IMG/VR virus record: IMGVR_UViG_3300028883_000067
Span: 1 to 46,854 of that record
Strand: one strand, 5' to 3'
Source: a virus
DNA: 46,854 bases
Of the stretch, positions 1 to 46,854 are shown in pieces. Position numbers and translations under genes: made by a program. How positions within the stretch are numbered: position 1 is the first letter of the stretch; every line of letters starts with the position of its first letter. The notes beneath the pieces were generated by a model that worked only from the letters and a program-made list of their open reading frames with translations, was not told the DNA's origin and searched no databases.

Positions 1-142
1 CGGCGTCAAAAGGACTGCGTGCGAAACTTCGAGCCACTGCATACTGCGCTCGTACACGCTCTCAATCGGTTCACCGAAGATCGGTAGACCCGCCGCTGCC
101 GCTGCGATGTATCGCAGGCAATCCTCCCACGGCACGAACGGC
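1..142. repeat. Terminal direct repeat, left copy (circular closure)
   Basis: Bases 1-142 are repeated at 46713-46854 with one difference (T at 16, G at 46728). This is the overlap expected when a circular or circularly permuted genome is assembled as a linear contig, so the true unit is 46,712 bp. The difference falls in a third codon position of the gene spanning the junction (GCA versus GCC, both Ala). It may be strain variation or an error. Confidence 0.9.
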
Positions 143-255
143 GAGTGCCCGGCGCGCTGGACCTCTAGCGCCTGTCGAATCCCCCTGCCAACATTTTGCA
201 ATGACCCGCGCGTTGTGTTTGCACTGTACGCGCCCGCAACGTAGATGCGCTTCAT
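1..255 (-). CDS. DUF4406 / nucleoside 2-deoxyribosyltransferase-like protein, N-terminal part (split by contig end)
   Basis: Codons 1-85 of a 120-residue protein that continues in frame at 46605-46854 across the circular junction. The start ATG (253-255) overlaps the rusA stop as ATGA. The N-terminus reads KRIYVAGAYSA, the beta-strand plus glycine loop typical of the DUF4406/nucleoside deoxyribosyltransferase-like Rossmann fold. Later come PWEDCLRYI and VLLTPGHEKSRGT, the latter resembling the family's second phosphate/sugar loop near the C-terminus. Family members are common in phages, and a nucleotide-salvage or base-modification role is usually guessed but not proven. It is translated within the leftward early operon between rusA and a DUF6378-like gene. 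Confidence 0.75.
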   Translation of the reverse strand, partial: MKRIYVAGAYSANTTRGSLQNVGRGIRQALEVQRAGHSPFVPWEDCLRYIAAAAAGLPIFGEPIESVYERSMQWLEVSHAVLLTP

Positions 256-644
256 GTCACCTCCTCGACCGTGACGGTCACTCCAACCCCTTCGCCGTCC
301 GCGGCGAATCTCTTAAGCGCGCTTACGCACACAACCTGCGCATCGTCTTTGTAGATCAGCCCGTTCATCGCGTCACAGATAATCTTAACTATATTGTCAA
401 GGTCCGGTCGCCACGGAAAGCCCTTGGAGGACTTCTTTGGCAACGCGAATAGAGCAACAAGCGTCAGCTTGACGGCTCCCCGCATCGGACTCCTACCCCC
501 CGTCGCCCGCAGCGCCAAGGTCGAAACCTTGCCTTCATACTGCCGGGTGTCGGCTGGCGTGTGAACGCGACCCCAACCAAAACGCGGACGACCTTTGCCT
601 TTCGGACGCCCCGGGACGAAGAAGGTAGCGACGTTGGCTTTCAT
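252..644 (-). CDS. rusA: RusA-family Holliday junction resolvase
   Basis: A 130-residue protein close to the usual RusA length. RusA dimers cut four-way junctions during phage recombination or before packaging. The N-terminal GRPKGKGRPRF motif and the acidic signature RPDLDNIVKIICDAMN, followed by YKDDAQV, contain Asp81, Asp83 and Asp100/101, matching the catalytic Asp triad of the family. The ATG at 642-644 is preferred over a longer reading frame because it has a GGAGG site and overlaps the upstream stop by four bases (ATGA). It is co-transcribed with the recombination genes of the early operon. Confidence 0.9.
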   Translation of the reverse strand: MKANVATFFVPGRPKGKGRPRFGWGRVHTPADTRQYEGKVSTLALRATGGRSPMRGAVKLTLVALFALPKKSSKGFPWRPDLDNIVKIICDAMNGLIYKDDAQVVCVSALKRFAADGEGVGVTVTVEEVT

Positions 645-730
645 TCCGTCGTCCTCCAAATCCAGACCAGCACCGCGAAGCACCCAGCGGAGACGAGCAG
701 CATCAGCAGCCCAGCGGCGATCTCCTTCAT
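641..730 (-). CDS. 29-residue single-span membrane peptide
   Basis: A short frame joined to both neighbours by ATGA overlaps and preceded by GGAG. It encodes a short charged N-terminus, one hydrophobic segment (residues 4-26, including GLLMLLVSAGCFAVLVWIW) and a tiny polar tail. The tight coupling and clear membrane span argue that it is translated. No function can be assigned. Confidence 0.6.
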   Translation of the reverse strand: MKEIAAGLLMLLVSAGCFAVLVWIWRTTE

Positions 731-1278
731 CCCGCAAGCTCCTTCGCCTTCGTGACGGCAGCCTGGAGGGCCATTTCCACGCGCTCCTTGTTCGTGTAAA
801 TGCCATCGACGCCCTTCCGCAGTTGCCGAGAAAGGTCTTTGTCTGCCGCCTCCACACACTCCTCCCCCGTCAACGCGGCGAGGATGCGCTTGTGAGGACA
901 GCCAGGCGCGTCCGGGCACTTATCCTCACCGAGTTCCGCGAGCCGTTCAAGTGCCGCAGCGTAAGCGCAACACATGCCATCCGCGTTGCGCTTCAACTCA
1001 TCCCGCTCGCGCTGCAAGGCTTCGGCGCGCTTTGTCGCCAAATAAGTCTGCTCAATACTGTCGTATAGCTCGCGGTCAGTCTTCTCAATCCGCTTCTGCG
1101 CCTCGGCAAGCTGGGTGCGGAGCGCCTCAATTTCTCTGGCCGCGAGATGGCCGCCTTCCCTCTTTGGAAACATCGGGGACAGCCATTCGTTCAGTATGTC
1201 CTCGGGCGCTCTAATGCCCATGGCTGCCTCTTCCAGCCCCGTCGTCGGGTCTTTGTGGTTCTCTTCGTTAGTTCGCAC
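727..1278 (-). CDS. Hypothetical coiled-coil protein
   Basis: A 183-residue protein with a GTG start (1276-1278) eight bases after GGAGGT; an internal ATG at 1221 is the alternative start. Residues about 45-100 are rich in Glu, Arg and Leu with heptad-like spacing, predicting a coiled coil. Two Cys pairs follow (MCCAY and CPDAPGCPHK), suggesting a small metal site. It overlaps the upstream gene by 11 bases. Family not recognised. Confidence 0.7.
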   Translation of the reverse strand: MRTNEENHKDPTTGLEEAAMGIRAPEDILNEWLSPMFPKREGGHLAAREIEALRTQLAEAQKRIEKTDRELYDSIEQTYLATKRAEALQRERDELKRNADGMCCAYAAALERLAELGEDKCPDAPGCPHKRILAALTGEECVEAADKDLSRQLRKGVDGIYTNKERVEMALQAAVTKAKELAG

Positions 1279-1477
1279 AGTTTACCACCTCCCCATCACG
1301 CGGGCCACCGTGCAACCGAATGTAGCCGGGCCAGGGCCGGATAAGTTTCTTGTCGGCAGTGGTCCACCAGTCTCCGTCGGCCGAATACCAGTAATCTTCG
1401 CCGCGATTTCTAACGCAGTAGTGGTCCTTGAATCTCCCGCCCTTGCACCACTTGGCGTTCTTGACCTCCTTACTCAT
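1268..1477 (-). CDS. Hypothetical 69-residue aromatic-rich protein
   Basis: Small protein rich in Trp, Tyr and Gly (DYWYSADGDWWTT) with a LHGGPRDGEVV tail often seen in small phage proteins. It overlaps the upstream gene by four bases (1474-1477). No family recognised. Confidence 0.6.
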   Translation of the reverse strand: MSKEVKNAKWCKGGRFKDHYCVRNRGEDYWYSADGDWWTTADKKLIRPWPGYIRLHGGPRDGEVVNCAN

Positions 1478-1716
1478 CCCTCACCTCCCGATTCCGTAAC
1501 TATTCGCGACAGAGCCCCGATGCCGCGGACTGTTATCTTGCCGAAAGTTTTCCCCACGTCAAAAATGCCGAAGTCGCATACGTCGCGTACAGCGTTGCGC
1601 ATGGAGTCAATAGTTTCTGTCGCCTCATCGAGAAGGTTCAGCATCTCGCCGGACTCAAGCCGCCAGAACGCGTTACTGTCGTCTTGCGATGCCTTGATGT
1701 ACTCGGCTAAGTCCAT
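1474..1716 (-). CDS. Hypothetical 80-residue protein
   Basis: The start MDLAEYIKASQDD is chosen because GGGAGGGG precedes it and the upstream stop overlaps it (TGATG). Largely helical, acidic, without Cys. Function unknown. Confidence 0.65.
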   Translation of the reverse strand: MDLAEYIKASQDDSNAFWRLESGEMLNLLDEATETIDSMRNAVRDVCDFGIFDVGKTFGKITVRGIGALSRIVTESGGEG

Positions 1717-2015
1717 CACTCCCCTCCCAGCAGGTCGCTGATTGCGGCTTTGGACAAAAGACGGTAACACTGCATTACCCCGTTCCCATGCTCCCGCCAA
1801 TCATCAACACTAGACGAATGGGCAGCTAAGTGCATCGCCCTCGCTACCCGCTCCACAAGCGCATCGTCGAGAGAAATGAGGCGGGCGGAGTCGGCTGTGT
1901 AGCTGAAGCTGTCCGCTCGCAAAGCGCGCCGGATTTGCTCCAGCCATTCGTTGCTGTCCCATGACTCCGGTACTTCCAACCACACGCCGCACCGCTTCTC
2001 GTCACGGGGTGTCAT
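1716..2015 (-). CDS. Hypothetical 99-residue protein
   Basis: ATG preceded by GGAGG; overlaps the next upstream gene by 14 bases. A mixed-composition cytosolic protein with a VARAMHLAAHSS helix, typical of small early phage proteins. No family recognised. Confidence 0.65.
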   Translation of the reverse strand: MTPRDEKRCGVWLEVPESWDSNEWLEQIRRALRADSFSYTADSARLISLDDALVERVARAMHLAAHSSSVDDWREHGNGVMQCYRLLSKAAISDLLGGE

Positions 2016-2241
2016 GGTCGTCCTCCGCCTGCAACGTGAGGCTCCCGGCGTCGTGCATGGTCGGGGGCGGCAACAGTTCTAGCGCCTCACCAAAGTCCCG
2101 CTTAATTTCAGCACAAGCCTTCTCGTCAGAAAGGCACGCCGACATCCAAGGGCCAGCTACGTCAGCTATTCGCTGTAGCCTGTTGCGCAACGCGCGCATT
2201 GCTCCCCAAGGCTCCACTCCGTCGTTTCCTATCTGCCCCAT
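2002..2241 (-). CDS. Hypothetical 79-residue protein
   Basis: Follows the upstream stop by three bases with the ribosome site GGAGGGTTGAGGG. Helical, with a Cys pair region (ACLSDEKACAE) and an acidic C-terminus. Function unknown. Confidence 0.6.
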   Translation of the reverse strand: MGQIGNDGVEPWGAMRALRNRLQRIADVAGPWMSACLSDEKACAEIKRDFGEALELLPPPTMHDAGSLTLQAEDDHDTP

Positions 2242-2244
2242 CCC

Positions 2245-2418
2245 TCAACCCTCCTCCAGCGCGGCGGTGATTTTGTCCCAAATGACAGCGCGGTCTACGA
2301 CGTATATTTCTTCGTTGGCATTAAACACCATTCGCGTTTCTGCGTTCAACACGCTCCGCAGCGCCTTCCGCATCTGCTCCGGCGTTGCCTCATCGAGCAT
2401 CTTCAGCGGGTCAGTCAT
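2245..2418 (-). CDS. Hypothetical 57-residue protein
   Basis: Short frame starting MTDPLKMLDEATPEQ, with the site AAAGGAGG seven bases before the ATG and an ATGA overlap with the gene upstream. Acidic and helical. No function recognised. Confidence 0.65.
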   Translation of the reverse strand: MTDPLKMLDEATPEQMRKALRSVLNAETRMVFNANEEIYVVDRAVIWDKITAALEEG

Positions 2419-2609
2419 CGTCGGCCTCCTTTAGCGATTAGGGGGCGGTGCCAACTGTCGCGCCCCGGACACTCCCACTTCCAGCGGAACGCGCCACAGT
2501 TCGTACACCACTCTATCTGCGCGCCGTGCAGGGAATCATCTAAATCTTCCTCATTGGCTATCACAACGCGCAGCTTATGCCGACACGCCTTCAACTCAGC
2601 CTTTGGCAT
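2415..2609 (-). CDS. Small Cys-containing hypothetical protein
   Basis: 64 residues from the ATG at 2607-2609, which has AAAGGAG seven bases upstream. CRHK near the start and WCTNCGAFRWKWECPG suggest a zinc ribbon (Cys-x2-Cys plus a downstream Cys and flanking His). One of many small zinc-binding candidates in this operon. Confidence 0.65.
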   Translation of the reverse strand: MPKAELKACRHKLRVVIANEEDLDDSLHGAQIEWCTNCGAFRWKWECPGRDSWHRPLIAKGGRR

Positions 2610-2829
2610 TGGGGGGCTCCTTTTCCCAGAACCCAACAAAGAACTCTGTTGGCGTCTTTGTGCCGTCTCTCAGCACCTTCACAATAGACGTTGACCTGTG
2701 AAAGCCAACCACCGTGCCCCTGTCGCGTGGAGGCTTGCCAAGGCAGCAGAACCGAAACGCCCTGCGGCCTCTCCTTGTCAGTCGCACTCTGTCACCACGA
2801 GCAAACTTCATGCAGGCTGGCAAACTCAT
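2596..2829 (-). CDS. KOW/SH3-like small protein
   Basis: 77 residues. GDRVRLTRRG, then RDRGTVVGF and IVKVLRDGTKTPTEF, resemble the beta-barrel KOW/SH3-like fold found in many small phage proteins that may bind RNA or protein. ATG is preceded by AGGGGG; MKF at residue 7 is an alternative start. Fold inferred from pattern only. Confidence 0.6.
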   Translation of the reverse strand: MSLPACMKFARGDRVRLTRRGRRAFRFCCLGKPPRDRGTVVGFHRSTSIVKVLRDGTKTPTEFFVGFWEKEPPNAKG

Positions 2830-2900
2830 CTATTCCCCCTTGTCCACGCGGCGGTAGCAAATCGGCCCTCGGCAACGCCCTCACCGCCCGGCCGTGTCAT
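2826..2900 (-). CDS. Possible 24-residue micro-ORF
   Basis: ATG overlaps the stop of the preceding micro-ORF, and its own stop overlaps the next ATG, both as ATGA. The product is Gly/Arg-rich with no recognisable feature. It may serve only to keep ribosomes moving between dnaC and the KOW-like gene. Confidence 0.3.
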   Translation of the reverse strand: MTRPGGEGVAEGRFATAAWTRGNR

Positions 2901-2965
2901 CTCGCCCTCTCCCCAATCTCCAGCGCCACCAGCACGCCCACCCACAGCCCCAGCCAGAAGCTCAC
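2897..2965 (-). CDS. Possible 22-residue membrane micro-protein
   Basis: GTG start overlapping the dnaC stop (GTGA) with AGGAGG five bases upstream. The peptide SFWLGLWVGVLVALEIGERA is a short hydrophobic helix with a charged end. Coupling and site support translation; the function is unknown. Confidence 0.4.
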   Translation of the reverse strand: MSFWLGLWVGVLVALEIGERAR

Positions 2966-3762
2966 TGTAGCCTCCTGTCCTTGCCCGGCAACTCCAAGTA
3001 CGCCATGCCCCCAAGCCGCGAAGCGAGGCGCGGGTCCGAGTCATGCAGTTCCCCCAGCGTCAGGTTGCTTGTAACAACCGTTGGCAAGCAAGCGTTTATG
3101 CGTCCGCTCACGAGAACGTACAAGCTCTGGCCGGTCCAGTCGGTTGCCTTCTCGGCTCCCAGGTCGTCCAGCACAAGGAACGGAAGCTTAAGGTATTCCC
3201 GGACGACCCGCTCCTCGGTTTCTGCGGCGTCACGTCGAAACGTGCCACGCAATCTCATCAAAAACTCGGGCACCGTGGTCCACTTACCGCAAGCCGAGGG
3301 ATAGTAGTGTTGTCCTGTCCGCTCCCCTTCGATCAGCGCGCCTTCCAGCCACGCCGCCAGCATGGCCGCCGCCAGATGTGTCTTGCCGCAGCCGACGGCT
3401 CCGGTGATAAACAAACCGCTGCGCCCCGCCGCAGTGGGGTACGAGCCATCGAAGTCCGAGAGTCGTGCGTTGATGTATAGACGCGGCACGTTTTCGTTCT
3501 GCATGTGCACCCACATGTCACGATTCACCCGCCTGGCAAAGACGTTCAACGCTTCCTCGCGCCTCTTGGCTCGCTCGCACGCCTCGGCAGCGGACCTCCG
3601 CTCGCGCTCCTTCACGCAAGATGGGTTCGCGCACGGCTTGAACAGCTTCATACTCAGGGCGCCGGGATACCCTTCGCGCTGACCGCCGCAAATCTCGCAC
3701 TTACCGGCCACCGAACTTCTCCGCGCTTCCTGCGTTTTTGAAGCTTCGCCCCGCTTTGCCAC
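2962..3762 (-). CDS. dnaC: DnaC/IstB-like AAA+ helicase loader
   Basis: A 266-residue AAA+ ATPase predicted to load the host replicative helicase at the phage origin. Seen: an N-terminal zinc motif (Cys22-x2-Cys25 ... Cys44-x4-Cys49), a basic helical linker (50-80), Walker A GAVGCGKTHL (121-130), Walker B FLVLDDLG (195-202), sensor-I TSN in VVTSNLTLGEL, and an arginine-finger candidate in RLASRLGG. The second GTG (3760-3762), six bases after GGAGG, is chosen; another GTG lies two codons upstream. The 5' end overlaps the replisome-organiser gene by 62 bases, so the two products are probably made in step. Confidence 0.88.
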   Translation of the reverse strand: MAKRGEASKTQEARRSSVAGKCEICGGQREGYPGALSMKLFKPCANPSCVKERERRSAAEACERAKRREEALNVFARRVNRDMWVHMQNENVPRLYINARLSDFDGSYPTAAGRSGLFITGAVGCGKTHLAAAMLAAWLEGALIEGERTGQHYYPSACGKWTTVPEFLMRLRGTFRRDAAETEERVVREYLKLPFLVLDDLGAEKATDWTGQSLYVLVSGRINACLPTVVTSNLTLGELHDSDPRLASRLGGMAYLELPGKDRRLQ

Positions 3763-4336
3763 TGCCACCCTCCTTTTCAGGCAGTCCGTTGACGTACTCG
3801 CTCCACCATCCTCGCGTTCCGAAGAAGGTTGCGGCGTGCTTGATGTACTGAGCGTCTGTTCCGAGTCGCCTCATGTGTTCTGAGTAGTTCTGGGCAGCCA
3901 GTACGAGGTTCGGGTGGTTTTTCTTTGGGTGCTGCCGACACACGCCGAAGGCTGCTTGTTTCCCGACGCAGCGAGGATATGCTTCCCAGATTTTCTCAAA
4001 CCACTCGGGGTATTTTGAAATTTTCCCCACGGCAAAAGGTTTCCCTTGTGGCGAGTTTTTCCTTGGAGCCGAGTTGGAACGCATGACGGGGGCAAGGCTT
4101 ACAAATGTGTACTTTGTGGCGTTTTTGGTGTTCACAATGCCAAGGTCGCGCAGCCTGTAGAGCCTGTCGCGCGCGATGGTCGAGTTGAGATGAAGCGCCT
4201 TGCCAACAATAAAGCGCCCGAAGTTCAGGCAACCCTTGTCGTCGGCAATGGCCGCGAAGTAGACCAGCATCAACGCCAAGTCCTCCTTGTGCCGCTCGCC
4301 ACTCAGCCTCGCCCACACCTTCAGCCAGTCGATCAC
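3701..4336 (-). CDS. Phage replisome organiser / replication initiation protein
   Basis: 211 residues. The N-terminal half (about 1-85) looks like a winged helix (HLNSTIARDRLYRLRDLGIV). The C-terminal half carries the pattern common to phage replication proteins: WFEKIWEAYPRCVGKQAAF, then YIKHAATFFGTRGWW. Such proteins bind the origin and recruit the DnaC-type loader encoded just downstream. GTG start overlapping the previous stop as GTGA. A DnaD/O-protein analogue is likely; the exact family needs a profile search. Confidence 0.75.
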   Translation of the reverse strand: MIDWLKVWARLSGERHKEDLALMLVYFAAIADDKGCLNFGRFIVGKALHLNSTIARDRLYRLRDLGIVNTKNATKYTFVSLAPVMRSNSAPRKNSPQGKPFAVGKISKYPEWFEKIWEAYPRCVGKQAAFGVCRQHPKKNHPNLVLAAQNYSEHMRRLGTDAQYIKHAATFFGTRGWWSEYVNGLPEKEGGSGKAGRSFKNAGSAEKFGGR

Positions 4337-4773
4337 TGCCGCGTCTCGTTGCGCCGGGGGGTGGAACCGCCCTTACCAGCACAGTTCCGCGAGGGGGGAT
4401 GCTCGCGTGCCCCCCGGCGTCGTTTTTCCAGCCATTTGCCGTACTGGATGATGTTGTCGATGAGGCGTTCTGCCGCTTTGTTACCTGCCGCCCGCAGCGC
4501 TTTCGCTGTTGCCTTCCTGTCCGGCAAACACGGCCCCACATAGGACACCGAGGCGTACTCGATGAAATCCCAGCGCGCGCGCAATTCGTAGCCGGGGAAG
4601 GCGCCCCTCGTAACATCGAACCACCGGATCAGGTGTCCGTATTTCTTTTTCAGCGATCGCAAGGCCGCTTTCATGGGATCGTAAGGCGCCCTCTTCTTCT
4701 TGAAGATGCGCTCGTAGTTCTTGGCGTAGGAACCCGGAATCGCCTCCGGTCTCATTTTCGATCCCTTCCCCAT
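4333..4773 (-). CDS. Hypothetical 146-residue basic protein
   Basis: Starts MGKGSKMRPEAIPGSYAKNY at the ATG that overlaps the upstream stop (TGATG). Basic N-terminus (FKKKRAPYDPMKAALRSLKK), central aromatic-rich part and Arg-rich tail. It sits directly upstream of the replication genes, so DNA binding is plausible, but no family is recognised. Confidence 0.65.
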   Translation of the reverse strand: MGKGSKMRPEAIPGSYAKNYERIFKKKRAPYDPMKAALRSLKKKYGHLIRWFDVTRGAFPGYELRARWDFIEYASVSYVGPCLPDRKATAKALRAAGNKAAERLIDNIIQYGKWLEKRRRGAREHPPSRNCAGKGGSTPRRNETRQ

Positions 4774-5072
4774 CAGAACAACCTCTGCTGCCCCTCGGAA
4801 AACTTGCGCCCGCGCTTCTTTCTCGGAACCTTGTACGGTTGGCCTCCGGGAATCAGTTTCGTGTGTCCCTTCGGGCACGTCATGTACCTGCGATGAACGC
4901 CTCTGGGTGGCTTGACGCGCACAAGCCATTCGCCGCACACGGGACAGCGGTACGGTTCTTGGTTCGCGCGGTCGTGCTTTCGCCGCTCCGCTTCACTGGC
5001 CCACTGCGCGTAAGCGTCCGCGCAAGCCTTTGCTTCGGCGGGTGTCATTTCGGATTTCAACGGCGCGCTCAT
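4773..5072 (-). CDS. Zinc-ribbon hypothetical protein
   Basis: 99 residues beginning MSAPLKSEMTPAEAKAC, with GAGGAG upstream and an ATGA overlap. YRCPVCGEW and YMTCPKGHTK make a Cys2...Cys-His zinc ribbon (about residues 42-70). The C-terminus is very basic (PRKKRGRKFSEG). Probably nucleic-acid binding. Confidence 0.7.
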   Translation of the reverse strand: MSAPLKSEMTPAEAKACADAYAQWASEAERRKHDRANQEPYRCPVCGEWLVRVKPPRGVHRRYMTCPKGHTKLIPGGQPYKVPRKKRGRKFSEGQQRLF

Positions 5073-5359
5073 TCTTCGCGCTCCTCTTCCGCAATGCGCG
5101 CCAGCCAGTCCTGAGCTTCCATGCCCTGCCGCACATGTCGCAGCCTGCGGATCGTCGCGTTCGGGCAGTCTGCCGTGATTTCTGGATGCAACTGCACCTG
5201 CGAGTCGCCCGTCGGGTTGTACGAGTTGTACTCCCGCGCGTACCCGTGACGGCGTTCTGCCTCTACCTTGCGAGCGCACTCCCGGTGGTAGACTCGGTTC
5301 GGTGCTGAGTCGCGCGGAAGCACCTTGCCGCAGCGTTCGCATTTCTTCCGCTTCGCCAT
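5069..5359 (-). CDS. Small zinc-finger hypothetical protein
   Basis: 96 residues. KKCERCGKVLPRD followed by VYHRECARK gives a Cys-x2-Cys / His-x3-Cys cluster in the first 30 residues. The rest is charged and helical with an acidic end. Start overlaps the SSB-like stop as TAATG. Confidence 0.65.
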   Translation of the reverse strand: MAKRKKCERCGKVLPRDSAPNRVYHRECARKVEAERRHGYAREYNSYNPTGDSQVQLHPEITADCPNATIRRLRHVRQGMEAQDWLARIAEEEREE

Positions 5360-5862
5360 TAGAACGGGATGTCCTCCGCTCCGGTCTCAAAGGTCTCGTC
5401 GCTGTCCTCGACGCTCTGCTTCTGGCCCGACGCCGCACCCTTCAGAAGCTCAGCGACCTGCTTCAGCTTCTCGGGCGTCGGCTTCGTCTTGTCGGTGCGC
5501 GTGTCCCTGCCGAAGAAGCCAATCTTGACGCGTACATGACCGCCGTAGCTGTCCTCCTTCAGGTTCACGATAACCTTGTTGCCGGACAGGCGACCACCAT
5601 TCAGCGCGTCCTCCAGAGCGTTCACGATATCCGCGACCGGCGTGTCCTTGTCGCCCACGTCCACGCCAATAGCCTTGACCTGCGCACGCGCCCTGTACGC
5701 GGCCTTCTCCGTGAACCAGATGTCGCCGTAAACGTGCTGCTCCTTGTTCTCCTCATCCAGCACGGAGCATTTCACGTTCAGCCCGAGCGTTTTCTTCTTC
5801 TTGCTGCTTCTCCAGCGGCAACCAAGAATCACCGCCTCCTGCTCTCCTAAGACCAATCCCAT
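5359..5862 (-). CDS. Putative single-stranded DNA-binding protein (SSB-like tail)
   Basis: 167 residues. The central region is beta-rich (KKKTLGLNVKCSVLD, HVRVKIGFFGRD), compatible with an OB-fold-like core. The protein ends in an acidic tail finishing ETFETGAEDIPF, very close to the DDDIPF tip by which bacterial SSBs dock repair and replication proteins. It lies two genes downstream of the Sak4-like ATPase, and Sak4 recombinases are known to work with phage SSBs. The tail and context are observed; SSB function is inferred. Phage DUF669-type proteins are an alternative. Confidence 0.65.
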   Translation of the reverse strand: MGLVLGEQEAVILGCRWRSSKKKKTLGLNVKCSVLDEENKEQHVYGDIWFTEKAAYRARAQVKAIGVDVGDKDTPVADIVNALEDALNGGRLSGNKVIVNLKEDSYGGHVRVKIGFFGRDTRTDKTKPTPEKLKQVAELLKGAASGQKQSVEDSDETFETGAEDIPF

Positions 5863-5863
5863 T

Positions 5864-6106
5864 CTACGCCTCCTCTCTCGACATCATCTCTGCGTGACGC
5901 TTCGCCCCACTCTGCGTACGATGCCCGTACTGGCACCGGAACATCCAGCGCAGGACGCGCGGAATCTTGTTCGCCTCCCGAATGAAGATGTCCTCGGCCC
6001 GGCGCTCCGCGTCCGCGCGGATAGCCTCGATTTCCGCCTCGGTGATGCGGCGCGCGATCTGCTTGGCGCGACGTTGGGCTTTCTGGCGCAGCTTCTTACC
6101 GTTCAT
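5864..6106 (-). CDS. Hypothetical 80-residue basic helical protein
   Basis: Start MNGKKLRQKAQRRAKQIA, coupled to the Sak4 stop by ATGA. Long charged helix (Arg, Glu, Ala) followed by a short segment with one Cys and His. It lies between the Sak4 and SSB candidates, so a recombination accessory role is possible. Confidence 0.6.
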   Translation of the reverse strand: MNGKKLRQKAQRRAKQIARRITEAEIEAIRADAERRAEDIFIREANKIPRVLRWMFRCQYGHRTQSGAKRHAEMMSREEA

Positions 6107-7173
6107 TTCTTCGCCCCCTTCGCTGCCAGCACGTCCCGCAGCACGGCCAGCCCGTCTGCAAGTTCTGACGACGACTTGAGTTCCATCTTCTTCCAAGCGC
6201 GCGTCCCGAAGCACTCCTTGAGAAGGTCCGTCTTGACCTTCTTGTCCGCGGCCCCCTGCCCCGGGATGGCGCTCGTGAACTCGCCCTTGATTTCCTCCAG
6301 CAAAACGGTGCGCCGCGTCCGCTCGCGGTCATGTTCGCGCTGGCCGTTCTCGTCCAGCCCCATATTCGTTTCCTTTTGCATGTCGATGGTCGTGTGTCCG
6401 CCCGGCTGAAGCTTCTGAAGGTGGGGACCGAAGAATTCCGGTGTCGGATCCACGGCCTGCGCTCCGGTCATCACACCGAAGCGATCTTTCAGCACAGTCG
6501 CGCGGTGCGTGACGGCCCAAGAACCATCGGGCTTCTGCTTCTGAACCTGGGTCATCTCGACCAGCAAGGACGGTTCAAAACCGAACTCTCCCTCGGTTTT
6601 CATCTTCACGCCGTCCTTGCGGAGTTCCTTGTGCGTGTGCCCCAGCGCGTCCTCCTCCTCCTCGAACACCCAGTTGAACCCCGCGCGCCCGCAGATGTTG
6701 ATGTGCAGCGGAGCGTTCAGGTAGAAGTCCGGCCACGCGGCCCACATGTCCTTGATGGCGGCCCAGTCCTGAAACTCCAGCCGCTTCCGTGGGGGTAGCG
6801 GGGGCTTGCGTGCTGCCCGCGCGCGATTCACTTGCGCAAGATAGGACTTGCACAACTCGCGCCACGGGTGCGTAATGCTGTCCACCATTACCACGCTGGC
6901 CTGTCCCAAGGCGGCTTCCCCGAACTCAACAAGGTCGCTGAACGCGCGGCTCTGCACGACCAGCGGCTTTGTCCCGGTCAGGCCGTTGATGAGGTCGTTC
7001 AGATAGCCGGCTCCCGCCTCCGTGTCGTAGATGGCGATTGGCTTCTTGAGTTTGAATATTTTGCGGACGTGACACGCGAGCAGGGCCGCGGTCCACGACT
7101 TCCCTCCGCCCGCGAAGCCCAAGAACCCCGCCTTCAAGAACCCCGGACCCGATCCCAGCGGCTTAAGCTCCAT
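6103..7173 (-). CDS. Sak4-like RecA-fold ATPase (single-strand annealing recombinase)
   Basis: 356 residues. Walker A GFAGGGKS (19-26), an IAIYDTEAGAGYL strand-loop (47-58) and Walker B VVMVDSITHPW (94-104) match the AAA_24/Sak4 group of phage RecA-like ATPases, which promote strand annealing or exchange in phage recombination. The C-terminal third is charged. ATG at 7171-7173 is preceded by GGAGAG, and the longer upstream frame lacks a good site. Encoded with SSB-like and RusA proteins, it completes a recombination set. Some annotations call such proteins simply 'ATP-binding protein'. Confidence 0.8.
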   Translation of the reverse strand: MELKPLGSGPGFLKAGFLGFAGGGKSWTAALLACHVRKIFKLKKPIAIYDTEAGAGYLNDLINGLTGTKPLVVQSRAFSDLVEFGEAALGQASVVMVDSITHPWRELCKSYLAQVNRARAARKPPLPPRKRLEFQDWAAIKDMWAAWPDFYLNAPLHINICGRAGFNWVFEEEEDALGHTHKELRKDGVKMKTEGEFGFEPSLLVEMTQVQKQKPDGSWAVTHRATVLKDRFGVMTGAQAVDPTPEFFGPHLQKLQPGGHTTIDMQKETNMGLDENGQREHDRERTRRTVLLEEIKGEFTSAIPGQGAADKKVKTDLLKECFGTRAWKKMELKSSSELADGLAVLRDVLAAKGAKK

Positions 7174-7411
7174 TCTGTCTCTCCTTCCACTTGGCCTCAT
7201 GTTCTCGTGCGCGTCGCCTGTCCTCCACCTCTCGCGCCTCTCGCATTTTCTGGCGGTTGTCCTCCCACCGCTCGATTTCGGGCGCGCGTCGCACAATTCG
7301 TATGCGCTTGCCCCGCAACCATTTTCCGCAACGAGGGCATTTTAGCGTTCCTTTCCTGACCGTCACGCACTTGAAGCAACTCTGGCACACTCGCCATGTG
7401 TTCGCACTCAC
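7163..7411 (-). CDS. Zinc-ribbon hypothetical protein (GTG start)
   Basis: 82 residues from a GTG overlapping the previous stop (GTGA) with AAAGGGAG upstream. CQSCFKCVTV and LKCPRCGKW form a four-Cys zinc ribbon in the first 35 residues, followed by a basic charged helix. Overlaps the Sak4 start by 11 bases. Confidence 0.65.
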   Translation of the reverse strand: MSANTWRVCQSCFKCVTVRKGTLKCPRCGKWLRGKRIRIVRRAPEIERWEDNRQKMREAREVEDRRRAREHEAKWKERQNGA

Positions 7412-7722
7412 TCCTCGCGCTCCCTTTCCTCGGTGGTAGCGAGAGCGCGCAACGACTCCTCGGCTTGCGTCCAATCGAAAAACGAGATTCGGTCGCCTTT
7501 GTGAACGGCCACGAACGGGGCCATGCGCCTCTCTTCGCTTTGCTGGAAGAAGCGCGAGGCGTGACACACGAAACCCTCCATGTCGTGCCACGCATCACCG
7601 GGGTCCACGAAGGCGGATATCGGCCGGTGATAGGCAAGCAAGTCTAGTTCGTCGCACAGGTCGAAAACCCGCTTGCAACCGGGGCACTTGTCGGCCTCAT
7701 ACACATAGATGCGGTCAGGCAT
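7408..7722 (-). CDS. Thioredoxin/glutaredoxin-fold protein with CPGC motif
   Basis: 104 residues. The start IYVYEADKCPGCKRVFDLC places a Cys-Pro-Gly-Cys pair right after the first beta strand, as in thioredoxin-fold redox proteins. RMAPFVAVHKGDRISFFDW supplies the cis-proline loop before the last strands, and the C-terminal helix follows (TQAEESLRAL). A role in reducing host or phage thiols, or in supplying electrons to ribonucleotide reductase, is possible. Longer than typical NrdH because of an insert at about residues 40-65. Confidence 0.65.
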   Translation of the reverse strand: MPDRIYVYEADKCPGCKRVFDLCDELDLLAYHRPISAFVDPGDAWHDMEGFVCHASRFFQQSEERRMAPFVAVHKGDRISFFDWTQAEESLRALATTEEREREE

Positions 7723-8056
7723 CCTTCACCTTCCTCAAAGCGTCGGCGATGAGCTCACAAAACAACACCCGCGCATAGATACGGTTCTCGGTGGACTCAT
7801 CCTCCTGCTCTTGGTACAGGAGATCAAACATGGTAGCCTTCAGGTGCAACCATTTCTGGTACATCCCTCGCTGGGCGAACCGCATCCCAAGCTTTGGCAA
7901 CAGCGAGCATGCGGCGGCGGGGTCGGATTCGTAGTGGGGTGCGCAACCGCCTTCTAGCATCCAGAGTTCATCGGGCGGATTTTGTGGGTCGTCGGCACGC
8001 AGGCACGGCTTGTCCGCAAACTCCGCCAGTATTCTGCGCGTCTCTAGGTCAATCAC
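7715..8056 (-). CDS. Hypothetical 113-residue protein
   Basis: Starts MIDLETRRILAEF. Its order of segments and the ACSLLPKLGMRF and FCELIADALRKV stretches loosely recall small phage alpha/beta sandwich proteins, but the similarity is weak. Overlaps both neighbours by a few bases. Confidence 0.6.
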   Translation of the reverse strand: MIDLETRRILAEFADKPCLRADDPQNPPDELWMLEGGCAPHYESDPAAACSLLPKLGMRFAQRGMYQKWLHLKATMFDLLYQEQEDESTENRIYARVLFCELIADALRKVKDA

Positions 8057-8499
8057 AGTTCGCCCTCCCTGACAAGCTCATATGCCTTCTCGCGCCGGTA
8101 CTCCTCCAACCTGTCGTGGGTGCCCCGGATGTCGTGATGCAATAGCTCCTCCAGCAGAACGTCTATCACTGCGTCCCGAAGCTCTTGCCACTCCTCGGCT
8201 GTTTTCAGCCCAGCCAGCAGCCCGGCGGCGAGACCCGCCAGAACCGAGTGCCGCGGCTCGGCAAAAAGTACGTCCGGAATCCGGTGCGGCTCCGCCCGGA
8301 GACAGTCCAGCGCGTCAACGTCCAGAAGCGCTGCATCCACTTTCAGGTCCAAATCTCGCTGACTGCGCTCCTGATAGGCCGTTCCGACGCTCACAGAGAC
8401 CCCCTTTCCTCGCGTTTCCTTGCCCGTAGAGCAATTTTTACCCCCAAGAGACTGTGATGAGACCAGCCTGCCTCCCGCTCCGTTCTGCACCTTGTGCAT
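8053..8499 (-). CDS. Hypothetical protein, start uncertain
   Basis: The confident part is the C-terminal 113 residues, an acidic helical protein ending EKAYELVREGEL. Two starts compete. The ATG at 8497-8499 overlaps the previous stop (TAATG), giving 148 residues with a low-complexity N-terminus. A GTG at 8392-8394 has a much stronger site (AAAGGGGG, six bases away), giving 113 residues. No family recognised. Confidence 0.55.
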   Translation of the reverse strand: MHKVQNGAGGRLVSSQSLGGKNCSTGKETRGKGVSVSVGTAYQERSQRDLDLKVDAALLDVDALDCLRAEPHRIPDVLFAEPRHSVLAGLAAGLLAGLKTAEEWQELRDAVIDVLLEELLHHDIRGTHDRLEEYRREKAYELVREGEL

Positions 8500-8870
8500 T
8501 ACTGCCATGTCCTGTGCTTTTCGGCCACCCACTCCGCCCCGTCGTACTCTTCGATCTTCCACTCCACGCCGCCGGGAATCTCCACAATCTTGAGCCGCGC
8601 GTGCGGACCGTCAGCCTCTTGCCCCAACTCCTCGATCACCGCAATGAGAAGCGGGTCGTCGCGGTGCTCGCTGCGAAAGTCCTCCGACAGATACTCGCCG
8701 TTTTCTGTGAGCGCAAAAGCGCCCAAGTGGATCATGGCGTCCAAAAGCTGCTGATTCTCGCACTTTGGCTCTATGATTTTGACGTGCTGAGACCCGCGCG
8801 CAAACAGCAGATTAACCGCCTTGCTGCTCAGGCCGAAGCCTCCGTACTGGCTGTTGATGGCTATCTTCAT
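8499..8870 (-). CDS. Conserved phage hypothetical protein
   Basis: 123 residues starting MKIAINSQYGGFGLSSKAV and ending WVAEKHRTW, a pattern I recognise as a widespread phage protein family of unknown function. ATG preceded by AGGGGGA. It is the first gene after the internal promoter at 8895-8922 and so may be expressed independently of the distal operon promoter. Confidence 0.75.
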   Translation of the reverse strand: MKIAINSQYGGFGLSSKAVNLLFARGSQHVKIIEPKCENQQLLDAMIHLGAFALTENGEYLSEDFRSEHRDDPLLIAVIEELGQEADGPHARLKIVEIPGGVEWKIEEYDGAEWVAEKHRTWQ

Positions 8871-8894
8871 GTCTCCCCCTTCCGCGTCTATCTC

Positions 8895-8922
8895 ATTTTA
8901 CCCCGTTTTTCGCGTTTGTCAA
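8895..8922 (-). promoter_or_regulatory. Sigma-70 promoter inside the early operon
   Basis: On the minus strand: TTGACA (8917-8922), 16-base spacer, TAAAAT (8895-8900). The -35 box overlaps the stop codon of the HTH gene. It would drive genes from 8870 leftwards. Confidence 0.7.
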
Positions 8923-9206
8923 GAGGGAATTTCAACTTTTTTGGCCGCCCCCTTCCCTTCTACCTTGGCAAGAACCGACACGTCCCGCGCATACAGCCGG
9001 TGCTGCGCGATCAGTCCCCGCGCGGCGACCAATGCCACGTCCGGCACGGCGTGTGTCCCGTTCAGCCAATACCAGTAGGTGCTTGGAACGACGCCCAGCA
9101 GGGTTGCCATTGCCCGAATCGACGCTTTCAGCGCTTCGCGCGCGCGCTCAAGCTCCGGGACTCCCTCATGTTCGGAGTCGATGTGGTAGACCTTGTGCCC
9201 GCTCAT
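8919..9206 (-). CDS. Putative HTH transcriptional regulator (Cro/YdaS-like)
   Basis: 95 residues from the ATG at 9204-9206 (AAGGGGGT upstream, ATGA overlap). The helix-turn-helix is visible at about residues 30-55: IRAMATLLGVVPSTYWYWLN, followed by GTHAVP, the usual recognition-helix exit of Cro/CI/YdaS proteins. Its stop codon lies in the -35 box of the promoter at 8895-8922, so it could autoregulate or control genes downstream. The only clear DNA-binding regulator seen in the window. Confidence 0.7.
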   Translation of the reverse strand: MSGHKVYHIDSEHEGVPELERAREALKASIRAMATLLGVVPSTYWYWLNGTHAVPDVALVAARGLIAQHRLYARDVSVLAKVEGKGAAKKVEIPS

Positions 9207-9421
9207 CGGCTGACCCCCTTCATGTCCTGCCTGATGCGCCTCCAAACCTCCACGTCCTCTTCGTGAACCTCCTGCACCCGGCCGCAGCTTTCGACCGCCC
9301 TCACCATTGCCTCGACCTCGACAAAAGCTCGGCCGCGCCGCTTCACCGGCAAGCCCAAGAGTGCCCTGACCGCTTCAGATTTCCACTTCACGCGCCACCC
9401 CCTCCGAATCAACTCAGCCAA
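9203..9421 (-). CDS. Hypothetical 72-residue basic protein
   Basis: Arg/Val-rich protein (WRVKWKSEAVRALLGLPVKRRG) immediately upstream of the HTH gene with an ATGA overlap. Possibly DNA-binding; no family recognised. Confidence 0.6.
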   Translation of the reverse strand: MAELIRRGWRVKWKSEAVRALLGLPVKRRGRAFVEVEAMVRAVESCGRVQEVHEEDVEVWRRIRQDMKGVSR

Positions 9422-9516
9422 AGAAAGAAAGCCGCCGTCACGATCAGCAGCAGCCAGCCCAGCGTCGAGAACCAGAAGGCTACGCCCAGCGTATCCATCG
9501 GATGCTTAGGTTTCAC
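9409..9516 (-). CDS. 35-residue membrane peptide (GTG start)
   Basis: GTG at 9514-9516 with GGGAGG seven bases upstream. After a short basic start (KPKHPMDTLG) comes one hydrophobic span, FWFSTLGWLLLIVTAAFFLW. Overlaps both neighbours. A holin-like or anti-host peptide is conceivable but unproven. Confidence 0.55.
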   Translation of the reverse strand: MKPKHPMDTLGVAFWFSTLGWLLLIVTAAFFLWLS

Positions 9517-9700
9517 TGTCGGGCCTCCCTCCCCTCGCGCGCTCATACCCTTGGAACCACCTATCTGCACACGCGCGCGGATTCTCCGCCCCGTTCGCAG
9601 CGGCAACGCGCTCCAAGTCCTTACGCACCTTCCAGCGCGGCCACCACTCGCCGCCATAGCAAATCGGCTCGTTCAGGTAATCATCCACCAGCTTGGGCAT
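9506..9700 (-). CDS. Hypothetical 64-residue protein
   Basis: MPKLVDDYLNEPICYGGEWW start with GGGAGGGAGG upstream. Aromatic and Arg-rich; single Cys residues. Function unknown. Confidence 0.6.
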   Translation of the reverse strand: MPKLVDDYLNEPICYGGEWWPRWKVRKDLERVAAANGAENPRACADRWFQGYERARGGRPDSET

Positions 9701-9779
9701 CGGTCCTCCCTCCCTTGCGGCTTGACCGGCCGGACAAATAGAAGTCGATCAGCCAGAGATTAGGGCCTAGCTTCTTCAC
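9681..9779 (-). CDS. Possible 32-residue micro-ORF
   Basis: GTG overlapping the upstream stop as GTGA, with GGAGG upstream; the product starts KKLGPNLWLIDFYLSG. It runs 20 bases into the next gene. It fills the only gap in this part of the operon, but coding potential is uncertain. Confidence 0.35.
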   Translation of the reverse strand: MKKLGPNLWLIDFYLSGRSSRKGGRTDAQAGG

Positions 9780-10006
9780 CAGCCTACCTCCTCCGGCGTA
9801 ATGTGCAGGACGTTTTCAGGCGCAATCTCACAGCCGGATTCTCGCGGATTCTTGACGAATGACAAGACGGCCACACCGTGCCCGGTGGCCTCGCGCCCTG
9901 TCCGTCCGCACTCAAGGCATTGCACGGTCCATCTGTCAGTATTGAGCCAGTTAACAGACTGCAAGCAATACCCCCCACAATTAGGACACCGCACAGGCTT
10001 TAGCAT
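9776..10006 (-). CDS. Lar-like restriction-alleviation/zinc-ribbon protein
   Basis: 76 residues. RCPNCGGYCLQS and WTVQCLECGRTGREATG give the two Cys-x2-Cys knuckles and central Trp strand characteristic of Lar-type phage proteins, which in lambdoid phages lessen type I restriction. Only the ribbon pattern is seen, and restriction alleviation has not been shown for most relatives. Confidence 0.55.
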   Translation of the reverse strand: MLKPVRCPNCGGYCLQSVNWLNTDRWTVQCLECGRTGREATGHGVAVLSFVKNPRESGCEIAPENVLHITPEEVGW

Positions 10007-10242
10007 TATTCTTCCCTCTCCTCCCTGAACAGCGACGAGTCCGCCGGCTCGACTTCCAGGCCCATAAAATCGCCGTCCTTGCTCCGCCAGTTGTAGACCT
10101 CGTACGCTATGAAAATCAGCATGGCGAGCGCGACGAGTCCGTAGAAGATTAGGCCCGCGATATCCTTGCGGGTGATCCTGTCGCCCGCGTAGTAGGCATT
10201 ACCCTTTCGCTTTCGCATCGGCGAATGCTCAGGCTTTGTCAT
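10006..10242 (-). CDS. Small membrane protein
   Basis: 78 residues from MTKPEHSPMRKRKGNAYY (AAAGGA site). One transmembrane helix, IAGLIFYGLVALAMLIFIAY (about residues 29-48), with a basic N-terminus inside and an acidic C-terminus predicted outside. Function unknown. Confidence 0.65.
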   Translation of the reverse strand: MTKPEHSPMRKRKGNAYYAGDRITRKDIAGLIFYGLVALAMLIFIAYEVYNWRSKDGDFMGLEVEPADSSLFREEREE

Positions 10243-10516
10243 TTTGGGTTCCTTTCTGCGCCTCTTCGGTTTCCCATGAAGTTTTTCCTCGTACCACATC
10301 GTCTGGAAGTAGATAATCGTAATCGTTCTTTTCTGCAATATCTCGACGCATGGCCTGTTCACATTCAAGATGAAGCGCCGTGTTCTGAAAATAACCCTCA
10401 AAGACTCCAGAGTATCGATAATAAGTTTCGCCTGCTTCAATGTTCTCCCCGCACCACTCGCAGCGATGCACCTTGCGCGCGGTCGGCCGACTTTCGGATA
10501 ACATCTGGAAGCTCAT
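10229..10516 (-). CDS. Treble-clef zinc-finger phage protein
   Basis: 95 residues. RKVHRCEWCGENIEAGETYY followed by LHLECEQAM gives a Cys-x2-Cys ... His-x2-Cys zinc site around residues 18-55, a family seen repeatedly in phage early regions. ATG has AAGGGGG five bases upstream. Confidence 0.65.
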   Translation of the reverse strand: MSFQMLSESRPTARKVHRCEWCGENIEAGETYYRYSGVFEGYFQNTALHLECEQAMRRDIAEKNDYDYLLPDDVVRGKTSWETEEAQKGTQNDKA

Positions 10517-10544
10517 CCTCGCCCCCTTGCGGCTGTGCCGCTCT

Positions 10545-10763
10545 CTACTCGCCTCGGCCATCAGTCCGCGGCTTGCTACCCTCTCGACACCACGGACACC
10601 GGCCGATGGTGTGACCGTTGCAGGACACGCTTCCCGGCCTAAGCTCCGGGTATTCCGTGCCGCACGTCACGCAGCGCCAGTATCGATAGGTAGTATGTCC
10701 CAACCGATGCCTGCCAATCGGCACTAATGCGCCTCTCTGAAGCTCCTCTTGTATCTGTGCCAT
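10545..10763 (-). CDS. Zinc-ribbon hypothetical protein
   Basis: 72 residues starting MAQIQEELQRGALVPIG, site AAGGGGGT. WRCVTCGTEYPEL and GRCPWCREG form a two-knuckle zinc ribbon. The C-terminus is disordered and charged. Confidence 0.65.
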   Translation of the reverse strand: MAQIQEELQRGALVPIGRHRLGHTTYRYWRCVTCGTEYPELRPGSVSCNGHTIGRCPWCREGSKPRTDGRGE

Positions 10764-10792
10764 GCCTACCCCCTTCCGCCGCTGTGCGGCTG

Positions 10793-11017
10793 CTAGTCTG
10801 TTGACGTGTGCCTGCATGGATGCTTGCAGGCCCAAAGTTGCGAGCGTCCTTTAGGCGTCAAGTCGAGCCACGCCTTCCGGTTTCTGCGAATCCACTTATT
10901 CGCTACCATCTTGCGGTGCTCTTCGTCCGTCCCGGAATGCGCCGCCCCCGTTCGCACGGCGTCTAGCAAGTCGCCTAGCCTGTCTATTGAGCCTACCCAC
11001 TTATTCGCTGGCTTCAT
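10793..11017 (-). CDS. Hypothetical 74-residue protein, possible winged helix
   Basis: MVANKWIRRNRKAWLDLTPK looks like the recognition helix and wing of a small winged-helix protein (...LTPKGRSQLW is typical). Basic, with a GGGGGGAGGG site. DNA binding is an inference. Confidence 0.55.
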   Translation of the reverse strand: MKPANKWVGSIDRLGDLLDAVRTGAAHSGTDEEHRKMVANKWIRRNRKAWLDLTPKGRSQLWACKHPCRHTSTD

Positions 11018-11337
11018 CCCTCCCCCCTCTCGGCCTTTGCGATTGCGGCGCGGGCGATATCGAACACGTCTACGCCAATATCCGTGCTGAGCGGCCCAAA
11101 CGACACAAGGCCCGGCAAGTCAAACTCGCCGTTTACGCGCGCGACGATAGCCCGCAACGCCCCCACAAGCTCCGCGTTTTGGGCCTTGAGGCGTTCGATA
11201 GTCCCGGCGTCTAGCCCGTAGCCGTCTGGCATGTTAGGCTCCCTTCCCTCTCCGTCACAGTCTGGACAGCATGGGTCCGAGTCGCTAAACGGCGCATCTA
11301 CACAACCCGTTCCGCCGCAAGTCCCACACTTTCCCAT
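11014..11337 (-). CDS. DnaJ-type zinc-finger hypothetical protein
   Basis: 107 residues. The N-terminus GKCGTCGGTGCVD and CCPDCDGEGREP contains two Cys-x2-Cys-x-Gly-x-Gly-like knuckles as in DnaJ cysteine-rich domains; the remainder is helical (IERLKAQNAELVGALRAIV). No J-domain is present, so it is not a DnaJ. Confidence 0.65.
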   Translation of the reverse strand: MGKCGTCGGTGCVDAPFSDSDPCCPDCDGEGREPNMPDGYGLDAGTIERLKAQNAELVGALRAIVARVNGEFDLPGLVSFGPLSTDIGVDVFDIARAAIAKAERGEG

Positions 11338-11354
11338 CCTACCGCCCTCCTTCT

Positions 11355-11543
11355 CTAGTCCTCGGTCCCGTTGACGCGCTTCCCGTCAACGTACACCTGA
11401 GGATGCTTGTACCCCTCGGCAATCAACTCCCGCTTGATTGATAGGGCCGATGCCCGCGCCTCCTGCATTGTCCCAACCCGGACGGCCCATTCCCGGATCG
11501 GCGCGCTCCGGCGCTCCCGAAACGTAATTGTATGTTCGCCCAT
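11355..11543 (-). CDS. Hypothetical 62-residue protein
   Basis: MGEHTITFRERRSAPIREWA, then an alternating beta/alpha pattern and HPQVYVDGKRVNG. Site GGAGGG. Function unknown. Confidence 0.6.
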   Translation of the reverse strand: MGEHTITFRERRSAPIREWAVRVGTMQEARASALSIKRELIAEGYKHPQVYVDGKRVNGTED

Positions 11544-11555
11544 GCGTTGCCCTCC

Positions 11556-12275
11556 TTATCGCAAGTGTCCCCATTCGCGCGGGTCTTGACTGTACTCTAA
11601 GTCATCGTGCCCCCACGCGGCCCACTCTTCCTGCTCCTCGCTTGCCTCCGGTTCCTCCGTGAAATTCTCCTTTTCCCATTCGTCCCAATCGTCCAGCGTG
11701 CACGCGGGCACGTCCGAAGCGTATCCCCAAAAGGACATTGACTCTTCGAAACTTCGATTGCTCCACCATTGGCCGTCTTTCGTTTTGACTCGATCCCCCA
11801 GCCAAAGAACCGCCCCGGTCGCGTCCATGAATGCAAGCTTATTCCGGTTCCCGATTCGATGGAGAATCAGGTTCGTAATTGCGTCGTTCTCCATGAACCC
11901 GGCCGGGAGCTTTGACAGCGTATCCCGGACAAAAATAGCCGTATCCGATTCCTTAGAGCCTTTCGGGACCGGCACGTCCAGAATACCGTTGTGCGCTACG
12001 CCCAACTCCCCCGATACCCAAAACGGGTGACACATATGTTCATTCACTAGACCGCTAGTGGCAATTCTGAAATGCACGATCAGCGGCACGTTTTCCGGGA
12101 CGGCATGATACGCTTTCAGGAATCCCTTTAGCCGCATGAATCCCTTGTCAATCGTCAAGCGTCCTTTCGGGCCGGGAAACATCAGGCCCGCCCCGTCCGG
12201 GTTTGCGCACCATGCCCGGCGAATCGCAGCATCATCGGCCCGCACGTTCGCGGGCATGTATCCTATCACACACAT
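11556..12275 (-). CDS. Class II glutamine amidotransferase (Ntn hydrolase)
   Basis: 239 residues. After Met removal Cys2 (MCVIGY) would be the N-terminal nucleophile. HFRIATSG (68-75) corresponds to the conserved HxRxAT-G strand, VAHNGIL (94-100) to the HNG oxyanion loop, and SDT (110-112) to the conserved acidic turn of GATase-II domains (GlmS/YafJ type). It should release ammonia from glutamine. The C-terminal 60 residues are very acidic and family-unrelated. It lies 18 bases after the amidoligase gene and is presumably its partner, supplying ammonia or reversing or modifying its product. Substrate unknown. Confidence 0.85.
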   Translation of the reverse strand: MCVIGYMPANVRADDAAIRRAWCANPDGAGLMFPGPKGRLTIDKGFMRLKGFLKAYHAVPENVPLIVHFRIATSGLVNEHMCHPFWVSGELGVAHNGILDVPVPKGSKESDTAIFVRDTLSKLPAGFMENDAITNLILHRIGNRNKLAFMDATGAVLWLGDRVKTKDGQWWSNRSFEESMSFWGYASDVPACTLDDWDEWEKENFTEEPEASEEQEEWAAWGHDDLEYSQDPREWGHLR

Positions 12276-12293
12276 CCTATCATGTCCCCTTTC

Positions 12294-13658
12294 CTAGCAA
12301 GCGGCCGCCGCGTACCGAAGGCCGATTCGATCCGCGCGCTCCCGCAAGAACCCCGCCAGCACGGAATACGCCTTGCGGTTGCGCGCCACGAAATCCACAA
12401 AACCCTGCGCATGAACATCGGCAATCCGTGTTACGCCCGGCGCCGTGAAATCCACCAGCGCCTTGCAGAATTCTATATTGCGTTCAAACCCTTTAGGGGA
12501 AAGTGTTCCCCGGAAAATCCGGACCTCGACCGTTTCCCGGTTTGTCAAATTCAAGGCCCGATATCGTTCTGTCCGGTTGTGATTCATTTTCTTCGCAAGG
12601 CGCGCGCGCGTGTCCGGGCCTCCGTGCGATCCCGCCCAGCGCTCTAGGCGGGATGCGTTGCGCCTGGACACAAGGTGTGTGAACGCGCCCCAACCGTCGA
12701 GAAGATGAATCATTTTGTATATTTGCAAATCAGTTAAGGCGCGTTTCGATATGTGAACGTGCATTCCGCACGTCCGGGAATCGTAAGACGTGAAACCGCG
12801 ATTGCGAAGCTTGAAAACCTCGCGCCACGCGGCCGCGCCGTTCTTCTTATGCCACTCCCAGGAGAACGGATGCGAAACGATTTCGAATCCCGATTCTAGG
12901 CTTGAATCACTCTTGCAGTAGAGAAACCCGTCCGAATCCGTTACCTTTTCGGCCGCGTCGGAATTCGATTCGATCCCGCCCGAGTTTTCGATTTCCAGTT
13001 CAACCCCAAAGAACGGGCCGCGAACCGCGCGAACCGTTCCCAGCGTCCGAAAACACGGTTTCGGCTTATAGCTGTAAGAGTGGATTCCCGCGTTATCGTC
13101 GTGGTCCGCGAAGCACGATTCACAATAACTGCATCCGTCCGATTCGCAAATAAACATAGATTCGCGGTCGAATGCTTCGTCGCAACCTTCACAGTACGTG
13201 AACCGGTCGCGCCAACAATCTTCGCAGTAGGCTTCCCCGTTGCCCGGCCCGCATAGGATATAGTCGTTTGATATCCACTCGCCGCAATCTTCACACTGTG
13301 AAAAACGATCGTCGCGGCAGGATTCGCAATAGTAGCGGTGATTGATTTCTGCCAATTCGTCATTTTCAAAGGTTTCTTCGCAATTATGGCACATACCGAA
13401 TCGGTCCGAAAAGCAATCCTCACAATAGGTGTCACCGTCCGGCCCGCGCGAAAGATCGTCCAGGGAATAGGTCTTGCAGCACATATCACACTCAGCGAAA
13501 CGATCCGAGAAGCAATCCGGACAATAATGTTCATTGTCCGGGCCTTCGAGCGCGGTCCCGGGAATGAGCGCGGCGGCGCACTCGGCGCACACGTCTTGTG
13601 GCATGATTAGCGGCCGCCCGTCCGGGCTTCGCGCCGGACCTTGAACCGTCTGGCGCAT
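12294..13658 (-). CDS. Amidoligase (COOH-NH2 ligase) with five N-terminal zinc modules
   Basis: 454 residues. The C-terminal half (about 214-420) matches the glutamine-synthetase-like Amidoligase_2 family: FFGVELEIE (216-224), KSDSSLESGFEIVSHP (249-264), CGMHVHIS (297-304) and YRALNLTNRETVEVRIFRGT (366-385). Residues 24-185 hold five tandem Cys-x2-Cys ... Tyr-Cys-x2-Cys modules, each ending in a form of DRF, resembling LIM-like or treble-clef repeats that probably bind a protein substrate. Such enzymes form amide or peptide bonds, and published genome surveys describe phage versions beside glutamine amidotransferases, as here. ATG follows GGAAGGGGG. Target molecule unknown. Confidence 0.85.
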   Translation of the reverse strand: MRQTVQGPARSPDGRPLIMPQDVCAECAAALIPGTALEGPDNEHYCPDCFSDRFAECDMCCKTYSLDDLSRGPDGDTYCEDCFSDRFGMCHNCEETFENDELAEINHRYYCESCRDDRFSQCEDCGEWISNDYILCGPGNGEAYCEDCWRDRFTYCEGCDEAFDRESMFICESDGCSYCESCFADHDDNAGIHSYSYKPKPCFRTLGTVRAVRGPFFGVELEIENSGGIESNSDAAEKVTDSDGFLYCKSDSSLESGFEIVSHPFSWEWHKKNGAAAWREVFKLRNRGFTSYDSRTCGMHVHISKRALTDLQIYKMIHLLDGWGAFTHLVSRRNASRLERWAGSHGGPDTRARLAKKMNHNRTERYRALNLTNRETVEVRIFRGTLSPKGFERNIEFCKALVDFTAPGVTRIADVHAQGFVDFVARNRKAYSVLAGFLRERADRIGLRYAAAAC

Positions 13659-13835
13659 CTAAGCCCCCTTCCTTGCGGCTTTGCGCTCTCGCGGATTCAT
13701 GCGCTTATCGTCCGAAATCCCGAAAGAGCATTCCCAGCACTTGTCACTATTCCAGTAGTCCGGAAGTTTGACACCGCACTCGCGGCAACGCTCCCCTCGC
13801 CTACAAAGCTCGACAAGCTCAAGTCTATGCAACAT
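13659..13835 (-). CDS. 58-residue zinc-ribbon protein
   Basis: Starts MLHRLELVELCRRGERCREC, site GAGGGGGT; its TAG directly abuts the amidoligase ATG. CRECGVKLPDYW and CWECSFGI give a two-knuckle zinc ribbon; the tail is basic (RKAARKGA). It may be an accessory to the amidoligase pair. Confidence 0.65.
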   Translation of the reverse strand: MLHRLELVELCRRGERCRECGVKLPDYWNSDKCWECSFGISDDKRMNPRERKAARKGA

Positions 13836-13837
13836 CT

Positions 13838-14023
13838 CTACCCCCTCACCTTAAAAGCGGCGCGTATGCGCTTGACCGCGTACCACTCGGCCACACAACG
13901 CCGCATTTGAACCTTGACGGTTTCCGGCGCTGGGGCGATGCACATACGCCGCGCGCGCCAAAGCTCACACATTGGAGACCCGTACCGCGCGGCACACAAC
14001 CCGCAAGCGTGCCGGCTAGTCAT
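13838..14023 (-). CDS. Small Cys-rich hypothetical protein
   Basis: 61 residues with HACGLCAARYG, SPMCELW and RRMCIAP: five Cys and a His that could bind zinc. Weak ribosome site but overlapped with the upstream stop. Function unknown. Confidence 0.5.
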   Translation of the reverse strand: MTSRHACGLCAARYGSPMCELWRARRMCIAPAPETVKVQMRRCVAEWYAVKRIRAAFKVRG

Positions 14024-14183
14024 GGGACACCGTGCGGGAGAGCGTCCACGGCCCGCGTTCGGGAAACTCCTCCGAGTGAAAGGCTAACACCTCGCGCGCC
14101 TTATCCTCGGCGTCCGGCGGATAGGAAAGGACTAACTCACCCTTCCGATAAATCCGCCACCAGTTCAGTTCGCGTGATTCCAT
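14016..14183 (-). CDS. First gene of leftward early operon, hypothetical
   Basis: 55 residues from MESRELNWWRIYRKGELVL (CAAGGGGGA site), a better start than the upstream ATG at 14231. A small protein with an aromatic beta-rich N-terminus, 57 bases downstream of the early promoter. Function unknown. Confidence 0.6.
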   Translation of the reverse strand: MESRELNWWRIYRKGELVLSYPPDAEDKAREVLAFHSEEFPERGPWTLSRTVSHD

Positions 14184-14239
14184 TGCATCCCCCTTGTCTA
14201 GTGCGGCACCATTGCCGCTGGCCTTGTCCATCCATTATC

Positions 14240-14267
14240 ATTGTACCACATTATCTAGCTTTGTCAA
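14240..14267 (-). promoter_or_regulatory. Main leftward early promoter
   Basis: Minus strand TTGACA (14262-14267), 16-base spacer ending GTGG, TACAAT (14240-14245). It lies at the head of the leftward operon and shares the CTTGACAA and GGTA flanks with the rightward promoters. Confidence 0.75.
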
Positions 14268-14575
14268 GTCGGATCGTGATTTTTTTTTGCCACAAGTGGC
14301 GAACGAAAGTGTGTCGAAACGGAACACCCATGAAATTCGCGGGAGCACGGCCAAACGGCCAGCGAATATGAGGGGTTATACTTGTAGGGTTGTGACGAAA
14401 GAGGCGAAATTTCTTTCGGAATCATGCGGCGGGAAGCATTGACGCGCGACGACGGCCACGGCGGGAGACCGCGAGAAGCACGGCCAGAAGGCGATGCGCC
14501 CAGCGCATAACGCGGCGCCAAGGTCCATAGAGACAACCCCGGCCGGGATGCCCGTCGCTGCAAGAGGGGCCTGGA

Positions 14576-14592
14576 GTAACAATAATTGTCAC
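14576..14592. promoter_or_regulatory. Candidate operator palindrome
   Basis: GTAACAATAATTGTCAC is a 17-base imperfect inverted repeat (seven of eight positions pair around a central A) in the AT-rich part of the control region. It is followed closely by another ATTGT half-site. It could be the target of the HTH protein encoded at 8919-9206. Confidence 0.4.
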
Positions 14593-14652
14593 ATTGTAAA
14601 CGATAAGTATATAATATGTTATAGCATTGTGAAAGAAAAAACGTAAATACAT

Positions 14653-14682
14653 TTGCATTTTCAGCCAACTTTGGAGTATAAT
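14653..14682 (+). promoter_or_regulatory. Candidate rightward promoter
   Basis: TTGCAT (14653-14658), 18-base spacer, perfect TATAAT (14677-14682) in the AT-rich island. No coding start with a good ribosome site follows for about 700 bases, so it may give an untranslated transcript or read into the radical-SAM gene. Confidence 0.45.
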
Positions 14683-14785
14683 ACCATAGAACGGGGGAGG
14701 GGGGCAGGGAGTGAGCGAGCGCAGCGAGCGAACGACCGGGGGGAGGGGCAAGGGCCGTTAGAGCAAGCCCACGACGACAACCTAT

Positions 14786-14981
14786 CTAACTACTAGTGAA
14801 CCCCAGAGACCTCTTGCGATTTATAGCTGTGTCGAGAACAGCGCCGAAAAACGCAAAAACCGCGATCAAGCCGAACGTGCAGAACGTCAAGCAAACTGCC
14901 AGGATGTAAAACTTGCCGAAGGTTGGATCAAGTGTAAAGAAACCTTACGGTCGGGTTGATGGATAAGGGGAAGAAGGGCAT
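14786..14981 (-). pseudogene. Possible frameshifted small membrane protein
   Basis: An ATG (14979-14981) preceded by GGAGGAGAGGAGAGAG opens a 17-codon frame (MPFFPLSINPTVRFLYT) ending at TGA. The +1 frame downstream is open to 14786 and encodes a clear membrane helix, FYILAVCLTFCTFGLIAVFA, then FFGAVLDTAINRKRSLGF. Together these would make a protein of about 64 residues. The break could be decay, an assembly error or a programmed +1 shift at TTT-C or ACT-TGA. Confidence 0.4.
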
Positions 14982-15321
14982 GACTCACACTCTCTCCTCT
15001 CCTCCATGCGAGATTCGGCGCCATCCGTTCAGGATCAAGGGCGCTTTGAGGGTTAAATGGTAGATTTGACAGGGACATGCGATTAGATAACTACGCTCAA
15101 ATCGGATAACCCCCTCCCCCGCATGTAGATACACACAGGATTCAACGCAACGTTTTGTACGTTATGTTGCGCTTGTGTTGCAAGCCGAGAAGAAATACCG
15201 TGTTGCGAGCGCAGGGTAGGACGCGCAGCGCACCACATCCGACGGGCCGAAAAGCTTTTCAATCGCCGGCCGACCGGTTTCGTGCCGAACGTCGCCTTTG
15301 TTGGTGTGATGCCTCAAAAAT

Positions 15322-15338
15322 CCTACGAGCTAAAATTT
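15322..15338 (+). repeat. 17-bp direct repeat, upstream copy
   Basis: CCTACGAGCTAAAATTT occurs here and, identically, at 16228-16244, exactly bracketing the radical-SAM gene with its promoter. The 10-base core GCTAAAATTT occurs a third time at 17040-17049, ahead of another promoter. Confidence 0.8.
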
Positions 15339-15349
15339 CACTTTTCAGC

Positions 15350-15378
15350 TTGACAACCGCTGAATCGCGTGGTATACT
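15350..15378 (+). promoter_or_regulatory. Promoter of the radical-SAM gene
   Basis: TTGACA (15350-15355), 17-base spacer ending GTGG, TATACT (15373-15378), followed 19 bases later by the ATG with GGAGGAGGT between. Near-perfect sigma-70 consensus. Confidence 0.85.
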
Positions 15379-15397
15379 CCTTGTGGAGGAGGTGATC

Positions 15398-16246
15398 ATG
15401 CGACAGTGGCGGAAGGGCGTGGCGGCGTGGAAGATTGGCGACACGCTGTATTTGTCCGTCGTGTTCACATGGGACGTGAAGAAGGCCGTTGCGGCGGCGA
15501 AGAAGCACAAGGGGCCGGTGGTGGTGGGTGGTCCTGCCGCGATGCTGATGCGCGACCGATTCGACGGGATCGCTGAAGTCCGGCAGATCAGCGAGGATTT
15601 CGAGCCGATCCTGATGCACAACCCGCTGGCGTCCTTCTCGACGCGGGGATGCCCGCGAAAATGCGGGTTCTGCGCCGTACCGCGTATTGAGGGCAAATTC
15701 CGAGAAATATGGCCCTTCAGGGCAGCCCCAATGATGTGCGACAACAACTTCCTGGACTCCACCAGGAAGCATCGCCTGCGTGTGATTCGCAAGCTGAAGC
15801 GTTTTCCGCTGGTGGACTTCAATCAGGGGCTAGATGCCCGTAAATGGACGCCCCTGATAGCCAGCGATATGGCGAACCTGAGGCTGCACGCGCGGTTTGC
15901 CTTCGACCACACCAAAGACGAGATCGCGGTTGTGGACGCGATTCGGCTCTGTCGGGCCAAAACGACCAAAAAGGTGAGTGTGTATGTGTTGATTGGCTAC
16001 AAGGACACCCCGGAGGACGCGCTGCACCGGCTCGAAGTCGTGAGGCGCGAGAAGGCGCTGCCAAACCCGATGCGCTACCAGCCGCTCGACGCGGAGAAGA
16101 AGAACTGCTTCGTCCCGAGCAACTGGCCGGAGGCCGAACTGAAGAAGATGATGCGGTACTACTCGCGTCTGCGTTTTGTTTCGAGGATCCCGTACAAGGA
16201 CTTCGACAACAAGGCGACTCGGGCCACCCTACGAGCTAAAATTTGA
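15398..16246 (+). CDS. Radical SAM enzyme
   Basis: 282 residues. TRGCPRKCGFCAVPR carries the CxxxCxxC cluster that holds the 4Fe-4S centre and cleaves S-adenosylmethionine. The preceding part (VVVGGPAAMLM) resembles the end of a B12-binding-like or Rossmann region seen in some radical SAM proteins. Later segments (LVDFNQGLDARKW, VSVYVLIGYKDTPEDAL) fit the barrel strands of MiaB/Elp3-like radical SAM domains. The ATG at 15398 is chosen because a consensus promoter and GGAGGAGGT precede it; a longer frame runs into the promoter. The gene is flanked by a 17-bp direct repeat and followed by a tRNA, suggesting an acquired cassette. Substrate unknown. Confidence 0.8.
   Translation: MRQWRKGVAAWKIGDTLYLSVVFTWDVKKAVAAAKKHKGPVVVGGPAAMLMRDRFDGIAEVRQISEDFEPILMHNPLASFSTRGCPRKCGFCAVPRIEGKFREIWPFRAAPMMCDNNFLDSTRKHRLRVIRKLKRFPLVDFNQGLDARKWTPLIASDMANLRLHARFAFDHTKDEIAVVDAIRLCRAKTTKKVSVYVLIGYKDTPEDALHRLEVVRREKALPNPMRYQPLDAEKKNCFVPSNWPEAELKKMMRYYSRLRFVSRIPYKDFDNKATRATLRAKI
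16228..16244 (+). repeat. 17-bp direct repeat, downstream copy
   Basis: Identical to 15322-15338. It overlaps the last five sense codons of the radical-SAM gene and ends seven bases before the tRNA, as expected if the gene was inserted or duplicated as a unit. Confidence 0.8.
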
Positions 16247-16250
16247 GATT

Positions 16251-16326
16251 GGCCCTGTGGCTCAACTGGCAGAGCGGCTCCTTCGTAACGAGCGGGTTGC
16301 AGGTTCGACTCCTGCCGGGGCCTCCA
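16251..16326 (+). tRNA. tRNA-Thr (anticodon CGT) with encoded CCA
   Basis: A 76-base cloverleaf. The acceptor GGCCCTG pairs with CGGGGCC (one T-G). The D arm GCTC/GAGC has AACTGGCA as its loop. The anticodon arm GCTCC-TTCGTAA-CGAGC carries CGT at 16284-16286, reading ACG (Thr). The T arm is GCAGG-TTCGACT-CCTGC, the discriminator is T, and CCA is encoded. The only defect is a C-C mismatch at the base of the anticodon loop (31/39). Phage tRNAs commonly support late-gene codon use. Confidence 0.85.
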
Positions 16327-16501
16327 AGCCGACCAGAATAAGGCCCATTGCAAGATAGTCGTGACCATTCTGCGGGGTGCCGGAAGTTTGGTCAAGGTTG
16401 CTTGACTTGACGTTGCCGCTCGCAAAGGCAGGTTTCCTTAGTCCTGCCGGCGGATAGCATCAAGTACCGACGTTACGGAACGTCGTCACAGTCTGTGATA
16501 T
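16327..16501 (+). other. Non-coding stretch with strong hairpins and a palindrome
   Basis: No credible gene. Contains the hairpins GTCAAG-GTTG-CTTGAC (16391-16406), GGCAGG ... CCTGCC (16427-16448) and CGACGTT-ACGG-AACGTCG (16468-16485), then the palindrome TCACAGTCTGTGA (16486-16498). None is followed by a T-run, so these are not textbook terminators. They may process the tRNA transcript, form a small RNA, or act as an operator for the promoter at 16553-16581. Confidence 0.5.
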
Positions 16502-16561
16502 CAAGATTTCTCATATTTCCTCTTGACAACCCAAGATTTCTCATATTTCCTCTTGACAACC
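16502..16561 (+). repeat. Perfect 30-bp tandem duplication carrying -35 boxes
   Basis: Two identical 30-base units (16502-16531 and 16532-16561), each starting CAAGATTTCTCATATTT and ending TCTTGACAACC. Each unit contains a TTGACA box, but only the second has a correctly spaced -10 box. Confidence 0.9.
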
Positions 16562-16581
16562 TCCGAATTTGGTTGTATATT
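16553..16581 (+). promoter_or_regulatory. Promoter of the small basic-protein operon
   Basis: TTGACA (16553-16558), 17-base spacer, TATATT (16576-16581), followed by GGAGGAGGAGG. The -35 box lies in the second tandem repeat unit, with the TCACAGTCTGTGA palindrome about 55 bases upstream. Confidence 0.8.
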
Positions 16582-16599
16582 ACTACTGGAGGAGGAGGC

Positions 16600-16758
16600 G
16601 TGATAACGGAAGCGGAGATACGGGCCAAGGGCAGCAGGCCATGCGAAGAAAGGGGAGAAATAACATGGCGCGCAATCGAAGAGGCAAACGGGACGGCACG
16701 GGGCCGCACAAGGACAGCTACCAGCGCCGCAAGTACGGCAAGGGCAAGCGACGCATGA
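16600..16758 (+). CDS. Possible overlapping 52-residue ORF (GTG start)
   Basis: GTG right after GGAGGAGGAGGC, beginning ITEAEIRAKGSRPCEERGEI. Its C-terminal half is low-complexity Thr/Ala/Arg and overlaps the basic protein in another frame. The strong site suggests translation of at least the start; it might be a leader that couples to the next gene. Confidence 0.3.
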   Translation: MITEAEIRAKGSRPCEERGEITWRAIEEANGTARGRTRTATSAASTARASDA

Positions 16759-16784
16759 GGGGCATCAAATGTCCGCGTCGCTGA
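16665..16784 (+). CDS. 39-residue very basic protein
   Basis: MARNRRGKRDGTGPHKDSYQ and then Arg/Lys-rich GKGKRRMRGIKCPRR. The type occurs in many phages, usually unannotated. AAGGGGAG lies eight bases before the ATG. A net charge this high suggests nucleic-acid binding. Confidence 0.65.
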   Translation: MARNRRGKRDGTGPHKDSYQRRKYGKGKRRMRGIKCPRR

Positions 16785-16840
16785 TGCTGACGTTCCTGCG
16801 GCTCATGTTCATGTTCTGCTTGAAGAAGTGCGATGCCTGA
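16769..16840 (+). CDS. Possible 23-residue hydrophobic micro-protein
   Basis: ATG after GAGGGG, encoding SASLMLTFLRLMFMFCLKKC, a short hydrophobic helix with a basic end. Overlaps both neighbours by a few bases. Confidence 0.35.
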   Translation: MSASLMLTFLRLMFMFCLKKCDA

Positions 16841-17018
16841 CGCCTCAGAGAACCCCGACAAGAACGCGCAGAGCCGCCTCATTGAGGACGTGGAAGCGCG
16901 CCTCGACTACTTCCGCAGAGAGTACGACCTGACGTACTGCAAGGCGGTTGGCGCGCTGGAGATCGTCAAGGAGGGCATACTGCTGGAGCTTTTCTCGACC
17001 TGTTCTGAGGATGACTGA
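16833..17018 (+). CDS. Hypothetical 61-residue acidic protein
   Basis: Helical protein (VEARLDYFRREYDLTYCKAV, then LEIVKEGILLELF) overlapping the micro-ORF by eight bases. No family recognised. Confidence 0.55.
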   Translation: MPDASENPDKNAQSRLIEDVEARLDYFRREYDLTYCKAVGALEIVKEGILLELFSTCSEDD

Positions 17019-17072
17019 CGCTGCCTTATTGTGCATCGTGCTAAAATTTTGTGCATTTTTTTGTAAAATAAC

Positions 17073-17101
17073 TTGACAAACACCACAAAATGTGGTATGT
17101 T
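17073..17101 (+). promoter_or_regulatory. Promoter of the glycan cassette, with palindromic spacer
   Basis: TTGACA (17073-17078), 17-base spacer, TATGTT (17096-17101). The spacer includes the perfect dyad CCACAAAATGTGG (17083-17095), placed where a bound repressor would block RNA polymerase. GCTAAAATTT and an AT-rich tract precede it. Confidence 0.75.
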
Positions 17102-17107
17102 TCCAAT

Positions 17108-17327
17108 AGATGCGGGCGTTGGCTGTTGACGGATGGCCGGCCTCGCTTAAAGGGCCGATGAGGCCCTGGCTATAGCCCGGCAGCGTCAGCCGGCTTGGGG
17201 TGTGGGCCTACAAGGCCCGGCGACAGGAGCTTGGTTTGTGGGTCCGACCCACAAACGGCACCCAACGCCTCCGTGTGACGCGGGACTGCGCAGCCCTGCG
17301 GAGGCAGATGCTCAGGAGACCGCCTTC
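17108..17327 (+). ncRNA. Structured leader RNA (riboswitch-like)
   Basis: About 220 untranslated bases between the promoter and the GTG of the fusion gene. A long-range stem GGCGTTGG (17114-17121) with CCAACGCC (17262-17269) encloses local hairpins: GGCCTC...GAGGCC, CCGGC-AGCGTCA-GCCGG, GGGCC-TACAA-GGCCC and TTTGTGGGT-CCG-ACCCACAAA. The 3' strand of the closing stem shares bases with a competing stem GCCTCCG...CGGAGGC just before the start, an arrangement seen in riboswitch expression platforms. CAGGAGACC before the start resembles a B12 box, but the other cobalamin-riboswitch core blocks are missing. Class unknown. Confidence 0.55.
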
Positions 17328-19163
17328 GTGGCGTTTAGCGATTGTGTTCTGATGCGCAATGCGGCCGGCCGAGAGGTTCTTGCGGCCGACGAAGATGTGG
17401 AGTCGCTGAAGGATTTGGGCTTTGTAGCCTGTGGGGGCCGCGGCGCCGATATCCCAAGAACCATCACCCCTCCGCGTGCCACAAAACCGGCCCCGGCCCC
17501 CGCCATTTCCTGCAAGATTCCCCAGACGCTCGTTGAGATCGACCCGTCAAGCGCCTGCACTCGTCGGTGCCCTTTTTGTGACCCCGGAATACCGAAAGGC
17601 CGTCGGGCGAAGCGTCGCTTTTTGAGTCTCCGGGTCCACAACAAGATGATTAACAAGTTGGCGGCGGCTGGGTTCGATCAGAGAGAGAGTCAGGTATGTT
17701 ACTGTGGTCATGGGGAGCCGTTTCTACATCCGAACATCATTGAAATGATGCGTTACACCCGAAGAGTTCTCCCGAACGCGAGACTGACGGCGTTTACCAA
17801 TGGTGATCCGTTTCGGGCGGAGCGCGGGGTGGAGATGCTGTGCGCTCTGGAGGCGCTGGACATTGACGTGCTGGTCTGGAGCGTTTACGGCGACCGCGGC
17901 AGGCCGGACAGCACAACGCGCGAGTTTCCAAAGCAAGTGCGGGCCTCCAGCCTGGACCCCGGGCGTGTGCATGTTAACGATTACGTCGGCGGCCTGGAGG
18001 GGGCGTCCAGCCGGTCTGGCACGGTCTGTAGGCCGCGCAACGCTTTCCGGTCAGACCCGTGCGAGTTTCCGTCCAAGAAGCTCTTTCTAGCTGCCGAGGG
18101 CTATTGGCTTTTGTGTTGTGAGGATTATGGACAGCGAGTTCGTTTTAGCGGCAGGCTGGGGCCGGTGGAGCTAAACAAAGACCGCAAGTTTGTTTCTGCC
18201 AAGTCCCTTGCGTCCGAAGGGCGCCGCAAGGAGGGGTTGATTTGCCGTGTTTGCGACCGCTGCGGCAGTGCCCCAGATGGATACAGGCACGTTCCCCTTT
18301 TGGTTGGCAGTCGCTTCTGGCCGCCCCCGCCCCCCGCGATTCCGAAGGTTGGCGGGCGCCGGTTGGTGGTTTTGGCGACCAACTGGCGCTGGCAGGACCA
18401 CGCTCTTGCCGCCATCGACGCAATCGAAGCTGCGTCTACGATGCGCGGCCGGCTGATGCTGTTGTGGAACGACGATGAACACCCGAAGTGTCCGCCCGCA
18501 TTACGCAGAAAAAACGTCATTGTCAAGGAGTTTCCGGGGTCGCTTGGCTGGTGCGGCATCAGTCGGGGTATCAGCTATGCTTTGCGGTATGCCGTAAAGA
18601 AGGGTTATGGATGGGTTGTAAAGATCGACACCGACACGGCCATTCTGCGGAAGGGGTGGGACGCTTGCTTGTGCGCGGAGTGCGCACCAAACGAGCAGAT
18701 TGGGACGCTGATGGATGCGGCGCTTGTCGGACAGATTCCAAACAATTCCGACGGGCTGGATGACGGCTTGTTTATGCACTCTTTGGCGAAGTTTTGCAGA
18801 TGGAGTCGTGGTTTCGTTCGCCAGTGGAGACGCCGATGGGACCACATCCAAGGTGGCTGCTACGTGATTGGGATAGAGGCCCTGCGAAGAATTGAACGTG
18901 TTGTGGGTTTGGGTGCGCAGGATCAAGAAGCTTTGCAGGACGGTGAACGTGTTGGCGAGGACGTGTACCTGGACACAAAGTGTAAGGTTGCCGGCGTCCC
19001 ACAACGGGACTCCATGTTGTGCAGGATTTGGTTTCGGATGCACGGAACGGGGGAGCTTTCCATAGAACAGGTACGACACCAGCGGGATAACGTCGGGGCA
19101 GTGGTGTTGCACCCAATCAAGAACCTCGATACGTTGCGCGTTTTAGCAGAGGAGATTGTTTGA
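17328..19163 (+). CDS. Radical SAM/SPASM protein fused to a GT-A glycosyltransferase
   Basis: 611 residues from a GTG with AGGAG nine bases upstream; a longer frame from GTG 17202 would run through the structured leader. Residues 65-200 form a radical SAM domain: CTRRCPFC (77-84) binds the 4Fe-4S cluster and CGHGEPFLHPN (126-136) is the SAM-contact strand. Cys-rich 234-312 (CRPRNAF, LLCCEDYG, CRVCDRCG) looks like a SPASM auxiliary-cluster region. Residues about 345-600 resemble a nucleotide-sugar glycosyltransferase, with KIDTDTA (432-438) as the DxD metal site. A joint peptide- or sugar-modifying role is inferred. First gene of a five-gene overlapping operon. Confidence 0.75.
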   Translation: MAFSDCVLMRNAAGREVLAADEDVESLKDLGFVACGGRGADIPRTITPPRATKPAPAPAISCKIPQTLVEIDPSSACTRRCPFCDPGIPKGRRAKRRFLSLRVHNKMINKLAAAGFDQRESQVCYCGHGEPFLHPNIIEMMRYTRRVLPNARLTAFTNGDPFRAERGVEMLCALEALDIDVLVWSVYGDRGRPDSTTREFPKQVRASSLDPGRVHVNDYVGGLEGASSRSGTVCRPRNAFRSDPCEFPSKKLFLAAEGYWLLCCEDYGQRVRFSGRLGPVELNKDRKFVSAKSLASEGRRKEGLICRVCDRCGSAPDGYRHVPLLVGSRFWPPPPPAIPKVGGRRLVVLATNWRWQDHALAAIDAIEAASTMRGRLMLLWNDDEHPKCPPALRRKNVIVKEFPGSLGWCGISRGISYALRYAVKKGYGWVVKIDTDTAILRKGWDACLCAECAPNEQIGTLMDAALVGQIPNNSDGLDDGLFMHSLAKFCRWSRGFVRQWRRRWDHIQGGCYVIGIEALRRIERVVGLGAQDQEALQDGERVGEDVYLDTKCKVAGVPQRDSMLCRIWFRMHGTGELSIEQVRHQRDNVGAVVLHPIKNLDTLRVLAEEIV

Positions 19164-19765
19164 TGTACGCCGAAACGGACCAAGAAGAGCAGTTCATTCT
19201 CGATAATCTTCCGGGACCGACCGGGTGGTTCATTGACGTGGGTGCCTTCGACGGAGTGACGAAGAGCGCGACCAGACGCCTTTGGGAGCTTGGGTGGTCA
19301 GGTGTCCTGGTGGAGCCGTCCCCGGAGGCGTTCATCAAGCTTTCCCAGAACTATCCGGATCGCAAGCGCGTGTCCCTGCTGAACGCGCCGGTCCTACCAG
19401 AGCGTCGGATCGTGCAGTTTTATGATGCGGGTGGGCATGGGGTGGATTCGGTAGACATGCGACACGTTGCAGCCTTTCGGAAATCTGGCGCGCAGTTCAG
19501 GAAGCACTACGCGGTTAGCGTCGCTCCGGCAGAGATTCTGGAAGCGTGGGGACCGCAGCGATGGCGTTTCCTGAACATAGATGCCGAGGGGGTTTCGACG
19601 GATATTCTGAGGGCGTTTCTTCGGGAGGGTGTTCCAACCCTGGACGTGGTTTGCGTGGAGACAGAGAACCGCAAGGGCGAGATTGTGGACGCGATGAACG
19701 TTGCCGGCTTTACGCTTGGCCTGGAGACGCAGTACAACCTCCTGTTCAGTCGAGGAAACCAGTGA
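19163..19765 (+). CDS. FkbM-family methyltransferase
   Basis: 200 residues. FIDVGAFDGVTKSATRRLW is the S-adenosylmethionine-binding loop, GVLVEPSPEAF the acidic ribose-binding strand, and FLNIDAEGVSTDIL the conserved FkbM motif. These enzymes O-methylate sugars of natural products and surface glycans. ATG overlaps the previous stop (TGATG), site GAGGAG. Confidence 0.85.
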   Translation: MYAETDQEEQFILDNLPGPTGWFIDVGAFDGVTKSATRRLWELGWSGVLVEPSPEAFIKLSQNYPDRKRVSLLNAPVLPERRIVQFYDAGGHGVDSVDMRHVAAFRKSGAQFRKHYAVSVAPAEILEAWGPQRWRFLNIDAEGVSTDILRAFLREGVPTLDVVCVETENRKGEIVDAMNVAGFTLGLETQYNLLFSRGNQ

Positions 19766-20454
19766 AGCGCATCAAGCAATACGGCCTTCAGCGCAGCGGA
19801 ACAAACTACACCAAGTTTCTGCTGGACAGAAACTATGATGTGGATGTTCTGACGGAGCGCGGGGGCCAAAAGCACGGGCACTATGCGTTGGATGCGTCTG
19901 GGTTGGAGGTGGACGCGGTTGTTGTGACAGTCAAGAATCCGTTTGCTTGGTTGGTGTCGATGTTTAACTTCCTGAACTCGCTTGCCAGCGAAAGATACAG
20001 GCATCCGGAGGATTGGGACGACTTTCTTTGCGGCGAATTTCTTTCTCCGCAACCGTCGAGCGTGCTGTTTTTCGACAATCCCGCCGAGTGTTGGTCCAAG
20101 ATGAATCGGCATTGGTTGTCCATTTACGACCCAAGCGTCAGTGTTGTTGTAATCACAAGATACGAGGACTTGCTGGCGAGCCCCGAGGAAGAAACGAACA
20201 GAATCGCCACAATGGTTGGCTTGGAACGTAGGGCCGCACCATTCGAGGTGCCGACGATGCAGTTGGCGCACTATCTTCGCAAAAACGAAACGCAAGACTG
20301 GCCCGCGTTCCAGACGAAAGACAAGTTTGCCAGAAAGACGTACTATCTGAACGAAGAGTACGCTGCTCACTTTTCGGACACGCATCTTCGGTTTGTGGGA
20401 GGCTATCTCAATTCTGCGCTGCTGGGCGCTCTTGGGTATCGGGAGGCCCTGTGA
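19762..20454 (+). CDS. Sulfotransferase-family protein
   Basis: 230 residues, GTG start overlapping the previous stop. YGLQRSGTNYTKFLL (7-21) is the N-terminal phosphosulfate-binding loop of PAPS-dependent sulfotransferases. VVVTVKNPFAWLVSMFNF corresponds to the second strand-helix, and VVVITRYEDLLASPEEE to the 'RYEDL' region preceding the 3'-phosphate site. Predicted to place sulfate on a carbohydrate or protein. Base composition is low for this genome (20101-20160 is 26/60 G+C), consistent with recent transfer. Confidence 0.8.
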   Translation: MKRIKQYGLQRSGTNYTKFLLDRNYDVDVLTERGGQKHGHYALDASGLEVDAVVVTVKNPFAWLVSMFNFLNSLASERYRHPEDWDDFLCGEFLSPQPSSVLFFDNPAECWSKMNRHWLSIYDPSVSVVVITRYEDLLASPEEETNRIATMVGLERRAAPFEVPTMQLAHYLRKNETQDWPAFQTKDKFARKTYYLNEEYAAHFSDTHLRFVGGYLNSALLGALGYREAL

Positions 20455-21074
20455 ACATTGCTGTTGTGGGGAATGGTGCGAGCGCGAGAAACTATGCGCC
20501 CGAGATTGATGGGGCGGATTTTGTGGTGCGTATGACAGAAGGCCACATTGCGCATCGCTTCTGTTCGGGGTCGCGCGTTGACGCATATGCTTGGTACGGA
20601 CATGAGCTTCACGCGATGATGCCCCTTCGGTTTATGGCAGAGGCGCGCGAGTTCTGGCACACCGTGCCAAGCGAGCGTCCGCACGGCAGGCCAGAGGTTG
20701 CGCGCGACAGAATCAAGACCGTTCTTCGGCACTTGGGAGGGCGGACGCTGCGCGTGATTTCGCAGGCTGAGTATGACGCCCTGACGGCAGAGTTGGCCGA
20801 GCAATACATGGACGCCAAAAGCCCGTCTACTGGACTCGTGACACTTCATATGGCGCTTGCGCGCGCTCCAGATCGAGTTGATCTATATGGTTACGACGCG
20901 ACTACGCGAGGCCAGCCAGGGTGGGGCAACGAGGCTATCGGGTGGCCGGATAAAGACCCTCATCCGTTTCTTGCCGAGAAGCGTATGATACGCGATCTCG
21001 TGCAAACGGGGAAGTGGCTCAGAAAACCCGCCCCACCCGTTGCTTGGCACGCGATGCCGGAGGTGCCAGAATGA
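20451..21074 (+). CDS. Sialyltransferase-like glycosyltransferase (GT29-like)
   Basis: 207 residues, GTG start overlapping the previous stop as GTGA. NIAVVGNGASARNYAPEIDG with DFVVRMTEG resembles the large sialyl motif region of GT29 enzymes. SPSTGLVTLHMALARAPDRV resembles the small sialyl motif, and the His/Glu residues near HPFLAEKRMI resemble the terminal motif. It is followed by a CMP-sialate-synthetase-like gene, which supports use of a CMP-activated nonulosonate. Some relatives are annotated only as 'glycosyltransferase family 29'. Confidence 0.75.
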   Translation: MNIAVVGNGASARNYAPEIDGADFVVRMTEGHIAHRFCSGSRVDAYAWYGHELHAMMPLRFMAEAREFWHTVPSERPHGRPEVARDRIKTVLRHLGGRTLRVISQAEYDALTAELAEQYMDAKSPSTGLVTLHMALARAPDRVDLYGYDATTRGQPGWGNEAIGWPDKDPHPFLAEKRMIRDLVQTGKWLRKPAPPVAWHAMPEVPE

Positions 21075-21796
21075 ACGCTGCTATTATTACTGCGCGGGGT
21101 GGCAAGCAGGCGCTCACCGACAAGCACCTGCGGGAGGTTTGCGGGGCTCCGCTTGTCGCGTGGCCCATTCGGGCCGCGAAAAACGCAGAAAGAATTGACT
21201 CCGTGTACGTGTCCACCAACTGCCCTAGCATTGCCAGGGTGGCGCGGGGCGAAGGGGCGTTGGTTATTGACCGCCCGCCAGAGTTGGCGCTTCCAACCAG
21301 CGATCACGGTTTGGCAATTCGCCACGCGATTGAGGCCGTTGGGTCGTCTCGTTCGGACTTCGAGAACGTGGTTGTTCTTCTCGGAAACACCGTCATGGTG
21401 GACGCGGACCTGATAGACAAGGCGCTGGAGATGCTGGAAGAAAGCTCGTCCTTGCTGTTGAGCGGCGTAATGTCCGTTTGGCAGGCCCAAGACGATCACC
21501 CTATGCGCGCGCTGCACGTTAAGGACGGATACTTGAAGTCCTATGGCGACGCAAGCGAAGAGGGGATTTCAACGAACCGCCAGTCGTATCCGGACGTTTA
21601 TTTTTATGACCAGGGTGTGTGGGCCTTTCGAAAGCGCTATGCGTTCAGCAGGGAGGGTCCGCGTCCGTGGTGGTGGATGGGGCCGAAGGTGAGGCCCATC
21701 GTGCGCGAATGGATCGCCGGTCGTGACGTACACTCGGTGTTTGGGTTGGACGTTTCGGAGTGGTGGTTGGCCCGCCAGCAGCGAGGGGCGCAATGA
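21071..21796 (+). CDS. CMP-sialic acid synthetase-like cytidylyltransferase
   Basis: 241 residues. The N-terminus AAIITARGGKQALTDKHLRE is the CTP-binding loop of acylneuraminate/KDO cytidylyltransferases (usual form ARGGSK...KN). VVVLLGNTVMVDADLIDKAL corresponds to the strand and helix around the catalytic metal site. The C-terminus FGLDVSEWWLARQ resembles the family's end. It should activate a sialic acid or related nonulosonic acid as the CMP sugar. No sialate synthase (NeuB) is encoded, so the free sugar would come from host or environment. Confidence 0.78.
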   Translation: MNAAIITARGGKQALTDKHLREVCGAPLVAWPIRAAKNAERIDSVYVSTNCPSIARVARGEGALVIDRPPELALPTSDHGLAIRHAIEAVGSSRSDFENVVVLLGNTVMVDADLIDKALEMLEESSSLLLSGVMSVWQAQDDHPMRALHVKDGYLKSYGDASEEGISTNRQSYPDVYFYDQGVWAFRKRYAFSREGPRPWWWMGPKVRPIVREWIAGRDVHSVFGLDVSEWWLARQQRGAQ

Positions 21797-22335
21797 GCAA
21801 GCGCAAAACACCAACGGCCGGCGTTCCGGAACACCTGAAACACCTGAAGCCGCTGCACAATAAGGAGCAGTGGACGCCCGCCGAGGTCGAGCGCGTCGAG
21901 AAGGACGTTGAGCGCGGGAAGGAAATTGCCGAGAGCGCGATTGGCCGGGCGTTGACGGCACCGTCGCCGGCCAAGGCCACGGAAATCATTGAGAAGTGGG
22001 GCCGCCGCACAGACATCCGGGGACAGTTCTCAAAGGCGTATTTGCACCGGGAGTTCGCAAGGCAGGGCCTCACGCTGGAGGAGCTTGTCGCGCAGCACCT
22101 CGGAATTATCCGGGGCGGCAAGAACATTCGCCCGGCGGACCAGTTGAACGCGATCAAGCTCGCCTATCAGGCCGCGGGCCTGCTGGGCGGGGACGGCGGG
22201 ACCAGCGTGAAGGGCGCGCTTGACGTGAGCAGCCTTGCGGAGAACGAGCTTGTGAAGATCATCCAGACCGTCGAGGTGCGCAAGCAGCCCACCATCGACG
22301 CGGAAGCCAAGGTTGTCGAAGAGGACACAGAGTGA
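21793..22335 (+). CDS. terS: Terminase small subunit
   Basis: 180 residues, ATGA overlap with the preceding gene and immediately upstream of the large terminase. Charged helical protein (EVERVEKDVERGKEIAESAI) with a central HLGIIRGGKNIRPADQLNAI segment typical of phage small terminases that recognise the packaging site. Assignment rests on position and composition. Confidence 0.7.
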   Translation: MSKRKTPTAGVPEHLKHLKPLHNKEQWTPAEVERVEKDVERGKEIAESAIGRALTAPSPAKATEIIEKWGRRTDIRGQFSKAYLHREFARQGLTLEELVAQHLGIIRGGKNIRPADQLNAIKLAYQAAGLLGGDGGTSVKGALDVSSLAENELVKIIQTVEVRKQPTIDAEAKVVEEDTE

Positions 22336-24617
22336 CCGACCGCGACACACTTGAACTGAAAGCCGCGGCCGCCGTCGAGCTTGGGCGTCGGCGCGCGAAG
22401 GCAGACCTCTACTGGTTTGCCCGCGAAATCCTCGGCTATCAGGACTTGAATCCCAAACTGCACGGCGAGGAGCTTGTGCCCTTCATCACCCGCAAGGGCC
22501 GCCAGCGCCTCGTCCTGCTGCCGCGCGGGCATCTCAAGTCCACCCTGGCGACGATTGCGAACTGCCTGTGGCGTATCATCCAGAACCCAAACATCCGTAT
22601 CCTGCTGGCGAACGCCGTGGAGTCAAACGCGGAGAGCTTCCTGCGGGAAATCAAGGCCCACATCACCGGGAACGAGTCCTTCCAGAGGTTCTTCCCCGAG
22701 TTCACGCTGGAGAATGACGGGTGGACGCGCTGGAAGAGCCAGACCATTACAGCCAAGCGCAGCAAGCGCATGAAGGAGCCGACCATCAGCATCGTCGGCA
22801 TGGGTGGCGCGCTTGCGTCCCAGCACTACGACCTCATCATCATGGACGACCTTGTAGAGCGGTCGCACGTCGAGACCGAGGGCCAGCTTGAGAAGGCGAA
22901 GCTGTGGTACAAGGACGCGCTGGACCTGCTGGAGCCGGACGGGGAGCTTATCTACATCGGTACGCGCTGGCACGACGTGGACCTCGCAGGCTGGCTCATC
23001 GACGAGCATTCGGACAGCTTCAAGTTCGAGGACGGTTCCTCTGCCGTTATGGTGCGGCAGGCCATCGAGGATGACAAGTGCATCTTTCCGGAGAAGTTCT
23101 CTAAGGAAATTCTCGCTGAACTGAAGAGGCTGAAGGGGCCGTGGGAATATAGCTGCAACCCGGCAGAGGCTCCCGTTTGGATGGCAAACGGCACGTTCAA
23201 GCCGATTTCGGAAGTCCGGCCGGGCGACAAGGTAATCGGCTTCGAGCGCGGCTGCGGCCGGAAGGGCGGCGCCCACAACAGGCTGGTCGTGTCGGAAGTG
23301 CTCGCTACCGGCAGCAAACTGGCTCCCGTCCAGACGCTTGTGTTCGAGTCGGGCCGCTGGTTGCGTTGCACGCCAGACCACCGCTGGTACACTGGTCGGA
23401 ACGACGGAAGCCATAAGCTCTATAAACCCGCAAGGGTGGGTAGTGTGTTGTTCCGCGCGGTGCATCCCGCCGACATCAGCATGCTACCTTTGGTGGTCCA
23501 GAAGTGGTGGCGGTACCTAGCTGGCATCATCGACGGGGAAGGCTCTTGCAAGTTTAGCAACGTTGTTATCCACCAGTCTGAAACAGATAATGGGCCAGTC
23601 TGCCGTGCCATCGACCTTGCGTTGAAGATGGTGGGCGCGAAGTGCAGCACCAAAACCAAGCCCAAGCCAGAGCGAATTATGCGCTACTGGATCGTGAACG
23701 GTGCTCGGCAATTTCGCTCAGACCTCATCAATTACGGCGAGCCAGCCAAACGCGAACAAATCCTACGCGGAATCATTGGGCGCAGCAAGGCGTTCCCAGA
23801 GAAGGAGCGCGTGGCAGAGATTTTACCGCCAGGGCCGGCGGAGCGTGTCTACTCCATGCAGACCACCACTGGCAACTACGTGGTGTGGGGAATCGGCTCC
23901 AAGAACTGTCAGTACATGAACGATCCATTGCCGGAAAGCGAGGTTTGTTTCAAGAAGGGCTGGTGGGTGTACTATGCCGAGGGGGACTTCCCGCGCGATG
24001 ACATGAACCAACTGCTTCCGCGTCGCCGCTATATCACCATTGACCCGGCGTGGACGACGAACCGCACGAGCGACTTCACGGGCATCATTGTGAACTGTGT
24101 AACGCCCGACGACCATTGGTATTTGGTCGATGCGTTCCGCCTGAAAATTACCAGTGACCAGTTGCTCGACCTGTTGTTTGAGTTGTACGGAACGTACAAG
24201 CCGCACCTGATCGGCCTTGAAATCCACGCGATGCAGCGTATTTTCCGCGACATGCTGCCCAAGGAGATTCAGCGGCGCGGTATACCTCTTCCAATTTACG
24301 ACCTGAAGCCCTCTGGTGGCGCGTTTGGGTTGGCGTCCAAGGGCGAAAGGATCATCGGGTTGCAGCCGCGAATGTCGAACGGCTTCATTCACTGGCCGAC
24401 AAAGGCGAACGATTCGCGTTCTCTAGCGTCGGAGGGACTGGAAATTCTCCGAAATCAGATGCTACGGTTTCGGTATCGCCACACGTCTAAGAAGATGGTG
24501 GACAACTTGCTGGATGCACTCGCGTACCAAATTGATATTGCGCAAGCCCCCATCGTAACATCGGAGGAGGAACTGCCAGAGCGCGCATACAACCAGTTCA
24601 CGGGGGCCGTTGCGTAG
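22332..24617 (+). CDS. terL: Terminase large subunit interrupted by an in-frame intein
   Basis: 761 residues before splicing, about 510 after. The ATPase part shows Walker A LLPRGHLKST (62-71) and Walker B LIIMDD (168-173). The nuclease part begins at YITIDPAW (567-574, Asp571) and ends with the acidic NLLDALAYQ. The conserved WEYS|CQYMNDP junction between the two domains is split by a 251-residue intein (275-525). Without splicing the packaging motor should not fold. GTG start overlaps the small-subunit stop. Confidence 0.9.
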   Translation: MTDRDTLELKAAAAVELGRRRAKADLYWFAREILGYQDLNPKLHGEELVPFITRKGRQRLVLLPRGHLKSTLATIANCLWRIIQNPNIRILLANAVESNAESFLREIKAHITGNESFQRFFPEFTLENDGWTRWKSQTITAKRSKRMKEPTISIVGMGGALASQHYDLIIMDDLVERSHVETEGQLEKAKLWYKDALDLLEPDGELIYIGTRWHDVDLAGWLIDEHSDSFKFEDGSSAVMVRQAIEDDKCIFPEKFSKEILAELKRLKGPWEYSCNPAEAPVWMANGTFKPISEVRPGDKVIGFERGCGRKGGAHNRLVVSEVLATGSKLAPVQTLVFESGRWLRCTPDHRWYTGRNDGSHKLYKPARVGSVLFRAVHPADISMLPLVVQKWWRYLAGIIDGEGSCKFSNVVIHQSETDNGPVCRAIDLALKMVGAKCSTKTKPKPERIMRYWIVNGARQFRSDLINYGEPAKREQILRGIIGRSKAFPEKERVAEILPPGPAERVYSMQTTTGNYVVWGIGSKNCQYMNDPLPESEVCFKKGWWVYYAEGDFPRDDMNQLLPRRRYITIDPAWTTNRTSDFTGIIVNCVTPDDHWYLVDAFRLKITSDQLLDLLFELYGTYKPHLIGLEIHAMQRIFRDMLPKEIQRRGIPLPIYDLKPSGGAFGLASKGERIIGLQPRMSNGFIHWPTKANDSRSLASEGLEILRNQMLRFRYRHTSKKMVDNLLDALAYQIDIAQAPIVTSEEELPERAYNQFTGAVA
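23154..23906 (+). mobile_element. Intein (Hint domain with LAGLIDADG-type endonuclease) in terL
   Basis: Runs from Cys275 to Asn525 of the precursor. Block A is CNPAEAPVWMANG, followed by PISEVRPGDKVIG. Block B is WLRCTPDHRWYT, with the T-x-x-H pair. The C-terminal blocks are VYSMQTTTGNYVVWG and GIGSKN, with Cys526 as the +1 nucleophile. The penultimate residue is Lys rather than the usual His. YLAGIIDGEGS (395-405) is a single LAGLIDADG-like motif, so a homing endonuclease is present but perhaps reduced. The flanks rejoin as WEYS-CQYMND. Confidence 0.9.
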
Positions 24618-24629
24618 CAGGAGAGCATG

Positions 24630-26501
24630 ATGGCGAACGTCAAGACCGACTCCAGGACGGACAAGCCAAGGACTCCGCGGAACCAAAAGAAGGTCGTGGA
24701 CCAAGTGCTTGAGAACTTTACCCGCGACAAGAACAACCGCACGCCGCTGGAAGCCGACTGGAAAAAGGCGCACGAGGACTACAACTGCGACCGCGACAGC
24801 CGCGTATATCCGTGGAAGTCGAATCTCTTTATTCCGATGTTCTTCTCGGATGTCGAGACGCGGGTTCCAGCCTACGTGACGGCGCTTCTCAGCGAGATTC
24901 CCATTCTCTCCTGCCTGCCGTACCCCGACGCGGGTTTCCTCGACCAAGAACCAGAGCCGGTGCCGGACGTGGTGGACCAGGAGGGGAACCCGGTTGTCCG
25001 GCCCCGCTCGGACCTCGCCATCCAGCAGGCCAAGCTCTGCGAGGCGCTGTTGGCTCGCCAGCTTCACCCGACGGCCATTTCCAAAGAACTGACCATGTTC
25101 ATCAAGAGCATGTGCATGTACCACAAGGCGGTGTTCAAAATTGTGTGGGACGCGCGCCGACAGTCTCCGCGTCTCGTGAACGCGGACATCTGGGATTACT
25201 TCCCGGACATGGCTGCCGGTGACATCGAATCCGGTTCGCACGTCAATTATCGCGTCTACCGCTACTACAAAAAGATCGCGCGGGACGCGAAGCGCAGCCC
25301 GAAGAACTGGTTCAATGTTGCCAAGCTCGGAAAACTCCGCGGCGTCAAGTCGGACAACACGAGCGTTGCCGAGCGGCTTGCGGTGCGCGGGCTTTCGGAG
25401 CCGCTGGCGGGTGCCATCAAGGGCAACCCGAAGTTGGAGCTTATCGAGTCGTGGGACGACGACTTCTTTGCTGTGGTCGAGAAGTCGTCTCGCATCCTCA
25501 TCCGGTGGCACCCGCGTGAGGAGCACCCGTACAAAGGCAAGGTAAAGGAGGACGTGCCGGAATATCTTCTGAAGCCGTTCGTGGACTTTTCTCCGTATCC
25601 GCTCGTTGCCGAGCAGTACGGCATGAGCGACCACACGGCGGTCAAGAGTCTCCAGCAGGAGTTGAACGACCTGCGCAACCAGCGCCTCGACGGCGTTCAC
25701 CTGACCAGCAATCCGATGTTCATTGCGGGTCCGCTGGCGCAGGTTCCGCAGAGCCAGCTTGTGTCGAAGCCGGGCAAGGTGGTCCACGTCGGACAGTTCG
25801 ACCAGTTCGGGCCAATGCCGATGCCGGAGATTCGTCCAGAGATTTACCGCGAAGAGGAAACCATCAAGCAGGACGGGCAATACGCAACCGGCGCGTTCGA
25901 CTACATGCGGGGCGCGACCCCAGAGCGCGCCGAAGCTGTGGGCGTGTTCCGCGGCTTGCAGTCGGCGGGCGCGCGTCGATTCCAGTCTGTTGTGCTACGC
26001 CTGAACGCCGAGGTCATCAAGCCGATCGGCAGGGCGTTTATCGAGATGGATCGCCGGCTTCTGCGGCCGGATTATGTCCTGCGCATGACGGGGGACAACA
26101 AGGCCGTGCAGGTGTTCGAGACCCTGCGTGACCCCCAGAGGGAGCTTCCGGCCGAAGTGGACATCATGCCGGTCATGCCGGGCGAGGTTGGCTCCAAGCA
26201 GGTCCGCGTGCAGCAGCTTATCAACTATCTCGCCACGATGTCCGGGGTCATTCCGCCCGAGGCGCTGCTGGTGCTGGCCGAGGCGGTCGGCAAGGAACTC
26301 GTGCCGGGCGAGATCGAGCAGATCATGGCCGCGGTGCGGCGAATCACGCAGGAGGCACAGCTTGCAGGCGCCGCGGAGCAGGCAACGGGTTCGCGCGTGG
26401 CTCGCGGCAACGCGCAGAACCAACCGGGGGCGGGAGCCTCTGAAGCGACGCTCGCACAGAGCGAGGGCGCGATGGGACAAGGCGGAGGGACGCAGGGGTA
26501 A
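24630..26501 (+). CDS. Portal protein
   Basis: 623 residues directly after terL, the usual portal position and size. The sequence includes SRVYPWKSNLFIPMFFSDVE and VETRVPAYVTALLSE near the N-terminus, then HEDYN/RNQRLDG regions typical of portals that lack a signal peptide, and a Gly/Ala-rich C-terminal tail. Two ATGs are adjacent; the second (24630) has the better spacing from AGGAG. It forms the dodecameric ring through which DNA enters. Confidence 0.75.
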   Translation: MANVKTDSRTDKPRTPRNQKKVVDQVLENFTRDKNNRTPLEADWKKAHEDYNCDRDSRVYPWKSNLFIPMFFSDVETRVPAYVTALLSEIPILSCLPYPDAGFLDQEPEPVPDVVDQEGNPVVRPRSDLAIQQAKLCEALLARQLHPTAISKELTMFIKSMCMYHKAVFKIVWDARRQSPRLVNADIWDYFPDMAAGDIESGSHVNYRVYRYYKKIARDAKRSPKNWFNVAKLGKLRGVKSDNTSVAERLAVRGLSEPLAGAIKGNPKLELIESWDDDFFAVVEKSSRILIRWHPREEHPYKGKVKEDVPEYLLKPFVDFSPYPLVAEQYGMSDHTAVKSLQQELNDLRNQRLDGVHLTSNPMFIAGPLAQVPQSQLVSKPGKVVHVGQFDQFGPMPMPEIRPEIYREEETIKQDGQYATGAFDYMRGATPERAEAVGVFRGLQSAGARRFQSVVLRLNAEVIKPIGRAFIEMDRRLLRPDYVLRMTGDNKAVQVFETLRDPQRELPAEVDIMPVMPGEVGSKQVRVQQLINYLATMSGVIPPEALLVLAEAVGKELVPGEIEQIMAAVRRITQEAQLAGAAEQATGSRVARGNAQNQPGAGASEATLAQSEGAMGQGGGTQG

Positions 26502-26821
26502 TGGCACGCGAGGAAAGGTTTGAGGAGTACAAGAAGGAACTGGCTGCCAAGGTCAAGTTGCTCGGGGGCGCGGAGGCCCTGACGAACAACCCCGCGTGGC
26601 AGCAGGTTCGGGAGACCTGCGAGAAGATTGCAGAAGGGCACCGGGTGGCCGCGATGGAGGCGATGTATGAGGGTCATGCGGCCGCCGCGCAGCGGGAGGT
26701 TGCGGCTTTCTACGCAATCGGGGGTTTGTTCGGCGTGTTCGACGCCCTTGTTCAGGAGGGCGAGATGGCCCGCCTCGAACAGCAGAAGCTGGAGGCGAGC
26801 GATGCCGCTCAAGAAGGGTAG
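26501..26821 (+). CDS. Hypothetical helical protein after portal
   Basis: 106 residues, overlapping the portal stop (TAATG). Highly helical and charged ([17 protein letters not shown], then [19 protein letters not shown]). Could be a small head or connector protein; no family recognised. Confidence 0.6.
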
Positions 26822-26948
26822 AAGCAAGAAGGTGATTCGCCAAAACATCAGGGAGCTTGTGCGTTCCGGCAAGCCGCAGAAGCAGGCGGTCGCGGCAGCG
26901 TATCGCTCTGCCGGCAAGTCTCGCACGAAGCGCAGGAAAAGGAGATAG
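26802..26948 (+). CDS. 48-residue basic phage protein (DUF6496-like)
   Basis: [20 protein letters not shown] followed by [20 protein letters not shown] is a short conserved phage pattern. It overlaps the previous gene by 20 bases. The Lys/Arg-rich ends suggest DNA contact. Role unknown. Confidence 0.7.
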
Positions 26949-26965
26949 CCTATGGTGTGAAAATC

Positions 26966-26993
26966 TTGACGTTTGTGGATAAGTGTCGATAGT
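26966..26993 (+). promoter_or_regulatory. Candidate promoter before the scaffold/capsid genes
   Basis: TTGACG, 16-base spacer, GATAGT in a short gap upstream of the scaffold candidate. Weaker than the early promoters, but placed to boost capsid expression. Confidence 0.35.
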
Positions 26994-27010
26994 TACGCAA
27001 AGGAGAGAGC

Positions 27011-27871
27011 ATGTCAGCAGAGACCGACTTCAAAGAGGGAGCCGAGCCAGAGGGCGCGGGAACTCCTGCCGAAGCAACGGCCGGAGAGGGCAACGCTCAG
27101 GAAGCTTCGGCGGCACCGGCAAAAGCCGCACCGCCCGAAGGACAGGAACCGTCGAAACCAAAGGAACCTTGGGAGGGCTATAAGTCCGACATGGATGAGT
27201 CCGCTCTGCGAAAGGCCCAGTACCACGCCGACAAGATGATTACTCGGCAGGGCCAGGAGCTTGCGCGGCTCAAGTCCATCCAGGCGGGTGTCCAGGCCCG
27301 CACGGGCGTAGCATCCCAAGGAGCGCCACCGGCACCCACGGCGACGCAGGCTGAAAGCGAGGATGTTGATTGGGCAGCGCTTGCTATTGACGACCCGGCG
27401 GAGTTTAACCGGCGCATGAACGAGCGCGACGCGGCCCCAGCGGCACCCGCACAGCCCGCGCAGCCACAGCCGAGCGCAAATCCCGAGGCAGCGGCCTATG
27501 TTGAGCTTCAGCTTAACGCTCTTCGCACGAACATGATCGTGGAAAACGAAGAGTTCAAGGCTATCGCGCCGCAGGTTGATGCGTTCCTGAACCAGCCGGA
27601 GAACAGGTGGATGTGGACCGTCCCCAATCCATATGAACTCGGCATGATGTACGTGAAAGCTGCTACCTCATCCGAAGAGGCAAAAGCGGCTTTGGCGGAG
27701 GCAGAACAACGCGGGGCGGAACAACAGAAGGCGAACAGGGAAGCGGAGGAGCGGGCGGCCACGATGGGTGGCTCGGTCGCTTCTCACGACGCTTCGGGGC
27801 CAAGTGAGGCCGAGCGTATTGCCGGCGCCAGAGGCGGCGGCGATATCAGCCAGCACGTCGAGTGGGAATAG
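27011..27871 (+). CDS. Putative scaffolding protein
   Basis: 286 residues just before the capsid gene. The first 55 residues are an Ala/Glu/Pro-rich disordered tract, and an Ala/Pro/Gln-rich linker follows near 140-160. The C-terminal part is a charged helix (AALAEAEQRGAEQQKANREA) ending in a short polar tail. Composition, helix content and position match scaffolds that shape the procapsid. Confidence 0.65.
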   Translation: MSAETDFKEGAEPEGAGTPAEATAGEGNAQEASAAPAKAAPPEGQEPSKPKEPWEGYKSDMDESALRKAQYHADKMITRQGQELARLKSIQAGVQARTGVASQGAPPAPTATQAESEDVDWAALAIDDPAEFNRRMNERDAAPAAPAQPAQPQPSANPEAAAYVELQLNALRTNMIVENEEFKAIAPQVDAFLNQPENRWMWTVPNPYELGMMYVKAATSSEEAKAALAEAEQRGAEQQKANREAEERAATMGGSVASHDASGPSEAERIAGARGGGDISQHVEWE

Positions 27872-27879
27872 TGTTGGCC

Positions 27880-27900
27880 GTGGCGAAACCCTGTCGCCAC
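27880..27900 (+). promoter_or_regulatory. Hairpin upstream of the capsid gene
   Basis: GTGGCGA-AACCCTG-TCGCCAC, a perfect 7-bp stem ending 17 bases before the capsid ATG. It may stabilise or process the capsid mRNA. Confidence 0.5.
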
Positions 27901-27917
27901 AGCGAAAGGTGAAGTAA

Positions 27918-29093
27918 ATGGTTACTGTGAATACTGGTGTCCGGGGAACCGCGGACATCACCTCTAGTCGTCTGCGCGTTGATATGGCAGACAAGGTTCA
28001 CCTGCTGGACCCGAGTGCGCATCCCTACACACGGATGCTTTCGGCGTCCGCAGAGGAAGGCCGCGCTCCGGGCCTTCAGAAGAAGGCTTCGATTGAGGCC
28101 GACTTCCACTGGCACGAGGACGAGTTGATTCCGTTCTGGAGCCAGGTGAACAACTCGGGCGGCTACACGGCCGGCGCCACGAGTATCGTGGTTGACAACG
28201 GTTCGTATTTCCGCGCGAACGATATCATCCAGTTCACGGCTTCGACGGGCGTGAACCAGGAAATCGCTCGCGTCACGGCCGTTTCCACCAACACCCTGAC
28301 GGTTTCGCGCGGTTACGGCGAAACCTCGGCGGGCGCGCTGTCGGACAACGACTACGTGCTCCGCGTCGGGAACGCGAACGAGGAAGGGGCAACGATTGGA
28401 ACCTTGGCGAGCACGCAGAGCGCCAAGAAGTCCAACTACTGCCAGATTTTCCGCACCCCGTTCGGCGTGACGAACACCGAGAAGAACTCCGCGACCTACG
28501 ACGGTTCGGACCTTGATTTCCAGCGCAAGAAGAAGCTGATGCTTCACATGCGCGAGATCGAGTTGGCGGGTTTTTTCAGCGAACTGAAGCTGGACACGAG
28601 CGGGACCAAGCCCCTCCGCCTTACGCGCGGTCTGAACAAGCGCATTTCGACCAACCGCACGGCGGTCGCGGCCGACCTCACGAACACCGAGTTCGAGAAC
28701 TTCCTGCGAACCGGGATGCAGTACGGCTCGCTCTCGAAGATTCTCTTTGCCTCTGGCAAGCTCGTGCAGGTCATCAACAGCTACTCCATCGGCAAGCTCC
28801 AGACGAAGGTGGCAGGCAGGCTCTACGGGGTCAAGGTGTATCAGTACGTTTCGGCCTTCGGAACGATCCTGATTTGCTACCACAAGGCGTTTACCAACGA
28901 CTACCAAGGGTACGGCTTCCTTGTGGACATCGAGGAGTGCAAGTACCGCTACCTCCAGAACCGCGACACCGCGCTTCTGAAGGGTCGTGAGGCGAACGAC
29001 GAGGACTCGTCCAAGGAGGAGTTCCTGACCGAGTGCGGTTTCGAGGTGCACAACGAGAAGTACCACTCCGAGATCGACACGGTAACGACGTAG
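27918..29093 (+). CDS. Major capsid protein (SU10/DUF5309-like)
   Basis: 391 residues. Segments such as RTPFGVTNTEKNSATYDGSD and FQRKKKLMLHMREIELAGFF match the SU10-type capsid family (HK97 fold), and the C-terminal half carries the core strands. An inserted beta domain sits at about residues 70-150 (GYTAGATSIVVDNGSYF ... VTAVSTNTLTVSRGYGETSA), resembling repeats in the downstream tail proteins. Hairpins occur just before and after the gene. It forms the icosahedral shell. Confidence 0.85.
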   Translation: MVTVNTGVRGTADITSSRLRVDMADKVHLLDPSAHPYTRMLSASAEEGRAPGLQKKASIEADFHWHEDELIPFWSQVNNSGGYTAGATSIVVDNGSYFRANDIIQFTASTGVNQEIARVTAVSTNTLTVSRGYGETSAGALSDNDYVLRVGNANEEGATIGTLASTQSAKKSNYCQIFRTPFGVTNTEKNSATYDGSDLDFQRKKKLMLHMREIELAGFFSELKLDTSGTKPLRLTRGLNKRISTNRTAVAADLTNTEFENFLRTGMQYGSLSKILFASGKLVQVINSYSIGKLQTKVAGRLYGVKVYQYVSAFGTILICYHKAFTNDYQGYGFLVDIEECKYRYLQNRDTALLKGREANDEDSSKEEFLTECGFEVHNEKYHSEIDTVTT

Positions 29094-29111
29094 TAGACTA
29101 GGGCAACCTGC

Positions 29112-29136
29112 GGGGGCCGGCATAGGGTCGGCCCCC
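29112..29136 (+). terminator. GC-rich hairpin after the capsid gene
   Basis: GGGGGCCG, nine-base loop, CGGCCCCC: a perfect 8-bp stem 18 bases after the capsid stop. No T-run follows, so it is probably a partial terminator or an RNA-stabilising end. Confidence 0.5.
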
Positions 29137-29157
29137 AAAGGCCCACGAGGAGGAACG

Positions 29158-29559
29158 ATGAAGTTCAAGGCACCGGCCGCCAACCAGAGAGTTATCATTC
29201 GCTCAGAGCGGCCGATCTTCGACACGACCGGGGTGAAGGTTGCAATGCAGGATGGAATCAACGTCCAGTTCGACAGGGGCGAGTACGATTCCGCCTGCGA
29301 GTCCAACCCCGAGCACCGCAAGGTCATCGAAGATTTTCTGCTGAACGATCCGAGAATGCGAGGCGTGGTTTTCCCCGTCAAGGCCGAAAAGGTCAAGATT
29401 GACGGGCAGGAGATGGAGGTTCTTGGCGCCCCCGAGATTCCCGAGGAGGCTCCGGTTGAGCCGCCCAAGCGCAAGCGCGGGCGCCCCAAGGGCAGCAAGA
29501 ACAAGAAAAAGAAGCGCAAGCCGAAGGCGCGCAAGGTGGCGGAGGCACCGGATGCCTAA
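29158..29559 (+). CDS. Small virion-module protein with AT-hook tail
   Basis: 133 residues. The N-terminal ~80 residues are a mixed alpha/beta domain of unknown type; a Pro/Glu linker leads to PKRKRGRPKGSKNKKKKRK, an AT-hook (core RGRP) in a poly-Lys tail. AT-hooks bind the DNA minor groove, so a head-interior or packaged-DNA role is possible. GAGGAGG precedes the ATG. Confidence 0.65.
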   Translation: MKFKAPAANQRVIIRSERPIFDTTGVKVAMQDGINVQFDRGEYDSACESNPEHRKVIEDFLLNDPRMRGVVFPVKAEKVKIDGQEMEVLGAPEIPEEAPVEPPKRKRGRPKGSKNKKKKRKPKARKVAEAPDA

Positions 29560-30349
29560 AGGCAGCCAGCCCAAACTGAAGGTTTTTCTCGGGATGCCGT
29601 TCTATGGCGGCATCAACGGGCACACCGTTGGGTCGCTTGTGATGACGAGCGCGCTCGGCTTCGTTCGGGACGTGTGGATCAAGCCGGACCTCGAACAGTG
29701 TACGCTGGTACATCGGGGTCGCAACTGCATTATCAAGCGCTTCGTGCAGAGCGACTTCGACTACCTGCTGTTCGTGGACTCCGACATGGTGTGGCCGGCA
29801 GAGGTGCTGTGGCACCTGCTGGCTCACAAGCTGGACATCGTGGGTGGAATGTACTTCAGGCGCGTTCGCCCGCATCACCCCGTGTTTGCGAAGCACCTGA
29901 ACCTCACCAAGGACGATGCCTTCGAGGAGTCGGCTCCCCCGGGTCCGGGGTTGCATGAGGTGGCCGGGGTCGGCATGGGGTTCACGCTGTTGTCGCGTCG
30001 GGTTTGCGAGAAGATGTGCGAGAAGTACCCGATGCCGTTTCAGTACATGGAGGTTCGTGGTGGCGAAGGCGAGCTTTCGGAGGATTACACGTTTTGCCAC
30101 CGTGCCGCAACCGAGTTCGGCTTCAAGGTGCATCTCGACGCTGACCTCGGCGCGCACCTGCAACACATCGGTACGGCTGCGTTTGACGCGGAGGACTGGA
30201 TGGCGTACAAGCGCCACGAGTCCCAGCGCCTCATCAGCGAGGAGGCGCAAAAGCTTGTACGGGTGGCGACGCCAGAGGACGTGAAGAAATGGAGCGACCA
30301 CGTGGGCGGCGGCGGCAACGGCAAGAACCGCCTGCGCATCGTTCCTTAG
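29552..30349 (+). CDS. GT-A fold glycosyltransferase in the virion module
   Basis: 265 residues. KVFLGMPFYGGINGHT (10-25) is the nucleotide-sugar strand and loop; DYLLFVDSDMVWPAEVLWHL (70-89) contains the DxD metal-binding motif (Asp76-Ser-Asp78); HKLDIVGGMYFRR (92-104) follows, as in GT2-like phage glycosyltransferases. ATG with GGAGG, overlapping the AT-hook gene. Position among head and adaptor genes suggests it may glycosylate a virion protein. Acceptor and sugar unknown. Confidence 0.75.
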   Translation: MPKGSQPKLKVFLGMPFYGGINGHTVGSLVMTSALGFVRDVWIKPDLEQCTLVHRGRNCIIKRFVQSDFDYLLFVDSDMVWPAEVLWHLLAHKLDIVGGMYFRRVRPHHPVFAKHLNLTKDDAFEESAPPGPGLHEVAGVGMGFTLLSRRVCEKMCEKYPMPFQYMEVRGGEGELSEDYTFCHRAATEFGFKVHLDADLGAHLQHIGTAAFDAEDWMAYKRHESQRLISEEAQKLVRVATPEDVKKWSDHVGGGGNGKNRLRIVP

Positions 30350-30358
30350 GAGACGCCG

Positions 30359-31510
30359 ATGGACTTTCTGCGCAAGGTCAACACTGTTCGCGATCGCGTC
30401 ACGGGCGGCAACACGGGGACCGAGGGTGCCACTGGCCTCGCGGTGCTCGTGACCAACATCAAGCAGTGGCTCAACGACATCATGGCCGAGATCATCAGTG
30501 CCTATCGGTTTCCGTGGCGCAAGAGAATGGTCAACTTGAGCATTCTCGGCACGTACACCACGGGAACGGTTGCGGTCACTCAGGGCAGCCGCACCGTGAC
30601 GGGAACCGGTACCTCGTGGACCCAAGCGCAGAAATGGCAGATGTTTCAGGTCGCTGGCGACGACGCATGGTACACGGTCAAGAAGGTCGTTAGCACAACG
30701 AGCATTATTCTGGCGTCTCCGTATGAGGGGTCCACGGCCAGCGGTTCCTCGTACACCATCTACGGCAACCGCGTGCTGCTGCCAGAGGATTGCGTTGCGG
30801 TGCGAACCATCCGAAACCCAGCGGCCCCACTGAAACTGGAGCCGTTCAACGACTGGATGGTGGACCTGAATGTCCCCGACATCCTCGGCAAGACGGGTAC
30901 AACCCGCGGCTACATTCTCCTTGGTCGCACGGAGGAGGCGTACTACGACACCGGCACGGTTTCCATCAGCAGCGCAACCGTAACGGGAACCAGTACAAGT
31001 TTCAGTGCCGACATGGAGGGTCGCTGGTTCCGCGTGGTGGGCGACAAGTCGAGCGTTCGGATTCAGAAGGTTGTCAGCGCGACGGAGTTGACGCTGGAGA
31101 AGGACTACCCCGGAACGACCACCGCCGGCTCCAGTTACCAGATTGACGCGCCGGGCCGCATGATCGTCCAGACCTTCCCGGCCCCCACGTCACGCGAGTC
31201 CATGCCTCTGCGTTATCTGCGAGGCCATACCTATCTGGTGGGCGACAACGAACTCAGCGTCATCCCGCCCGAGTACGAGTTCGTAGAGCTTGCGGGTGCC
31301 ACGAAGCGTGCCCTCGCGGACGATGGGCAGGAGGACAAGGCCATTGCTGAGTACGCAGACTCCTACAACCGCGGCCTCGCGCAGATGGTCAAAGAGGCGA
31401 TGGAGAGCGAGGAGAAAGACCTCGTGATGCAGGACGGGATGCGCGACACAGACAGGTATCCGTCCCCCATCTACGAGTACACGCAGACCCCGACCATTAC
31501 GGTGAGCTAG
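30359..31510 (+). CDS. Head-tail adaptor/tail protein with two beta-domain repeats
   Basis: 383 residues. Residues about 65-140 (TTGTVAVTQGSRTVTGTGTS ... SPYEGSTASGSSYTI) and 200-265 (TGTVSISSATVTGTSTSFSA ... DYPGTTTAGSSYQI) are two copies of a small beta domain. The last 80 residues are helical (EDKAIAEYADSYNRGLAQMV). Likely a structural adaptor or tail component by position. SD GGAGACGCC precedes the ATG. Confidence 0.6.
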   Translation: MDFLRKVNTVRDRVTGGNTGTEGATGLAVLVTNIKQWLNDIMAEIISAYRFPWRKRMVNLSILGTYTTGTVAVTQGSRTVTGTGTSWTQAQKWQMFQVAGDDAWYTVKKVVSTTSIILASPYEGSTASGSSYTIYGNRVLLPEDCVAVRTIRNPAAPLKLEPFNDWMVDLNVPDILGKTGTTRGYILLGRTEEAYYDTGTVSISSATVTGTSTSFSADMEGRWFRVVGDKSSVRIQKVVSATELTLEKDYPGTTTAGSSYQIDAPGRMIVQTFPAPTSRESMPLRYLRGHTYLVGDNELSVIPPEYEFVELAGATKRALADDGQEDKAIAEYADSYNRGLAQMVKEAMESEEKDLVMQDGMRDTDRYPSPIYEYTQTPTITVS

Positions 31511-31511
31511 A

Positions 31512-32756
31512 ATGAGCAGGCCCGCGTCCATCTTCATTCCAGAGTTCGGCTCTCTGCGGAGCTATCCGGACCCCGCAGACATCCCGGACACGGATTTCAC
31601 CGACGAGCGCAACACCGCGCGTGACAAGCTCGGCGTGTTACAGCGCCGGAAGGGGTGGACGCCCGTGCTTCGCACGGAGCACACGGTGTGCATCAACGGA
31701 ATCTTCGATTACGTGGATTACGAGGGTCGGGTACATACGGTGGTGCAGACTTGCGACGGCACGCTCCAGCGCGCCCAGAAAGACCCGGGGGTGATGTGGA
31801 CGACCTACACCTCGGACGCGGTACATGCCAGCGCGTGTTGCTACAACGAGGACAACGACGAAATCGCCATCGTCCACAGTACGACCGGCGGCGCGCTGTA
31901 CCTGACCATTCGCTCCTCGGACGGGCTGACCGAGGTGTTGGCTGCCACGCAGATTGCGGCCAGCATTTACGTGGGAGTTGGCCAGCGCGATTTGGCGATT
32001 GACTGGGATGGCAGCAACTACGGCATCCTGTATAACCACGTCTCGGAAATCACGGCGTGCTTTGTTAGCGTATCGCGCGCGGGTGCCATCGTGGCAGGCC
32101 CAACCTCGCTGGGCGTGAACACGCGCTCCACAAACTTTGAGCTTCGGTGGAACGGAACGCACTTTGGTGCTTGCTATAATCAAGTGGGGGCGGGTAATCT
32201 CTCAGCATTTATACGGCTCAACACGAGCGGAGTGGGTGTGGGTGCGGAAATTACTTTTACTGGTTCTACTCACAACTACGGAATGGGTTGTGATACGGAC
32301 GCAACTGGGTGGATGGTGGTGTACAGCGGAACCTCCACTCTCGCTTACGCGGAGTACGTTGGTTCGGATGGCGTGTCCGACGGGCGGGTTGCCTTGTCGC
32401 AATTGTCGGGCGGCGATATAGACTTCGCGAACTACTATTCGTGCAAGTGGAACGGCCAGCACTTCGGCTGCTCTTTTGGCGAGTATTTCATTCGCGTAGA
32501 CCCGCTCGTGTATCTTGTGGGTGGACTGGAGGAGTCGGACCACGACATCGGAACGCTTGCGCGGCGGGGGGACGGGTGGGCAAGTCTCGTAGAGTCCAGC
32601 ACGTACATCAGCGACTTGCGTGACGCGGAAGGCGCCATACTGGCAAACGGGAGCACGGGGCTGGCGCGCCTGACGGGGTATTGGACCGGGACGGTGGACG
32701 GCGGGGATGTGTGCGCTGTCGTTGGGGGCGGGCAACTTGGCATCTTCAAGGTGTAG
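31512..32756 (+). CDS. Tail protein, beta-propeller-like
   Basis: 414 residues with repeated strand patterns such as NYGILYNHVSEITACFVS, FELRWNGTHFGACYNQ and NYYSCKWNGQHFGCSF (W-NG-HFG repeats). This suggests a beta-propeller. No signal peptide. Likely a tail-structure or host-contact protein; family not recognised. Confidence 0.6.
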   Translation: MSRPASIFIPEFGSLRSYPDPADIPDTDFTDERNTARDKLGVLQRRKGWTPVLRTEHTVCINGIFDYVDYEGRVHTVVQTCDGTLQRAQKDPGVMWTTYTSDAVHASACCYNEDNDEIAIVHSTTGGALYLTIRSSDGLTEVLAATQIAASIYVGVGQRDLAIDWDGSNYGILYNHVSEITACFVSVSRAGAIVAGPTSLGVNTRSTNFELRWNGTHFGACYNQVGAGNLSAFIRLNTSGVGVGAEITFTGSTHNYGMGCDTDATGWMVVYSGTSTLAYAEYVGSDGVSDGRVALSQLSGGDIDFANYYSCKWNGQHFGCSFGEYFIRVDPLVYLVGGLEESDHDIGTLARRGDGWASLVESSTYISDLRDAEGAILANGSTGLARLTGYWTGTVDGGDVCAVVGGGQLGIFKV

Positions 32757-32759
32757 GCA

Positions 32760-34679
32760 ATGGGACTGACCTCGATTGAGACCGGCTTGACGAAGGGGCA
32801 CCGGGGAAGCGGCGTCGCCATGAATGGTGCGCTGTTTTGGTCGAATGGCTACGACCGGCCCCGCAAGATAATCCGCACAACCGCGCACTACGCGGACATC
32901 GCGCCTCCTGGCGCTTGCTCCGCCGCGGAGGGTGCCGCGGGCAATCTTGCGGCCGGGACGTACACCTACTACGTTCGCTACCTTCTTGAGGACGGCGGCG
33001 AAACCGAGGACGGGGACGGCGTGGATGTTACAATTGCCGCCAGCAAGCAAGTGAACCTAACGAGCATTCCGGTCTCCTCGGAAACCGGAGTGATTGGGCG
33101 CATCATTACGCGCGTGGACCCCGGCGAGACCGCGCGCAACCAAGTCACAATCATCTATGACAACTCGACTACGACGGCCGCGGACAACACAGCAAGCCTG
33201 TCGGTTGAGAAGAGCACGAACCGCGGGCGGATGCCGGCGGTGCGCTACCTGTCGAAGCAGAACGGGTACATGTTCGGCGCGGGCGATGTTGTTCAGCATA
33301 ACGGAATCGTGGCTGTCACGAACGGAAGCACCGCCGTCACGGGCAGTGGTACAGCTTGGACCGGCGCGGAACGCGGCAAACGGTTCCGCATCTCCGGTTC
33401 CAACCGGGAATACGTGGTGGCCTCTGTTGCCAGCGCCACCAGCCTGACGCTGGACCACAATTACGAAGGCACCACCGCCACCAAGCAGCGGTACATGATT
33501 ACCGGTTATCCGAGCACCCTGTTTCACAGCGAGCAGAACGAACCTGACCACTGGACGCCGGGCAACGAGATTCTGGTGAACGCAGATGACGGTCAGCGCA
33601 TCCTCGGGCACGGCCCGTGGGCCGGGAATGTGTTTATCGGTAAAGAGAACTCTCTTTGGATGCTCGCGGGCACGGACGAGGATTCATGGGCACTGCGTTT
33701 GGTTTCGGATGAAGTGGGTCTGGCAGCGCACGACAGTATTCGGGAAATTGAAATGCCCGGGGGCGGCGTTTGGATTGCCCACCTTGGCTGGGAGGGCATC
33801 TATCTGACTCCGCCCACGGGTCGCCCCCAGCTTGTCACGGCCGACATTCAGGATATCATCGACGCGGCCAACGTGCGCACGAACTACCGGAACGCTTCTG
33901 GCGTCGTCAAGCCGGACGAGCAGGTGTACCTCTGCACGATTCCCTACGGTAGCGCAACCAAACAAGACCTCATTATCGCCGTTTACTACGGCGAAGCCGA
34001 GAAAGTCTATGTTCGTACTTGGGAGCGAGACGCGCTGGCGATGTCCTCGGTACATAACGCCGAGGGCGCAATGGAGGTCTGGGTGAGCGACCAGAACGGT
34101 CGCCTAGACAGAATGTTCGACGGCTGGGCCGATGGCGCGGACCAAGGCACGGTCAGGGGTACCGCGACCTCCGCTACCAGCACCACGCTGACCGACACGG
34201 GCGCAACCTTCGACACGCAGGGCGATGGCCTCAAGAACCGCAAGGTTCATATTCTGAGCGGGACCGGGGAGGGGCAAAGTCGTGTTATTTCCAGCAACAC
34301 GGCGACGGCGCTTACCGTCAGCACGGCATGGACTACGACCCCGGACACCACGAGCGTCTATGCCGTAGGCGCTATCGCCAGCTATGTGACGTTCAAGCGG
34401 TGGGAGCTTGGAGACCCGCGAGTCAACAAGCGGTGGCGCTCCGTGGTGCTGGACTTTGAGGCGCAAGACAACGCCGTAACGATGGACGTAGAACAGTATT
34501 TGGACGGAGACACGACCGCCGGGGCGACGGACGAAGTGACGGCAAGTGAGGCGTGGCAGCGCGTGCGGCTGAACTCTCGCGCCAGGGCACTGCGCCTGAA
34601 GCTGAAGAGTACAGACGTAAACAGGCCGTTCTCGCTGCGAAGTCTCGCGGTGGACGTAACTGGAGGCAGCGCGAAGTGA
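32760..34679 (+). CDS. Large tail protein with shared beta domain
   Basis: 639 residues starting MGLTSIETGLTKGHRGS. Contains a beta domain at about 180-245 (GIVAVTNGSTAVTGSGTAW ... NYEGTTATKQRYMI) homologous to the two repeats in the 30359 gene, plus a second related stretch near 465-535 (GTATSATSTTLTDTGATF). The middle looks propeller-like. Probably a tail tube/hub or stabilisation protein. Confidence 0.65.
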   Translation: MGLTSIETGLTKGHRGSGVAMNGALFWSNGYDRPRKIIRTTAHYADIAPPGACSAAEGAAGNLAAGTYTYYVRYLLEDGGETEDGDGVDVTIAASKQVNLTSIPVSSETGVIGRIITRVDPGETARNQVTIIYDNSTTTAADNTASLSVEKSTNRGRMPAVRYLSKQNGYMFGAGDVVQHNGIVAVTNGSTAVTGSGTAWTGAERGKRFRISGSNREYVVASVASATSLTLDHNYEGTTATKQRYMITGYPSTLFHSEQNEPDHWTPGNEILVNADDGQRILGHGPWAGNVFIGKENSLWMLAGTDEDSWALRLVSDEVGLAAHDSIREIEMPGGGVWIAHLGWEGIYLTPPTGRPQLVTADIQDIIDAANVRTNYRNASGVVKPDEQVYLCTIPYGSATKQDLIIAVYYGEAEKVYVRTWERDALAMSSVHNAEGAMEVWVSDQNGRLDRMFDGWADGADQGTVRGTATSATSTTLTDTGATFDTQGDGLKNRKVHILSGTGEGQSRVISSNTATALTVSTAWTTTPDTTSVYAVGAIASYVTFKRWELGDPRVNKRWRSVVLDFEAQDNAVTMDVEQYLDGDTTAGATDEVTASEAWQRVRLNSRARALRLKLKSTDVNRPFSLRSLAVDVTGGSAK

Positions 34680-35272
34680 ACCAGATTCCCGTTTATTCTG
34701 GTGGCGACCCTCCGGCCCAGGATGGCCGTGTGTGGTGTCGCTCCGACGACAGCCATAAAGTTTACACCTATGTTAAGGGTGTGAAAACAGAACTCGCCTC
34801 CGCGCAAGCGCCGTCGGCGCACGCAGCGAGCCACAAAGGCGGCGGTTCGGACGCTATCGACGTTGCCGGCGCCGTAAACGGCCTGATGTCGAGCGCCGAC
34901 AAAACGAAGCTCGATGGAATCGAGGCGAGCGCCGACAAAACTGACGCAGCGAACGTAGCCGCTGCTGGTGCGGTTATGGAAAGCGGTGACGCGGCAATCA
35001 AGGGCTGGATTCATTTTGACGGCACGGGTGTTATCGCCATCCAAGATAGTTTTAACGTGACGAGCATCACGGACAACGGCGTTGGCAACTATACCGTGAC
35101 ATGGGATAAGGACTTTGCGAACACGAATTACGCGGTCGTTCCCGGATCAAACGCGGTTACGACTCCGCTTGTCGCTGTTGCCGTTGGCTCGTGCCAGATA
35201 TTCACCTATTCGGCAGCCCACGTTGGCCTTGACGTGTCCTTGGTGTTCTGCGTCGCCATAGGAGACCAGTGA
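34676..35272 (+). CDS. Tail fibre protein
   Basis: 198 residues from a GTG overlapping the previous stop. APSAHAASHKGGGSDAIDVA and NGLMSSADKTKLDGIEASAD are classic phage tail-fibre repeat motifs forming trimeric shafts. The C-terminal 70 residues are beta-rich (NGVGNYTVTWDKDFANTNYA) and may be the receptor-binding tip. Confidence 0.8.
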   Translation: MNQIPVYSGGDPPAQDGRVWCRSDDSHKVYTYVKGVKTELASAQAPSAHAASHKGGGSDAIDVAGAVNGLMSSADKTKLDGIEASADKTDAANVAAAGAVMESGDAAIKGWIHFDGTGVIAIQDSFNVTSITDNGVGNYTVTWDKDFANTNYAVVPGSNAVTTPLVAVAVGSCQIFTYSAAHVGLDVSLVFCVAIGDQ

Positions 35273-35772
35273 TGAAGGTGCGCGTCGTCTACAAGCCTGA
35301 CAGCACCGTCGCCGTCGTTCACCCGGCGCCGAAGTCGCGCAAGGAGTGGAAAACTGTTCTGAGGCGCGAGGTAGACGACCAGACCGGCGAAGTCACCCTC
35401 GTGCCGGTAGAGGTTTTGCTGCCAGAAAAGTTTCGCCGGCTGAACATGGCAGACCGGGTTGAGGCCGACGACGTGTGGCTCGCGCGTGTGCTCGGCAAGC
35501 CGCTAGAGCCTCGTTATGTTCGGGGCGGTGGCGGTGAGCTTGTGCAGGCGAACCCGCTGCACGGGCTGGAGTTTGACGACTTGGAGGATTCCGAGATTCC
35601 CCAGACGAAGCAGTACCGTGAAGCGTGGCGCGGGCAGAAGGGCGTGGGCGTGACGCTCGACGCGGCCAAGGTCGCGGAGATTGACGCGCGCGAGAAGTTG
35701 CCGACCTACGCGGAACTGGCCGAGCGGCTGAAGGCTCTCGAAGCAAAGGAGGTCCTCGTTGAGCCGAAGTAA
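35272..35772 (+). CDS. Hypothetical protein, tail-fibre-assembly-like
   Basis: 166 residues; ATG seven bases after AGGAG. The C-terminal helix (LPTYAELAERLKALEAKE) and TKQYREAWRGQKG segment loosely resemble tail-fibre assembly proteins, which fits its place after a fibre gene. Weak assignment. Confidence 0.5.
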   Translation: MKVRVVYKPDSTVAVVHPAPKSRKEWKTVLRREVDDQTGEVTLVPVEVLLPEKFRRLNMADRVEADDVWLARVLGKPLEPRYVRGGGGELVQANPLHGLEFDDLEDSEIPQTKQYREAWRGQKGVGVTLDAAKVAEIDAREKLPTYAELAERLKALEAKEVLVEPK

Positions 35773-35773
35773 G

Positions 35774-35872
35774 ATGGCGCGGGGGGTTGTGGCGATCATG
35801 GTCGCGGAGATCGCTGGCGGTGCTGTGGGCCATGCGAAGACTGGTCGGCGGGTGAGGGAGAGGAACTTGTAA
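35774..35872 (+). CDS. Possible 32-residue ORF
   Basis: ATG one base after the previous stop; ends by TAATG overlap. Product MARGVVAIMVAEIAGGAVGH plus a basic tail. No strong ribosome site; coding status uncertain. Confidence 0.35.
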   Translation: MARGVVAIMVAEIAGGAVGHAKTGRRVRERNL

Positions 35873-36414
35873 TGGCAAACATTATCGCCGCCGCGTTCCC
35901 GTACCCGCCCACGGCCGTGACCGCCGAGGACAAGTGCGCGTGCGCGATCCGCACGCGGCACCGGCTGCGCCTCGCGCACAACGCGCACCCGCTCAAGCTC
36001 GCCGCGGAGTCCGCGCGCGCCGCGTTCGTCGCGGCGGTCGTCGCGGCGAACGGGGGGAAGCCCTACGTCGTGGGCGCGTACCTCGGCAAGCCCATCTACC
36101 TCGACGAGAGCAGCGCCGGGGCGCACTGGAAGAAGGTGCGGAAACTCGCGCCGGTCGAGTGCGCCGCCTACCGCGCGGCCGTGACCAAGTTCACGGCGTG
36201 GCGCGCGGCGGACTACGCGCCTCGCCGCAAGCGCGCCGAGGCCGAGAAGAACGCGCAGATCGTGGCCGCGGGGCTCGACGTGCCCGGTGACCTCCCGCTC
36301 GATTCGCCGGAGCGCGAAGCGAAGGAGACGGCGCGCGACGCGTTCAAGGCCGTCGCCAAAGAAGACACGCGCTGGGATTCCGTGGACCTGGAAGCCGTGG
36401 CGGAGGAGCCCTAG
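35872..36414 (+). CDS. Hypothetical protein in a GC-rich insert
   Basis: 180 residues, Ala/Arg-rich, helical. Residues about 45-120 (KLAAESARAAFVAAVVAANG ... VECAAYRAAVTKFTAWRAAD) are unlike its neighbours, and base composition is extreme (36001-36060 is 49/60 G+C). First gene of an apparently acquired virion segment. Function unknown. Confidence 0.65.
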   Translation: MANIIAAAFPYPPTAVTAEDKCACAIRTRHRLRLAHNAHPLKLAAESARAAFVAAVVAANGGKPYVVGAYLGKPIYLDESSAGAHWKKVRKLAPVECAAYRAAVTKFTAWRAADYAPRRKRAEAEKNAQIVAAGLDVPGDLPLDSPEREAKETARDAFKAVAKEDTRWDSVDLEAVAEEP

Positions 36415-37095
36415 ATGCCGACCGAAGTCCTCAACGTTGGCTACGTCCTCGACGACGCGGAGGGCCAGCTATCCCTCACCGCCGACCGCGTGACCTACAC
36501 GGCCGCCGACGATAACCCTGCGAAGATGCTCTACGCCGACAAGGGCGCGGCGCACTTCGACGGCGACTTCACGCACGAGTTCGTGACCATCCTGACCTCG
36601 CAGACCGGCGATGCGCAGTTCGTCGTCTGGGGGCTGTCCAACGCGGTAGGATCTGCACAATGGCTGTTCAACAACCGCGCGACCGAACCGGCGCTCGGGC
36701 TCTATCGCTACAAGGACGGGCGCTTCACGCTCTACGAGCAGCCGGGGGACGGGAATTTCTACAGCACCAGCTGGACGGGCGCGGCGCTCAGCACGCTCTA
36801 CTACGCTGAGGTCGAGCGGGACGAGGACGCCGGCGAGTTCGGCACGATCTACGCGCGCACCTACTCCGACGCCGACCACCTGAATGAGCTTGCCGAACTG
36901 TCCCTCCCGCTGCACGTCAAGACCGATTTCCAGTTCTTCTACGCGTACAATACATTCGGCGGCACGTGGTCGAACACGACCGGCTACAACGAGCTATACG
37001 ATCTTGGCGAGGGCGCGGCGGCGCTCGCGCGCGCGAAGGTCGGGCGGTCGCTGGCCGCGGCGTCGCCGCTCGCGGGAAGGGGGCTCGTCTCGTGA
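36415..37095 (+). CDS. Lectin-like virion protein (hypothetical)
   Basis: 226 residues, beta-rich with many Tyr/Phe (LTADRVTYTAADDNPAKMLY ... FQFFYAYNTFGGTWSN), a composition seen in concanavalin-like carbohydrate-binding domains. It starts directly after the previous stop with GGAGGAG. Located after the fibre gene and in the GC-rich insert, so receptor binding is possible but unproven. Confidence 0.55.
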   Translation: MPTEVLNVGYVLDDAEGQLSLTADRVTYTAADDNPAKMLYADKGAAHFDGDFTHEFVTILTSQTGDAQFVVWGLSNAVGSAQWLFNNRATEPALGLYRYKDGRFTLYEQPGDGNFYSTSWTGAALSTLYYAEVERDEDAGEFGTIYARTYSDADHLNELAELSLPLHVKTDFQFFYAYNTFGGTWSNTTGYNELYDLGEGAAALARAKVGRSLAAASPLAGRGLVS

Positions 37096-38090
37096 TCCCA
37101 TTCCTGGGCGACTACGCCGAAGACGCGGCGCTCCACTTCGAGTGGGGCACGAACATCGGGGCGGGCGGCTCGGTCACGCGCGCGACGGACGGCGAGGTCC
37201 GGGTCTACAAGGACGACGGGGTCGCGCAGTCCACGGCCGGCGTCACCGACACCGAGGACTTCGACGGTCTGACCGGCCTGCACCAGTGCGCGATCGACCT
37301 CTCGGCCGACGCGTTCTACGCGACCGGGCACGACTACCACGTCGTGCTCGCCGGCGCCGTGATCGACGGGCAGACGGTCAACGCGCCGCTCGCCCACTTC
37401 TCGATCGAGAACCGGTGGTACCCCGCCTCAAGCACGACGCCGACCGGCACGGACATCACTGGCGTCGAGGCATTGGGCAACGGCGTGGTGGAAGGTTCGT
37501 TCGGCGCTGGCTCTGACGCTGACCGTTACCTCGTGTTCGCCAAGAAGGGCAGTGCGCCGACGCTGCTCACCGAGGACAGCGCGGAACACGTGCTCACAGT
37601 GCCCGGAGGCCAGACGAGCTTCCGGCTCACGTCAGGTGTACCTGCGGGCACATTCTTCGATGAGGGCGACTGGTACTTCATTGTCAAGGGTAAGAACGAC
37701 GCCAGCGGGAACCTCGATACGAACACGACGGCGATGAGCACCTACGTTCTGCCGATTGGGGTGGGCGCGCAGAAGGTTACGGTCGAGGACGTTGATGCTT
37801 TTACCGGCAAGCTGACCGTTGCCGATCTCGAAAAGGTTTTCAACAGCGCGGCCAGAGTTCCTGTGGCTGGCGAGGCAGACGGCGAACCAATCGACATGGA
37901 GGCAAGCACTCCGGTCCCCGTCAAGGGGAAGGGCGGAACCACGGCCATCAACATCAAGAGCGACGAGGGGCTGAAGAAGGTGAAGTTGCAGCCCGTGGAC
38001 GTGAACGCGCGGTTCTCACTTGAGAACGTGCTGGGCGCCCTAAATCGCATTGCCGAGGCGCTGGACAAGTTGGGAGGGCTGGGTACATGA
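37092..38090 (+). CDS. Chimeric virion protein
   Basis: 332 residues from a GTG overlapping the previous stop. The first ~115 residues (WGTNIGAGGSVTRATDGEVR ... LAHFSIENRW) are coded by very GC-rich DNA. The rest (beta-rich, YFIVKGKNDASGNLDTN, and a helical C-terminus EDVDAFTGKLTVADLEKV) has ordinary composition. The gene appears to be the right-hand edge of a module swap. Confidence 0.6.
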   Translation: MIPFLGDYAEDAALHFEWGTNIGAGGSVTRATDGEVRVYKDDGVAQSTAGVTDTEDFDGLTGLHQCAIDLSADAFYATGHDYHVVLAGAVIDGQTVNAPLAHFSIENRWYPASSTTPTGTDITGVEALGNGVVEGSFGAGSDADRYLVFAKKGSAPTLLTEDSAEHVLTVPGGQTSFRLTSGVPAGTFFDEGDWYFIVKGKNDASGNLDTNTTAMSTYVLPIGVGAQKVTVEDVDAFTGKLTVADLEKVFNSAARVPVAGEADGEPIDMEASTPVPVKGKGGTTAINIKSDEGLKKVKLQPVDVNARFSLENVLGALNRIAEALDKLGGLGT

Positions 38091-38317
38091 GCGTCAAAAA
38101 CGGCAGTGTCCCGATGTGGCTGACGCGCCTCTTGATTGTTGCCGCCTTTGGTTTGGCGTGGTTGGCATATACGCAGGCCGCCGCTGCCGACCGCAAGGCA
38201 ACGGTCTACGCTGCGACGGAAGAGGTTCGCTATGAGGCGCTGTTGCGAGAAATAGAACAGGTGAGACGAGACGTAGCGTGGCTTCGTCGGCGTGCCGAAG
38301 CGAAGGAGGAGCAATAA
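38087..38317 (+). CDS. Small single-span membrane protein with coiled coil
   Basis: 76 residues. One hydrophobic helix (LTRLLIVAAFGLAWLAYTQA, about 12-31) then a charged coiled coil (EALLREIEQVRRDVAWLRRR). ATGA overlap with the previous gene. The topology is like i-spanins and some holin accessories; lysis involvement is an inference. Confidence 0.6.
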   Translation: MSVKNGSVPMWLTRLLIVAAFGLAWLAYTQAAAADRKATVYAATEEVRYEALLREIEQVRRDVAWLRRRAEAKEEQ

Positions 38318-39102
38318 TGGCGGCAAGGTTTGGCGGAATCTTTCGGGGTTCTACGGCAATGTGGAACCGTTTGCTGCGGATGGGGCAGGAGGGTACTCTG
38401 TCTCCGGGGAACCGTATGTACTCGCAGGTGATGCGCGCCATTGGCCGCGATCCATCGACCGGGCAGGTGTCCGGGTCGGCCGCTGGCTTTTCTGGTGGAC
38501 CGGGCGGGGCGCTCTATGGTCGCGCGGTCGAGACGGGTATGGGGCTGCTGGACGCTCCCGAGTCGATTGACGATGAGGCGCAGCAGCAGCTTATCTCTGA
38601 AGCGCAGAACGCCATCAACCAGCAGTTCAACGAGCGCGCCCGACAGCTAGAGCGGTCCTTCTCTCGCCGCGGCCTTTCCGGGGGCGCCCTGATACGAGCG
38701 CGGCAAGACCTTGCGCGCGAGCGTTCTGCGGCCTTGGCCCGCGCCCCGCAGGAAGTGATTCGTGAGCGCGCCCTGCGGCGTGGTGCCGATGTTCGCAGTG
38801 CGCTGGGTGCCGTCGTGCCTTTGCTGGGGCATCAGGCCCGGATGCAGGCGCTCTCGCAGTCGCGGCCGCAGGCACCGTCTAGGACCATCGGCGTGTCGAG
38901 TCCGGGTGGCGGCCGAACGTGGGGCTTTGGACCCGCTGGCGGCCTGAGTTCTGCCTTCCAGCGCTCGTTCCTCGGAGGTCTCCAGTCTCCAGTGGCGGGA
39001 GGCTTGCAGCCGCGGTTCGCGCAACCGGCAGCCCAGCCGCAGCCCCGTAGGCAACTTGGTTTTTCGTTCTCGCCGGGCCTTTCTCCGTTCGGCGCGTTCT
39101 AG
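38317..39102 (+). CDS. Internal virion protein candidate (Gln/Arg-rich)
   Basis: 261 residues; site AAGGAGGAG. A helical Gln/Arg-rich core (ISEAQNAINQQFNERARQLE, RSFSRRGLSGGALIRARQDL) is followed by a Gly/Pro/Gln-rich tail. First of three large proteins before the spanin-like gene, matching the internal/ejection-protein block of podoviruses. Confidence 0.55.
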   Translation: MAARFGGIFRGSTAMWNRLLRMGQEGTLSPGNRMYSQVMRAIGRDPSTGQVSGSAAGFSGGPGGALYGRAVETGMGLLDAPESIDDEAQQQLISEAQNAINQQFNERARQLERSFSRRGLSGGALIRARQDLARERSAALARAPQEVIRERALRRGADVRSALGAVVPLLGHQARMQALSQSRPQAPSRTIGVSSPGGGRTWGFGPAGGLSSAFQRSFLGGLQSPVAGGLQPRFAQPAAQPQPRRQLGFSFSPGLSPFGAF

Positions 39103-39114
39103 AGGAGGCTGTCG

Positions 39115-40449
39115 ATGCCTGACATAATTGGCCCCGGTTTTGGTTATCAGCCGCTTGGGGGCGAGGCACCGGACCCGCGCGAGGCCATGCGTCGTGGGGC
39201 TGCCGTGCGAGCGCAGCAACAACAGCAACTAGCCAAGCTCCCGGACGAGCAGCTTCTAACGCTGGACCCGACGTGGGTGCACCAGAACCTAGACCCCGCG
39301 ACTCGGACACGCTTCGAGTACCTGAAGCAGCAGCGCGTCTCGTATCAGCGTGACCTCAATGAATTACGGCAGATGCGTGAGCAGCCCGAGCGGTACTCCG
39401 AGGAGGACATCTCGCGCGTGACGCGGCTCTTTGCTACGCGGTACGCGGACATGCCGGGCGCGGCAGAAGCGGTGGCGGCTGGAGAAGAGCTTGGCCTGGG
39501 CGTGAAACGCGAGATGACACTGGAAGAGCGCAAGCACGAGCTAGAGCTAGAGAAGCTGCGGCAGGCCGGCCGTGTGGGTCTTGAGAGAGAGAGGATTGGT
39601 GGCCGCGTTGAGCTTGCGGAGGTGAAGGGCAATATCCGGGCGCAGGCTTCGGCGCTCGACAGGACGCATGACGCGGACCAAGCGAAGCTGGAGGCTGGGT
39701 TGCGGGACTTGCTGGCAGCCAAGGCCGACGCCCGCATTCCCGCCCGCGACAAGTATCTTGCTGAGAAGCGTGAGGTCGAGGCTGGGCGCGGCCGAGAACA
39801 CGACCAGTGGATGTCGCAGTTTGACGCCGAGAACGACCGCATCATGCAGCTTCGCGGGCACGAGTTCAGGGTGGCGCGCATGGAGGTGTCTGCCGCCATC
39901 GACCAAGCCGCCGCCGTTGCGGAGCGGGATTTTCAGCGCGACATGGTTCTCCTTGAGCAGGAGTGGAAGGCGGGGGAGGCCGAACGCGAACGCACATTCA
40001 AGGAACACGTAGCACGACTGAAGCTGGAGTCAAAGGAGAAGATTGCTTCCGAGCGCCTGAAGTTCGAGCGTGAGGGTCTAGCGGAACGCAAGGCTCAGGC
40101 GGCATTGCGCGCGCACCAAAAGGTCATGGCAATCAATCTCAAGAAACTGGAGATTGAGCGTCGTTACGATCCCCGGCGCTTCGCGGCCAAGCGCGCAAGC
40201 ATGGAGAACGCTGTCGTCAACAAAACGCTCAGCGCGTTCAAGCACCCGCAGCTTGGTATGGACTGGCGAGCCGTGGAAAGCTACGCACAGGGCTTGGGAA
40301 TGCCTCCGATGGAAGGGTACGAGCCTCCCCGCAGCAAGACGGGTAGGCTGCGCGGCCCCGGTCCTCACACCATGAGTCTGTATCAAGCGCAGGCGCAGTC
40401 GTTCCAGTCGGCTGCCGCGCTGCCGTTGGGGTTCACGGAGGACGAGTAA
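39115..40449 (+). CDS. Coiled-coil internal virion protein candidate
   Basis: 444 residues, starting MPDIIGPGFGYQPLGG. Residues about 120-350 form a long Glu/Lys/Arg-rich coiled coil (LEERKHELELEKLRQAGRVG and many similar heptads). No enzymatic motif. Position suggests an ejection or tail-interior protein. Confidence 0.6.
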   Translation: MPDIIGPGFGYQPLGGEAPDPREAMRRGAAVRAQQQQQLAKLPDEQLLTLDPTWVHQNLDPATRTRFEYLKQQRVSYQRDLNELRQMREQPERYSEEDISRVTRLFATRYADMPGAAEAVAAGEELGLGVKREMTLEERKHELELEKLRQAGRVGLERERIGGRVELAEVKGNIRAQASALDRTHDADQAKLEAGLRDLLAAKADARIPARDKYLAEKREVEAGRGREHDQWMSQFDAENDRIMQLRGHEFRVARMEVSAAIDQAAAVAERDFQRDMVLLEQEWKAGEAERERTFKEHVARLKLESKEKIASERLKFEREGLAERKAQAALRAHQKVMAINLKKLEIERRYDPRRFAAKRASMENAVVNKTLSAFKHPQLGMDWRAVESYAQGLGMPPMEGYEPPRSKTGRLRGPGPHTMSLYQAQAQSFQSAAALPLGFTEDE

Positions 40450-43400
40450 TGCCTGAGCCGGTTGTCTCCCAGCCGGAACCGCTGGAGGTCTCTCCGCTTC
40501 CTCCGTTCGTGGGACCTCCGGTAGACTTTGGCGCGACGGTACAGGCCGAGCGCGAGGCCACCGAGGTCGTGCGGCCCGCGCGTCGCTTCAGGCTGAGTCC
40601 GCGCGAGGTGGGTGCCTCTCTCCGACAAGCCCTGCGTGGCGGTGCCGAGATTGCCGGCGCGGTCGCTGGAGTCGCAGAGCGCATCGCGCTGCCACTGGAG
40701 CTTAGAGCGCCGCCGGAAACGGTTCGCACCCAGACGTGGCTGGAGCTTCAGCCCGACATGTACCGCCAGCTTTCGGATGTTATCAACGTCCCCAGCGAGT
40801 TCATCAAGGCAATCAACCGCCTCAAGATTCCTCCGACTCGCGCGACGCCCCACGCGGGGCCGACGATTCGGGATGTTCTGGAGTGGCGCAAGTGGGCGCT
40901 GAAATTTCAGAAGCGCGGAGGCGCACTGCAAGACGTGCTCCGCGAGGCCACGGACCCGGCGGGCGGCGTGGGGTTGCTGCGCGCGCTGGGGGCACCCGCA
41001 GAAGCTCTCGGTGCCAGCGCCGTTGAGGCCGCCCAGATTCTTACGGAGGAGGCCGAAGCCGAGGTGGGGCTGCACGGGGAGCCTATCGTTCAAGACCCGC
41101 TGCTTCGCATCCTGGGAGCCGGCGCCCGCCAGTTCAAAGAGGCCGGAGGTATGCCCGGCGGTCCCGACGCCCTGACGCCGGAAGAGGTGGCCTTTGGCGC
41201 GGAGAAGATTCCGGAGGCCGCGGAGCGTCGTTTCGGCAAGGCTGTTTCGCGAGACCCTTGGGTGCAGGCAGCCGGTCTCGCGGAAGAGATTCTGCCGCCG
41301 TTGATCGTGGAGGCTTTCCCGGCGGCGATGGCCCGCGCCGCAGCCACCAAGGCGCGGGACGCTGCGGTAAAAATCACCGACAACATGTTCAAGACGATGC
41401 TGAACGCCGGCGTTGGGGCTGACGACGCAGCAAGGGCTATCGTGCGGGACGCTGCGCGGCGTGGTTCCGACCGCTTCGCGGACATCGCCGCGGCAGCATA
41501 TCGCGCCGCACACAAAACCACACATACGGCCTCCGTCACACTGGACGACGCGCCCGCCTTAGGGCTGTCCTTGCGCAAGGCTGTGAACACGACGCCGGAG
41601 GTTGCTGACTTCGCTAGGCGCACGGACGAGTTAGTGCCGTGGAAACCCTTCCTGCCAGAGACAGCGACCGACGAGCAGCTTGAGGCGGCCGCGCGGCTGC
41701 AAGCCTATCTTAGCGAGAAAATCGCACGCGCCAACAGTATCCGTGTCGGCAGGGGTGACGCGCCACTGACGATGGGTGACGCCCAGAAGCTTGCCATCAA
41801 GCAACAGGGTATTACCGGCAAAACCATCATGCAAATGAACGCGCTTGAAACCAAGAACTTCGCAGACGACGTTCTCTCCAGCGTGGACCGCGCCGGCATC
41901 GTAAAGGCTGCGCGTTCCCCGGAGTACGTGTTTAAGGGCACGGGCATTTGGAGGCGTGTGGACGAGGCCCAGAACGCCATTAACCGCGACCTTGAGAACT
42001 ATATCGGCAGGACGCAGAACCGTGTCGCGGCCGTTCGCAAGTCATTGGAATCCGAGGCAAAGCGTCGGGGCTGGAGTGTCAAAGATACGTACATCCGGTT
42101 CCTGAAAATGCGCGCAGGCGAGGACACCCCCAAGACGCTTAGCGAACAGAAAATCCTCGGGCGCCTTGAGTCGCTGTGGGACGATATGGCGGCGCGGCGG
42201 GCAGAAGCCGGCCTCGAAACAATCAAGGACAACTATTTTACGAAGCTGTTCATAGACAAGCCCACGGCGTACCGGGGCACTCGGACACGAGTGGAGGGGG
42301 AGGCTCAGGAAACCGTAGAGCAGTTCTTGGCGCGCGGCGGCGACCCGGACATTCCGCGCGCACTCGAAGCCAACATCAAGGAAACTGTTCGGCTTCAGCA
42401 CTCCATCCCAGCAAAGGCAGCTATGATGCAGGAGGCCCAGCACCTCCCCGCCAACCTGAAGAGCGCAGCCGAGGACTTGGCAAACGTAATGTTGGGAAGG
42501 CGCTTCCGCGGGATGGGCAACGAATTCGCGCGCAAGCTGGCCCGCTTCTTTCATTTCCAGAAGCTCTCTTTCAGCCCCGCGAAGCCCGCCCGAAACTTCC
42601 TTGTGCAGGGTCTCGGTCACAACTTTGCTGAGTTTGGCGCAGACAACCTAGCGCACGGCCTCAAAACGTTCCGGACCAAGGATGGGGAGCTACTGCGACG
42701 AGCGGCTACGCGCACCCACGGACTGAGGGAACTCGCTGGCACAGAGCAGGCACTTGGTGAGCTTGCGGGAAAGAGCTTCGGGTCTGCTGACGAGTACGCA
42801 AGCCATCTCCTCGATAGGATCAGCGAGGTGGGGCTGAAGTGGTATCGGACCAGCGAGGTCCAGTGGAACAAGACGATTGGCTTCCACGCTGGGTTTCGCA
42901 GGGAACTCAAGGAGCTTGCGTCTGCCGGAGACGAGGGCGCCAAGGCGCTTCTAAAGGGAGACCGCTGGAAGGAGTTGTCGCGCGCCGTTCTCTCGGGCCA
43001 GGAGGCCAACCTGAAGTCGTTCATCGACTCGGGGGAGTGGTCTGCGTGGCAGCGAGCCATCCCGAAGGCGCAGGAGGCCGTGCGTCGCGTTCACTTTATG
43101 TATGGTATGAGCGACCGCCCGGCGTTTCTACGCAGCCCGTTCTTCCGCGCGTTCGGTGTCTTTGCAACGTGGCCGGTCAAGCGCGCCGAGATGGTTGCGG
43201 ATTGGGGCGAGGATGTCTACAAAGCGTACCGTCTGCTACAGCAAGGCAAGGAAGGCGCGTCGCGCCTGTTGCTACGCAGGGCCATGAAGCCGTTGCGTTA
43301 TCTTGTGGGCGGCAAGGGGCTGACGGTCGCTGGGGGCGTTGCGGGGTGGAACCTGCGGCACTCCATGTTCCCCGACTTTGTACGAGGGAACTTTGATCCA

Positions 43401-44042
43401 GAATCCTTGACTACCATCTCTGCCGGGCTGCTGTTCGATGTGATGAAGTATTGGACGGCGACCGCCGAAGGCAAGCCCGAGACGGCTGAGCGCATGAAGC
43501 AGAAGGTGATTCGAGCCTTGAGACACGAGGGCATCGCGCGTCTTGTCGAGGGTGCGCAGGCTATGGCGAGAGGCGAAACACGCTACCCCTCGCGCAGCAA
43601 GATCAAGTCGTTTTTTGGCATCCAGGAGGGCGCCAAGAAAGATGACATGGGGGCAGTTGAGGCCCTGATGCACATGCTAGGTGCGCCGACCGAGCGTAGC
43701 TTCCGCGAGCGGGAGTCCATTCAAGAGGTGGGCGCGGAGAAGGAACAGCGCAAGGCGCGTCTTGTTCCCTACGAGGAGCGTATGCTCTCGCTGCTTCGGG
43801 ACGGGGACCGCCAGGGTGCGCTTGAGGTGGCAACAGAAGCCGCTGAACTGTGGCAGGATACTGAGGGAGCGCAGGGATACCCGTTCACGTCCTCCACGAT
43901 CCGCGCCGTTTTCCAGAAGGCAACCCGCACACGCCGGGAGCGCGCGGAACGTACAAGGCCCAGGCCCGGTTCGCGGGAAGAGGCGGAGGCAAGACTGGAA
44001 AGGGAAGTGGGAATCCGAGAAAGGGAGGAGGAGTCATGGTGA
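40449..44042 (+). CDS. Large internal virion protein (1197 residues)
   Basis: The largest gene. A Pro-rich start (MPEPVVSQPEPLEVSPLPPF), several Ala/Arg-rich helical regions, a middle part with weakly hydrophobic helices, and a basic C-terminal tail. Overlaps the previous stop (TAATG). No muramidase or protease motif is evident by eye. By size and position it resembles podovirus internal or ejection proteins, but a tape-measure-like role cannot be excluded. Confidence 0.6.
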   Translation: MPEPVVSQPEPLEVSPLPPFVGPPVDFGATVQAEREATEVVRPARRFRLSPREVGASLRQALRGGAEIAGAVAGVAERIALPLELRAPPETVRTQTWLELQPDMYRQLSDVINVPSEFIKAINRLKIPPTRATPHAGPTIRDVLEWRKWALKFQKRGGALQDVLREATDPAGGVGLLRALGAPAEALGASAVEAAQILTEEAEAEVGLHGEPIVQDPLLRILGAGARQFKEAGGMPGGPDALTPEEVAFGAEKIPEAAERRFGKAVSRDPWVQAAGLAEEILPPLIVEAFPAAMARAAATKARDAAVKITDNMFKTMLNAGVGADDAARAIVRDAARRGSDRFADIAAAAYRAAHKTTHTASVTLDDAPALGLSLRKAVNTTPEVADFARRTDELVPWKPFLPETATDEQLEAAARLQAYLSEKIARANSIRVGRGDAPLTMGDAQKLAIKQQGITGKTIMQMNALETKNFADDVLSSVDRAGIVKAARSPEYVFKGTGIWRRVDEAQNAINRDLENYIGRTQNRVAAVRKSLESEAKRRGWSVKDTYIRFLKMRAGEDTPKTLSEQKILGRLESLWDDMAARRAEAGLETIKDNYFTKLFIDKPTAYRGTRTRVEGEAQETVEQFLARGGDPDIPRALEANIKETVRLQHSIPAKAAMMQEAQHLPANLKSAAEDLANVMLGRRFRGMGNEFARKLARFFHFQKLSFSPAKPARNFLVQGLGHNFAEFGADNLAHGLKTFRTKDGELLRRAATRTHGLRELAGTEQALGELAGKSFGSADEYASHLLDRISEVGLKWYRTSEVQWNKTIGFHAGFRRELKELASAGDEGAKALLKGDRWKELSRAVLSGQEANLKSFIDSGEWSAWQRAIPKAQEAVRRVHFMYGMSDRPAFLRSPFFRAFGVFATWPVKRAEMVADWGEDVYKAYRLLQQGKEGASRLLLRRAMKPLRYLVGGKGLTVAGGVAGWNLRHSMFPDFVRGNFDPESLTTISAGLLFDVMKYWTATAEGKPETAERMKQKVIRALRHEGIARLVEGAQAMARGETRYPSRSKIKSFFGIQEGAKKDDMGAVEALMHMLGAPTERSFRERESIQEVGAEKEQRKARLVPYEERMLSLLRDGDRQGALEVATEAAELWQDTEGAQGYPFTSSTIRAVFQKATRTRRERAERTRPRPGSREEAEARLEREVGIREREEESW

Positions 44043-44512
44043 GGTGGCTGTGGGTGTTGGTGCTGGTGTTCTGCGCTGGATGCAGTTGGCAGTACACGCC
44101 AGAGCAGCAGGTGGAAGTGGACAAGTGGCGTGCGGAGGCGAAAACGGCAGCCGCCGAGCTTGCGGAAGCCAAGGAACTCATGGAGGCGAAGTGGGCCGAG
44201 GTCAAGAAGTGGGAGGCGCGGCTTGCTGACGGCAAGTGGCGCGATCTTTCTCTTGCCGAGATTCAGGAGGGGGTTGCTTTCGCGCGCCAGTCATACAACG
44301 AGGCCGTGGTGAAGGTCGCGCAGCTTGAGGGCCGCTACAAAAGCGCAGCCGAGAGTTTCAAGGCGGCGAAGGAGGCTGGAGTCCCGACGTGGCGGCTTGT
44401 TCTGGAGGGTGTTGCCGTCGTGCTTCTGGGGCTGTTCGGCGGCAAGCGAAACCTGCCCGCGCTCATCGGCGCTGGCGCCGACAAGGTAGCGAAGAAGCTG
44501 AACGGAGGCTAG
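44036..44512 (+). CDS. Lipoprotein with coiled coil (spanin-like)
   Basis: 158 residues. A short signal peptide (WLWVLVLVFCAGC) ends in a lipobox-like CAGC, followed by a long coiled coil (EVDKWRAEAKTAAAELAEAK) and a C-terminal hydrophobic stretch (LVLEGVAVVLLGLFG). It is the last rightward gene, where lysis genes often lie. An outer- or unimolecular-spanin function is inferred. Its stop shares the palindrome CTAG with the stop of the opposing gene. Confidence 0.6.
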   Translation: MVRWLWVLVLVFCAGCSWQYTPEQQVEVDKWRAEAKTAAAELAEAKELMEAKWAEVKKWEARLADGKWRDLSLAEIQEGVAFARQSYNEAVVKVAQLEGRYKSAAESFKAAKEAGVPTWRLVLEGVAVVLLGLFGGKRNLPALIGAGADKVAKKLNGG

Positions 44513-44793
44513 TAGACACGGCGCCACGAACCGCCGTAGCGCTTCCATTTACCATCCTTTGAGACGCCGCGCTTCCACTCTTCTCGGGTGAAGGCGCGGC
44601 GTTTTCCAAAGGCCCTTTCGATTCCCTCGGCTTCCTTGGCGTCCCAGCCGCGGTGCCCCCGGATAGCCTTGTCTCTCTTGTCGCGTCGCGGCAGCGGGTG
44701 CTCGCCACCTCCGTCGTAACCGTCGTCCCACTTTACCTTGTTGAGTATCTTTTGCTGCCGGTCTATGCGCATCTTCTCGGGAAGCTCAGGCAT
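44509..44793 (-). CDS. Hypothetical 94-residue protein, last gene of leftward operon
   Basis: Basic and Trp-rich (GYDGGGEHPLPRRDKRDKAI, SKDGKWKRYGGSWRRVY). Its TAG overlaps the TAG of the rightward transcript, so the two operons converge with no spacer. Function unknown. Confidence 0.6.
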   Translation of the reverse strand: MPELPEKMRIDRQQKILNKVKWDDGYDGGGEHPLPRRDKRDKAIRGHRGWDAKEAEGIERAFGKRRAFTREEWKRGVSKDGKWKRYGGSWRRVY

Positions 44794-45366
44794 CTACGGC
44801 TCCTCCTCTCCGTTTACAACGGCTGCCTCGTATGTCGCTTTGGGTTGGTCGGCAAGCAACTTAAGAACCTTGCATCGCGCCACGTCTGAAATGAACACGT
44901 TTCTGATTTCGATACCAAAGCCACGGAGGCCGGCTGCCAGCCCAGCTTTCAGGTCGGCGTCTATCTGGTCGGCGTCGGCCATGACCTCGGATAACTTGCG
45001 CTTCCACATTCCGCGCTTAACAGCCGCAAGCCCAAGGTCTCGCAGGGCCTCCTCCGGATCGTGCACCCTCGAAAGGGCCAGCAGGGGGTCACGTATCTTC
45101 CAGACCACGATTGCGCCAACAGCAAGCGGCTCCCCTTCCACCGTGATAACCTGACTTGGCAGGTTGGTGGTTTGCCGCACCACGGGGACAGTGAGCAGTT
45201 GCGTCCAGAACGGCCACCAGACAACGAGACATCCGGACCCCACGGCTCTCGGCTTGCCCCTCACGAACGCCACTCCGCCCTCATAGCTTGGGATGATTGT
45301 GAGGCGGGGGATCAGGCGTCCGAAGAAGCGAACAATATCCCCAACCCAACCAAGTGCGCCGTTCAC
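44794..45366 (-). CDS. SPFH/Band-7 (stomatin-like) protein
   Basis: 190 residues. IIPSYEGGVAFVRGKPRAVG followed by LVVWWPFWTQLLTVPVVRQT, the IVVWKIRDP strand and VKRGMWKRKLSEVMAD match the N-terminal beta-sandwich plus alpha region of SPFH/Band-7 domains, membrane-scaffold proteins. The amphipathic start (VGDIVRFFGRLIPRL) could anchor it. Phage-encoded members are uncommon; a role at the host membrane during infection is possible. GTG start with GGGAG six bases upstream. Confidence 0.7.
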   Translation of the reverse strand: MNGALGWVGDIVRFFGRLIPRLTIIPSYEGGVAFVRGKPRAVGSGCLVVWWPFWTQLLTVPVVRQTTNLPSQVITVEGEPLAVGAIVVWKIRDPLLALSRVHDPEEALRDLGLAAVKRGMWKRKLSEVMADADQIDADLKAGLAAGLRGFGIEIRNVFISDVARCKVLKLLADQPKATYEAAVVNGEEEP

Positions 45367-45367
45367 A

Positions 45368-45487
45368 TCAAACTCCCAATCTTAGGCCGGAGTCGTGGCG
45401 GTGGAAGCGGTGGAAGCGGCAACCGAGATGGGCTTCGCGGAGCCGCATCAGTTTGTCCGCTTCGGCCCGGTCCTTGCCTTCAAGCAT
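45368..45487 (-). CDS. 39-residue His-rich ORF
   Basis: ATG directly after AAGGAGGAGGT; MLEGKDRAEADKLMRLREAH then a His-rich end (CRFHRFHRHDSG). Good ribosome site and snug fit between genes; the His/Cys cluster may bind metal. Confidence 0.5.
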   Translation of the reverse strand: MLEGKDRAEADKLMRLREAHLGCRFHRFHRHDSGLRLGV

Positions 45488-45496
45488 ACCTCCTCC

Positions 45497-46354
45497 TTAC
45501 GCGGTCAGCGTCACACTGATGCTGTTTTGGCGGTGCGAACCGTCGCGCTCAAACGGGCGAATGTCGATGCGCGGCGTGCCGAGCGGCACGGGGCGGTAGC
45601 CGCGCTTCTCGCCGTAGCCTGCCGCGCCGTCATCGTAGGTCTTGAGGTAAGAGCCGGTGAACACGCCAAGCTGCGTCCGGTGAACCAAGGACAGGCAATT
45701 CCGGTCGGCGTCCGTGTAGACGTTGCTCTTGGCGTCCTGTTCGTGGAGGTGCCCGATGAGCACGAGGTCCGCGTAGGGATACATCTCCATGAACCGGACG
45801 AGCCGGTTCGTGCGACCGCCGGGACTCTGCGCTGCGCCCGCGCCGTGGTGCGCGAAGATGCGGTAAGTGCGGTTGGGACCGTTTTTGGCATTGGGTGTAC
45901 GCTTCTTGAACGCGATGTCCAGCAGGCAGGAGTAGCCGAGGTCGCGGACACCAAGCTCCTCGACCATCCAGTGATGGAGCCGCTGTGAATGCTGAATCTC
46001 GTACTTGTCCTCGTGGTTCCCGTACAACATGCCGACGCACTTGTCCTTGATGGGCTTGAGCGCGTCCACCACGAGTGCCTTCATGTACTCGCCCCAATAG
46101 GCAAGCGACTGAAGCGGAATGCCCGGCGTTACCGTGTCCGCATCCCACCGCTTGTCGCTGGGACCGATGAAGTCCGCGTAGTCGCCCATGCCGAGCCAGA
46201 GCGCCAGCGGGTCCGCAGCTATCTCTGCCACGGTTTGCTTGAACAGTTTGTACGCACACCCCTTCGCGCCGAGATGGATGTCTCCCAGCGGATAGAGGTG
46301 GTACTGCGCCCCGCGCTGTTTCATGTGGATGATGTGCTTCCCGGCGGCTATCAT
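45497..46354 (-). CDS. Calcineurin-like metallophosphoesterase
   Basis: 285 residues with all metal-site motifs of the family in order: LGDIHLG, GMGDYAD, YGNHED, AHHGAG and GHLHEQ. These bind two divalent metals and hydrolyse phosphomono- or diesters. It is a single-domain form, not a full SbcD. Substrate could be nucleic acid or a nucleotide signal. ATG overlaps the upstream stop as ATGA. Confidence 0.85.
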   Translation of the reverse strand: MIAAGKHIIHMKQRGAQYHLYPLGDIHLGAKGCAYKLFKQTVAEIAADPLALWLGMGDYADFIGPSDKRWDADTVTPGIPLQSLAYWGEYMKALVVDALKPIKDKCVGMLYGNHEDKYEIQHSQRLHHWMVEELGVRDLGYSCLLDIAFKKRTPNAKNGPNRTYRIFAHHGAGAAQSPGGRTNRLVRFMEMYPYADLVLIGHLHEQDAKSNVYTDADRNCLSLVHRTQLGVFTGSYLKTYDDGAAGYGEKRGYRPVPLGTPRIDIRPFERDGSHRQNSISVTLTA

Positions 46355-46608
46355 TCCTTGCCCTCCAACATGGCGTCCAGTTTGTCAGCGTACCCACACA
46401 AGTCCACCAAGTTATCGTGCTTGTGGCCGTTGGCTTGGCGGGAGAGCTTGACGCACATCAAGAAGGTTACACCCTGCTCCGGCGTCATGTCGATGCCGGT
46501 CATCAGCTTGAACAGGGCGCAGGTGCGCGCGAAGTCCTCCCGGATGGGACCGTAGCTCTTGGCGCGATCCCCGTTGACAAGTTCGTGGGCCTCCAGTGCG
46601 GCGCTCAT
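46351..46608 (-). CDS. DUF6378-like phage protein
   Basis: 85 residues. HELVNGDRAKSYGPIREDFA and FLMCVKLSRQANGHKHDNLV with VDLCGYADKLD are the conserved blocks of DUF6378, a frequent phage protein of unknown role. Start chosen at the ATG that overlaps the DUF4406 stop. Confidence 0.7.
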   Translation of the reverse strand: MSAALEAHELVNGDRAKSYGPIREDFARTCALFKLMTGIDMTPEQGVTFLMCVKLSRQANGHKHDNLVDLCGYADKLDAMLEGKE

Positions 46609-46854
46609 GTTTCCACCGCTTGCTTCAGGTCGTGTAGCGACGAGAACACTGGGATGCCAAGCGCGAGGGCGTTGTCGATTTCGGCTTTTGTGCCCCGGCT
46701 CTTCTCGTGTCCCGGCGTCAAAAGGACGGCGTGCGAAACTTCGAGCCACTGCATACTGCGCTCGTACACGCTCTCAATCGGTTCACCGAAGATCGGTAGA
46801 CCCGCCGCTGCCGCTGCGATGTATCGCAGGCAATCCTCCCACGGCACGAACGGC
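46605..46854 (-). CDS. DUF4406-like protein, C-terminal part (split by contig end)
   Basis: C-terminal portion of the same 120-residue protein whose start lies at 255 on the minus strand. It includes the VPWEDCLRYIAAAAAGLP helix and the VLLTPGHEKSRGT loop. The 142-base overlap means bases 46713-46854 and 1-142 encode the same residues twice in the linear representation. Confidence 0.75.
   Translation of the reverse strand, partial: PFVPWEDCLRYIAAAAAGLPIFGEPIESVYERSMQWLEVSHAVLLTPGHEKSRGTKAEIDNALALGIPVFSSLHDLKQAVET
46713..46854. repeat. Terminal direct repeat, right copy
   Basis: Matches 1-142 except one base (46728 G versus 16 T). See left copy. Marks circular closure. Confidence 0.9.

Follow-up and report, generated by a model that had tools for sequence, protein, structure and literature searches.

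Adjoining the terminase genes of a 46,854-nucleotide DNA from an uncultured phage (IMG/VR record IMGVR_UViG_3300028883_000067, the whole of which was analyzed and is called the window below) lie five overlapping genes, B to F, for glycan-modifying types of enzyme. We give about even chances to the interpretation that their products work in the cytoplasm to attach a CMP-activated acidic sugar to proteins of the virion, followed by sulfation and methylation. What was computed comprises the protein families, most of the catalytic motifs, the overlaps within the operon and with the terminase genes, and the recurrence of B, E and F beside head genes in other phages. Coordinates of all features are collected in Table 1.

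A preliminary description of this DNA had joined six genes, A to F, into one cassette of radical-SAM, FkbM, sulfotransferase, sialyl-motif and CMP-synthetase-like proteins. Family tests agreed with these identities except that A, although a good match to the radical-SAM family phrog_9298 (E=3e-30), did not reach the Pfam cut-off. All six are open frames free of internal stops. The six genes do not, however, form one unit, and A was rejected as a member: it has a promoter-like site of its own, is separated from B by a tRNA-Thr gene and about 1 kb, and lacks a counterpart in L007, L008 and L064, three viral contigs with related gene sets. The other five overlap, as described before; the overlaps measure 1 nt at B/C and 4 nt each at C/D, D/E and E/F, with starts corrected to ATG for C (19163) and F (21071) and to GTG for D (19762). 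The operon does not end there. The 4-nt overlaps extend from F into the genes for the probable small (21793) and the large (22332) terminase subunits, the latter two overlapping at GTGA, and because the chain of 1–4 nt overlaps continues in this way the cassette is part of a packaging/late operon. Family searches with the small-subunit candidate gave no match. A promoter of the operon's own was recovered as a promoter-like site, and direct reading of the sequence revealed an inverted repeat, ACCACA/TGTGGT, between its hexamers. The leader, previously called structured, proved only modestly so and matched no Rfam family, and the idea of an RNA leader was dropped for these two reasons.

Table 1. 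Features of the window and motifs of the encoded proteins.
Feature	Coordinates	Strand	Evidence or motif
Promoter-like site of A	15350-15378		
A, radical-SAM protein	15398-16246		phrog_9298
tRNA-Thr	16251-16326		
Promoter-like site of the cassette	17073..17101	+	TTGACA-17-TATGTT, extended -10, 10/12 match
Cassette 5' leader	17108..17327	+	fold z=-2.1
B, radical-SAM/DxD glycosyltransferase fusion	17328..19163	+	PF04055 over cut-off
B, radical-SAM cysteine motif	17556-17579		CTRRCPFC
B, auxiliary cysteines	18105-18125, 18243-18263		
B, glycosyltransferase DxD motif	18624-18641		IDTDTA
C, FkbM-type methyltransferase	19163..19765	+	TIGR01444
D, sulfotransferase-type protein	19762..20454	+	PF00685
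D, 5'-PSB-like motif	from 19789		QRSGTNY
D, 3'-PB-like motif	within 20146-20193		RYEDL
E, GT29 sialyltransferase-type enzyme	20451..21074	+	PF00777, sialylmotifs, predicted fold
E, sialylmotif L	20460-20534		
E, sialylmotif S	20823-20900		
E, motif VS	20961-20978		HPFLAE
F, NeuA/PseF/KdsB-superfamily cytidylyltransferase (CMP-ulosonate synthetase-like)	21071..21796	+	PF02348
Probable terminase small subunit (TerS)	21793..22335	+	position, ATGA overlap with F
Terminase large subunit (TerL) with intein (23154-23906)	22332..24617	+	phrog_38, 8e-79
Major head protein	27918-29093		directly precedes the GT-A-like gene
GT-A-like glycosyltransferase	29399..30349	+	motif VDSDM; phrog_12406, 2e-14; phrog_34859, 6e-10

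By profile, motifs and predicted fold, E is a GT29 sialyltransferase-type enzyme, and it is predicted to use a CMP-sugar. It passes PF00777 with 37.8 bits (cut-off 23), as do three homologues (28.6–32.4 bits); the significant PDB matches of its profile were GT29 sialyltransferases, and its alignment with ST3Gal-I spans motifs L and S. Motif VS, which reads HRQLSE, HPWRAE or HDFPAE in relatives, would by analogy contribute the catalytic histidine. The motif III stretch between S and VS aligned poorly and falls in a low-confidence region of the model. Structure prediction had been proposed as a check, and the model of E (pLDDT 74.6, pTM 0.79) bore out the assignment: all 36 of its best 36 PDB matches in Foldseek were sialyltransferases, with query TM scores of 0.47–0.64. 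Profile, motifs L, S and VS and predicted fold are thus common to E and the animal enzymes ST3Gal-I, ST6GalNAc-II and ST8Sia-III, and GT29 also has poxvirus, herpesvirus and giant-virus members, but E differs from known GT29 sialyltransferases in being short (207 aa), soluble and phage-borne. A GT29 annotation is already on record for a protein of an uncultured Caudovirales phage.

F would supply the activated sugar. It passes PF02348 (51.9 bits, cut-off 22.6) and shares the CTP_transf_3 family with NeuA, PseF and KdsB, NeuA being the closest (6ifd, the best PDB match, E=9e-30). It nevertheless scored under every equivalog cut-off (PseF 70.4 against 205.7 bits, KdsB lower), and subfamily alignments set it apart by the motifs GNTVMV, AQDDHPxRA, RQSYP, WxWMG and GRDxH. 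In 16 of 17 sequences, D219-x-H221 replaces the DxD metal pair of NeuA, to which the alignment is weak at this place. Bacterial members of the subfamily are neighbored by genes for a 2-hydroxyacid dehydrogenase, an epimerase and a HAD phosphatase, and none of 30 had NeuB within 4 kb. The specific claim of sialylation could not be upheld on these findings, and sialic acid as the certain sugar was rejected given the NeuB-free bacterial neighborhoods; the cassette's sugar is probably some 2-ulosonic acid. The earlier observation that the window encodes no NeuB-type synthase was confirmed for the record, which may be incomplete, while NeuB is present in the related cassettes of L064 and L005.

Comparison of active sites, a further check that had been proposed, found most catalytic motifs kept but F changed at two positions. 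Of the nucleotide-binding R...K-N signature, R9 and K18 are retained, whereas N19, an asparagine in 16 of the 17 aligned F-family sequences, is a histidine in the window only; in addition, glycine takes the place of D225. Judged from these two family-conserved residues, the window's F may be altered or weak. Such changes would be expected if the genes were a recently acquired glycan island, decaying or carried as cargo with no present function, and the third-position G+C of the cassette (0.62–0.71) does lie under that of the head genes (0.77–0.83). We consider this quite unlikely, since none of the five frames is broken and they overlap closely with essential terminase genes, and divergent relatives retain B, C, E and F along with their motifs. 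The argument for transfer from low overall G+C failed: the cassette has 0.582 against 0.587 leftward and stands at the 20th percentile of windows of the same length.

The radical-SAM half of B passes PF04055 (31.2 bits, cut-off 29.5) with its CxxxCxxC motif present. Full-length homologues with the key motifs kept were found in L008 (53% identity) and L007 (41%), while a search of 695 bacterial genomes from two phyla did not find the fusion. An AlphaFold model of the protein (pLDDT 45) was too poor for use. Because radical-SAM/SPASM-like proteins frequently act on peptides, and B has weak NCBIfam matches to peptide and metalloenzyme maturases, it could be supposed that B alters a peptide or protein side chain that is then glycosylated, as in RiPP-type modification. 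This is very unlikely in our estimate: the best and only PDB match of the B profile (3e-15, to the radical-SAM half) is BtrN, a cyclitol dehydrogenase (2-deoxy-scyllo-inosamine dehydrogenase), no precursor peptide was seen, and the partner genes encode CMP-sugar and sialyltransferase-type enzymes. BtrN and B have the radical-SAM core and the auxiliary-cluster cysteines in common, but only B carries a fused DxD glycosyltransferase. Of the remaining two proteins, C passes TIGR01444 (45.1 bits, cut-off 37.7) with the SAM-binding DVGAxDG present, and a homologue 45% identical to it adjoins F in L007. D is of sulfotransferase type by family (PF00685, Sulfotransfer_1; 27.2 bits, cut-off 22) and by its PAPS-binding-type motifs, and a sequence search found no PDB relative of it.

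The same gene order was to be looked for in related phages, and similar gene sets were indeed recovered in other phages. B, E and F recur in L007 (together with C) and L008, immediately following the major head protein, which is P22-coat-like by eye in the former and belongs to phrog_247 in the latter. L064 carries genes for a radical-SAM protein, a glycosyltransferase, a sulfotransferase, a GT29 enzyme, NeuB and a CMP-synthetase between TerL and portal, and L003 has a homologue of F and a sialyltransferase-like gene placed between its head protein and neck genes. Since tblastn with the window's structural proteins found nothing in L007, L008 or L064, placement beside head genes has recurred in different lineages, and the cassette appears to be mobile and associated with head genes. 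B and E relatives came up in profile scans only; IMG/VR scans with the portal or with single sequences of B and E gave no confirmed relative. An INPHARED DNA search with the region was without a match, and tblastn returned nothing for E and one weak partial match each for B and F.

These like gene sets in other phages back the earlier idea that a glycan is built or remodeled. Particle and host surface had both been left as targets; adjacency to the terminase, portal and major head genes favors the particle. We infer the donor, the order of steps, the acceptor and the purpose as follows. The acidic sugar would be made and attached in the cytoplasm of the infected cell during particle assembly. 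F would combine CTP with a host-supplied 2-ulosonic acid, sialic-acid-like or a related keto-acid sugar, and E would transfer the sugar from the resulting CMP-sugar. The glycosyltransferase half of B might add an underlying or further sugar and its BtrN-like half oxidize or otherwise alter a sugar, after which D would sulfate and C O-methylate the product. Most likely the acceptor would be a protein of the virion, with the major head protein or one assembled with it as the probable choice, and the modification would shield the particle or control adsorption. The GT-A-like gene behind the major head gene is a probable accessory of this function. This interpretation is weakened by the lack of a sugar-acid biosynthesis gene, by the changes in F, by the occurrence of D in the window only among B-bearing phages, and because sites beside head genes may simply tolerate insertions.

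The main rival, which we regard as possible but rather unlikely, is that the same sugar, sulfate and methyl groups are put, still in the cytoplasm, onto precursors of host LPS or capsule, so that the receptor is hidden against superinfection or re-adsorption. Bacterial surface glycans are generally known to be decorated often by sialyltransferases, FkbM enzymes and sulfotransferases, bacterial relatives of F reside in surface-polysaccharide-type clusters with GT4-like enzymes, and there are several glycosyltransferase genes per phage. However, terminase coupling and repeated placement in head modules imply late expression, when little would be gained from masking a receptor. Moreover, no flippase, polymerase or lipid-carrier enzyme was seen in the record, and B to F have no likely membrane segment (maximal 19-residue hydropathy 1.52). 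Slighter still than for a peptide substrate is the chance that phage DNA is the substrate, with a hydroxymethylated base glycosylated by the transferases; some phage glycosyltransferases are known to hypermodify DNA (Pyle et al. 2024, cited in PMC12619734). No thymidylate-synthase/hydroxymethylase was found in the record, the substrates of GT29 enzymes and sulfotransferases are glycans, and the cassette sits in the late packaging region, away from replication genes. A search for TET/JBP was also without a match, but its controls were equally silent, so this result carries no weight.

Phages are known to carry glycan genes, such as the LPS gene clusters of T4-like cyanophages, which differ from the cassette in phage, gene content and genome position. 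Experimental knowledge of virion glycosylation comes mainly from mycobacteriophages. Their enzymes are established to glycosylate capsid and tail-tube proteins (PMC11256854, PMC12619734, and PMC11600133 citing Freeman et al. 2023). In Che8, Rita and cluster O the decorating glycosyltransferases are phage-encoded, as in the cassette (Freeman et al. 2023, cited in PMC11256854 and PMC11600133), and cluster O phages have an O-methyltransferase gene, to which C corresponds. The passages covered describe no CMP-sugar synthetase, GT29 enzyme, sulfotransferase or radical-SAM-glycosyltransferase fusion, all of which the cassette has, and unlike the systems they describe, it is coupled to the terminase or set among head genes. 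Glycosyltransferases encoded with structural genes, a criterion for phage virion glycosylation, are what was found here. A literature search covering few subscription papers and preprints found no publication on a cassette for sialylation or nonulosonates in phages.

A bolder extension, which we think doubtful, holds that the F subfamily makes an undescribed CMP-sugar acid and that phages recruited F, with a GT29 enzyme and the radical-SAM-glycosyltransferase fusion, as a mobile module coating virions with a sulfated, methylated ulosonate. As part of it, the bacterial F operon (epimerase/dehydrogenase fold, 6-phosphogluconolactonase, 2-hydroxyacid dehydrogenase, HAD phosphatase and cytidylyltransferase) would be suited to turning glucose-6-phosphate into CMP-2-ketogluconate or a comparable hex-2-ulosonate. 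If virion decoration is correct, uncultured phages would possess a separate mobile module that pairs CMP-sugar chemistry and enzymes of the sialyltransferase type, known best from animals, with radical-SAM chemistry, sulfation and methylation, all timed to head assembly. What purpose glycans serve on phage particles could then be tested in new systems, small soluble GT29 enzymes would join the toolbox, and the cassette would point to an uncharacterized bacterial CMP-sugar pathway.

Late genes of the phage begin with the cassette. Minus-strand early genes, including those for a helicase loader and an amidoligase, lie left of ~14.2 kb, and the plus strand carries packaging, head and tail genes (intein-bearing terminase, portal, major head protein and tail fibre-like proteins). 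The window is the entire IMG/VR virus record (46,854 bases), which may be incomplete. The cassette encodes a radical-SAM/glycosyltransferase fusion (B), an FkbM methyltransferase (C), a sulfotransferase (D), a GT29 protein (E) and a cytidylyltransferase (F), and all gene junctions from B to TerL overlap, by 1 nt at B/C and by 4 nt at C/D, D/E, E/F, F/TerS and TerS/TerL. Because these overlaps are unbroken and a single good promoter-like site was found for the cassette, it very probably forms one transcript with the terminase genes, with coupled translation. No DNA match to the 17.0-24.9 kb region was found among 50,697 phage records. A further radical-SAM gene, A, stands apart from the cassette, with its own promoter 5' and a tRNA gene 3'; the second copy of the 17-bp repeat is immediately 5' of this tRNA-Thr gene. 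Possibly, A was inserted as a unit. The terminase intein is inserted between WEYS and CQYMNDP; its best tblastn relatives are segments of mycobacteriophage portal proteins, and one matching mycobacteriophage record is annotated 'intein-containing portal protein'.

Positions of features in and around the cassette
Feature	Position	Strand	Remark
Amidoligase_2 family protein	12294-13658	-	PF12224, 37 bits vs cut-off 22; adjoins protein without assigned function
Exact 17-bp direct repeat CCTACGAGCTAAAATTT	15322-15338 and 16228-16244		either side of gene A
Third copy of this repeat	17033		76%; upstream of cassette promoter
Similar promoter regions	15338-15392 and 16541-16595		75% alike over 55 nt, spanning -35, -10 and ribosome-binding site
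Tandem 30-bp repeat	16502-16561
Promoter-like site	17073-17101
Gene B	17328-19163	+
Intein in terminase large subunit	23154-23906	+	251 aa; Hint-like start, LAGLIDADG-like YLAGIIDGEG
GT-A-like gene	29399-30349	+	3' of major head protein gene

Enzyme names for the cassette rest on profiles, and activity, donor and acceptor are predicted. B belongs to the radical-SAM proteins, scoring above the PF04055 cut-off, and has CTRRCPFC and auxiliary-cluster cysteines, and its glycosyltransferase-like C-terminal half carries IDTDTA; the motif cysteines and DxD are unchanged in both viral homologues compared. Exactly one PDB molecule, the 2-deoxy-scyllo-inosamine dehydrogenase BtrN, was matched by the B profile (three sequences), at 3e-15 over the radical-SAM half. 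A search of 695 bacterial genomes of two phyla did not find the fusion; weak matches there were to the radical-SAM half only. Profiles assigned C to the FkbM methyltransferases and D to the sulfotransferase family. E passes the Pfam cut-off as a GT29 sialyltransferase-type protein, all significant matches in a profile search of the PDB were animal GT29 enzymes, and each of the best 36 PDB matches to its structural model (pLDDT 74.6, pTM 0.79) was a sialyltransferase (of GT29, GT42 or other bacterial types). By family, E is a sialyltransferase.

F is a cytidylyltransferase, closest to NeuA (9e-30) and next to KdsB (4e-6). The F subfamily is distinguished by motifs of its own; in the window's F, the near-invariant Asn19 is replaced by His and Asp225 by Gly, a warning for its predicted activity. 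Thirty loci had sufficient flank around bacterial F relatives: a 2-hydroxyacid dehydrogenase and a NAD-epimerase-family protein were each neighbours in 26, a HAD phosphatase in 23 and 6-phosphogluconolactonase in 8, and the nonulosonate synthase NeuB lay within 4 kb in none. Where NeuB was more distant (L013, L026, L028, L055), each locus had a second, ordinary NeuA-like gene. Given both observations, F probably activates a 2-ulosonic acid other than sialic acid. The preliminary description's claim of sialylation is thus half right: the family of E and the NeuB genes of three other loci (L064, L004, L005) speak for it, but the neighbourhoods of bacterial F relatives do not.

A conserved bacterial operon (L009-L057; Bacteroidota, Chloroflexota, Acidobacteriota and others) encodes the cytidylyltransferase, 2-hydroxyacid dehydrogenase, epimerase, HAD phosphatase and sometimes 6-phosphogluconolactonase and a GT4-like protein; it looks like an uncharacterised CMP-sugar-acid pathway. 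On phage contig L006 (4982-15675), an F homologue accompanies an AroB-related cyclising phospholyase (TIGR04425-like), an SDR, Gfo/Idh-like, carbamoyltransferase-like and sulfotransferase-like proteins and a 2-hydroxyacid dehydrogenase, perhaps making a cyclitol-type sugar.

Related cassettes came from pattern-seeded profile scans of IMG/VR, and their counts are lower bounds. Terminase, portal and major head protein genes are followed by overlapping B-E-F-C in L007 and by B, F and E in L008, whose B has an extra N-terminal domain, sialyltransferase-like by eye and unnamed by Pfam. L064 encodes terminase, SPASM/radical-SAM protein, GT, sulfotransferase, GT29, RraA-like protein, NeuB (151 bits), CMP-synthetase (56 bits), portal and head protein; L067, terminase, radical-SAM/SPASM protein and GT29 before the contig ends; and L003, head protein, GT, sialyltransferase-like protein, F, MT/GT and neck. 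Structural genes of the window had zero tblastn matches in L007, L008 and L064, and terminase/head-protein PHROGs differ (window, phrog_38/1328; L008, phrog_2/247; L064, phrog_9/10), the phrog_1328 head-protein family being common to the window and L003. Since the position among head genes nevertheless recurs, the cassette appears to move between phage lineages yet stay there. Another phage group (L070, 3523-11034) has a sugar-gene cluster with three GT29-like genes.

In the mechanism we propose, F would convert a host-supplied precursor to a CMP-sugar acid, from which E would transfer the sugar acid; B would act through both halves, the glycosyltransferase building the remainder of the chain and the BtrN-like part modifying a sugar; D would add sulfate and C methyl. 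The cassette could possibly modify the host surface instead, since LPS, too, can be a substrate of sialyltransferases in the cytoplasm. A transcript shared with packaging genes, the solubility of the enzymes and their genes' repeated placement after a head protein gene nonetheless lead us to favour the phage particle as the target that would be decorated.

What the first reader, a model, noticed from the sequence alone, without database searches (positions are those of the whole stretch)
44794..45366. Phage-encoded SPFH/Band-7 protein
Membrane-organising SPFH proteins are rarely carried by phages. In bacteria some are linked to protease control and defence. It is in the early operon with a metallophosphoesterase and a DUF4406 protein, perhaps a host-takeover or counter-defence set.
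Basis: partly seen in the sequence, partly recalled or inferred. Interest (0 to 1): 0.5.

Follow-up and report, generated by a model that had tools for sequence, protein, structure and literature searches.

The report
Phage-encoded minimal stomatin-like (SPFH) protein
This bacterial virus really does carry a gene for a small membrane-organising (SPFH) protein, but such genes are already known in many phages; what stands out is that this one is a cut-down stomatin-type version without the parts that normally build a cage.

Summary
ORF 44794-45366 (-), 190 aa, is a genuine SPFH/Band_7 protein: Pfam PF01145 8.1e-18, 65.5 bits against a cut-off of 23.6. A fold model (pLDDT 79) matches stomatin SPFH domains at Z 18-19.

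The premise "rarely carried by phages" fails. One SPFH lipoprotein family alone is in 736 of 50,697 phage records, and papers report SPFH genes in T4-like, Ackermannviridae, Bruynoghevirus-related, Schitoviridae and satellite phages.

This copy differs in type. It groups with bacterial slipins/stomatin rather than with the HflK/C-like phage proteins. It has no transmembrane helix but a strongly amphipathic N-terminus. It stops right after the SPFH domain, so the wall helix, cap helix and C-terminal strand that close stomatin cages are missing. No phage record in the collection matches it. Its nearest sister found is a Vibrio integron-cassette protein (30% over 104 residues).

The gene is second-last in a long leftward operon that runs through the contig ends; a 142-bp end overlap shows the genome is essentially complete. 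Function is inferred: a peripheral membrane protein that modulates host SPFH/FtsH or membrane patches. Host takeover or counter-defence is neither supported nor excluded.

The parts
44794..45366 (-). SPFH/Band_7 protein, 190 aa, GTG start, RBS GGGAG
   Evidence: Pfam PF01145 8.1e-18
44878..45297 (-). SPFH domain proper (residues 24-163)
   Evidence: fold model of residues ~11-165 at pLDDT 75-91, Z 18.8 to stomatin SPFH
45319..45363 (-). predicted amphipathic N-terminal helix (residues 2-16) in the place of the slipin transmembrane helix
   Evidence: helix in model; hydrophobic moment 0.81-0.92, no 19-residue stretch above KD 1.42 against 2.28-2.60 in 5 slipins
45368..45487 (-). possible 39-aa leader ORF, ATG with AAGGAGGAGGT, its stop overlaps the SPFH start region (TGATGTG): likely translational coupling
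   Evidence: coding status not tested otherwise
45497..46354 (-). metallophosphoesterase-like protein, 285 aa (upstream neighbour)
   Evidence: PHROG 7339 5.5e-23; Pfam Metallophos 20.3 bits, just under cut-off
46351..46608 (-). DUF6378 protein, 85 aa (upstream neighbour)
   Evidence: PF19905 3.5e-16; the start at 46608 is my choice
46605..46854 (-). 3' part of a DUF4406 / deoxyribosyltransferase-like gene; its 5' part is at 1-255 (-), the gene is 120 aa when the ends are joined
   Evidence: PHROG 355 2.8e-09, PF14359 21.1 bits, just under cut-off; junction; the N-terminal 85 aa alone matched no Pfam family
44509..44793 (-). 94-aa ORF directly downstream (stop TAG followed at once by ATG), last gene of the leftward operon
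   Evidence: only PHROG 14021 at 0.011
1..142 (+). left copy of the terminal overlap (141 of 142 identical to 46713-46854)
46713..46854 (+). right copy of the terminal overlap

Best explanation
A phage-encoded, slipin/stomatin-derived minimal SPFH protein. Shown: SPFH domain, stomatin-like fold (model), no transmembrane helix, no room for the wall helix, cap helix and C-terminal strand that close SPFH cages. Inferred: it sits on the cytoplasmic face of the host membrane through its amphipathic N-terminal helix and the hydrophobic face of SPFH1, cannot close a stomatin-type cage alone, and so works as a small membrane-bound interactor. Most likely it binds or enters host SPFH assemblies (HflKC-FtsH, QmcA or slipin rings), or membrane patches next to them, and shifts proteolysis or membrane properties in favour of phage proteins during infection. 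I put identity at about 0.97, the peripheral cage-less form at about 0.8, and the host-SPFH-modulator step at about 0.3.
For: Pfam 8.1e-18. Fold model pLDDT 79 with core 75-91; Foldseek top human stomatin 9e-16, VIA Z 18.8. Tree: inside the slipin/QmcA group (95/93 without, 97/98 with the cassette sisters) and away from HflK, HflC and the phage proteins 44RR, RB43, Pasto, V1VFA-S and Fnu1. Bacterial matches 23-30% identical, best 59.7-59.9 bits; 118 of the 120 match rows printed have open frames of 248 aa or more, so 190 aa is short. Amphipathic helix and lack of TM. The C-terminal tail of the model is disordered (pLDDT under 50 from residue 169). Of 29 C-terminal columns conserved in 30 slipins it keeps 6 and has a gap in 11. 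Human stomatin closes its 16-mer cage with wall helix, cap helix and C-terminal beta-barrel (PMC12344292, passages). At the SPFH1 inter-subunit salt bridge E59-R70 named there, this protein has S27 and K38 (alignment; the numbering of that alignment is my own, fitted to the residues the paper names); all 30 slipins have E and R. Intact frame, good ribosome-binding site, G+C 60.0% against 61.3 +/- 3.4% in 28 other ORFs: a resident phage gene.
Against: No step beyond fold and anatomy is tested. Loss of the E59 equivalent and only a conservative K at R70 also weakens direct co-assembly with host stomatin-type rings. No relative was found with a known interaction. The window holds no NfeD gene and no FtsH search was run. 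The tree placement rests on a long branch (6.09 without the cassette rows), and the sequence make-up differs from the alignment's. Only 21 of 61 slipin-conserved core columns are kept, so function may have drifted far.
Confidence: 0.5

Rival explanations
1. Stand-alone membrane protector: it coats or stiffens the inner membrane, or recruits envelope-stress proteins as YdjI does for PspA in Bacillus, to keep the cell energised until lysis.
For: Amphipathic helix and hydrophobic SPFH1 stretch. YdjI is an SPFH protein without a transmembrane anchor that localises PspA and affects membrane fluidity (PMC8581546, abstract and passages). Stomatin makes flat, stiff membrane patches (PMC12344292, passages).
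Against: Those examples form large assemblies or need integral partners; this protein lacks the cage parts, and no YdjG/H-like partner was sought or found next to it. The neighbours are nucleotide/DNA-metabolism-like.
Confidence: 0.25
2. Decision or protease modulator of the HflKC kind, as several authors propose for phage SPFH genes: it steers FtsH and so a lysis-lysogeny choice.
For: HflKC modulates FtsH turnover of lambda CII; the same idea is proposed for CSP3, AH14b and Bruynoghevirus SPFH genes (PMC10269572, PMC4936722, PMC8540360; passages).
Against: Sequence and tree put it with slipins, not HflK/C. No integrase was identified in the ORFs scanned, though not every ORF was scanned. PMC8540360 itself notes SPFH genes in obligately lytic phages.
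Confidence: 0.15
3. Counter-defence or host-takeover protein, acting on a membrane defence effector.
For: Position in a long leftward operon opposite the virion genes. The nearest sister found lies in a Vibrio integron cassette array, a context that can carry adaptive and defence genes (recalled, not shown here).
Against: No PADLOC match; no defence gene or anti-defence relative found; a cassette location is not evidence of defence.
Confidence: 0.1
4. A captured host slipin fragment without function, on its way out.
For: Truncated at the C-terminus relative to all slipins aligned; 40 of 61 conserved core columns changed; absent from 9 of 9 named kin.
Against: Intact frame, strong ribosome-binding site, tight stop-start spacing to both neighbours, native G+C, confident SPFH fold from a divergent sequence: a decaying fragment would hardly keep these at 30% identity to its source.
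Confidence: 0.1

Closest known systems
Bacterial slipins / stomatin (e.g. human stomatin, Pyrococcus PH1511)
   Same: SPFH1-SPFH2 fold (Z 15.3-18.8); 23-30% identity; stomatin is top by sequence in PDB
   Different: No N-terminal hairpin/TM, no wall or cap helix, no C-terminal strand; SPFH1 salt-bridge residues changed to S27/K38; no NfeD partner in the record
Phage SPFH lipoproteins of PHROG 200 (44RR, RB43, Vi01, T5-like phages)
   Same: Phage-encoded Band_7 proteins
   Different: 263-307 aa with a long C-terminal part, on the HflK/C side of the tree (44RR and RB43; Vi01 only); the window protein matches PHROG 200 only at 0.024 and is not found in the record by that family at 0.01
Short SPFH protein of a Vibrio campbellii integron cassette (L023 5722-6381) and its Ferrimonas copy (L026)
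   Same: Ends just after the SPFH domain, shares the RQTTNL stretch, 30% identity over 104 aa; sister in the tree, 97/98
   Different: Cellular, in an attC array; the N-terminal half does not align well; the Ferrimonas copy has an early stop
173-aa 'HflK protein' A0A6J7WFI0 of an uncultured Caudovirales phage
   Same: Phage-encoded, SPFH-only length, TM 0.71/0.78
   Different: 22% identity in the aligned part; its sequence and gene context were not available to me

Membership tests
SPFH / Band_7 superfamily | Pfam PF01145 over its gathering score | tested here: met
   65.5 bits against 23.6
SPFH / Band_7 superfamily | SPFH fold | tested here: met
   model pLDDT 79; Z 18.8 at 1.6 A over 105 residues to 8gn9
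Slipin / stomatin subfamily | phylogenetic place with slipins/QmcA rather than HflK/C | tested here: met
   95/93 and 97/98 in two trees, with long-branch warnings
Slipin / stomatin subfamily | N-terminal hydrophobic hairpin or TM helix | tested here: not met
   best 19-residue KD 1.42 against 2.28-2.60 in 5 of 5 slipins
Slipin / stomatin subfamily | wall helix, cap helix and C-terminal strand for cage closure | tested here: not met
   protein ends at the position of the early wall helix; tail pLDDT under 50
Slipin / stomatin subfamily | NfeD partner gene | tested here: not met
   PF01957 none in the record at E<=1, control rings in 13 of 14; not all slipins have one (recalled)
Phage SPFH lipoprotein family (PHROG 200) | match to the PHROG 200 profile | tested here: not met
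   E 0.024 by hmmscan; no match at 0.01 in the record
HflK / HflC | NCBIfam equivalog score | tested here: not met
   27.7 bits against 159.4 for hflK
Known or candidate defence system protein | PADLOC model match | tested here: not met
   0 families at E<=0.1; anti-defence proteins are not what that library holds
Cage-forming SPFH complex | closed oligomer at the membrane | not testable with these tools
   needs purification and microscopy

The most novel reading that the evidence does not exclude
Phages and integron cassettes share a branch of SPFH-only proteins that, lacking the cage-closing parts, insert into or cap host SPFH rings as natural dominant negatives, opening or disabling HflKC-FtsH or slipin compartments during infection.
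Probability: 0.1. Interest if true: 0.65.

Novelty: new variant of a known kind. Interest (0 to 1): 0.3.

Why it matters
SPFH genes are common in phages, yet the papers seen here only guess at their role (lysogeny, entry, protease control). A natural 190-aa version without the cage-closing parts is a handy tool: it asks directly whether the SPFH domain alone, tied to the membrane by a short helix, is enough to act on host FtsH/SPFH assemblies. If it is, phage SPFH genes are modulators rather than cage builders.

Tried and rejected
Relatives by single-sequence patterns: none in viral contigs or genome contigs. Patterns from P0001 plus the Vibrio cassette: none of 90 stretches in viral contigs, one locus (Ferrimonas) out of 170 stretches in genome contigs. 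P0001 plus 5 slipins: none of 82 stretches. Slipins alone: 3 loci of 43 stretches, all full-length slipin types, one probably host flank (L064). tblastn of P0001: 0 of 50,697 phage records at 0.01, 2 of 72,556 plasmid records. Slipin P0002: 18 of 50,697 phage records, several of which look like bacterial contigs. P0001 in 398 Pseudomonadota genomes at 1e-15: none; that threshold is strict, with the best match elsewhere at 3.4e-16. The Vibrio protein in 394 genomes of the Ferrimonas order: only the known copy; in phages: none. Closer kin phages by TerL or by the 1197-aa protein: none. By major head protein: single sequence none; by alignment the best 80 of 167 loci kept, 42 of the 80 searched for Band_7, 1 of 42 positive with a different type. 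The nine named kin searched are 8 of the 30 head-protein records and 1 of the 1,327 terminase records.

Considered and rejected: HflK/C ortholog; PHROG 200 member; a cassette-derived gene in the window itself (no attC array was seen in the stretch read, but no attC model was run). The idea that stomatin's R67-D89 pair is lost was dropped, because the slipins aligned lack it too. The first fold model (2 sequences, pLDDT 54.9) was replaced by the second. The first tree used a gapped copy of P0001 by a script error and was redone; Vi01 was left out there for its long branch, and a second tree left out the two short cassette-type rows. Vault proteins and FliL also appear in the fold list at lower Z; they share the SPFH-like fold and were not followed.

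Full report
What was checked. The ORF at 44794-45366 on the minus strand is 190 aa with a GTG start and a GGGAG ribosome-binding site. Pfam gives one family at E<=1, Band_7 (PF01145), 8.1e-18 and 65.5 bits against a cut-off of 23.6, over residues 24-163. The six-frame search of the record finds the same place and no other. phmmer against PDB sequences puts stomatins first (7.4e-08).

Where it sits. The record is a virus record of 46,854 bases, classed as without end repeats. Its first and last 142 bases are the same but for one mismatch, so the map closes at about 46,712 bases and the genome is essentially complete. On the closed map a long leftward run of tightly spaced ORFs goes from about 14.2 kb down through the junction to 44.5 kb; it includes a DnaC-like helicase loader. 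Terminase, portal, head and tail-fibre-like genes run rightward. The SPFH gene is the second-last gene of the leftward run. Upstream lie a DUF4406-like gene split by the contig ends, a DUF6378 gene, a metallophosphoesterase-like gene and a possible 39-aa ORF; downstream is a 94-aa ORF whose ATG follows the SPFH stop directly. So 'early operon' is plausible by position but not shown: no expression data exist here and no sigma-70-like promoter was found between 43900 and 46854.

Is a phage SPFH gene unusual? No. The SPFH protein of Aeromonas phage 44RR finds 736 of 50,697 phage records by tblastn at 0.001, 713 of them over at least 80% of the query. The 44RR, RB43 and Vi01 proteins match PHROG 200, named only 'lipoprotein'. 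Papers report SPFH genes in 44RR, Aeh1 and RB43 (PMC1524935, passages), CSP3 (PMC10269572, passages), GIB1 (PMC13239085, passages), Vi01-like phages (PMC10892097 and PMC3220722, passages), Bruynoghevirus-related phages, KPP10 and PAK-P3 (PMC8540360, passages), phage X1 (PMC13384950, passages) and the AH14b satellite (PMC4936722, passages).

What kind of SPFH protein it is. Against 369 gammaproteobacterial genomes its best matches are slipins of about 250-270 aa, 28-30% identical, best 59.7-59.9 bits; 119 of 369 genomes match at 1e-9 ('slipin' is my reading, from the annotated Acidiphilium protein that aligns with them). In trees it falls with slipins and QmcA, not with HflK, HflC or the phage proteins 44RR, RB43, Pasto, V1VFA-S and Fnu1. 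The group support is 95/93 when the cassette-type rows are left out; with them it is sister to the Vibrio cassette and Ferrimonas proteins at 97/98. Branches are long, and the tool warns about such joins. The Vibrio protein (L023 5722-6381) lies between attC-like repeats of a cassette array, has 30% identity over 104 aa and also ends after the SPFH domain. It is itself rare: one record in plasmids, none in phages, and only the Ferrimonas copy in 394 genomes.

Anatomy. Slipins start with a transmembrane segment (KD 2.28-2.60 in 5 of 5 tested); this protein has none (1.42) but has a strongly amphipathic start, moment 0.81-0.92. The second fold model, from an alignment of the window protein with four proteins of fetched loci, has mean pLDDT 79.1: a helix at 2-16, SPFH1 strands at 21-61, the SPFH2 alpha/beta domain at 65-164, and a disordered tail from 169. 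VIA-align gives Z 18.8, 1.6 A over 105 residues to the Pyrococcus stomatin SPFH domain, and Z 16.7, 5.0 A over 165 residues to full-length human stomatin. In human stomatin the cage is built with the wall helix, cap helix and C-terminal beta-barrel, with an SPFH1 salt bridge E59-R70 between neighbours (PMC12344292, passages). Here everything after the early wall helix is absent, and the two salt-bridge positions are S27 and K38 (alignment), where all 30 slipins aligned keep E and R. It keeps 21 of 61 conserved core columns and 6 of 29 C-terminal ones. The record holds no NfeD.

Distribution. None of 50,697 phage records matches at 0.01. None of 9 named kin by head protein or terminase has any Band_7 protein. 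Of 42 IMG/VR records with a related head protein, one has a Band_7 protein, a 265-aa lipoprotein-like type with a long C-terminal part; many of these records are fragments. Full-length slipins do occur in phages: L063 carries one between a UvsX-like and a helicase gene (gene names by my reading of the ORFs). A structure search of viral proteins lists a 173-aa 'HflK protein' of an uncultured Caudovirales phage at TM 0.71/0.78, so an SPFH-only phage protein is not unique to this window.

How it probably works. Shown: an SPFH domain, no transmembrane anchor, no cage-closing parts. Inferred: peripheral attachment to the inner face of the host membrane by the N-terminal helix and SPFH1, and action through contacts with host SPFH/FtsH assemblies or the membrane itself. 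I rate the host-SPFH modulator model highest (about 0.3), then a membrane-protection role like that of YdjI with PspA (PMC8581546, passages; about 0.25), then an HflKC-like effect on lysogeny (0.15), counter-defence (0.1) and decay (0.1). PADLOC gave no match.

Print status. Full-text searches for phage with SPFH, stomatin, prohibitin, Band 7 or slipin terms gave no paper that, in the listing or the passages I read, describes a slipin-type or SPFH-only phage protein. The library lacks most subscription papers, and I did not read every listed paper.

Verdict. Real, correctly located, correctly named; the stated rarity is wrong; the functional idea is open. A new variant (slipin-type, SPFH-only) of a known kind (phage SPFH proteins).

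Noticed in passing
1-142 and 46713-46854: The record's ends overlap by 142 bases with one mismatch, although it is classed as without end repeats; the genome map closes at about 46,712 bases.
   Followed up: yes
22332-24617 (+): Large terminase of 761 aa whose residues about 256-527 match Mycobacterium phage portal proteins, one annotated as intein-containing: probably an intein inside the terminase.
   Followed up: partly
11556-13658 (-): Amidoligase-like gene (PF12224, 4e-09) next to a weak glutamine-amidotransferase-like gene in the leftward operon.
   Followed up: partly
15155-19765 (+): Two radical-SAM-like ORFs, a methyltransferase-like ORF and a tRNA-Thr(cgt) at 16251-16326 between the two gene runs.
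   Followed up: partly
44036-44512 (+): Lipobox-like start and a hydrophobic C-terminal stretch in the last rightward ORF, convergent with and overlapping by 4 bases the end of the leftward operon; possible lysis or envelope protein.
   Followed up: no
L063 2679-3443: Full-length slipin (254 aa) between a UvsX-like gene and a helicase gene in a T4-like viral contig.
   Followed up: partly
L065 1-10693: Viral contig with T4-like head genes (my reading of the ORFs) next to a Cas3 gene (PF18019 2.1e-22), CRISPR-like repeats and a slipin: a phage with CRISPR parts or a chimeric contig.
   Followed up: partly
L026 5701-6381: Ferrimonas senticii carries a near copy (87%) of the Vibrio SPFH cassette with a stop near its start and no repeat array around it.
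   Followed up: partly
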